The translations under genes were made by a program, and so were the position numbers. Positions 1 through 37,675 of a DNA stretch of 37,675 nucleotides are shown here, in pieces. Under the pieces are notes generated by a model, which was not told where the DNA came from, searched no databases, and worked only from the letters and a program-made list of their open reading frames with translations. Numbering within the stretch: the first letter of the stretch is position 1; each line of letters begins with the position of its first letter. Source of the DNA: Clostridiaceae bacterium (GTDB lineage: Bacteria; Bacillota; Clostridia; DSM-8532); contig JAAYBO010000060.1 in the NCBI GenBank assembly GCA_012730095.1, forward strand, positions 1 through 37,675. Direction: 5' to 3'.

Positions 1-1120
1 CGTTTCCCGCACTTGCCACAGATATGCGAAGCAAATCCTGGTATTCATCAACCGCTTTTATTACAGCGGTAAGAAACAAAAGAAACTGTGCATTCCTCGA
101 CGGAGTATCGCCGGGCTCCAGCAGGTTATAACCGGTATCCGTGCATAACGACCAGTTATTGTGTTTTCCGCTTCCGCTTATACCTTCAAAAGGTTTTTCA
201 TGCAAAAGACATGTAAGATTATGTTTGTTTGCGATGGTTTTCATAAGTTCCATTGTAAGCTGGTTATGATCAGTTGCAATATTTACCGTGGTGTAGATTG
301 GGGCGAGCTCATGCTGGGAAGGTGCCACTTCATTATGTTTTGTTTTTGCAAGGACACCAAGTTTCCACAGCTCTTCTTCAAGTTCTTTCATAAAGGCCGA
401 TACTCTTGGCTTAATTGCTCCGAAATAATGGTCCTCCATCTCCTGGCCTTTAGGCGGCTTTGCTCCGAACAACGTTCTTCCGCAGTATATCAGATCGGGA
501 CGTTTTTTATACATTTCAGTGTCTATTAAAAAATATTCCTGTTCAGCACCAACGGTTGTAATAACTCTTTTAACATCTTCATTACCAAACAGCTTAAGAA
601 TACGCAGAGCCTGTTTATCAATTGCTTCCATAGACCTCAGCAGCGGAGTTTTTTTATCCAGCGCTTCTCCGCTGTAAGAGCAAAAAGCTGTAGGAATATA
701 TAATGTTCCATCTTTTACAAACGCATATGACGTGGGATCCCAGGCTGTATAACCCCTTGCTTCAAATGTCGCGCGAAGCCCTCCCGAGGGAAAACTGGAC
801 GCGTCGGGCTCACCTCGAACCAGTTCCTTGCCGGAAAACTCCATAATAATATTTCCGTTTTCCGACGGCGAAATAAAGCTATCGTGTTTCTCGGCGGTAA
901 CACCTGTCAGAGGCTGGAACCAATGAGAAAAATGAGTTGCGCCTTTTTCAATTGCCCAATCTTTCATGGCATTGGCTACTACATTCGCAACATCAAGATC
1001 AAGATGCTTTCCTGTTTCAATTGTCCTTTTTAAAGACAGGTAAGTATCTTGTGGAAGCCGTTCCGACATGACTGTGTCATTAAATACCATGCTTCCAAAT
1101 ATCCCTGGGATATCTTTCAT
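1..1120 (-). CDS. glnN: Glutamine synthetase type III, N-terminal part (partial, runs off left edge)
   Basis: This ORF is absent from the supplied track because it has no stop inside the window. Reading the minus strand from ATG at 1120 gives [15 protein letters not shown] and stays open for 373 codons to base 1. Recognisable type III (GlnN) blocks are [68 protein letters not shown] and, at the edge, VASAGN. GSIII makes glutamine from glutamate, ammonia and ATP in the cytoplasm; its subunits (about 700 aa) are much longer than GSI, so roughly half is present. A GGAGG-like site (ggaggtac) precedes the ATG. It is transcribed away from the dcw cluster. The family call is firm; the symbol is by homology from memory. 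Confidence 0.93.
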
Positions 1121-1182
1121 AATAATGTACCTCCCAATTACCGATAAAACAGCCTCTTTCCAGCAAAAAAACGATATTCACT

Positions 1183-1211
1183 ATTTTACCCTTTATTAAG
1201 GCAGGTGTAAA
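1183..1211 (-). promoter_or_regulatory. Candidate sigma-A promoter of the glutamine synthetase gene
   Basis: On the minus strand TTTACA and TAAAAT are separated by 17 bp, with the -10 about 60 bases upstream of the ATG at 1120. Found by eye only. Confidence 0.5.
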
Positions 1212-1422
1212 GTATTATAGTAAACCACTGTCCGTTCAATTTTCTGGCTAATATTAAATTTATATTACAAAAAGTCAATAAAGAAAAATATTGCTTTTGG
1301 AAATAAAATAAATCTGGTATATACTGCTAAGCCAACGCACTATATGTTGTGAAATTTTTTCGTTCGGCATTTCCAGCTTATTCTAACAAATTTTTTTTGT
1401 TTTTTTATTAGCAAGTAAATGC

Positions 1423-1452
1423 TTGACTAAAGACAGCATAATGGGGTAAAAT
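1423..1452 (+). promoter_or_regulatory. Promoter of the mraZ/dcw cluster
   Basis: TTGACT (1423-1428) and TAAAAT (1447-1452) with an 18 bp spacer. The predicted start of transcription, near 1459, coincides with the first MraZ repeat, so bound repressor would block initiation. Confidence 0.7.
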
Positions 1453-1458
1453 ACAAAT

Positions 1459-1488
1459 AAAGTGGTGGAAAGTGGAGGAAAGTGGAGG
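1459..1488 (+). promoter_or_regulatory. MraZ box: three 10-bp direct repeats
   Basis: Three consecutive decamers, AAAGTGGTGG, AAAGTGGAGG and AAAGTGGAGG, in perfect 10-bp phase between the -10 and the mraZ start. Known MraZ operators are direct repeats of a GTGG/TGGG-type core with about one helical turn of spacing upstream of mraZ, in enterobacteria and mycoplasmas. This supports autoregulation of the cluster by MraZ. Confidence 0.85.
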
Positions 1489-1520
1489 AATAATATTAAC
1501 AAGGGGCGAGGTGAAAAGCG

Positions 1521-1943
1521 GTGCTGATCGGTGAATACACAAATACATTGGATGCTAAGGGAAGAGTCATTATACCGGCTGCGTTCCGTTATGACCTGGG
1601 TGACAGGTTTGTCCTTGCCAAAGGTATTGAAAAATGCCTGAATATTTACCCCGAAAATGAATGGAATGATTTTGTACAAAAACTGCAGGAAACGATGCCG
1701 ACATCAGTGAAAGAAAACAGAAAAGCAGTACGTTTTTTCTCTGCAAACGCCACTGTATGTGAATTGGATAAACAGGGAAGAATACTAATACCGAATAAAT
1801 TGCGAGAGTATGCTTCGCTTGACAAGGAACTGCTTTTTATAGGCGGGTTCAACAAGGTGGAAATATGGAATCCGAATAATTACGAAGACAGTGATGCCGA
1901 AGAAATCGGAAGCATTCTTGAAGCAAAGAATATAAAGTATTAG
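1521..1943 (+). CDS. mraZ: Transcriptional regulator MraZ
   Basis: 140 aa with two SpoVT/AbrB-like MraZ half domains: MLIGEYTNTLDAKGRVIIPA at the N terminus and the second DKQGRILIPNKLREYASLD around residues 80-100. The DxKGRxxIP signature occurs in both halves, as expected for the family (about 140-150 aa). The GTG start at 1521 follows aaggggcgaggtg. MraZ forms ring oligomers that bind repeats upstream of its own operon; three such repeats lie at 1459-1488. rsmH follows after 17 bases, so the two are co-transcribed. Confidence 0.96.
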   Translation: MLIGEYTNTLDAKGRVIIPAAFRYDLGDRFVLAKGIEKCLNIYPENEWNDFVQKLQETMPTSVKENRKAVRFFSANATVCELDKQGRILIPNKLREYASLDKELLFIGGFNKVEIWNPNNYEDSDAEEIGSILEAKNIKY

Positions 1944-1960
1944 TACTGGGAAGTTAAAGA

Positions 1961-2902
1961 ATGATTTTCTCACATAAACCGGTAATGCTGAAGGAATGTA
2001 TCGAAGGTTTAAATATTAAGGAAGACGGTGTTTACCTTGACGGTACTCTCGGCGGAGCCGGGCACTCGGTGGAAATATTGAGAAGGCTGGGTCCAAAAGG
2101 ACTGCTGATAGGAGTTGACCAGGACAGGGAAGCACTTGAAGCGGCCGTAGAAAAATTGAAAAATACTGATACCAAGGGTAGATTTATAACAATACATTCG
2201 AACTTTGAAAACATAAGACAAATCCTAAAAACACAAAAGATAAAAGCCTTAGATGGAATTCTTCTTGACCTTGGTGTTTCATCCCATCAGCTTGACACTG
2301 AAGAAAGAGGGTTCCGCTATCAGGAAAATGCACCATTGGATATGCGGATGGACAGAAGTAAAAGTTTTGACGCAAAAGAGCTTTTGAACACCTGGTCAAA
2401 AGAACAAATAGCCGCAGTAATCCATGAATATGGTGAAGAGAAGTGGGCAGTCAGGATCGCAGATTTTATTTGTAATGTCAGGGAAAAGGCGGAAATTAGT
2501 ACAACATCACAGTTAGTTGACATCATTAAGGCGGCTATTCCGGCTCAGGCAAGGAGGAAAGGCCCTCATCCGGCAAAAAGGACGTTTCAGGCTATCAGGA
2601 TTGCAGTTAACCGAGAGCTGGAAGCACTGAAAAATGTACTGCCGGAAGCGTTCGATTTGCTTAATACAGCTGGAAGAATGTGCGTTATAACATTTCACTC
2701 ACTTGAAGACAGAATTGTTAAGCAGTTTATCCGTGAAAGGATAGGTCGGTGCAAATGTCCGCCTGGTATTCCGAAATGTGTATGCAATGCGGTGCGGGAA
2801 CTTAAGCAGATTAATTCCAAGCCGATAACACCGTCCGCGGATGAACTGAAACAAAACCACAGGGCACGCAGCGCGAAACTTCGTATAGTCGAAAAATTGT
2901 AA
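1961..2902 (+). CDS. rsmH: 16S rRNA (cytosine(1402)-N(4))-methyltransferase RsmH
   Basis: 313 aa, standard length. It opens with HKPVMLKECIEGL, followed by the SAM-binding GVYLDGTLGGAGHS (residues 23-36). Downstream are DGILLDLGVSSHQLD, RGFRYQENAPLDMRMD and the C-terminal VITFHSLEDRIVKQF, all RsmH hallmarks. It methylates N4 of C1402 in the ribosomal P site using SAM. A CKCPPGIPKCVC cysteine cluster near the C terminus is common in clostridial members. It sits second in the cluster after mraZ; a 315-base gap containing a terminator-like hairpin separates it from ftsL. Confidence 0.97.
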   Translation: MIFSHKPVMLKECIEGLNIKEDGVYLDGTLGGAGHSVEILRRLGPKGLLIGVDQDREALEAAVEKLKNTDTKGRFITIHSNFENIRQILKTQKIKALDGILLDLGVSSHQLDTEERGFRYQENAPLDMRMDRSKSFDAKELLNTWSKEQIAAVIHEYGEEKWAVRIADFICNVREKAEISTTSQLVDIIKAAIPAQARRKGPHPAKRTFQAIRIAVNRELEALKNVLPEAFDLLNTAGRMCVITFHSLEDRIVKQFIRERIGRCKCPPGIPKCVCNAVRELKQINSKPITPSADELKQNHRARSAKLRIVEKL

Positions 2903-3217
2903 TGACATAATTATACAAAGGATGAGATATTTAATACACAAAAGATAAAATACTAATGTAACAAAAGAATAAAAATATTATACGCAATGGCGGCGGGGGA
3001 TTAACAAAAGATAAAAACAAGACCGACAAAAGAAAAAAATACAAAAGATAAATTAATAAGTTTTACTAAAGAAAAAATACAGAAAAAACACGAAGGAAAA
3101 AAATCAAAAGAACAAATGAACTTTTATCTTACATCGAAACCCGCGGCTTGGTTTATCCAGCCCGGGGGTTTGTTGTCTTAAAAGGCTATTATGGCAAGCT
3201 AATAAAGAGGTGAAAGT
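2903..3217 (+). other. A-rich repeat-bearing spacer between rsmH and ftsL
   Basis: This 315-base stretch has no good gene. It contains at least five near-copies of ACAAAAGATAAAA (starting near 2936, 2959, 3003, 3025 and 3040) and then further A-rich degenerate copies. The ORF through the repeats is Lys-rich and has no start codon before ATG 3117. The 3' part holds a GC-rich hairpin (3137-3171) and a GAGGTG ribosome site for ftsL. It may be an untranslated leader or a decayed gene. Confidence 0.6.
3137..3171 (+). terminator. Terminator- or attenuator-like hairpin upstream of ftsL
   Basis: Imperfect GC-rich inverted repeat: AAACCCGCGGCTTGG pairs with TCCAGCCCGGGGGTTT across a short TTTA loop, followed by the T-rich tgttgtctta. 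It could end the mraZ-rsmH transcript before ftsL or act as an attenuator. Confidence 0.5.
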
Positions 3218-3703
3218 ATGAAGGCCAAATACAATTATGTATATGGTACGGCGGCTCCTAAGATTCCTTATCAGCCTCAAAGGGAAGAAAATCAAAAAAC
3301 AATAAATACACCAAAAAGAAAAGCGGTTGTTCAGCTTGAACAACGTACTGTTCCTTTAGGACAGATAATTTTCTGCATTCTAATGGTTTTTGCTATATTT
3401 TTCACGTTGATTTTCAGGTTTAGCGCGCTCACCGAGTTAAATTGTGAACTTGCGGCCCAAAAGCAGAAACATGAACAACTGAAGGATGAAAACCGTAAGC
3501 TCCAGGCAAAAATAGGATCACAGATCAATTTGGAAAACGTCCGCAGGATTGCCGAGGATAAGCTGGGTATGAAAATGCCTGATAACTATCAGAGAATACC
3601 TGTAAAAGTACCGAAAGTAAATTACAGTTTAGTAACGGGAACAGTTCACAAGGAGGAAACAAAAACGTTAAAATCCTGGATAGCGGCGTACTTTGATCAA
3701 TAA
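3218..3703 (+). CDS. ftsL: FtsL/DivIC-like cell division protein
   Basis: 161 aa bitopic membrane protein. It has a basic cytoplasmic N terminus (residues 1-45), one TM segment (about 47-70, IIFCILMVFAIFFTLIFRF), then a heptad-like coiled coil (ELAAQKQKHEQLKDENRKLQAKI) and the septum-formation-initiator-type motif NVRRIAEDKLGM. This topology is that of FtsL/DivIC proteins, which link FtsQ/DivIB with FtsW and the septal PBP. The position between rsmH and a class B PBP is the standard place for ftsL. Sequence conservation in the family is low, so the call rests on topology and context. The ATG has the ribosome site agaggtga. Confidence 0.88.
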   Translation: MKAKYNYVYGTAAPKIPYQPQREENQKTINTPKRKAVVQLEQRTVPLGQIIFCILMVFAIFFTLIFRFSALTELNCELAAQKQKHEQLKDENRKLQAKIGSQINLENVRRIAEDKLGMKMPDNYQRIPVKVPKVNYSLVTGTVHKEETKTLKSWIAAYFDQ

Positions 3704-3823
3704 ATATTAATGATATAGTCAAAATGGTGGTTTATGGCGAATATAAATATAGAGAGAATTATATGGGACAATGGATTGAAGGGCAACTGAACGTGAGTAT
3801 CGTTAAATGCGGCAATCTAAGGT

Positions 3824-3864
3824 CCTTTTTTGCAATATGAGCCGTTTTTATTGCCCAAAAAAGG
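3824..3864 (+). promoter_or_regulatory. Inverted repeat overlapping the spoVD ribosome binding site
   Basis: CCTTTTTTGCAATA (3824-3837) pairs with TATTGC-cc-AAAAAAGG (3849-3864), leaving a 2-base bulge and an 11-base loop. The 3' arm takes in the first Gs of the AGGGGG ribosome site that precedes the TTG start at 3874. Such a fold could lower translation of spoVD. Seen by eye; no energy computed. Confidence 0.4.
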
Positions 3865-3873
3865 GGGATTGGT

Positions 3874-6075
3874 TTGGCTTCCAAGAATAAAAAAGTAAGG
3901 CAGAGATCATTTTTTTTAATGCTTATGTATTTCATTCTTATGATTGTCCTCATCGTAAGATTAGGCTATTATCAGATTGTAAAGGGTGAAGAATATTCGA
4001 GACAGGCTTACTATGCTCAAACCCGCAATCGTATTATTAACCCTAAAAGGGGAACAATCTATGACAGGAACGGACAAGGCCTTGCGATAAGTGGTTCGGT
4101 GGAAACAGTATCGGTGAACCCGCAGGATTTTAAAGATAAATTCAAAGACAGCCCGGAAAAAATAGACGAAATAGCGTCCACTCTCGCCAAAATGCTTGAC
4201 ATGAAGGATGAAGAAGTTAAGGCAAAACTCACTGAAAATTCCAGCTGGGCGTACGTAAAAAGAAAGATTGACAAGGAGATTGGAAACAGGGTTCGTGAAT
4301 ATCTAATTGAAAACAGCATTGACAGCATTTGTGTTGATGAAGACTCAAAACGTTTCTTCCCTAACGGCAAATTGGCGTCGCATGTATTAGGATTCACCGG
4401 AGTTGACGACCAGGGATTGAACGGTATAGAGAAGTATTACGACGCAATGCTAAGCGGCGAGCCCGGAATGGTTATGGTTGAACTTGACGCGGGAGGCAGA
4501 CAGGTAAAGTACAGTCCGGAACGTTATATTGAACCTGTTGACGGGTATGACATATATCTTACTATTGATGAAACAATACAGCATTTTACCGAAAAAGCCC
4601 TCGAAAAGGCAACTCTGGACTATAACCTTAAACGCGGTGCCGCGGCCATAGTAATGGATCCGAGGACCGGAGAAATACTCGCGATGGCTTCAAAACCGGA
4701 TTATAACCCTAACGATCCTTTTGCGAAACCGGATTTCATAGAAAAAGGAGACTGGAAAGGACAGTCAAGCGTTGAAGATGTAAACCTGTTGTTCCAGACG
4801 GTATTCAGGAACAAAGCTTTAATGGATACATACGAACCCGGTTCAACGTTTAAGGCAATAACCTCGGCGGCGGCACTTGAAGAAGGGGTAGTAAGCCCTG
4901 AAACCGAATTTGTCTGCAATACGGTTCATATGGCCGGATACAATATTGACTGCTGGAGAGCGGGAGGGCATGGAGCTGAAACATTCCGGATGGGTGTTTA
5001 CAACTCGTGCAACCCTGTTTTTGTCAAAACCGCTCTTTCATTAGGTATAGATAAGTTTTACCGTTATGTGAAGAATTTTGGTTTTATGCAGAAAACGGGA
5101 ATCACGTTAAACGGAGAGCCGGAAGATTCGCAGTACTTATGGCATAAAAAACCGACAGAACTGGACCTTGCGGTCTCCTCTTTCGGACAGAGGTTTACAA
5201 TATCGCCGCTGCAGCTCGTTACCGCATACAGTGCAATCGCAAACGGCGGTTATCTTATGAAGCCCATGATAGTAAAACAGATTAGTGACAGTCAGGGGAA
5301 CATAATTGAGAAGAATGAGCCTCAAGTTGTAAGACAGGTTATATCGAAGCAAACCTCAGATACTCTGAGAGATATCCTCGAAGGCGTTGTTTCGGAAGGG
5401 ACCGGAAGAAACGCGTATGTGAGCGGTTATAGGATAGCGGGCAAGACGGGGACATCGGAAACGGAACAGACGGACTCAGAAGGCCGTTATATCGCTTCGT
5501 TTGCAGCATTTGCACCCGCGGATGATCCGCAGGTTGTCCTTCTCGTAATACTTGACCATCCGCAGGTTTACCCGCATTCGGGCGGCATGCTCGCAGCACC
5601 GGTGGCTGGTAAACTGATGGAAGAGATTCTTGATTACCTGCGTATTGAAAGGGAATATACAGAAATGGACAGGAAGTTAATGTTAAAGGAAGTTTCCGTT
5701 CCTGAAGTCCGAGGCCTTACACTAACAGATGCACGAAAAAAGCTGGAAAACTATGAGTTGAATTATACTGTCGAAGGTGAATATAAAGAAGACGATGCAG
5801 TAATTATGGAACAGACACCAAAACCAAACAGCAGTGTTCCCAGTGGTTCTACGGTAATACTATATACATATGAACCAGAAAAGGAAATAACCGTTATTAT
5901 GCCCGATGTTCTTAACAAAAATATCAGTGAAGCAGCCGAATCACTGAGGAAGGCCGGACTGAACATAAAAGTTGAGGGTATCGGAGAAGCCCGTCGGCAG
6001 GAGTATGAGCCGGGAGAGGAGCTCAACAAGGGTCAGGTTGTGATAATATGGTTTGAACACACTGTTGTGGATTAA
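3874..6075 (+). CDS. spoVD: Class B penicillin-binding protein with two PASTA domains (SpoVD/FtsI type)
   Basis: 733 aa, TTG start after aagggggatt. An N-terminal TM anchor (residues 13-32) is followed by the PBP dimerisation domain (RGTIYDRNGQGLA near 57) and a transpeptidase domain with EPGSTFK (SxxK serine near 317), SCN as the SxN triad and AGKTGTSE as the KTG box. Two C-terminal PASTA domains follow (VPEVRGLTLTDARKKL and MPDVLNKNISEAAESL). The enzyme crosslinks peptidoglycan outside the membrane. In Bacilli this locus has two such genes, pbpB for division and spoVD for cortex; only one is present here, so it may serve septation, cortex or both. PASTA domains bind muropeptide/beta-lactam-like ligands. 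All catalytic motifs are intact. Confidence 0.93.
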   Translation: MASKNKKVRQRSFFLMLMYFILMIVLIVRLGYYQIVKGEEYSRQAYYAQTRNRIINPKRGTIYDRNGQGLAISGSVETVSVNPQDFKDKFKDSPEKIDEIASTLAKMLDMKDEEVKAKLTENSSWAYVKRKIDKEIGNRVREYLIENSIDSICVDEDSKRFFPNGKLASHVLGFTGVDDQGLNGIEKYYDAMLSGEPGMVMVELDAGGRQVKYSPERYIEPVDGYDIYLTIDETIQHFTEKALEKATLDYNLKRGAAAIVMDPRTGEILAMASKPDYNPNDPFAKPDFIEKGDWKGQSSVEDVNLLFQTVFRNKALMDTYEPGSTFKAITSAAALEEGVVSPETEFVCNTVHMAGYNIDCWRAGGHGAETFRMGVYNSCNPVFVKTALSLGIDKFYRYVKNFGFMQKTGITLNGEPEDSQYLWHKKPTELDLAVSSFGQRFTISPLQLVTAYSAIANGGYLMKPMIVKQISDSQGNIIEKNEPQVVRQVISKQTSDTLRDILEGVVSEGTGRNAYVSGYRIAGKTGTSETEQTDSEGRYIASFAAFAPADDPQVVLLVILDHPQVYPHSGGMLAAPVAGKLMEEILDYLRIEREYTEMDRKLMLKEVSVPEVRGLTLTDARKKLENYELNYTVEGEYKEDDAVIMEQTPKPNSSVPSGSTVILYTYEPEKEITVIMPDVLNKNISEAAESLRKAGLNIKVEGIGEARRQEYEPGEELNKGQVVIIWFEHTVVD

Positions 6076-6108
6076 AAAAAAATTAAGGCTGTTTATCGGA
6101 GGGTTATT

Positions 6109-7563
6109 ATGGAACTTAGTAAATTGATTGAAGGGCTCCCCGTAATAGATATTAAAGGGGCAATAAAAAAAGATATTACCCGGGTCGTATATGACTCCAG
6201 AAGAGCGGTGCCGGGATCTTTATTTGTATGCATAGATGGCTTTAAAACAGACGGACACAGGTTTTCGCAGTCTGCCGCCGATAACGGAGCCTCATCTTTT
6301 TTAGTTGAAAAAGACATTACAGTATTCGCGGATGCTACCGTGATAAAAGTACCGGACACACGATATGCGCTGGCCCATGTATCTGCGGCTTTCTTCGGCC
6401 ACCCTTCGGACAGGTTGGATCTGATAGGTGTTACCGGCACAAAAGGAAAAACTACGACAACGCACATGATTAAATCAATTCTGGAACAAACAGGCCAGAC
6501 CGTAGGTTTAATCGGTACTGTTGAAAACAGTATAGGCAGCGAAAAAATCCCGGCGCAGAGAACAACTCCCGAATCATATGACCTTCAGGAATTGTTTGAC
6601 AAAATGGCAGATAAAGGCGCCGATTCAGTTGTTATGGAGGTCTCATCACAAGGATTAAAGCTCAGCAGAGTGGATGCGTCACATTTTAAAATAGGTGTAT
6701 TCACAAATTTCTCAAAAGATCATATTGGTGCTAATGAGCACACCGACATGGAGGATTATCTGATTTCGAAACTTAAACTGTTTAAAATGGCGGATCGAGG
6801 CCTTGTCAATATCGATTCACCCTATTCCGGGCGCATACTTCAAGAGAGCAAATGCCCATGCCTGACATTTGGAATAGAAAACAGGGCCGATATTACGGCC
6901 GATAATATTACCTCATATGCGGATAAAGTCCGTTTTAACGTTCATACTCCGTGGTTTAGCCGTACCGTTGAGGTATCCGTACCGGGCCGGTTTACCGTTT
7001 ATAACGCTTTAGCTGCAATAGGCGTTGCTGGAATGATGAATGTTGATCCGATCCATATCGAAAACGGGCTTAAAAACATACATGTTCCTGGACGTGCCGA
7101 AATTGTTCCGACACCTGGAAAACCTTATACTGTTATGATTGATTACGCGCACACGCCGGACAGTCTTGAAAATATATTGAAAACAATTAAAGATTTTGTT
7201 CCGAACAGACTGATCAGCGTTTTCGGATGCGGAGGCGACAGGGACAGAGGCAAGAGGCCTGAAATGGGAAAAATATCAGGAGAAATTGCCGATTTAACGA
7301 TAATTACATCTGACAACCCGAGAACGGAAGATCCTGCCGGTATTATAAAGGACATTGAGCAAGGCATAAAATTAACGGACGGGCAATATATTATTATTCA
7401 GGACAGGACGGAAGCTATCCGCTACGCTATGAGCAATGCGCAGAAGGGAGATATTATTTTACTGGCGGGAAAGGGTCATGAGACATATCAAATATTCAGG
7501 GATAAAACCATCCACTACGATGAAAGGGAAATAGTAAGGGAAATACTCGAAGAACTGGAGTGA
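6109..7563 (+). CDS. murE: UDP-N-acetylmuramoyl-L-alanyl-D-glutamate--2,6-diaminopimelate ligase
   Basis: 484 aa, normal MurE length. The N-terminal domain binds the UDP moiety; the ATP-binding loop GTKGKTTTTHM is near residue 110, and the central domain has TTPESYDLQ and EVSSQGL. The C-terminal domain carries DYAHTPDSLENIL, CGGDRDRGKRP and DNPRTEDP near 402. DNPR is the motif that selects meso-diaminopimelate rather than lysine, implying an A1-gamma type peptidoglycan. The reaction adds mDAP to UDP-MurNAc-L-Ala-D-Glu in the cytoplasm. GGAGG precedes the ATG, and murF starts only 4 bases after the stop, so translation is probably coupled. Confidence 0.97.
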   Translation: MELSKLIEGLPVIDIKGAIKKDITRVVYDSRRAVPGSLFVCIDGFKTDGHRFSQSAADNGASSFLVEKDITVFADATVIKVPDTRYALAHVSAAFFGHPSDRLDLIGVTGTKGKTTTTHMIKSILEQTGQTVGLIGTVENSIGSEKIPAQRTTPESYDLQELFDKMADKGADSVVMEVSSQGLKLSRVDASHFKIGVFTNFSKDHIGANEHTDMEDYLISKLKLFKMADRGLVNIDSPYSGRILQESKCPCLTFGIENRADITADNITSYADKVRFNVHTPWFSRTVEVSVPGRFTVYNALAAIGVAGMMNVDPIHIENGLKNIHVPGRAEIVPTPGKPYTVMIDYAHTPDSLENILKTIKDFVPNRLISVFGCGGDRDRGKRPEMGKISGEIADLTIITSDNPRTEDPAGIIKDIEQGIKLTDGQYIIIQDRTEAIRYAMSNAQKGDIILLAGKGHETYQIFRDKTIHYDEREIVREILEELE

Positions 7564-7567
7564 TTAA

Positions 7568-8944
7568 ATGGACAGGATGCGCGCCGATAAAATCGCCGAA
7601 TGGATAGGCGGTAAGCTCATAGGGAATCCGGATACCGAGACGGATACAGTAAGCACCGATACAAGGACATTGAAGCCGGGCAGCCTGTTTTTTGCGATTC
7701 GCGGTAAAAACTTTGACGGGCATGAGTTTATAGATAAAGCCTTTGATAACGGAGCTGTGATTGTTGTATCGGAAACTTATGTAAAACCGCCGGAAGGCAG
7801 AGCGGCTGTAATTGTTGAGAATACTGTATCGGCGCTTGGGCGTCTTGCCGAAAAATATCTTAATACATATAAAATACCGGTTATCGCTATAACGGGAAGT
7901 GTTGGCAAGACTACCACTAAGGAAATGGTGGCGCAAATACTGTCAACGCAGTATAATGTACACAAGTCAATTGGCAACTACAACAACGATATAGGACTTC
8001 CATTGTCGGTTCTTCAGCTTGAACGCGGGCATACGGCGGCTGTTTTTGAAATGGGGATGAACGCCCTTGGTGAAATCGAATATCTTTCCCGTATCATACG
8101 GCCGGATATAGCCGTGATTACAAATATCGGCGTATCACATTTTGAAAAGCTCGGCTCACGGCAGAATATACTGCGGGCGAAACTGGAAGTGACCAAAGGC
8201 ATGAAGGATAACGGCATACTAATTTTAAACGGTGACGATGAGCTGTTATCAGGGCTTAACGGGCTGCTCAATATGCCTGTTGTGTATTATGGAATAAATG
8301 AAAATATTCCGCTCCATGCATTCGGAATTGAAACAATGGGTGAAGAAGGGGTACGCTTTTCAGTTAACATTCGCAATGAGGATGTCGAAATTGTTCTTTC
8401 GGCTCCCGGAATTCATCAGGTTTCGAATGCGCTTGCGGCTATTGCATGCGGTATAGAAATGGGAGTGTCGAACGAGAATATAATAAAAGGGCTTGCCTGC
8501 TATTCACATGAAAAAATGCGGCTGGATATAACAGGGATAAAAGGAGTAAAAGTAATTAACGACACTTATAATGCCGCACCTTCCTCAATGCTGGCGGCAT
8601 TGTCAGTTTTAAGAGAGATAGCGGGTAAAAGCAGAAGCATCGCGGTGCTTGGTGATATGTACGAATTAGGAAGTTATGCCGGCGAAGCCCATAGAGAAGT
8701 GGGCAGAGCGGTCGCAAATGAACGAATAAATTATCTTGTCGCTGTGGGAGAACTTGCAAGAGATTATTGTACAGGGGCTGTTGAAGCCGGTATGGACGCA
8801 AAAGCCATCAGTCATTACACCGATGCTAAAGATGCCGTACCATATCTGAAAAGCATTATTTGTCCCGATGATGTAGTGCTTTTTAAAGGTTCCCGGGGAA
8901 TGAGTATGGATCGGCTTATCAAAGATGTTTTTGACAGGGATTGA
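7568..8944 (+). CDS. murF: UDP-N-acetylmuramoyl-tripeptide--D-alanyl-D-alanine ligase
   Basis: 458 aa. The MurF layout is clear: a substrate-binding N domain with STDTRTLKPGSLFFAIRGKNFDGHEF, the P-loop TGSVGKTTTKEM near residue 110, the SIGNYNNDIGLPLS block, the MGMNALGEIEYLS block, and the C-terminal VINDTYNAAPSSM with AVLGDMYELG. It adds D-Ala-D-Ala to the UDP-MurNAc-tripeptide, completing the cytoplasmic precursor used by MraY, the next gene. The ATG at 7568 lies 4 bases after murE, with its ribosome site (ggagtg) inside the end of murE. Confidence 0.97.
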   Translation: MDRMRADKIAEWIGGKLIGNPDTETDTVSTDTRTLKPGSLFFAIRGKNFDGHEFIDKAFDNGAVIVVSETYVKPPEGRAAVIVENTVSALGRLAEKYLNTYKIPVIAITGSVGKTTTKEMVAQILSTQYNVHKSIGNYNNDIGLPLSVLQLERGHTAAVFEMGMNALGEIEYLSRIIRPDIAVITNIGVSHFEKLGSRQNILRAKLEVTKGMKDNGILILNGDDELLSGLNGLLNMPVVYYGINENIPLHAFGIETMGEEGVRFSVNIRNEDVEIVLSAPGIHQVSNALAAIACGIEMGVSNENIIKGLACYSHEKMRLDITGIKGVKVINDTYNAAPSSMLAALSVLREIAGKSRSIAVLGDMYELGSYAGEAHREVGRAVANERINYLVAVGELARDYCTGAVEAGMDAKAISHYTDAKDAVPYLKSIICPDDVVLFKGSRGMSMDRLIKDVFDRD

Positions 8945-8997
8945 TTACGGCCGCTGACAGAAATAATGTGATAAACTATTTTACCGGAGGAGAAAAT

Positions 8998-9981
8998 ATG
9001 GCGTGGATAAATAGTATTCCTTCCCATATTACCGTATTTATTGCCGCATTTATACTGGCCTTAATTTCAGGAGCCATACTGCTTCCGCTTCTAAAAAGAT
9101 TAAAGTTTGGACAGATGGTAAGGAATGACGGACCCAAAACACATTTGGCAAAGCAGGGTACTCCTACAATGGGCGGATTTATATTTTTGGTTCCGCTGTT
9201 AATTATCGGCGGTTTCTATGCTCCAAAAGATATGAATATGGCGGCTTTGATTTTAACGACAGCAGGATTTGGCATAGTAGGTTTTATTGATGATTTTCTT
9301 AAAATAAAAAGAAAAAGCAATGAAGGCTTGCAGCCAAAACAAAAAATGCTTGGCCTTTTGATTATATCAGCATGTTTCACCGCATATATTGTCTTAATGA
9401 CAAATGCGGGTGAAAAAACGGTGATACCATTTGTCGGCATTGACAATCCGATTAATATCCCAATTGCTCTGTTTGTACCGTTCTGCTTCTTTGTGCTTAT
9501 AAGTTATACAAATGCCGTTAATCTCACGGACGGGCTTGATGGTCTCGCGGGAAGCATTACGATGATAGTATTGGTTTTTTTTACCGTTGTTGCGATGATG
9601 AACAGCGAATGGGATTCGATAAAGCTGTTTTGCGCCATCCTGGCAGGAGCATGCCTTGGATTTTTAGCATATAATTTATACCCTGCAAAGGTAATAATGG
9701 GAGATGTGGGTTCACTGGCGCTGGGCGGTGCCGTGGCTGCGGTTTCATTACTGCTGCAGATGCCGTTTATTTTGTTTATCGCCGGGTTTGTTTATTTTAT
9801 TGAAAATATGTCGGTAATCCTGCAGGTTGTTTACTACAAGAAAACAGGGAAGAGAATTTTCAAAATGGCACCTATTCATCACCATTTTGAACTTCTTGGA
9901 TGGAAAGAAACAAAAGTTGTAATAGTTTTCCTTATTGCAACTGTTATTTTTTGTACGATAGCTTTTTATGCTTTGAGGTGA
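8998..9981 (+). CDS. mraY: Phospho-N-acetylmuramoyl-pentapeptide-transferase MraY
   Basis: 327 aa from ATG 8998, preferred over the TTG at 8941 of the ORF track because GGAGG sits 6 bases upstream and the family begins this way. It is polytopic (about ten TM segments). MraY signatures: GTPTMGGFIFL, the Asp pair in GFIDDFLKIKRK, NAVNLTDGLDGLAG, GDVGSLALGG and the histidine-rich MAPIHHHFELLGW. It transfers phospho-MurNAc-pentapeptide to undecaprenyl phosphate, making lipid I. In most relatives murD comes next; here ftsW follows directly. Confidence 0.97.
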   Translation: MAWINSIPSHITVFIAAFILALISGAILLPLLKRLKFGQMVRNDGPKTHLAKQGTPTMGGFIFLVPLLIIGGFYAPKDMNMAALILTTAGFGIVGFIDDFLKIKRKSNEGLQPKQKMLGLLIISACFTAYIVLMTNAGEKTVIPFVGIDNPINIPIALFVPFCFFVLISYTNAVNLTDGLDGLAGSITMIVLVFFTVVAMMNSEWDSIKLFCAILAGACLGFLAYNLYPAKVIMGDVGSLALGGAVAAVSLLLQMPFILFIAGFVYFIENMSVILQVVYYKKTGKRIFKMAPIHHHFELLGWKETKVVIVFLIATVIFCTIAFYALR

Positions 9982-9986
9982 AACTA

Positions 9987-11108
9987 TTGAGGCGCAGGGA
10001 TTTTGATTTATGGATATTTATAACGATTTTGATTCTTCTTATGATAGGCGTAAGTATGGTTTACAGTGCAAGCTCCTATTATGCGCTTAGAATATTTGGA
10101 AGTAAGGAGTATTTCCTGATACGTCAGCTCATATGGTCAACAATAGGCGTGTTTGCAATGCTTTTTGTTTCTCGGCTTGATTATCATAGAATAGCGCAAT
10201 TTTCACCTATTATGATACTGGTGAGTATTGTACTTTTAATTCTTGTATTGATACCCGGAATTGGTTCGGAAGTAAATGAGTCACGAAGATGGTTCAACTT
10301 CGGATTCGCTTCTTTCCAGCCGTCTGAAATGGCAAAGCTGTCGGTTATCTTGTTCTTTTCATTCACGCTTTCAAAGAACAGCGAGAGGCTTAAATATTTT
10401 TGGAAAGGCCTGGTTCCATACCTATTGGTAATTGGGGTTATTGATGTTCTGCTTATGAAAGAACCACATTTCAGCGGGACTATTCTTATATCGTCGGTCG
10501 CGGTAATTATTCTTTTTTGCGCCGGTGCAAAAATATGGCATTTTATCCTTATTACAGTACCTACTATTCCTCTTATTGTATATTTAATAATGACCGAAGA
10601 ATACAGGCTGAAAAGGGTTCTTACATTTCTTAACCCGTTTGAAGATCCCACCGACAGCGGGTACCAGATCGTAAATTCATTGTACGCAATAGGTTCGGGA
10701 GGCCTTTTCGGTAAAGGTATCGGTCAAAGCATACAAAAGAATTTATACATTCCCGAACCGCATACTGATTTTATATTTTCGATATTGGCCGAAGAGCTCG
10801 GCTTTATCGGTGCGGTTACCGTTCTTTTGTTATTCCTTGTTATAATCTGGCGTGGGATAAGGATTGCGATGTATGCCCCGGATATACTCGGAAGTTTGAT
10901 AGCGGTTGGCATAACTTCTTTGATTGCAGTCCAGGTTATCATTAACGTTGCTGTTGTAACGTCATCCATGCCGGCCACAGGTATGCCTCTTCCTTTCTTT
11001 ACGTACGGCGGCAGTTCTCTTGCTTTCCTAACGGTCGGGTTAGGAATACTGCTCAATATTTCCAGGTCAGTCGGAACCCAATACAGGCTAAAAAGGGAAA
11101 AGATGTAA
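9987..11108 (+). CDS. ftsW: SEDS peptidoglycan glycosyltransferase FtsW/SpoVE
   Basis: 373 aa from TTG 9987, with GAGGTG 6 bases upstream overlapping the mraY stop. The track start at 9900 lies inside mraY and gives a non-family N terminus. About ten TM segments. SEDS signatures: VYSASSYYAL, ESRRWFNFGFASFQPSEMAKLSVI, FLNPFEDPTDSGYQIVNSLYAIGSGGLFGKGIGQS, IPEPHTDFIFSILAEELGF and LPFFTYGGSSL. SEDS proteins polymerise lipid II together with a class B PBP, here probably the SpoVD-type protein of this cluster. FtsW (division) and SpoVE (cortex) cannot be told apart by motif. Confidence 0.94.
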   Translation: MRRRDFDLWIFITILILLMIGVSMVYSASSYYALRIFGSKEYFLIRQLIWSTIGVFAMLFVSRLDYHRIAQFSPIMILVSIVLLILVLIPGIGSEVNESRRWFNFGFASFQPSEMAKLSVILFFSFTLSKNSERLKYFWKGLVPYLLVIGVIDVLLMKEPHFSGTILISSVAVIILFCAGAKIWHFILITVPTIPLIVYLIMTEEYRLKRVLTFLNPFEDPTDSGYQIVNSLYAIGSGGLFGKGIGQSIQKNLYIPEPHTDFIFSILAEELGFIGAVTVLLLFLVIIWRGIRIAMYAPDILGSLIAVGITSLIAVQVIINVAVVTSSMPATGMPLPFFTYGGSSLAFLTVGLGILLNISRSVGTQYRLKREKM

Positions 11109-11258
11109 ATCCGCTGTTGTTAAAGTAACAGAATTTCTAATGCCGCATAGAATAAATTATGAAAAATCTAAACTAAATTCAGCAGGCATTTCTTAAGATG
11201 TTTACTTAACCTGTAAGTTACCCCGTTATTATTGACAACAAAAGCGGAGGTGTTTTTC

Positions 11259-12527
11259 TTGAGCAGATTCATAATAGAAGGCGGCAACCGGCTTAACGGC
11301 GAGCTTAAAATACCGGGTGCTAAAAATGCCGTCTTGCCTATTCTTGCGGCCACAATACTGAATCGAGGAACGAGTACGATTCATAACTGTCCGAACCTGG
11401 AAGATGTTGCAACAATGCAGGAGATTCTTGTTTCACTCGGATTACGGGTTGAACGCAGCAATAAAAGTATTGCAGTGCATGGAGACAGTATTGCGACAAA
11501 TAAAATTCCTGAATCGTCGGCAGGAAAGATGCGAAGCTCGATAGTTTTAATGGGGGCTATATTAGGCCGTATCGGGGAGATTTATATAAGTTATCCGGGA
11601 GGATGTGCAATTGGCCCAAGGCCTATCGATATGCATTTAAATGCTTTAAGAAAGATGGGCGCCGAAATTGATGATTTATATAAAGGCATATTACACAGTA
11701 AGGTAAAAAGAATGCGGGGCGCCGAAATACTTCTGGACTATCCCAGTGTGGGAGCTACTGAAAACATTATGCTTGCCGCAAGTCTTGCCGAAGGGGTAAC
11801 AATTATCAGAAATGCAGCGAAAGAACCTGAAATCGTTGATCTTCAGAATTTTCTTCAGAAAATGGGAGTAGAAATAAGCGGAGCCGGAACAGGCGTAATA
11901 TATATTACCGGTAAGGATGAAATAAAAACTGACGTGTCATACAGCGTAATTCCCGACAGGATCGTAGCGGGTACTTATATGACCTGTGCCGCAGCAGCGG
12001 GGGGAGAAATCGTTCTTAACGGCATTGAATATGAACCGGTGAGTTCCACGGTATATTGCCTTAGAAACTGCGGGGTTCATATTGAACCGATTGGTAAAAA
12101 GATAATAAGAGTGAAATCGGATAAAATTCCAAAAGCTATCGAAGTCGTACGCACATCGCCTTATCCGGGATTTCCGACAGATATGCAGCCCCAGCTTGTC
12201 GCATTGTTATCAAAAGCTTCTGGAACAAGTGTTGTAATAGAGACGGTTTTTGAAAACCGGTACGGGTATGTTGAGCAGTTAATGAGAATGGGAGCGGATA
12301 TAACGGTCAGGGAGCGGGTAGCGGTAATAAAAGGGGTAAAAAGGTTGACAGGGGCTTTTGTCGACGCATGTGACCTGAGAGGAGGAGCTGCTTTAGTTGT
12401 GGCTTCCCTTTGCGCTGAAGGAACCAGCATCATTAATAATATTAAGCATATTGACAGAGGTTATGAATCCTTGGAAGAGCATCTGTCAAGTGTTGGAGCA
12501 CTAATAAGAAGGGATCAAAGCGGTTGA
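11259..12527 (+). CDS. murA: UDP-N-acetylglucosamine 1-carboxyvinyltransferase MurA
   Basis: 422 aa from TTG 11259, with AAAGCGGAGG upstream. The nine extra codons in the track overlap the ribosome site. It has the EPSP-synthase-like two-domain fold, with GNRLNGELKIPGAKNAVLPILAATIL at the N terminus. The active-site loop YPGGCAIGPRPIDMHL near residue 115 keeps the Cys that binds PEP and fosfomycin. Also visible are YPSVGATENIMLAA, TSPYPGFPTDMQPQ and FENRYGYVEQL. It performs the first committed step of peptidoglycan synthesis. About 150 bases separate it from ftsW, where relatives often carry murG. Confidence 0.97.
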   Translation: MSRFIIEGGNRLNGELKIPGAKNAVLPILAATILNRGTSTIHNCPNLEDVATMQEILVSLGLRVERSNKSIAVHGDSIATNKIPESSAGKMRSSIVLMGAILGRIGEIYISYPGGCAIGPRPIDMHLNALRKMGAEIDDLYKGILHSKVKRMRGAEILLDYPSVGATENIMLAASLAEGVTIIRNAAKEPEIVDLQNFLQKMGVEISGAGTGVIYITGKDEIKTDVSYSVIPDRIVAGTYMTCAAAAGGEIVLNGIEYEPVSSTVYCLRNCGVHIEPIGKKIIRVKSDKIPKAIEVVRTSPYPGFPTDMQPQLVALLSKASGTSVVIETVFENRYGYVEQLMRMGADITVRERVAVIKGVKRLTGAFVDACDLRGGAALVVASLCAEGTSIINNIKHIDRGYESLEEHLSSVGALIRRDQSG

Positions 12528-12543
12528 ATTTATTGCCCGCTTT
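12517..12543 (+). terminator. Weak hairpin over the murA stop codon
   Basis: AAAGCGG (12517-12523) and CCGCTTT (12537-12543) flank the murA stop with a 13-base AT-rich loop, followed by aattagcctttctt. A possible partial terminator before the ftsQ promoter. Confidence 0.3.
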
Positions 12544-12555
12544 AATTAGCCTTTC

Positions 12556-12585
12556 TTGCAGGCATGTGCGACGGTATGATATAAT
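12556..12585 (+). promoter_or_regulatory. Internal promoter upstream of ftsQ
   Basis: TTGCAG, an 18 bp spacer and TATAAT, with a TGA extension just before the -10 (TGnTATAAT). It lies about 70 bases upstream of the ftsQ ATG. A near-consensus extended -10 promoter. Confidence 0.65.
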
Positions 12586-12655
12586 TTATAGTTGAAAATA
12601 GTTTGAAAAAATACCTGGAACTCCGTATATCATACGCTGCAGGCAGGGATAACAA

Positions 12656-13429
12656 ATGAAAAAGAGTAATAAGGGTTTTACATTTTTTATAACGGTTCTG
12701 CTTATCATACTTGGCTTGGCGGCGGTAATGATGTTTTCGCCGCTGTTTTTATTATCACAGATTAAAGTTGATGACATTTCCCGCTATACAAAAGACGATA
12801 TTATTAATGTCTCCGGAATAGAAAAAGGTCAAAATGCAATGAAATACCTTGGAGGGAGCATGCGGCATCTTTTGCAGATGAGAATGGGAAAAGCCGAGAA
12901 ATATGTAGAAAACCTTCCATGGGTGAAATCAGCGTTTATACAATTTCAATTCTCCGGAGTTGTACATATTTCCGTTATAGAAAGAAATCCCATCGCATGG
13001 ATTAAGTATATGGGCAACTATCTGCTTGTGGATGAGGAAGGCGTTGTTCTGGAAGTATCAACGCAATTGGATGAAAGATACCCTGAAATCAGGGGTTTAA
13101 AACCGGAGAAATATACAATAGGGAAAATGATTGAAATTGAAAAGCCGGAAAGGATTACATGGCTTGTACAGCTTCTTAAAAGCCTTGAACACGTAGATAG
13201 AGATTCATCACAAAGCTTGGTCGAAGCCCTGGATTGGATTGATTTTTCAGAAAATGACGAATTATATATGTCACTGGACAGAAGAATTGCGGCAAGAGTA
13301 AATTTAGACAGTGAACTGACATACAGGCTTTCTTTATTAAAAGAAATATATTACAATCATATTAAGAAAGAAGAAAAAGGAATAGTAGACTTTTTTGGGG
13401 ACAAATATGCAAGATTTATTCCGGAATGA
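12656..13429 (+). CDS. ftsQ: Cell division protein FtsQ/DivIB
   Basis: 257 aa bitopic protein. It has a short basic N terminus, one TM segment (about residues 9-31), a POTRA-like domain starting at LLSQIKVDDISRYTKDDIINVSGI (about 32-105), and the FtsQ beta domain with WVKSAFIQFQFSGVVHISVIERNPIAW and YLLVDEEGVVLE. This is the standard FtsQ/DivIB order. It is an extracytoplasmic scaffold that binds FtsL and DivIC. The ATG follows cagggataa and is served by its own promoter. Confidence 0.92.
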   Translation: MKKSNKGFTFFITVLLIILGLAAVMMFSPLFLLSQIKVDDISRYTKDDIINVSGIEKGQNAMKYLGGSMRHLLQMRMGKAEKYVENLPWVKSAFIQFQFSGVVHISVIERNPIAWIKYMGNYLLVDEEGVVLEVSTQLDERYPEIRGLKPEKYTIGKMIEIEKPERITWLVQLLKSLEHVDRDSSQSLVEALDWIDFSENDELYMSLDRRIAARVNLDSELTYRLSLLKEIYYNHIKKEEKGIVDFFGDKYARFIPE

Positions 13430-13518
13430 TACACTGCTCACCTGTGCGTTCCGGCGTGTTGGAATAGTTTGGTAATTTCTTGTGTTGTTTAAAATACAGA
13501 TAAGGAAGGAGACTTGTT

Positions 13519-13860
13519 ATGATACCGTTACTCGGCCTAATGCTTGGTTTACTTATCGGTATACTGATCCCGTACAATATTCCTAAAGAATATTCAAATT
13601 ATGCCGCAGTTGCAATCTTAGCGGCACTGGATTCAGTTTTCGGCGGTTTATATGCATCGATGAATAACAAGTTTAACATTAAAGTCTTTTTATCCGGATT
13701 CTTTGGAAATTCGCTGCTCGCTGCTTTATTGGCTTATATCGGTGACCGCCTCGGCATATCGCTGCATCTGGCTGCGGTGTTTGCTTTTGGTAACCGGATA
13801 TTTCTAAATTTCGGGCTAATTAGAAGAAAACTGCTTGAAAAAAACCATGAAAAAATATAG
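13519..13860 (+). CDS. sbp: Small basic protein Sbp (DUF1290 family)
   Basis: 113 aa with three hydrophobic segments (about residues 2-20, 28-48 and 60-95) and a basic tail. The start MIPLLGLMLGLLIGILIPYNIP and the block AILAALDSVFGGLYA are characteristic of the Sbp family found next to ftsQ/ftsZ in sporulating Firmicutes and actinobacteria. The role is poorly defined; a link to division is inferred from position. It starts after ggaaggag. The DUF881 genes that often flank sbp are missing here. Confidence 0.9.
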   Translation: MIPLLGLMLGLLIGILIPYNIPKEYSNYAAVAILAALDSVFGGLYASMNNKFNIKVFLSGFFGNSLLAALLAYIGDRLGISLHLAAVFAFGNRIFLNFGLIRRKLLEKNHEKI

Positions 13861-13867
13861 CTCAAGC

Positions 13868-13895
13868 TTGATTTTATGATGTATTGAGATATAAT
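13868..13895 (+). promoter_or_regulatory. Promoter upstream of ftsZ
   Basis: TTGATT (13868-13873), a 16 bp spacer and TATAAT (13890-13895), about 130 bases upstream of the ftsZ TTG. ftsZ therefore probably has independent transcription. Confidence 0.55.
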
Positions 13896-14023
13896 ATTAT
13901 TTAAGAAGAAATTTCAATCTTTTTACGGTAAATAACCGGAATTGGAAAAAAATCATTTTTTTGATTGGTTTCAAACAAAAATTGTCTTTACATAAGATAA
14001 GATATATAAAGGGGGATACGGGT

Positions 14024-15115
14024 TTGCTGGAATTTGATATTGATATGGATAACTTTGCCCGCATTAAGGTAGTTGGTGTTGGCGGAGGCGGAAACAACGC
14101 GGTAAACCGTATGATTGACGCGGGGCTTCGCGGGGTTGATTTTATCGCTGTAAACACCGATAAGCAAGCATTATTTCTATCAAAAGCCAATACTAAAATC
14201 CAAATCGGAGAAAAGCTTACCAAAGGCCTTGGGTCGGGTGCAAACCCGGATATAGGCGAAAAGGCGGCCAATGAAAGCCGTGATGAAATAGCGATGGCAA
14301 TAAAAGATGCCGATATGGTTTTTGTTACGGCAGGTATGGGCGGGGGAACCGGAACCGGTGCGGTGCCCGTTATTGCACAGATTGCAAGGGAACTTGGAAT
14401 TCTAACGGTGGGCGTAGTTACCAAACCCTTTATGTTCGAAGGGCGAAAAAGGATGCAGTATGCTGAAAAAGGCGTCGAGAATTTAAAATCAGTAGTTGAC
14501 ACCCTTGTTACAATTCCAAACGACAGGTTATTACAAATAGCCGACAAGAAAACTTCAATGCTCGAAGCTTTTAGAATCGCTGATGATGTGCTAAGGCAGG
14601 GCGTCCAGGGTATTTCCGATCTTATTGCCGTTCCCGGTCTTATAAATCTTGATTTTGCGGATGTGAAGACAATAATGCTTGAAACCGGTCTTGCTCATAT
14701 GGGAATAGGTAAAGGCACAGGTGATAATAAAGCCGAGGAAGCCGCGAAACAGGCGATTTCAAGCCCGCTGCTTGAAACGTCGATAGAAGGCGCAAAGGGT
14801 GTATTGCTCAACATTACCGGCGGCCCCGATCTTGGTTTGCAGGAAGTAAATCTGGCGGCGGAGTTAATACAGAATTCCGCAGATCCCGAGGCAAACATTA
14901 TCTTTGGAGCGGTAATAGACGAGAATCTTAAAGATGAAATGTTAATAACCGTAATTGCTACCGGTTTTGATAAGAGTCCTGTTTTGAAACGTCCGAACAA
15001 ACTGTTGGATGCAACCCAGGTTGGAGAAGCGGCAAAAGCCGCCGCGGCAACCCAGCAGGATGATGATGACGGCCTTGATATTCCAGTATTCCTGAAAAGG
15101 AATCGTTTCAGATAA
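14024..15115 (+). CDS. ftsZ: Cell division GTPase FtsZ
   Basis: 363 aa from TTG 14024, which lies 8 bases after AAAGGGGGA; the track start at 13961 would add 21 residues not seen in the family. GTPase features: [25 protein letters not shown], the tubulin signature [15 protein letters not shown], and the T7-loop region [11 protein letters not shown]. The C terminus [12 protein letters not shown] is the conserved peptide that binds FtsA, SepF or similar membrane tethers. It polymerises into the Z ring. A strong hairpin follows the stop; no spoIIGA-sigE pair follows, unlike in many Clostridia. Confidence 0.98.
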
Positions 15116-15156
15116 TATTATGTGTTAGCCTGCTGAGCAATAGATAGTGAAATAAA

Positions 15157-15199
15157 AACAGGGTTTGCCGTAATCTTTTTTAGAAAGGCAAACCCTGTT
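15157..15199 (+). terminator. Hairpin after ftsZ
   Basis: Perfect 13-bp arms AACAGGGTTTGCC and GGCAAACCCTGTT with a 17-base loop containing a T6 run. It lacks a T-tract after the stem, so it may be a terminator or a transcript-stabilising end. Confidence 0.6.
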
Positions 15200-15250
15200 G
15201 GTTAATAAGTTCTCCAAATGCATAGTTATGTAAAATTGCTTATTTTGCTA

Positions 15251-15278
15251 TTGTAATTCTATAAAATACTGCTATAAT
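15251..15278 (+). promoter_or_regulatory. Promoter of the tRNA-Thr gene
   Basis: TTGTAA, a 16 bp spacer and TATAAT, ending about 60 bases upstream of the tRNA 5' end. Confidence 0.6.
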
Positions 15279-15339
15279 AAACAGTGTCGAAAAATTGAGA
15301 GTTTAATTTTTAAGCTGTAAGAAATTTAAAATTAAAAAT

Positions 15340-15414
15340 GCTGGTGTGGCGCAGTGGTAGCGCAATTGATTCGTAATCAATAGGCCAGGGGTTCAAATCC
15401 CCTCACCAGCTCCA
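15340..15414 (+). tRNA. tRNA-Thr (anticodon CGT)
   Basis: A complete cloverleaf can be drawn: acceptor GCTGGTG/CACCAGC, D arm GCGC/GCGC, anticodon stem ATTGA/TCAAT with loop TTCGTAA (anticodon CGT, reading ACG), T arm AGGGG/CCCCT with loop TTCAAAT, discriminator T and an encoded CCA end. 75 bases. Confidence 0.97.
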
Positions 15415-15428
15415 TAGATTATCTGAAA

Positions 15429-15447
15429 ACCCGCTGTTTTAGCGGGT
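15429..15447 (+). terminator. Terminator of the tRNA-Thr gene
   Basis: ACCCGCT and AGCGGGT arms around GTTTT, followed by cttcatat. A short, GC-rich stem 14 bases after the tRNA; the T-tract is weak. Confidence 0.6.
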
Positions 15448-15617
15448 CTTCATATAATGCTTATTGCAGGTGTTTTCGGACATTCTCTCTCCAAAGAATA
15501 TATCGCTATTCCATTAGTTTAAAAAATATAATAGAATATATATAGGCAGATTGTTTTTTAAAACTACATAAACTATATTAGGAGAGTATGGGTATATATT
15601 TTGGGGGGAGGTAATGC

Positions 15618-15950
15618 ATGATGAAAATGATTATGGCAATTATCAGCGATGAAGACAGCAATTCCGTAATTAACGAACTTGGTCAAAATGGATTCGGTGT
15701 AACCCGTTTATGTTCGACAGGGGGCTTTCTCAGAGCCGGTAATACAACTATCATGGTTGGTACGGATGAAGAAAAAATTTCAGAGGCTATTGAGATTATC
15801 AAAAGCAAGTGTAAAACACGGAAAAAAGCGATCCCTAACTTGGAAATGTCAGGCGGAATGGGTGTTATGGGCGCGGCATACCCGCTGGAAGTAACGGTGG
15901 GCGGTGCTACATTATTTGTTTTGAATGTCGAGAGGTTTGAAAAGTTATAA
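15618..15950 (+). CDS. darA: PII-like cyclic-di-AMP receptor DarA (PstA/YaaQ)
   Basis: 110 aa. The opening MKMIMAIISDEDSNSVINELGQNGFGVTRLCSTGGFLRAGNTTIMVG matches the DarA/PstA/YaaQ family: a ferredoxin-like PII fold whose T-G-G-F-L and G-N-T-T segments line the c-di-AMP pocket in known structures. A glycine-rich B-loop-like stretch (MSGGMGVMGAAYP) comes later. It is a trimeric cytosolic sensor with no known enzymatic role. The ribosome site ggggggaggt is very strong; two adjacent ATGs (15618 and 15621) are possible. In many Firmicutes the gene sits beside tmk and holB; here it stands between a tRNA and a transporter. Confidence 0.92.
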   Translation: MMKMIMAIISDEDSNSVINELGQNGFGVTRLCSTGGFLRAGNTTIMVGTDEEKISEAIEIIKSKCKTRKKAIPNLEMSGGMGVMGAAYPLEVTVGGATLFVLNVERFEKL

Positions 15951-15992
15951 TTTCGTTTGTTACTTTTAACTGACTATTAGGATGAAACATTT

Positions 15993-17339
15993 ATGAAAAA
16001 ACTGAATATAAAATCGCAGCCGGCCGAAACATATGTGCTGGCAGATAAAGAATACGAACGGAGCCGGTTTTATGCAATAATTGAAAGTATTTCAGCCCGT
16101 ATAATATTTGGCTTTACAACAGGAGCATTTTTAGCCGGTTTTTTGAAATATATTGGAGCGGAAGATAAGCTATGCGGACAGATTTCCGCATTAACGGTTC
16201 TGGCTGGAGTTATACAATTTTTTTCTCCGTTTGTTCTGGAAAAATTAAATAGACGAAAAGCGGTTGTTGCCTCGTTTAGTGCAATACACCGCTTCATGCT
16301 GGTTATGCTTGTTTTGGTGCCGGTATTACCGGTATCAATGATAGGGCGACTTTACATAACCGCGGCGTTGTATTTTGTTTCTCATTTAATGGTTAATGCT
16401 GTAGCGCCGGCAGCCACTAATCTTATAATAAGCATTGTTCCCCAAAAAATGAGGGGCAGGTATTTCAGCAATCGGGAAGCATATCTTATATTTGCATCCA
16501 GTGTGTTAAATATAATCATGGGGAAGGTGCTTGATGTTTTTAAACTTCAGAACAAAACATACGAAGGATACCTGATAATGTATGCGGTTGCGTTAGCTGC
16601 AATGCTTTTAAACCTTTTTTCGTATATAAAAATAAAAGAGCCGCCGCTGCCTGTTCCAAGGAAAAATATAAATTTCAAAATGCTTTTCAGCTTGCCTTTA
16701 AAGGAAAAAAAGTTCAGGAAAATTATTGTTCTTTTCTTTCTGTGGGGCTTGTCACTTAATTTTGCGTCTCCGTTCTTTTCGGTGTATATGGTATCAAAGC
16801 TTGAACTAAGCTATACCTTTATTATGATAAGCGGCTTTTTAAATTCGTTGAGCTATGTTATTGCAACCAGATTCTGGGGAAGGGTAGCCGATCGATTCTC
16901 TTTTACATATTCGGCGATGCTTTCGATTGCATTGCTGGGTATTACGCATGCTTGCTGGTTTTTTGCCTCACCGGATTCAGTTTTGCTTTACCCGGTTGTT
17001 GTTTTGCTCCATATACTGTCCGGTATTGCCTGGGGAGGTGCTGGTATTTCACTCTTTAACGTGCCTTATGAATATACCCCTGAAGAGGGCAGAACAGTTT
17101 ATCTTGGTTTTAATGCCGCACTAAGCGGGTTAGTCGGATTTTTATCTTCTAACCTTTCTTCGTGGATAGTTGGAGCAATGGAAAACTTCAAAGGTGTTGT
17201 TTTTGGAATGACAATAACTCAGTTTCAGCTTATTTTTGCTGCTTCAGGGTTAACAACTGTTCTGACAGCACTATTTATACGCACGAAAATACTTCGCGGA
17301 CAGGAAACGCCGGCAGATACCGTGTCCCGGGAGAGCTGA
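15993..17339 (+). CDS. Major facilitator superfamily transporter, substrate unknown
   Basis: 448 aa with about 12 hydrophobic segments in two halves, separated near residues 205-235 by the charged stretch KIKEPPLPVPRKNINFKM. MFS-like features include the loop after TM2 (VLEKLNRRKAVV) and, in the second half, RFWGRVADRFS. No motif reveals the substrate; nearest in style are uncharacterised clostridial MFS proteins. The ATG follows ttaggatgaaac, 42 bases after darA, so the two may share a transcript. Confidence 0.8.
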   Translation: MKKLNIKSQPAETYVLADKEYERSRFYAIIESISARIIFGFTTGAFLAGFLKYIGAEDKLCGQISALTVLAGVIQFFSPFVLEKLNRRKAVVASFSAIHRFMLVMLVLVPVLPVSMIGRLYITAALYFVSHLMVNAVAPAATNLIISIVPQKMRGRYFSNREAYLIFASSVLNIIMGKVLDVFKLQNKTYEGYLIMYAVALAAMLLNLFSYIKIKEPPLPVPRKNINFKMLFSLPLKEKKFRKIIVLFFLWGLSLNFASPFFSVYMVSKLELSYTFIMISGFLNSLSYVIATRFWGRVADRFSFTYSAMLSIALLGITHACWFFASPDSVLLYPVVVLLHILSGIAWGGAGISLFNVPYEYTPEEGRTVYLGFNAALSGLVGFLSSNLSSWIVGAMENFKGVVFGMTITQFQLIFAASGLTTVLTALFIRTKILRGQETPADTVSRES

Positions 17340-17368
17340 CTGAATCTGAAAAGGTTTTATACCCGAAC

Positions 17369-17396
17369 TTTACTTATACATACCAAATGGTATAAT
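17369..17396 (+). promoter_or_regulatory. Promoter of prfB
   Basis: TTTACT (17369-17374), a 16 bp spacer and a consensus TATAAT (17391-17396), 60 bases upstream of the prfB ATG. Confidence 0.55.
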
Positions 17397-17455
17397 GTAA
17401 TCTGCATCATGTTTTGGAAAAATTAAATTCTATAAAAAGAAAGGGATGAGATATT

Positions 17456-18581
17456 ATGAGCCTAATTTTATTGGAACAAATCCGTCCGCAAATAAAGGAG
17501 CTATTGGAAAGCATACTTGAATTGAGGGATTCACTTTGATGTGCCGGCATTGGAAAAAGAACTGGCGGAGCTAGATCGAAAAGCTCAGGAACCGGATTTT
17601 TGGAACGACATGGATAATTCCCAGCGGATTTTGCAACAAAGTAAAAGTATCAGGGAAAAGCTTAACGATTATATTTCACTGGAAAATGATTGCCATGATT
17701 TGTTGACTCTTGTTGAACTTGGACTGGAAGAAAAGGATGAAAGCCTTCTGTCCGAAGTTCAGGAAAACTTTGATGATTTAAGCAAGAGGTTTGAAAAGTT
17801 AAAGCTGAAAACACTATTAAACGGTGAATATGACAGAAACGATGCGATATTAACTCTTCACGCGGGAGCAGGCGGAACTGAGGCTATGGATTGGGTGCAG
17901 ATGTTATTTCGGATGTATTCAAGATGGGCTGAAAACAACGGGTTTAAGACTCGCGTACTGGACTTCCTTGAAGGCGACGAAGCAGGAATTAAAAGCATTA
18001 CCGTTGAGGTGACGGGAGAAAATGCTTATGGTTTTTTAAAAAGCGAAAAAGGTGTTCACCGCCTTGTACGGATTTCTCCCTTCGACTCGTCCGGAAGACG
18101 GCATACATCATTTGCATCAATGGATGTTGTTCCTGTTATGGATGAGTCCATAGAAATTGATATCAATCCTGATGATATAAAGATGGATGTGTACCGTTCC
18201 AGCGGAGCGGGCGGGCAGCATGTGAACAAGACTTCCTCCGCGGTAAGGATAACGCATCTTCCTACCGGTATTGTAGTTTCATGCCAGAATGAAAGATCTC
18301 AGCATCAAAACAGGGAAACCGCAATGAAAATACTTTACGCTAAGCTTTTGGAAATAAAGGAAATTGAGAAGCAGCAAAAAATCAGCGCATTAAAGGGAGA
18401 GCAGATGGACATAGCCTGGGGAAGCCAAATACGCTCCTATGTATTCTGCCCTTATACTATGGTAAAGGATCACCGTACCGGTTATGAAGAGGGAAACATA
18501 CAAAAGGTTATGGACGGTGAAATAGACGAGTTTATAAGTGCGTATCTTGCTTTATCGGCAAAAAAAGTTAATAAACAATAA
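17456..18581 (+). CDS. prfB: Peptide chain release factor 2 with programmed +1 frameshift
   Basis: The track shows only the second frame from GTG 17541. The real start is ATG 17456 (after aaagggatgag): 27 codons MSLILLEQIRPQI...LRDSL end at CTT TGA (17534-17539). Slipping one base (skipping T17537) reads on as DVPALEKELAELDRKAQEPDFWND, giving 374 aa, normal for RF2. The SD-like AGGGAT lies the same distance before CTT as in the classic AGGGGGTATCTTTGA site. The body has the SPFDSSGRRHTSFAS region and the GGQ loop SGAGGQHVNKTSSAVR that triggers peptide release at UGA/UAA. RF2 thus controls its own synthesis: low RF2 favours the frameshift. secA, a common upstream neighbour, is absent. Confidence 0.97.
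17534..17540 (+). promoter_or_regulatory. prfB programmed frameshift site (CTT TGA T)
   Basis: The slippery CTT plus in-frame TGA, preceded by an internal SD-like AGGG at 17525-17528. Frame 0 stops here; frame +1 continues for 347 residues of RF2. Confidence 0.95.
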
Positions 18582-18589
18582 TAAAGCAC

Positions 18590-18620
18590 AAACGGTAACA
18601 GCCACTGCCTGTTACCGTTT
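18590..18620. terminator. Bidirectional hairpin shared by prfB and the convergent carboxypeptidase-like gene
   Basis: Perfect 12-bp arms AAACGGTAACAG and CTGTTACCGTTT with a 7-base loop, followed on + by aacgcttttctttttt. The second arm contains the reverse-strand AAA CGG TAA, the last two codons and stop of the minus gene. Confidence 0.75.
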
Positions 18621-19829
18621 AACGCTTTTCTTTTTTATCCACTTGACGAATTTAATAATGAGTATAATTGCTTCTATTACGGCGAGCCCGACGATTATAT
18701 AGAAAATTTCCTTATATTCCATAATTCTTTTCTTAATCTTATCAAACTTGGACATTTCAGGGAGTATCTCCCTGTCAGGAAACAGATCGACAGTGATGAC
18801 GGTGCCATCGGCAAGTGTGAACTTTGCGGTTCCAAGAAGGGTATTTTTGTATAACGGGAGCTTAAAATTTTCGTTAACTTTTTCGATTTTAAATTCAAGA
18901 ATATAGTTATCACCGACCGGGTATGTATAATAAACATCACTTCCAACCACAAGGGGCACTTCATGGCCTTCTATAATTGCTCTATCCATGGTCTGGCCTT
19001 TTGCTACCAATATGCCTCTTCTGAAGTTTGTAAAACCGTAATCAAAAAGTTTCATACTATCGGAATACATGCTGTCCGAAGGTGAATCGAGCAAAATACA
19101 AAGCAGTCGTTGCTGTCCGCGCGTAACGGTTGTTATAACGGTTTGGAATTTTGGATCGTTGTAGTCTACCTTCCCGCCGTCAACACCGTCATAACTCCAG
19201 AACATATCGTTGAGGTTTGTCAGCACTATTGTTTTTTCTTCGTCAAACCAAGGTTTCGCCTGCGATGAAAAAACGGTATCGAAAGCAGGGTTTGCGGTTA
19301 GCGCATGCCTTAATAGTATCGCGAGATCAGATGCAGTTGTGCGCTGGTTTTCATTATATGTGCCGGTGGGGTTTGCATAAACGGTATTTTTCATGTTTAA
19401 TGATGCAGCATAGTCATTCATCATTTTCACAAAATCGTCAACAGTTCCTCCCACAGCTTCCGCAAGAGCAATTGTCGCGTCATTCGCGTTATTAAGCATT
19501 GATGCGTAAACCAAGCTTTCCGTCTGGTATTTCTCTCCTACTGTTAGCCCAAGTAAAGCGCCGTCGGCGTTTACAGCTTCTTTGCTCGCGGTGACCATTG
19601 TATTGGGGTCTAACTTCTCTATGGCAATTAAAGCGGTCATAAGCTTTGAAGCCGCAGCGATGTGTAATGGCTCATCAGGGTTTTTTGAATAAAGGACCTG
19701 ACCCCTTCTTAATTCAAGCATCAAAGCCGAAGCAGCTTCAATCATAGGTTCTGAATTAAAGGCAGAAGCCGGCAGCGAAAGAAACAATATAAATGCTAAT
19801 GAAATTGCAGCAGTATGTCTTTTTATCAT
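18612..19829 (-). CDS. D-alanyl-D-alanine carboxypeptidase homologue (S11 family) lacking catalytic motifs
   Basis: 405 aa from ATG 19829, chosen because GGAGGC stands 6 bases upstream and a signal peptide follows (IKRHTAAISLAFILFLSLPASA). The layout is that of DacF/PBP5: an S11 transpeptidase-like domain (about 30-270), a PBP5 C-terminal domain (about 280-365) and a C-terminal TM anchor (IIVGLAVIEAIILIIKF). The active-site motifs are altered: SxxK reads AASK (HIAAASKLMT), SxN reads NAN (SMLNNANDA), and KTG reads KVD (VDGGKVDYN). Without the nucleophilic Ser it should not hydrolyse D-Ala-D-Ala. The fold and anchor are kept, and the ORF is long and intact, so it is probably a working non-enzymatic wall-binding or regulatory protein. 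Confidence 0.88.
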   Translation of the reverse strand: MIKRHTAAISLAFILFLSLPASAFNSEPMIEAASALMLELRRGQVLYSKNPDEPLHIAAASKLMTALIAIEKLDPNTMVTASKEAVNADGALLGLTVGEKYQTESLVYASMLNNANDATIALAEAVGGTVDDFVKMMNDYAASLNMKNTVYANPTGTYNENQRTTASDLAILLRHALTANPAFDTVFSSQAKPWFDEEKTIVLTNLNDMFWSYDGVDGGKVDYNDPKFQTVITTVTRGQQRLLCILLDSPSDSMYSDSMKLFDYGFTNFRRGILVAKGQTMDRAIIEGHEVPLVVGSDVYYTYPVGDNYILEFKIEKVNENFKLPLYKNTLLGTAKFTLADGTVITVDLFPDREILPEMSKFDKIKKRIMEYKEIFYIIVGLAVIEAIILIIKFVKWIKKKSVKR

Positions 19830-20018
19830 AAAAAAGCCTCCGAAACAAATATCAATTATGCCGCATGTTATATCTATATAATACCATATTCCCCGGAAAA
19901 ACGGATTCAAAAATATATTCTAAATTCTGATAACATATATATTTATCTATATTAGGATATTCCTTATCAATAGTTTTACACATTTTCATTTTCAAAACAA
20001 GTTTTTTATAAAAAAATG

Positions 20019-20047
20019 GCATAAAAACGCCATATTTTCCCATAATA
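20019..20047 (+). promoter_or_regulatory. Candidate sigma-G promoter upstream of gerB
   Basis: GCATA (20019-20023), a 17-base spacer and CATAATA (20041-20047). This fits the forespore sigma-G pattern GHATR-N17/18-CATnnTA known from Bacillus, about 60 bases upstream of the gerB start, and matches the known sigma-G control of ger operons. Confidence 0.5.
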
Positions 20048-20110
20048 AGACGAGGGACAAAGAGATTTTAAAATGCAAATGCGTTATCCAGGCGAACGGG
20101 GAGGTATGGT

Positions 20111-21208
20111 TTGTCAGGGGAAAAGGTAAGGATTTCACCGAACCAAATAACTGTTATAATAATAACACTGATAATATCAACGGTAGACATATTTCTGCCG
20201 AACTTTGTTGCGAGGGAAGCAAAAAAGGATTCATGGCTTTCGGTTATTGTTGCAGTTGCTGCAGTGCTGCCGGTTGTGTTAATTCATTTAATGCTTTACC
20301 GTAAATACCGGGAAAGTACGTTAATTGAAATTTGTAAAAAAACCGGCGGAAAAGTTTTCGGAATATTTTTCGGTTTATCGTATGTTTTATATTTTTTGCT
20401 GATTTCATGGACCGTTACAGGTGAAATGAGCATAGTTATGAATTCCGCGTTTTTACCGCTGACCCCATCATGGTTTTTTTTGACGGTATCGGTCCTGGTT
20501 TCGGCTTATGCGGTTTCGAGGGGTATTGAAGCAATCGCAAGATTAAGTGAAATTCTGCTGCCTGTGGGAATTTTTGCGTTTTTATTTCTCTTTGCTGAGA
20601 ATGTGAAAAATGTAGATTTTAAAAACTTTCTTCCTGTTTTAAGCGAAGGAATTACTCCACCGGTGCGGGGCGGGCTTATAATTGCAGGAGTACTTTTTGA
20701 AATTATAGTTATAATGCAAATACTGCCGTTTGCAAGCGACCAAAAAAGAGTTGGAAGGCCAGTGTATATAGGATTGCTGATTAGCGGCGCATGTATATTT
20801 GCCGGTACGATTATATACGGTTTTTTCGGTCAATTAACCGAAGCTTTCTTGCTGCCGGCACTTGAATTTGCACGGTATGCTCCGATAGATTCAAATATTC
20901 AAAGCCTGGATATTTTTATCATTGCTATCTGGATTACCGGTATTTATATAAAAATAATGGTTTTTTATTATACGGCGGTATTTTCTCTTGCGCAGCTTTT
21001 TTCAATTGAGGATTATAAAAGATTGGTTATTCCTGTTGGTCTCTTTATTTACAGTATGTGTACCGTATCATGCGAAAAAGTTACCGCGGGAATGAACTTT
21101 ATTCACTATATTTTCCCCGTATACTCTATGACAATGGGTTTTTTGATTCCGGGGTTGATGCTGATAATTAGTTATTTCAGCAAAAAGAGTGCAAAAGCAG
21201 CGGCTTGA
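20111..21208 (+). CDS. gerB: Spore germination permease subunit GerB (GerAB/GerKB type)
   Basis: 365 aa with about ten TM segments. The start ISPNQITVIIITLIISTVDIFLPNFVAREAKKDSWLSVIVA is typical of endospore germination permeases (APC superfamily). The region around residues 85-130 and the late EKVTAGMNFIHYIFPVYSM also fit. The B subunit binds or passes the nutrient germinant in the spore inner membrane and works with A and C subunits. TTG 20111 is the start, with GGGGAGG 6 bases upstream. It points towards the gerA-gerC genes on the other strand instead of lying between them. Confidence 0.92.
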   Translation: MSGEKVRISPNQITVIIITLIISTVDIFLPNFVAREAKKDSWLSVIVAVAAVLPVVLIHLMLYRKYRESTLIEICKKTGGKVFGIFFGLSYVLYFLLISWTVTGEMSIVMNSAFLPLTPSWFFLTVSVLVSAYAVSRGIEAIARLSEILLPVGIFAFLFLFAENVKNVDFKNFLPVLSEGITPPVRGGLIIAGVLFEIIVIMQILPFASDQKRVGRPVYIGLLISGACIFAGTIIYGFFGQLTEAFLLPALEFARYAPIDSNIQSLDIFIIAIWITGIYIKIMVFYYTAVFSLAQLFSIEDYKRLVIPVGLFIYSMCTVSCEKVTAGMNFIHYIFPVYSMTMGFLIPGLMLIISYFSKKSAKAAA

Positions 21209-21274
21209 AAAGCTGAAAATTTGCCTCAATTAAGGTCTAATCGGAATAGCCAAAACATGTAAAAATATTCTGAA

Positions 21275-21511
21275 CTAATTGATTGAAGTATTAAACAAAA
21301 ACTCCGAAATAGGCCTATAAATATCGGTAATGAATTCAGCCGGTGTTTTTAAGGATAAGTTGTAAATAAACGAACAAATATAAACAAATGATATTACAAA
21401 TAAAACAATAAAAATAACTATTTCTTTTTTATATCCTTTTTTACAATAATGAATAATTTGAATAACAGCATATGCCCAAAACAATAAAAGTATAATAACG
21501 GGTGACTGCAT
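21275..21511 (-). CDS. Small two-TM protein in the ger operon, possible receptor D subunit
   Basis: 78 aa with two hydrophobic stretches (about residues 4-20 and 28-51) separated by the basic loop HYCKKGYKKE, plus a polar tail. It starts 2 bases after the gerC stop, with its ribosome site (tgaggaa) inside the gerC end, so it is co-translated with gerC. Many gerA-type operons carry a fourth gene for a two-TM protein of about 75 aa, called the D subunit, which modulates germination. Size, topology and position fit; sequence similarity could not be checked. Confidence 0.7.
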   Translation of the reverse strand: MQSPVIILLLFWAYAVIQIIHYCKKGYKKEIVIFIVLFVISFVYICSFIYNLSLKTPAEFITDIYRPISEFLFNTSIN

Positions 21512-21513
21512 AA

Positions 21514-22725
21514 TTATTTCCTCAGCTTAGAAATTGTACGGGTTAAAAGACCTAACTGCTTAATTTTCAGGTCAACATCATATTTAACATCAATCTCTGG
21601 AAAAATATCACGCCAGTCATTTTTAACCTGTTTCCATATGGCTGGGTGGTATGCGCTTAGTTCTTTATGGAACTCGACAAAATCGGTGTGAAACCGGTTT
21701 TGGGCTAAATCCATTGTCAAAGCCATATTGGAAATAAATTTTTGCTTAATCTTTTTTTCGAGCTCTTTAATAAAAACCGGATCGAGATCTTCAATTGCTC
21801 CGTCAATTTCCGCTATAGCAGCCGAAATTTTTGTGGAGATTTTTGCCTTCAAATTGTTTACGGAAGCGTCAGGAAACGAAATTTTAGTGTTCGATTGAAG
21901 AATGTCCAGTGTTACGTTATATTCCAAGCCATTTTGGTCTTCATAATAAACGATTGACCTTTTTAATTTATTCCCGATAAGAAGGTATCCTTGGATTTCA
22001 TCGTCAGAAAGCCAGCCCGCAAGCTTATTTCTGTCTATAACCGCCCCTCCGCCGATATATGCGACTGAATAAAGCTCATCTTTATTATACAGCTTTAGAT
22101 GCTCCTGCCTGTTTATTGAAAAAGGCAATTTCAATGTTTCATACGAACTCATGTTACCTATAACATATCCGCCGTGTTCCATTGAAAAAGCATTATGCTC
22201 AAAATCCTTCATTTCCAAAGCAAAAGCGCCGGACCACAATTTGGTGTTTTCAATAAGCCCTAACAATTCCTGAAACAGGCTCTGCTCGAGATTGGACGGT
22301 ATTTGCATCAGTTCCTCGGCTCTTCCCTTTGTCACAAAAACAGTGGTATCGTATCTGAATTCGCGGTTCCGCCCAAGGAGATCACTGATATTGCCGATAC
22401 CCTTCTTTGCCTTTTCTTCGCCGATCAGGATTATTTTATTATGCATCCAGACAAGGGTTCTTGTCGCAGTCTGTCTGAGATTTCGCATTGCTTCAAAGGC
22501 TGATTTGCCTGACGCGGTTCCAAACCATGTTGTCGGAGTTGTGCCCTGAGTTGCAGCACGCCCGAAAGGCTGAACTGAAAGAACGGTGACACGCTCAAGC
22601 CCATCATCGTCCAAATCAAAACCTGTTACAACCACAATGCCTATTTCGCTTAATTCCCGCGCGTCCCAGCATGAGCTTAGAAATGCAAAAGACATGGCAA
22701 GAATAAAAAATATTGTTTTTTTAAT
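21514..22725 (-). CDS. gerC: Germinant receptor lipoprotein subunit GerC
   Basis: 403 aa if translation begins at ATT (22725-22723). The protein then opens with an N-terminal KKTIFFILAMSFAFLSSC lipoprotein signal, the Cys being lipidated, followed by WDARELSEIGIVVVTGFDLD, the typical GerC start. The track start (ATG 22830) lies deep in gerA and gives a 35-residue non-family extension with no ribosome site seen; no ATG/GTG/TTG lies at the proper place. GGGAGAG stands 7 bases before the ATT, and the ATT overlaps the gerA TAA by one base. The later ENTKLWSGAFALEMKDFEHNAFSMEHGGYVIG is also family-like. The protein is anchored on the outer face of the spore inner membrane. Confidence 0.9.
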   Translation of the reverse strand: MKKTIFFILAMSFAFLSSCWDARELSEIGIVVVTGFDLDDDGLERVTVLSVQPFGRAATQGTTPTTWFGTASGKSAFEAMRNLRQTATRTLVWMHNKIILIGEEKAKKGIGNISDLLGRNREFRYDTTVFVTKGRAEELMQIPSNLEQSLFQELLGLIENTKLWSGAFALEMKDFEHNAFSMEHGGYVIGNMSSYETLKLPFSINRQEHLKLYNKDELYSVAYIGGGAVIDRNKLAGWLSDDEIQGYLLIGNKLKRSIVYYEDQNGLEYNVTLDILQSNTKISFPDASVNNLKAKISTKISAAIAEIDGAIEDLDPVFIKELEKKIKQKFISNMALTMDLAQNRFHTDFVEFHKELSAYHPAIWKQVKNDWRDIFPEIDVKYDVDLKIKQLGLLTRTISKLRK

Positions 22726-24283
22726 TGTTTTTCTCTCCCTTTTTTGAAGTTTTATTTTTAAATTTTGTGTGTACGATGTTCCCCGTTTCCAAATACGACG
22801 GCCGTTCGGTTTGTGCTGAAACAGGACCATGCAGAAAGCTGTTAATTATATCTTTAACGTTCAGCGGCCCAAAAGGTGCAAGGTATGGAATACCGAATGA
22901 GCGCCGTGATACCATGTGTATAAGAATTATTAGCAGTAAGCTGATAATGCCGAATATTCCGGAAATTGACGCGGCGATCATGAATGGGAAACGCAGAATA
23001 CGCAAAGTATTGTTTGTCGCATAGCCTGGCACTGCGAATGCTGTAATTGATGTAAGCGCCACAACTATAATCATTGCCTGCGATGCGATACCTGCCTCAA
23101 CGACGCTTTGACCAATAACAAGCCCGCCTACGATGCTTATTGATGGTCCGATCGGTTTTGGTATTCTGACACTTGCTTCCCTGATAAGCTCAAATACCAT
23201 TTCCATAATAAGAGCTTCCGCGATAGCGGGAAACGGAATACCAGCACGCGAGCTTGCGATTGTAATCAAAAGCTGGGTTGGTATCATGCCGGGGTGGAAA
23301 ACGGTAAGCGCTATATAGACGGCAGGGCTTAACGTGGATATTAATAACGCCGTAAACCTTATAATACGGATAAACATTGCGATGTAATAGTGCATGTAAG
23401 CTTCATCCGCTGTTTTAATAATATCTATGAATACCGCGGGAATAATAATAGCAAACGGTGAGCCGTCCATTAACAGTGCTACCCGTCCTTCAAGGAGAAG
23501 GCTGACACATCGGTCGGGCCTTTCGGTGAGGATTTCCTGCGGAAACGGGGAATAATTATTTTCCTGGAAAAACCTTCGCAGATGCCCCGAATCTACAAAG
23601 CCGTCCGTATCTATTTCAGAGAGTTTTTTTTTCATTCTGTCAACCAGTTGTTTCTTTGCGGTTCCTTCAATATATGCAAGAATTATAGTATTCTTTGTGA
23701 GCCGACCAAGTTGCAGATATTCCATTTTAAATTTCGATGTTTTTATTCTTTTTCGTAAAAGTGAGTAATTAAGTGAAATATCTTCAACAAAGCCTTCCTG
23801 CGGACCGATTGTGGTTGTTTCCGCAATTGCTTCGCCTACCTGTCTGCCTCTTTCTTTGTGAACACTGACAATTATTGCCTCTTTTATGTTTTCAACAAGA
23901 ATTGCGCAGTCGCCGGAGTAGATCGCGTGAAGAAAATCTTTGGTATCGGTTACGGTTTTTGCTTTGTGTACCGGAAGAAACCTCTTTAGTATCGTTTCTG
24001 AGTTTCTAAATGAATATGGTTTTTCATGACAGGGATGCATAAACTGTTTCAGAATAAACCTGTTGACATTTTCGTAAGAAATGAGGCTTTCAAAAAAGAA
24101 AACGCATCCCTTGAGAGTTTTTTCCACCAGAAATTCCCTTATTGAAAAGTCGTAGCAGTTTTCAAACAGATTTGTGATATTTCTTATTTTTTCTTCAAAA
24201 GAGCCGGACAAAATTAACGGTACGTCTTCTATATCCGGTTCAAACCTTTTATCTTTTTTAAAAAACATGTCTTTGAATGACAT
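22721..24283 (-). CDS. gerA: Germinant receptor subunit GerA
   Basis: 520 aa. A soluble N domain (about 1-290) includes VILSG-like early sequence, DCAILVENIKEAIIVSVHKERGRQVGEAIAETTTIGPQEGFVEDISLNYSLLRKRI and LLEGRVALLMDGSPFAIIIP. The membrane half has LSPAVYIALTVFHPGMIPTQLLITIASSRAGIPFPAIAEALIMEMVFELIREASVRIPKPIGPSISIVGGLVIGQSVVEAG, a very typical GerA block. In Bacillus, GerAA-type subunits oligomerise into an ion channel. Translation of gerC is coupled at its stop. The start region has an 18-base inverted repeat (24300-24317) and only a weak ribosome site. Confidence 0.94.
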   Translation of the reverse strand: MSFKDMFFKKDKRFEPDIEDVPLILSGSFEEKIRNITNLFENCYDFSIREFLVEKTLKGCVFFFESLISYENVNRFILKQFMHPCHEKPYSFRNSETILKRFLPVHKAKTVTDTKDFLHAIYSGDCAILVENIKEAIIVSVHKERGRQVGEAIAETTTIGPQEGFVEDISLNYSLLRKRIKTSKFKMEYLQLGRLTKNTIILAYIEGTAKKQLVDRMKKKLSEIDTDGFVDSGHLRRFFQENNYSPFPQEILTERPDRCVSLLLEGRVALLMDGSPFAIIIPAVFIDIIKTADEAYMHYYIAMFIRIIRFTALLISTLSPAVYIALTVFHPGMIPTQLLITIASSRAGIPFPAIAEALIMEMVFELIREASVRIPKPIGPSISIVGGLVIGQSVVEAGIASQAMIIVVALTSITAFAVPGYATNNTLRILRFPFMIAASISGIFGIISLLLIILIHMVSRRSFGIPYLAPFGPLNVKDIINSFLHGPVSAQTERPSYLETGNIVHTKFKNKTSKKGEKNN

Positions 24284-24299
24284 TTACGCTGTACCCCAT

Positions 24300-24317
24300 A
24301 TTGGTAATTTTACCAAT
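24300..24317. promoter_or_regulatory. Inverted repeat just upstream of gerA
   Basis: ATTGGTAA-TT-TTACCAAT, two perfect 8-bp arms with a 2-bp centre, ending 17 bases before the gerA ATG. It could be an operator or an mRNA hairpin. A CATAATA heptamer of sigma-G -10 type lies further upstream (24370-24364, minus), but no matching -35 was found. Confidence 0.4.
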
Positions 24318-24382
24318 AGCATTTGCCAAATATTATCGAATTATACCGGGTAGCCGCGTTATCTATTATGCTTGCCAATCAA

Positions 24383-24424
24383 ATAAAAAACGAACGCGAT
24401 AAATATATTAATAACGCATTCGTT
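24383..24424 (-). terminator. Terminator of the HPr-like gene
   Basis: On the minus strand AACGAATGCG pairs with CGCGTTCGTT (one non-Watson-Crick position) and runs into TTTTATTT. It lies between the HPr-like gene and gerA. Confidence 0.7.
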
Positions 24425-24461
24425 CTATTATTGGATACAGCTTTAGGAAAAGTGAAATAGT

Positions 24462-24692
24462 TTAATCAACAATAAAAGGTGTAATATCCTTCATGAAGTC
24501 AGAAGGATCGTCAGTATGAGCTTCCACTCTTATAGGCTTGCTCAAATCAAGACTGAATATGCCCATGATTGATTTTGCGTCAACAATGTATCGACCGGAT
24601 GTAAGATCAACATCAAAATCATATCGGTTAACAATGTTGACAAAATCCTTTACATCGTTTATGGATTTCAGCATGATATTAAAAGTTTTCAT
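24462..24692 (-). CDS. HPr-family-like protein without the phosphocarrier histidine
   Basis: 76 aa from ATG 24692, which follows aaggcggtg; the track start 13 codons upstream has no better signal. The block YIVDAKSIMGIFSLDLSKPI matches the HPr region around regulatory Ser46 (here Ser41). The usual GxHARPA loop around His15 is absent; the matching stretch reads LKSINDVKDF. It therefore cannot carry the PEP-derived phosphate but might, like Crh of Bacillus, be a Ser-phosphorylated regulator. Similar short HPr-like proteins occur in Clostridia. It is monocistronic, with its own terminator, and divergent from mtaB. Confidence 0.75.
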   Translation of the reverse strand: MKTFNIMLKSINDVKDFVNIVNRYDFDVDLTSGRYIVDAKSIMGIFSLDLSKPIRVEAHTDDPSDFMKDITPFIVD

Positions 24693-24891
24693 AGTATTAT
24701 AGCACCGCCTTTCAAGCGTATTTTCCAACATATAGTTTAAACTAAATATATATTATCCGGTACAGAAGCATTAGTCAATTACATTTTTGTTAAATTTGTT
24801 AGTTACACCGGTTTTATTATTGTTGCGCTGTCGGATAATTTCTGAGAAAATAAATATACTGACAGATATAGAGTTCCAGCAGGTGTTATCT

Positions 24892-26181
24892 ATGAAAACA
24901 GTGGCTTTTATCACACTTGGATGCAAAGTTAATATTTATGAAACAGAGGGAATGAAAAGGATTTTTGAAGAAGGCGGATATGAAGTGGTGCCGCCTGACT
25001 GCGCTGCGGATGTTTACGTTATAAATACATGTACGGTTACGCATTTAAGCGAAAGAAAATCAAGGCAGATGATCCGCAGAGCGAAGCGAATTAATCCCCG
25101 GGCAATAATTGCTGCGGTAGGCTGTTATTCGCAGATTGCTCCCGAAGAGGCATTGGCTGTTGACGGAGTAAATCTTGTTATTGGTAATAACCATAAGCAT
25201 GAAATTCTTGAACTTGTTGAACAAGCCGGTTTGGAAACCAAAAAGGTGCTGGTTTCCGAAAGGCGTGAATTAAACAATTACGAGGATCTGAAAGTTGAAT
25301 GTTACACCGGGCATACCAGGGCATTTTTGAAAATACAGGACGGGTGTGATCAGTTTTGCAGTTACTGTATTATACCTATTGCCAGAGGGAAAATCCGCAG
25401 CAGAAACCCCGACAGTATAATTGATGAAGCTAAGGCGCTTGCGGATAAGGGTTTTTGCGAAATTGTCCTTACGGGTATACACATAACTTCTTATGGTAGG
25501 GATATTAAAGGGGCAACACTTTTAGACATTATATATGAGCTGGGCAGGATAGAAAGTATAAAACGGATCAGGCTCGGTTCATTAGAGCCTCTTTACATGT
25601 CTTCTGATATAGTTAGGAAAATGGCACAGACAGAAAAACTCTGCCCGCATTTTCACTTATCCCTTCAAAGCGGATGCGATGAAACGCTGAAAAGGATGAA
25701 CCGTAAGTATACAACAGCCGAATACGAAGAAATTGTGGCGATCATTCGTGACACATTCACCGATGCGGCAATCACAACCGATATCATGGTCGGATTTCCG
25801 GGGGAAACCGAGGAGGAATTTGAACAAACCTGTAATTTTGTGAACAGGATTGGTTTCAGCCAGGCTCACATTTTCAAGTTTTCAGAAAGAAAAGGGACGA
25901 AAGCGGCAGATATGCCAGACCAAATACCTCCGTTTGAAAAGGACAGGCGAAGCAAAATCCTTTCGGAAATATGTGAGAAATCAAAAGAACAATACAGGGC
26001 AGCTTATATTGGAAGGAATATGGATGTTTTGTTTGAGCAAAAAAGGGGTAAATTATGGGAAGGACTAACAACAAACTATATTCCTGTTCAGGTGAAATAT
26101 GATGGCATTCTTACAGGAAATATAAAGATTGTCCATTTGGAAAAAAGCTTAAACGGGGTTATTTTAGGACATATTATATAA
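24892..26181 (+). CDS. mtaB: tRNA (N(6)-L-threonylcarbamoyladenosine(37)-C(2))-methylthiotransferase MtaB
   Basis: 429 aa from ATG 24892 (caggtg upstream). The track start adds 35 residues of non-family sequence. Three MiaB-type domains are seen: the N-terminal UPF0004 domain with TLGCKVNIYE, INTCTVT and VGCYSQ (cluster cysteines); a radical SAM core with GCDQFCSYCIIPIARG (CxxxCxxC, near residue 150); and a C-terminal TRAM-like domain (about 370-429). The KVN after LGC separates MtaB from MiaB and RimO. It adds methylthio to t6A37 of tRNAs reading ANN codons. rpsU or dnaJ, frequent neighbours, are not here. Confidence 0.93.
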   Translation: MKTVAFITLGCKVNIYETEGMKRIFEEGGYEVVPPDCAADVYVINTCTVTHLSERKSRQMIRRAKRINPRAIIAAVGCYSQIAPEEALAVDGVNLVIGNNHKHEILELVEQAGLETKKVLVSERRELNNYEDLKVECYTGHTRAFLKIQDGCDQFCSYCIIPIARGKIRSRNPDSIIDEAKALADKGFCEIVLTGIHITSYGRDIKGATLLDIIYELGRIESIKRIRLGSLEPLYMSSDIVRKMAQTEKLCPHFHLSLQSGCDETLKRMNRKYTTAEYEEIVAIIRDTFTDAAITTDIMVGFPGETEEEFEQTCNFVNRIGFSQAHIFKFSERKGTKAADMPDQIPPFEKDRRSKILSEICEKSKEQYRAAYIGRNMDVLFEQKRGKLWEGLTTNYIPVQVKYDGILTGNIKIVHLEKSLNGVILGHII

Positions 26182-26214
26182 CTATCTGATAGAAATGTTT
26201 GTAAAAACAGCATA

Positions 26215-26243
26215 TTGTAATGTTTGTACTAATATATTACTAT
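26215..26243 (+). promoter_or_regulatory. Candidate promoter of ireB
   Basis: TTGTAA, a 17 bp spacer and TACTAT, about 50 bases upstream of the ireB start, within a very AT-rich stretch. Other -10 placements are possible. Confidence 0.45.
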
Positions 26244-26296
26244 ATAATTGATGATAATTATTTGATTTTTATCAACAGGGAAATGGAGTGATTGGG

Positions 26297-26545
26297 TTGA
26301 ATCATGAAACTATGATGTTTAAAGTAGATAAAGAAAGCAATAACCAGGCAAGAGAGATACTTTTAGCGGTTTATGAGGCATTGAAAGAAAAGGGATATAA
26401 CCCAATCAGCCAGATTGTTGGTTATATTCTTTCAGGAGACCCTACGTATATTACTAACCATAAAAATGCCAGGAGTGTAATACGAAAGATTGAACGCGAT
26501 GAGCTTCTGGAGGAACTGGTTAAATCTTATCTTGAAGAAAACTGA
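26297..26545 (+). CDS. ireB: IreB-family regulatory protein (UPF0297/YrzL)
   Basis: 82 aa from TTG 26297 (GGAG 8 bases upstream); GTG 26288 is a possible earlier start. The sequence [72 protein letters not shown] matches UPF0297 throughout. In Enterococcus, IreB is phosphorylated by the PASTA kinase IreK and affects cephalosporin tolerance through MurA stability. The usual neighbours alaS, ruvX and the DUF1292 gene are absent; it lies alone between mtaB and eno, with a terminator after it. Confidence 0.95.
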
Positions 26546-26620
26546 AACGGTTGTAAGCTGTAAAAGCAAAAAAATAATCATTCTCATTCCGAAAATCCTG
26601 AGGAAAACTTAATTGGTTGT

Positions 26621-26646
26621 AAACCCGCGCAGAGGCGTGGGTTTTT
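26621..26646 (+). terminator. Terminator downstream of ireB
   Basis: AAACCCGCGC-agag-GCGTGGGTTTTT: a 10-bp stem with one G-T pair and a T-run. A classic intrinsic terminator. Confidence 0.85.
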
Positions 26647-26693
26647 GTATGTACGGTTTTTTTCTTTATTCAATCCAATTACCCAATTTTACC

Positions 26694-26722
26694 TTTACTT
26701 TTAATAAAAACTGGGGTATTCT
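26694..26722 (+). promoter_or_regulatory. Promoter of eno
   Basis: TTTACT (26694-26699), a 17 bp spacer and TATTCT (26717-26722), about 75 bases upstream of the eno ATG. Confidence 0.5.
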
Positions 26723-26778
26723 ATATAACGAACGACGGGCACTTGTTTAGAACAGTTTCATCCGTTGTGAATTTTTGA

Positions 26779-28107
<1,329 letters not shown>

Positions 28108-28126
28108 AAACTGTCAAGGCTGTCAA

Positions 28127-28222
28127 GGGGACGGTTCTTTTGACACAAAGTGATAAATTCAATGGGATGGTTCTCCCGGCCCGGAATACCGGACTAAAGC
28201 GCGGGCTGGAAGAACCGTCCCC
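28127..28222. repeat. REP-like palindromic element between eno and the helicase gene
   Basis: Perfect 13-bp inverted arms GGGGACGGTTCTT (28127-28139) and AAGAACCGTCCCC (28210-28222) enclose 70 bases. Inside is a degenerate direct copy (GGGATGGTTCTCCC) and a GC-rich CCGGCCCGG/CGCGGGCTGG core that can fold. From memory, the GGGGACGGTTCTTTTGACA type sequence recurs in many clostridial genomes. The element ends one base before the stop of the convergent helicase gene, so it could also end both transcripts. Confidence 0.7.
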
Positions 28223-28223
28223 C

Positions 28224-31200
28224 TTACAACCTTTCAAAGTACAATTCGGGTAATATAATTTGAATTTCATTATCGGTATTTTCTTTTTTCCAATATACGA
28301 TAAAATTAATTTTTGCTGATTTAAGCATATAACCGTTCCCTTTTACAGAGGTAATTTTTTCTTGCCCCTGTTTTGAAAACCTTAATACGGCTTGTCCTTT
28401 TTCGTTTAAGCAATACTCACCATTGACGGCAAGTTCATCACCGCTGAACAGTTCGGAAATTTGACGCTGACATGACATGAAAAAGTCAAGATGAACATCT
28501 TTATGTGAAAGCTGTAATGCTAATTGGCGGGGTGGTAAATAAACATTATTATCATTAACCGTTTCAAGGTTTTCAGTATTAATAGAATCCAAATAGCTGC
28601 CATTATAATGAATGGTAAGATTCATTTTTGCTCTTGTCATAGCAACATACAAAAGCCTCAGCTTTTCGTCCTTGTTTGGGCAGAAACCGTCGAGCATAAT
28701 AAAGACATTGTCAAACTCACGGCCTTTTGCTTTATGCATTGTTGATACAAGGACTGTATCGGTCTTTTCATCATAGAAGTCTTCGAGATTCGATTCACGA
28801 ATAAAAATTTCCAGGTCGGATTTATATTTTGTTTTGACATGCGTTAATTCGAACTCTCTGATAATGTTTTTAATTATTTCATAATTTGTGTGCCTTCCAA
28901 ACTGCTCTTTTACTTTTCGTTTTGCATCCTCCCAAACTTCATCACCTATGGCGTAAGCTTTGCCGCCCATATTCAATCGATTAAGAAAATATCTGATTTC
29001 GAGCAAATTATATAAACTAAATCCGTCATTCGATTGAATAAGTTTCGCCGGCATGCCGTTATTCAGAAGCAATCCGGTTATTTGCAGCGCTTCGCCGTTT
29101 TTATTGGTTAATACGCATGTGCTTCCTGAAAGATCCTGTGTCAGAATATCATTTACCACAGGTTCAATAAGGTTTGTCGTTCTGTATTTAAGTATTCTTA
29201 TTCTACCGTTGTCCTTTTGAGAAGGCTGGATTTTAGTGTGTTTCAAACGATTTCTGATTTTCATCGCAAACTGATTTGTAAAACTGACAAGGTTTGCCCT
29301 GCTTCTGAAGTTCTCAACCAACTCATAGACGGTCGCATTTTTTTCTTTAATTAACCGCTTCATATATTCCGAGCTTGAGCCCCTGAATTCGTAGATATTC
29401 TGATCATCATCCCCAACTGCTATTACGCGCATATCCTCGTTATATTCCATAAGACACTTTATAAGCTCAAACTCATTTGCATCCATGTCCTGCGCTTCGT
29501 CAATAACCATTACCGTTTTGGTTATTTGCGAAGGTTCAACTTCACCGTTCTTAATTTTAATAACGGCTTCTTCAATAATTTTATCGGACTTTTCAATAGT
29601 ACCGACCTTGCCGAGCAAGTCGAAGCAATAAGAGTGGAATGTTTTAATATCTATGAAATTTGCGGCATTGCCGTAAAGCTTTATAAGCCTTTTTTTGAAC
29701 TCGTTTGCCGCCGATCTTGAGAATGTCAACATCAGCAGCTGCTCATGCTTTACATCTTCAATATATAAAAGGGAAGCCAGTTTGTGAACCAATACCCGGG
29801 TCTTTCCACTTCCAGGTCCGGCGGCAACTACAATATGCTTTGATTTGTTATCGTTTATGATATTTAGCTGGGACGGACTCAAACTGCCAAAAAGCTGTTT
29901 GAACTTAGCGGGGGTAATTGTTTTTCTAATCTGATTCTTTCTGCTTCCTTTAAAATATTTCACAAGGAACGAGCTGTAGTTCAGTTGAAAATAATCATCG
30001 ACAAACTGAAGCGCCGCTTTATAATCATCAATCATTTTTTTGGCGTATTCCCCGACAATATGGATCTGCTGTACTTTGTTATCGTAATACTCATCCAGTT
30101 TTCGATAGTCATCGGCCTTATAACGTTTTTTATTATTCATTTCAAGCCGTTCTATATCCATTGCATTGTAGAAAACTAAAAAACCGCCTTCCAGATATAG
30201 CGCGTCAATCCTTGACAGGTAAAACAGCGCGTCCTCAATATCTTTATGGGTGGTTTTGGTTCCAAACATTGTAATTTGGTTATTAAACGCTTCTTTTAAC
30301 TCAAGCCTGGAAAACTCAACCGGTATTTCTCCTTTGGAATTAGCTTCCTGTGAAGCTGTGCTTACTTTACTATACAGGTATTCCAATATAAATTTTGCTG
30401 TCTCATAACGTTTTATAATTTTCTCTCCGACAATTTCTTTATTATAAAGGGTATAAACTGCAAGATGATTCGGAGGTATCGTCTTACGCTTTATCAATTT
30501 GTTTATCGCCCACAAATTCGTAATAGTTTTCAGTTTATTCGGTGTTATATCGCTGCATCCATACTTTTCAGCCTGTTCATTAAGCTCCTTTATATGAAAA
30601 GTTTTTTCATCCTCGGTAAGAACGGTAAGTAAAAAGTCTTCAATCTTTCTGTACATGTTCAAAATATTCAGCGAATTGTTAATATTCTCCTTTTTCTTTA
30701 TATATGCTGATAAATCCTTAGCGTCGGACAGAAGCCGTTCTTCACGAAGCAAATTTACTATATGTATTACAGTTTCTTTTTCAATACCGAGACGGTCCGC
30801 GATATAGTCAACCCTCGCTTCAGCCTCCTCAGTATCTGCACGGCTTCTGCTTCTGGTGGCTATAAGCATTTTTATTATCCTTATAGCCTGTACCTTTTCA
30901 TCATCGGTAAAAATGCCCGAGGCGTTGATTTTGCTTATCGCCTCCTGTGCATTCCTTGCCAGGATGCTGTCGGCATATACCCTGGGCATATTTTGCCCTC
31001 TTTTTATATAGCCGGCTTCTTCAAGGGCGTTAATTGCAGTTTTAACCTTTGTTTCGAGGTCAAAGATGTTCTCGTCCCATCCGGCTTCACGAGCAATTTC
31101 CAAAGCCGACCGGGATACTCTTTTTCGCATTCTTGTAATGGATTTTATTGCTCTCCATATTTGCTGGATTTCCTTGATGCTTAGTTTGGTCTGGTTCAAA

Positions 31201-33017
31201 AGAATAAAATGCTTGTTAAGGTCTTCATCGTTGTATAATACATAGCAATCCGCCTGAATGGATTCATCTCTCCCAGCCCTTCCCGCTTCCTGAACGTAGT
31301 TTTCAAGGGAATCGGATATATCATAGTGGATAACCATGCCAACATCCTTTTTGTCGACTCCCATACCGAAGGCCGACGTTGCAACCATTATTTGAACATC
31401 CCCTTTAATGAACGCATCCTGGTTTTCTGTTTTTACCTGCTTATCCATTTGCCCATGATAAGACCTTGCTTCATAGCCGTCTTCGCATAACCTTGAGGCC
31501 AGTATTTCAGCTCTTTTTGTTCTCGAAACATAAACAATCGTTGGGCAGTTTTTTTCATCAATTAAATTTCTTATTGTAATATATTTGTCCTCACCGCCGT
31601 CCTTTTCCAATACCTTATAACGAAGGTTGCTTCTTGATGCGTTGGTTCTGAACAATTCCAGCTCAATGGACAGCTTTTCCCTGAAATATTCTCTTATATC
31701 GTCAATAACTTTTTGTTTTGCCGTGGCTGTAAAACAGGAAACAGGGATTCCGTCGGTGAGGTTTTTCTTTTCCTGGTATGACCTTATGAATTCGCCGATA
31801 TATAAATAATCGACCCTGAAATCCTGACCCCATGCGGAAAAACAGTGTGCTTCATCGATAACAAAACGGACGACATTCCTGCCAAGCAGCAGTTTTTCAA
31901 TCGTTTTTGAACGCAGCGATTCCGGTGATATATAAAGAATTGAGGCCGAGCCATCTTCCACGCGTTCAATTGATTTTGCTCTTTCGATCGGATCAAGCAA
32001 ACCGTTTATTGTGACCGCGTCGGTTATACCGACTTTTTCAAGATTATCAACCTGATCCTTCATCAGTGACTGCAGGGGTGATATAACGACAGTCAGGCCT
32101 TTCGTGTTAATGCCGCTCATGAGAGCCGGAAGCTGGAACGTCACCGATTTACCGCCCCCGGTTGGGAATATCGCCAGAAGTGATTTATTGTCGACTGCCG
32201 CCTGGGCTGCATTTTTCTGCAGGGGTTCACCTGCATACATTCTGAATGAATCGAAACCAAAAAACCGTTTTAAGCCTTTTTGTATATCAAGTGCTTCGCT
32301 GCAGTATTCGCAGCCTGTCAAACACAACTTATTCCTTAAAAATCGCATCACCTGCTCAACACCGGGGTAAGTTTTTACTACCCATGGAGGGGTAATTGAA
32401 TATCTGCTTTGTGTATTTATTAATGCAAGGCAATAGGATAATTCCACCGGGTTCTCGCCGATTAATTTATTCAGGTTGACATTTTCACAAATCAAAGAAT
32501 GAAATTTTGTACGGATCATGTTTTCCAAATCATTTATATAAGCATCTTGACCAACAAAACGGAAAAAAGCTTTAAATTCTCTCCTGTTATGCAAAAGACC
32601 AAAAAAGATATTCTTAAGACTGCCATCAAGCTGTTGGAATGCTGCGACTTCGTCATAAAAAAGGTCCCGGGCTTTTATTGAATCATTCAGAGGATTATTT
32701 ATTTCATCTGTTTGCAGTTTATCATCCTTTAGCAGTGAATGATAAGGCTTTGCGGGGAATAGAAGGGGTGACAGAAACAAAGTGTCAATTATGTATTCAT
32801 CACTTATTCCGGCTTCGGTAACCGCGTTTTGAATATATTTTATATCATGGTTCAATATGTTATGGCCGCAAACGTATTTTGAACCTTTAATAAACTCTAT
32901 AAAAGCGGCAACGGAATCTGAATGAAAGCTGTTTCCGTTATCTTTAACAGCGCCAATATCAAGGATTTTATTGTTTTTAGGATCAATTTCAGTATCAACA
33001 AAAACAATCGGATTCAT
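28224..33017 (-). CDS. Three-domain fusion: DnaQ-like exonuclease region, RecQ helicase, UvrD-like helicase
   Basis: 1597 aa, one uninterrupted frame. Residues 1-180 resemble a DEDD exonuclease: IVFVDTEID (Asp8/Glu10) and VCGHNILNHDIKYI; the third acidic motif, in SIKARDLFYDEV, is less clear and the usual His is not seen. Residues 270-630 are an SF2 RecQ core: FPTGGGKSVTFQLPA (near 289), IDEAHCFSAWGQDFR (near 387) and ATSAFGMGVDKKDV...EAGRAGRDE. A probable winged-helix or linker region follows. Residues 1040-1500 are an SF1 UvrD/Rep core: AAGPGSGKTR (near 1067), VIDEAQDMD (near 1172), GDDDQNIYEFRGS, STMHKAKGREFDNV and YVAMTRAK (near 1459). A Cys cluster (CLTGCEYC) precedes the RecQ core. The architecture suggests coupled unwinding and end processing in repair or recombination. 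No flanking partner gene is seen. Confidence 0.9.
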   Translation of the reverse strand: MNPIVFVDTEIDPKNNKILDIGAVKDNGNSFHSDSVAAFIEFIKGSKYVCGHNILNHDIKYIQNAVTEAGISDEYIIDTLFLSPLLFPAKPYHSLLKDDKLQTDEINNPLNDSIKARDLFYDEVAAFQQLDGSLKNIFFGLLHNRREFKAFFRFVGQDAYINDLENMIRTKFHSLICENVNLNKLIGENPVELSYCLALINTQSRYSITPPWVVKTYPGVEQVMRFLRNKLCLTGCEYCSEALDIQKGLKRFFGFDSFRMYAGEPLQKNAAQAAVDNKSLLAIFPTGGGKSVTFQLPALMSGINTKGLTVVISPLQSLMKDQVDNLEKVGITDAVTINGLLDPIERAKSIERVEDGSASILYISPESLRSKTIEKLLLGRNVVRFVIDEAHCFSAWGQDFRVDYLYIGEFIRSYQEKKNLTDGIPVSCFTATAKQKVIDDIREYFREKLSIELELFRTNASRSNLRYKVLEKDGGEDKYITIRNLIDEKNCPTIVYVSRTKRAEILASRLCEDGYEARSYHGQMDKQVKTENQDAFIKGDVQIMVATSAFGMGVDKKDVGMVIHYDISDSLENYVQEAGRAGRDESIQADCYVLYNDEDLNKHFILLNQTKLSIKEIQQIWRAIKSITRMRKRVSRSALEIAREAGWDENIFDLETKVKTAINALEEAGYIKRGQNMPRVYADSILARNAQEAISKINASGIFTDDEKVQAIRIIKMLIATRSRSRADTEEAEARVDYIADRLGIEKETVIHIVNLLREERLLSDAKDLSAYIKKKENINNSLNILNMYRKIEDFLLTVLTEDEKTFHIKELNEQAEKYGCSDITPNKLKTITNLWAINKLIKRKTIPPNHLAVYTLYNKEIVGEKIIKRYETAKFILEYLYSKVSTASQEANSKGEIPVEFSRLELKEAFNNQITMFGTKTTHKDIEDALFYLSRIDALYLEGGFLVFYNAMDIERLEMNNKKRYKADDYRKLDEYYDNKVQQIHIVGEYAKKMIDDYKAALQFVDDYFQLNYSSFLVKYFKGSRKNQIRKTITPAKFKQLFGSLSPSQLNIINDNKSKHIVVAAGPGSGKTRVLVHKLASLLYIEDVKHEQLLMLTFSRSAANEFKKRLIKLYGNAANFIDIKTFHSYCFDLLGKVGTIEKSDKIIEEAVIKIKNGEVEPSQITKTVMVIDEAQDMDANEFELIKCLMEYNEDMRVIAVGDDDQNIYEFRGSSSEYMKRLIKEKNATVYELVENFRSRANLVSFTNQFAMKIRNRLKHTKIQPSQKDNGRIRILKYRTTNLIEPVVNDILTQDLSGSTCVLTNKNGEALQITGLLLNNGMPAKLIQSNDGFSLYNLLEIRYFLNRLNMGGKAYAIGDEVWEDAKRKVKEQFGRHTNYEIIKNIIREFELTHVKTKYKSDLEIFIRESNLEDFYDEKTDTVLVSTMHKAKGREFDNVFIMLDGFCPNKDEKLRLLYVAMTRAKMNLTIHYNGSYLDSINTENLETVNDNNVYLPPRQLALQLSHKDVHLDFFMSCQRQISELFSGDELAVNGEYCLNEKGQAVLRFSKQGQEKITSVKGNGYMLKSAKINFIVYWKKENTDNEIQIILPELYFERL

Positions 33018-33101
33018 AAATAATACCTTAAATCATGTTTTTATTTTGCCAGCTTTTAAATATGGTACATGGCTTGTCTTTCGCATTGCCATGATAAAAG
33101 T

Positions 33102-33131
33102 ATTATACAACAACACGCATGAATACCACAA
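33102..33131 (-). promoter_or_regulatory. Candidate promoter of the helicase fusion gene
   Basis: On the minus strand TTGTGG, an 18 bp spacer and a consensus TATAAT (33107-33102), about 85 bases upstream of the ATG at 33017. Confidence 0.5.
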
Positions 33132-33384
33132 ATTTTTCAACAAGAGATGAAGTTATAGCAATTAGAAAGACTTCCCGATATATTATTTTTCCCATAAATT
33201 GCTGTATAATAACATTATTTTGGTAATATTTTCAACAAAATGCGGATTGGGTTTAAAGACGATAATGAAACATTAGTTGAGACGCTGTAAATAAACGATG
33301 TACAAATAGCCAACTTTTAATGGGACAATAAGATTTATCCCTGGTCTTAATATAGTATGCTGAAATTGCGCTTTTTCAAATGTG

Positions 33385-33428
33385 TAACGAAGCAAAAGAT
33401 GGGCGGGAGCCCATCTTTTGCTTCGTTA
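33385..33428. terminator. Perfect 20-bp hairpin, terminator of the solute-binding protein gene
   Basis: TAACGAAGCAAAAGATGGGC and its exact complement flank a 4-base GGGA loop, starting 3 bases after the stop of the minus gene. The core AAAAGATGGGC/GCCCATCTTTT gives an A-tract before and a T-tract within the arm in both directions, so it should work as a bidirectional terminator. Confidence 0.8.
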
Positions 33429-33431
33429 GTG

Positions 33432-35915
33432 TTAATTTCCGATAATATTTACAATACGGATATTTTCATTCCATTGAACAGTAACTCCAAACACTTCCTG
33501 AATAAAGGAAGCGGGAACATATGTCCTTTTATTCATTGCTATAACTTCCGAACTAAGAGTTTTAGGTTCATAATCAACCATAACATCTGTGCTGTTAAGC
33601 TTTAATGTAATAACGGTATCATTCCATATGCCCGTAACAATTTTACTTTTTTCGTTCCATGCGACACTGCCGCCAAGGCCTTCTATTACAAACCGGATCG
33701 GAAGCATTGCTTCACCTTCGATAAAAACATAAGGTTTAGTATCTGTTTCAATGGCTTTTCCATTGACCTGTAATTCGGCGGAAAGAAGGTTGTTATACCT
33801 GTCAAGGGCTGTCTGCATTATTTTAATCGCGCGATCAATCCCCATCTTTTTAGCTATTTCCACATACTCATCGAAATTTTTCTGTGTATCATCTATAATA
33901 ACAAACTTTGCGAACATCTCTTTAGTATAAACCAGCAAGTTTTCCATAATAGCCGTTAACTCATCATTTTCTTCCTGAGTAAGTGAAACCGGCGGCATAA
34001 CTGAAGGATTGTTCTCTCCACTGACGGCTGACCAAAGCCTCACGGCTGTTTTTTGTTCCTCATATTCGTAACCTGTAATACTTTTATCTGCCTTGTATCC
34101 TGGAACTTCCGGCAGTTTTCTTAAACTTCCGGCTGCTGCCTGTTCATTATTCGGCTCATGCTCTTCAACACCGAAATTAAATAGTCTGTACCCTTCTTCA
34201 CTGTACGTATAATCAATCCATTTAATCGATTCCACGGGATATTTGTTTCTGCTGCTTATCGCAATACCTGATTCTGTAATTTTTGGGGCGCCCGGGAGCG
34301 TATTAAGCGCATAAAAATCATGCATAGCAGGGTTTTGAACCGGAATTAGTTCAAATGAAGCGTCAACGGATTTAAGGGCATCGATTGATTCTTTTAAATT
34401 ATAGGCATCGCCTATAAAAGCCGCAACGCTGCCGCTGTTTACTCTATCCATAAGTTGTGAGTTGTTAAGGATAAGAAACTCAGGATCGAGCAATTCGTTT
34501 TTATACCACCTGTTAAAAGTAGTCACAAAATCCCTGTAGGATTCTTCAACAGGCCCGTAAAAAACCTTGCCGTCCCTTACTCCAAAACCGAAGGGTATGC
34601 CAAAAGCGCCGATAAAAGCTGCCGAGTCTATAAATGCTGCCGAGTTTCTAAAACCCGATATATCAAAAGACAATGGAACAATGCCGTCACCGTTATCTCT
34701 GAAAACTGTAAGCATTTCTTCCCATTCATCAATAGTTTTGGGCACAGCCAGACCGTATTTTTTTAAGAGATCCCCCCTGATAACCGGACCTGTGGTAACT
34801 ATGCTGCCGCGCAGATTAATTCCGGGGATTTGATATATATGGCCGTCATAATCGGACATAATCATATTTTTTACCTGAGGAACCAACTGAAAAAGTTCAC
34901 TCAGGTTTGGCGCTGCTTCGGTAATTAGTTCGTCCATTTGAATAATAACGTCCATTTCGGCCATTTTTTCCAATAGTCCCGTATACCTTTGCCATGGAAA
35001 TTCAATCAGATCGGGGGTATCGCCGGCTGCTGCCATTAAGTTCAGCTTTTGCAGCATTACATCCTCCGATACATCAATAAAAGACAATCTTATGTTTGTT
35101 CTTTTTTCGAGTTCGTTGTAAAACTCCGTGTAATGGTTTTCGTCGTCTTTATCCGGTATCCATCTGAAATATGTAAGGGTAATGGGTTTGTCGGTTATAA
35201 AACCCGGTGAAACGGCCTGCTGTTCCTGACCTAATACCTCAGGGCTGTTATAGTCCCTGTATGAAATCATATAATCTAAAATTATATCTACCGCTTCCGC
35301 CCGCATATCCATTTCCAAGTTCTTATTTTGGATAACATCGTCTACAATCGTCCATACATTATTCCACTCGTCGATATTTCTTGTAGCTGCCTGAGCCTTC
35401 ACTATTGCGGTAATCATTGCTGCGGAAAAGCTTTCGGGAAAAGATTCGGATGCCTTTTCCAATACCGAAACCGCGTGTTCGGGCTCAAAATAATTATCCA
35501 TAACCATAAGGTAACCAATACAGAACAGGTCATGGGCTGGTAGAGTATCAAAATCCAAATCGTCCAAAGGCTTTCCAAAAACAAAATCGGAGTACCGTCT
35601 GGCGTTGTTTTTCCCCCCGTATGTGTAACCGGTGTCGTAATCAATTTGAACTATGCTTTCGGCTCCTTTTGTTTCCCAGCCTATTGCGTTTATAACTGCG
35701 GCCTTTATATCCAGCGGGTTTTCGGGAGCCGACAGATACATGGCTATTTCTTCATCAATGTAAGGCATCATGCTTGCCTTTTTTACCAGGTCAATGTCGA
35801 GGTAGGCGGTATAAAATTGTGTTGACGTAACCGGTGAATCTGCAAAGCTTATTGCCGGGAATATCAAAGAAACTGCAATCGCAATAATAATCGCAGAACA
35901 AAGTTTTTTCTTCAT
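33432..35915 (-). CDS. Secreted extracellular solute-binding protein fused to a copper-amine-oxidase-N-like stalk domain
   Basis: 827 aa. A signal peptide (KKKLCSAIIIAIAVSLIFPAISFA) with no lipobox Cys at the cleavage site. Residues 30-235 have no recognised domain. Residues 240-650 look like a family 1/LplA-type sugar-binding protein: ITLTYFRWIPDKDDE, LNLMAAAGDTPDLIEF, RGDLLKKYGLAVPKTIDEWEEML, and a late VESIKWIDYTYSEEGYRLFNFG. Residues 713-827 match the copper amine oxidase N-terminal-like (stalk) fold: LQVNGKAIE, YVFIEGEAMLPIRFVIEGLGGSVAWNEKSKIVT and RTYVPASFIQEVFGVTVQWNE. That domain often tethers clostridial surface proteins. No ABC permease genes are adjacent, so it may be a surface sensor or scavenger. 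GGAGG precedes the ATG. Confidence 0.85.
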   Translation of the reverse strand: MKKKLCSAIIIAIAVSLIFPAISFADSPVTSTQFYTAYLDIDLVKKASMMPYIDEEIAMYLSAPENPLDIKAAVINAIGWETKGAESIVQIDYDTGYTYGGKNNARRYSDFVFGKPLDDLDFDTLPAHDLFCIGYLMVMDNYFEPEHAVSVLEKASESFPESFSAAMITAIVKAQAATRNIDEWNNVWTIVDDVIQNKNLEMDMRAEAVDIILDYMISYRDYNSPEVLGQEQQAVSPGFITDKPITLTYFRWIPDKDDENHYTEFYNELEKRTNIRLSFIDVSEDVMLQKLNLMAAAGDTPDLIEFPWQRYTGLLEKMAEMDVIIQMDELITEAAPNLSELFQLVPQVKNMIMSDYDGHIYQIPGINLRGSIVTTGPVIRGDLLKKYGLAVPKTIDEWEEMLTVFRDNGDGIVPLSFDISGFRNSAAFIDSAAFIGAFGIPFGFGVRDGKVFYGPVEESYRDFVTTFNRWYKNELLDPEFLILNNSQLMDRVNSGSVAAFIGDAYNLKESIDALKSVDASFELIPVQNPAMHDFYALNTLPGAPKITESGIAISSRNKYPVESIKWIDYTYSEEGYRLFNFGVEEHEPNNEQAAAGSLRKLPEVPGYKADKSITGYEYEEQKTAVRLWSAVSGENNPSVMPPVSLTQEENDELTAIMENLLVYTKEMFAKFVIIDDTQKNFDEYVEIAKKMGIDRAIKIMQTALDRYNNLLSAELQVNGKAIETDTKPYVFIEGEAMLPIRFVIEGLGGSVAWNEKSKIVTGIWNDTVITLKLNSTDVMVDYEPKTLSSEVIAMNKRTYVPASFIQEVFGVTVQWNENIRIVNIIGN

Positions 35916-36008
35916 ATCATAGCCTCCAATGCTTAAAGTATAACAATATTTTGACCTTCCAGGTTAGAAATAAGTTCCAGGCCGGTATCAATCGGTTCTA
36001 ACTTTTAT

Positions 36009-36101
36009 TTACACAACGAAACAAACCGCTTGGCAATCTCATCACAGATAGGCTGCGAATGCAGGTACTTCATCGAGATCGAACTGCCAGCCCAGTTTCA
36101 A
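36009..36101 (-). other. Possible coding remnant in the gap upstream of the solute-binding protein
   Basis: Between 35916 and 36171 (256 bases) the GC-richer stretch near 36020-36105 stands out from its AT-rich surroundings. The minus frame reads SSISMKYLHSQPICDEIAKRFVSLCK then stops, with a stop just upstream and no ribosome site. It may be the decayed end of a gene or mobile element; I cannot assign it. Confidence 0.25.
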
Positions 36102-36171
36102 CTAACCGAGTATTCGAATCTCTTTCTCTGTTATATTTAAATTGTTTATTAATAGACTATTGAAAGTTATT

Positions 36172-36393
36172 TTATTGCTTTTTTTTCGGGAACATTGCAA
36201 TAAAAAATAAAGATATAAATGATGTAAACAATCCTGCAAAAAAAGCGGGAACAGGCAGAAGCCCACGGTTTCTAGCCATTTTTGAAGCTATTAAAGCAAT
36301 AATTAAATTTATCAGTGTTATTATTGCAGGACCAAAAATGATAAGAAACGATGTTTTAGGACCGATGGTATAAGTATCAATAACATTACCCAT
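36172..36393 (-). CDS. Small two-TM membrane protein, function unknown
   Basis: 73 aa. Two hydrophobic segments (about residues 14-39 and 46-68) flank SKMARNRGLLPVPAF, and the protein ends FPKKKQ. The pattern basic-R-G-x-x-P-x-x-x-F-x-x-G-L followed by a TM and PKKK is common in small bacterial membrane proteins of unknown role. ATG 36393 has gtgagg about 11 bases upstream, a moderate site. It lies between the GH9 gene and the solute-binding gene on the same strand, but 84 bases from GH9, so an operon is uncertain. Confidence 0.6.
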   Translation of the reverse strand: MGNVIDTYTIGPKTSFLIIFGPAIITLINLIIALIASKMARNRGLLPVPAFFAGLFTSFISLFFIAMFPKKKQ

Positions 36394-36477
36394 TAAAATT
36401 TGCGCCTCACTTTCTCAACTTATTGCACATATTGTTTCCATATTATTCAACCAAAGAACATTTTTTATAAAAAATGT

Positions 36478-37675
36478 TCATCCTCCGGCCAGAATGCCTG
36501 CCAATAGATAAACAAACGGCGAATTCCAATAAATAGCTACTTCGTTAGTTGAATAGCTTTCTATGTTGTCAACATAACATTTTGCCGCGGGTTTTCCGGC
36601 AAGAACATCCTTTGCGTACGGATCATCGAGATTGGAATTGGCGCCGCCGACCAGCATGCCTTTCATCGTGGTCCCTAAAGCTTGAGAAGGCCTGTGGTGT
36701 GTATTTTTGGGCGTAAGGGTGCCATGCCCTGTTACAAAACAGTAGGATGCAGCATTTGCGCCGAGCAGGTAATCCAGTTGTTTTTTAGCCAGCTTGCAGG
36801 AATTGATGTCTTCATTTATCTTGTTTGCCATCAGAAGAACCATTCCGTTGTTGGCCAGTGTCATGTTGCTTCCCCAAGGATATACAGTTCCGACAGAAGA
36901 AAAATACCCGTCTTTTTCTATGTTTTTCTTTACGTAAAAAATATGAGCGTTGAATTTATCCCGGATTTTCTTTGACAATTCCGCACTTTGATTTTCCGAA
37001 GTCAGATATGCATAACAGCCATATAAAGACACTGCCTGCCATCCCATACCATTTTGAAGTGAAGAAATATTTACGGATTCTAATTTTTTACCGTAGATAG
37101 AATTGCCGGTTGTTTTATAAAGCTCGCATAAAGCCCAAAAATACTCATCCGAATAGTCGGAATCACCATATTCGCCGGTAAATACATCCGGCGGGTTTTT
37201 ATAACCTCCATTGTTCTCATTTTTCTCCATATATGACAGTGCACTTTCAGCCGCTGTAAGACAGCGCTGCGCAAAAGCAGCGTCATGATACTTATAGATC
37301 CTTGCAGCCATTGCCATAACCGCTGAAAAGTCACCTGTTGCACAGTTGGAGATTGGCATAATATATACAGCATTTTTCACGTTTTCAGGCATTACCATAC
37401 CTGAAAAATTCAAGCTTGTGACTTTATGGTGCACACCGCCTGACTTATCCTGCATCTTTAGCATCCATTCCAGTTCGTACCTAACTTCATCCAATATATC
37501 CGGAATACCATTCTCGCTTTCAGGAATTTCAAGATTATCATTGAATAAAGTACTATAGTCTTCGTATGCCAGCATCAAATCCGCGGCGGCTTTTGCTCCA
37601 GGAACTACATAACGTCCGTAATCTCCGGCATCATGCCAGCCGCCGGATACATCCAAAGTTTCAGTTGTACCGTAA
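36478..37675 (-). CDS. Glycoside hydrolase family 9 (cellulase/endoglucanase), C-terminal part
   Basis: 398 codons, open beyond the right edge; the track start (TTG 37656) is internal, since the frame continues as YGTTETLDVSGGWHDAGDYGRYVVPGA. DAGD is the GH9 active-site motif (catalytic Asp pair). The second signature THHRPSQALG and the general-acid Glu in DNIESYSTNEVAIYWNSPFVYLLAG are present, so the catalytic domain is intact. GH9 enzymes invert the beta-1,4-glucan linkage. The protein ends right after the catalytic domain: no dockerin or C-terminal CBM. Signal peptide and any Ig-like or CBM module would be outside the window. It suggests the host uses cellulose or related glucans. Confidence 0.94.
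   Translation of the reverse strand, partial: YGTTETLDVSGGWHDAGDYGRYVVPGAKAAADLMLAYEDYSTLFNDNLEIPESENGIPDILDEVRYELEWMLKMQDKSGGVHHKVTSLNFSGMVMPENVKNAVYIMPISNCATGDFSAVMAMAARIYKYHDAAFAQRCLTAAESALSYMEKNENNGGYKNPPDVFTGEYGDSDYSDEYFWALCELYKTTGNSIYGKKLESVNISSLQNGMGWQAVSLYGCYAYLTSENQSAELSKKIRDKFNAHIFYVKKNIEKDGYFSSVGTVYPWGSNMTLANNGMVLLMANKINEDINSCKLAKKQLDYLLGANAASYCFVTGHGTLTPKNTHHRPSQALGTTMKGMLVGGANSNLDDPYAKDVLAGKPAAKCYVDNIESYSTNEVAIYWNSPFVYLLAGILAGG

Follow-up and report, generated by a model that had tools for sequence, protein, structure and literature searches.

What can a D,D-carboxypeptidase homologue contribute to a cell when all three of its catalytic motifs are broken? This question is raised by a gene on the minus strand (18612–19829) of a 37,675-nucleotide stretch of DNA from a Clostridiaceae bacterium, referred to in its entirety as the window. 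The gene encodes a 405-aa member of peptidase family S11 (P0001) from an ATG start with a GGAGG-like site just before it.

Domain architecture and active-site motifs

From the ORF, an exported and membrane-attached protein with the architecture of PBP5-type low-molecular-mass penicillin-binding proteins (PBPs) can be deduced. The Peptidase_S11 domain (PF00768, residues 25–249, 19083–19757) is matched with 159.1 bits at a Pfam cut-off of 27.6, which places the protein in family S11, and is followed by a PBP5_C stalk domain (residues 288–354, 18768–18968; 32.3 bits, cut-off 21.2). A 19-residue hydropathy scan indicates an N-terminal signal at about residues 5–23, corresponding to a low-confidence leader in the structure model, and hence a predicted signal peptide of about residues 1–23 (19761–19829) with a putative cleavage site PASA/F. 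At the C-terminus, hydropathy values of up to 2.6 mark a membrane helix at residues 372–399 (18633–18716; 373–403 in the AlphaFold2 model) which is accompanied by a basic, presumably cytoplasmic tail. The AlphaFold2 model, calculated from the family alignment, is confident and PBP5-like (pLDDT 89.3, pTM 0.76), with 3mfd (E 7e-28) and structures of PBP5 and PBP6 as best Foldseek matches. Accordingly, the signal peptide, PBP5 C-terminal domain, membrane anchor and long intact frame described in the sequence-only reading are all recovered by Pfam, hydropathy and the ORF itself. Its warning about automatic annotation was equally justified, as Pfam alone would assign the label of an S11 carboxypeptidase.

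The closest solved relative is DacB of Bacillus subtilis (PBP5*, 3mfd; PF00768), sharing the fold (TM-score 0.84–0.90 over the target), the domain order and about 28% identity. In contrast to DacB and Peptidase_S11 proteins in general, the window protein lacks the catalytic Ser, SxN and KTG, while its stalk is unusually conserved within its family. Likewise, the Escherichia coli proteins PBP5 and PBP6 (DacA and DacC) combine S11 and PBP5_C domains with export and C-terminal membrane attachment, but the window protein is devoid of their acylation machinery, and its membrane helix is long and hydrophobic and carries a basic tail. Membrane attachment of E. coli PBP5 is by an amphipathic helix.

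Motif columns were read from an alignment with 40 S11 paralogues and B. subtilis DacB (3mfd). At the nucleophile position, all 40 sampled paralogues bear Ser, whereas the window protein has Ala59, its SxxK motif being degenerated to AASK (residues 59–62, 19644–19655). Similarly, SxN is replaced by NAN (residues 114–116, 19482–19490) and KTG by KVD (residues 220–222, 19164–19172), so that none of the three motifs of an active serine D,D-carboxypeptidase or PBP is present, exactly as had been claimed from the sequence alone. Lys62, Asn116 and Lys220, one part of each motif, are still in place, and the motifs are thus broken rather than erased. A serine in a valid SxxK elsewhere would have overturned the claim; the sole such string in the protein, SQAK at residue 189, lies outside the catalytic helix and was rejected as a substitute, and K[T/S]G is absent from the whole protein.

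Orthologue family, locus and selection

The alignment with homologues proposed earlier was carried out and shows that the altered motifs are conserved across an orthologue family. This family comprises 72 sequences and is monophyletic with respect to active S11 proteins (support 100/100), all of which keep the Ser in this comparison; profile scores separate orthologues (at least 444 bits) from paralogues (at most 275 bits). Within the window's order, 28 of 33 genomes carry an orthologue, as do 43 of 58 in a second order and 36 of 391 in a sample of the class, one of these 36 (G046) belonging to a further family. A sample of 398 other genomes from the phylum contained none. Among the sampled genomes, the family is consequently almost confined to two orders. 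Named members are Thermoclostridium caenicola, Acetivibrio straminisolvens, A. mesophilus, Ruminiclostridium cellobioparum, R. sufflavum and R. papyrosolvens; the copies of T. caenicola and R. papyrosolvens are among those devoid of the Ser. The Clostridium thermocellum S11 gene Cthe_0272, for which changing expression is described (PMC3880215), could not be tied to the window orthologue.

The locus is largely syntenic, which supports orthology: in both orders, glgP recurs on the upstream side and dapB or prfB on the downstream side. In the window, the convergent neighbour is prfB, encoding peptide chain release factor 2 (17541–18581, plus strand) and conserved in the window's family, and a terminator-like stem-loop lies between the two genes (18589–18621). 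In Ruminiclostridium and the window's group, germinant-receptor genes stand where glgP is found otherwise; the window itself has the divergent Spore_permease gene for a GerB-type receptor subunit (20111–21208, plus strand). As neighbours vary between lineages, an operon partner was rejected. Upstream of the gene, a block common to the window and the same-genus genome L035, TTTTTGAATYCGTTTTTCCGGGGAATATGGTATTA at about 19860–19925, is perhaps a promoter, and by eye the block conserved in the genus looks like an extended −10 element of the main sigma factor. A consensus promoter scan returned no more sites than in shuffled sequences and did not pick up this block; hence, assignment to a promoter class was rejected. 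In Acetivibrio loci (L052, 9970–11247, and relatives), a gene with a domain resembling class A beta-lactamases by eye is located just past dapB and thus near family members with intact motifs.

Position 59 is occupied by Ala in 19 orthologues, Leu in 17, Ser in 13, Ile in 12, Val in 6, Thr in 3 and Cys in 2, so that the nucleophile is not Ser in 59 of the 72 sequences (Ala, Leu, Ile, Val or Thr in 57). All three motifs are kept in only six members, every one belonging to the Acetivibrio group, ten have lost SxxK alone while keeping SxN and KTG, and 41 keep no motif at all. In L054 and L106 of the Acetivibrio group, the nucleophile position is taken by Cys (CANK) and both SxN and KTG are preserved; their sister L059 (A. 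mesophilus) has Ser and all three motifs. Judged from these present-day members, it looks as if Ser was lost first and SxN and KTG later. The best tree requires at least five changes between Ser and non-Ser, but a single clade of all members with neither Ser nor Cys is not rejected by the AU test (p = 0.376). Multiple independent losses are therefore not claimed, as the data are also compatible with a single ancestral one.

Orthologues in two genomes of the same genus (L034 and L035) are 87–89% identical to the window gene and show the same broken motifs, which excludes a sequencing error since these genomes were assembled independently. Between the window gene and these orthologues, dN/dS is 0.07–0.11, and every close pair that gave a usable estimate has a value of 0.03–0.18, more distant pairs being saturated. 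Moreover, the reading frame is intact in all 72 orthologues. The earlier suggestion of a selected pseudoenzyme is thus borne out, with both frame and loss of the Ser maintained under purifying selection. Two intact S11 paralogues are encoded in the same genome and would provide its carboxypeptidase activity.

Conservation shift and proposed function

Compared to paralogues, constraint in the family has moved off the active-site motifs, as far as can be read from alignments. It now falls on the stalk and the membrane helix, together with a small number of aromatic and Gln/Arg positions specific to the family. With each group realigned within itself, stalk identity is 42% in the family versus 22% in DacF-like paralogues at 50–60% identity of the catalytic domain. 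In a simpler comparison based on the joint alignment, motif columns reach 57% in the family versus 88% in paralogues and the membrane helix 39% versus 22%. Fixed residues specific to the family include Q44, Q162, F187, W194, F210, W211, G219, Y301, P304 and D341. Three of these, F210, W211 and G219 (96–100% in the family; less frequent or missing in paralogues), belong to the strip MFWSYxGxDGG (residues 209–219, 19173–19205), which runs into the dead KTG strand. Stalk conservation is equally high in the Ser-keeping orthologues (41%), indicating that the shift is probably older than the loss of catalysis.

As the gene is kept by selection despite the lost Ser, its product probably has a non-catalytic job in cell-wall building. 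On balance, it is best interpreted as a relative of D,D-carboxypeptidases of the PBP5/DacA type that is anchored in the membrane, has lost catalysis and serves as non-catalytic partner in peptidoglycan metabolism, a reading of modest confidence. The protein would be sited outside the membrane close to the wall, where neither D-Ala-D-Ala peptides nor beta-lactams should be able to acylate it, and would act through binding. The likeliest contact would be another peptidoglycan enzyme, either a synthase complex or one of the active S11 paralogues. Stalk, membrane helix and cleft rim would form the contact surfaces, and the enzyme might then be positioned or restrained. Relatives with SxN and KTG but no Ser may reflect a transitional state, with stem peptides still bound but left uncut. 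Such a non-catalytic effect is plausible in view of two precedents. In E. coli, dimer state, localisation and cell shape are altered by the presence of PBP5-S44G and not by its inactivity (PMC5596342), and in Clostridioides difficile the contribution of PBP3 to asymmetric division does not depend on catalysis by this protein (PMC12713402). PBP5-S44G likewise is a Ser-less S11 protein still affecting shape and dimer state, albeit a laboratory mutant, whereas the window family is natural.

Several observations count against this interpretation. The neighbourhood of glgP, dapB, prfB and the ger genes gives no specific pointer to a wall complex. Stalk conservation is, by the alignments, not specific to the dead forms and could reflect structural demands instead of a binding partner. 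In addition, the persistence of Lys62, Asn116 and Lys220 makes residual or altered chemistry conceivable.

Among the other explanations, a non-catalytic binder or sensor of stem peptides fares best, though it is unlikely. Here, the cleft would hold muropeptide ends without acylation, shielding pentapeptides from trimming or reporting the state of the wall, in line with the ten members missing only the Ser of SxxK and with the strong conservation of the cleft strip MFWSYxGxDGG. However, the window's clade has also broken SxN and KTG, which provide substrate contacts in active enzymes, and the motif columns are far less protected than in paralogues. Still less probable is a spore-specific factor, that is, a dead DacF- or DacB-like spore-envelope protein tied to cortex or germination. 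It would fit the germinant-receptor genes that adjoin the gene both in the window and in three of its close relatives, the gerA-type genes next to it in Ruminiclostridium and the occurrence of SpoIVA in nearly all hosts checked. Nevertheless, the ger adjacency seems secondary, as the older context looks like the one with glgP and dapB or prfB, and the upstream block points by eye to the main sigma factor, the formal scan being not above chance. SpoIVA occurs both with and without the gene (56 of 58 genomes of the second order, regardless of its presence); co-occurrence is consequently silent on a sporulation link and was rejected as evidence for one. An enzyme with altered chemistry, acylated at another residue or at Cys in some relatives, appears very improbable: the three retained motif residues and the two Cys-bearing Acetivibrio-group members would suit it, but most members have Leu, Ile, Val or Ala as the residue at the nucleophile position, the protein offers no SxxK elsewhere and the newly fixed family residues form no obvious catalytic set. 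Finally, a decaying gene without function, as the degenerate motifs might suggest, can practically be dismissed, being contradicted already by low dN/dS and further by intact frames in all 72 orthologues, a syntenic locus kept across two orders and invariant family-specific residues.

Returning to the non-catalytic partner in peptidoglycan metabolism, a broader scenario can be put forward tentatively. In two clostridial orders, an ancient S11 carboxypeptidase may have evolved into a protein without catalysis that is dedicated to regulating peptidoglycan enzymes, with the Ser maybe lost once and the site then drifting freely, stalk and membrane helix as the working parts and the Acetivibrio group representing the active or near-active starting state.

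Fold and architecture of the protein are those of ordinary S11/PBP5 proteins, and natural inactive serine-peptidase homologues are already known; like the window family, those reported in a survey of prokaryotes have lost catalytic residues inside an enzyme family, albeit in S1, S8, S12, S14 and S16, not S11 (PMC2605481). Full-text searches of open-licence papers turned up no report of an S11 carboxypeptidase that is naturally dead across a whole family. Inactive PBPs are known mostly as laboratory mutants. Since culturable bacteria harbour intact, Ser-less and fully degenerate versions of the protein, a non-catalytic scaffold role in wall growth is directly testable. Furthermore, the family illustrates that S11 annotation alone over-predicts carboxypeptidase activity.

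Other features of the window

A division and cell-wall cluster on the plus strand (1521–15115) extends by inspection from mraZ to ftsZ; murD and murG seem to be absent, and a MurA-type gene of the EPSP synthase family (11232–12527) follows the FtsW/SpoVE gene. On the minus strand, 28224–33017 encodes a single chain of 1597 aa joining a RecQ-like half (DEAD/Helicase_C) and a UvrD-like helicase half; the first approximately 150 residues of the protein resemble a 3'-5' exonuclease by eye and have no Pfam match. Also on this strand are a gene for an extracellular solute-binding protein fused to a copper amine oxidase N-terminal domain (33432–35915) and a glycosyl hydrolase family 9 gene (36478–37656) interrupted by the contig end.
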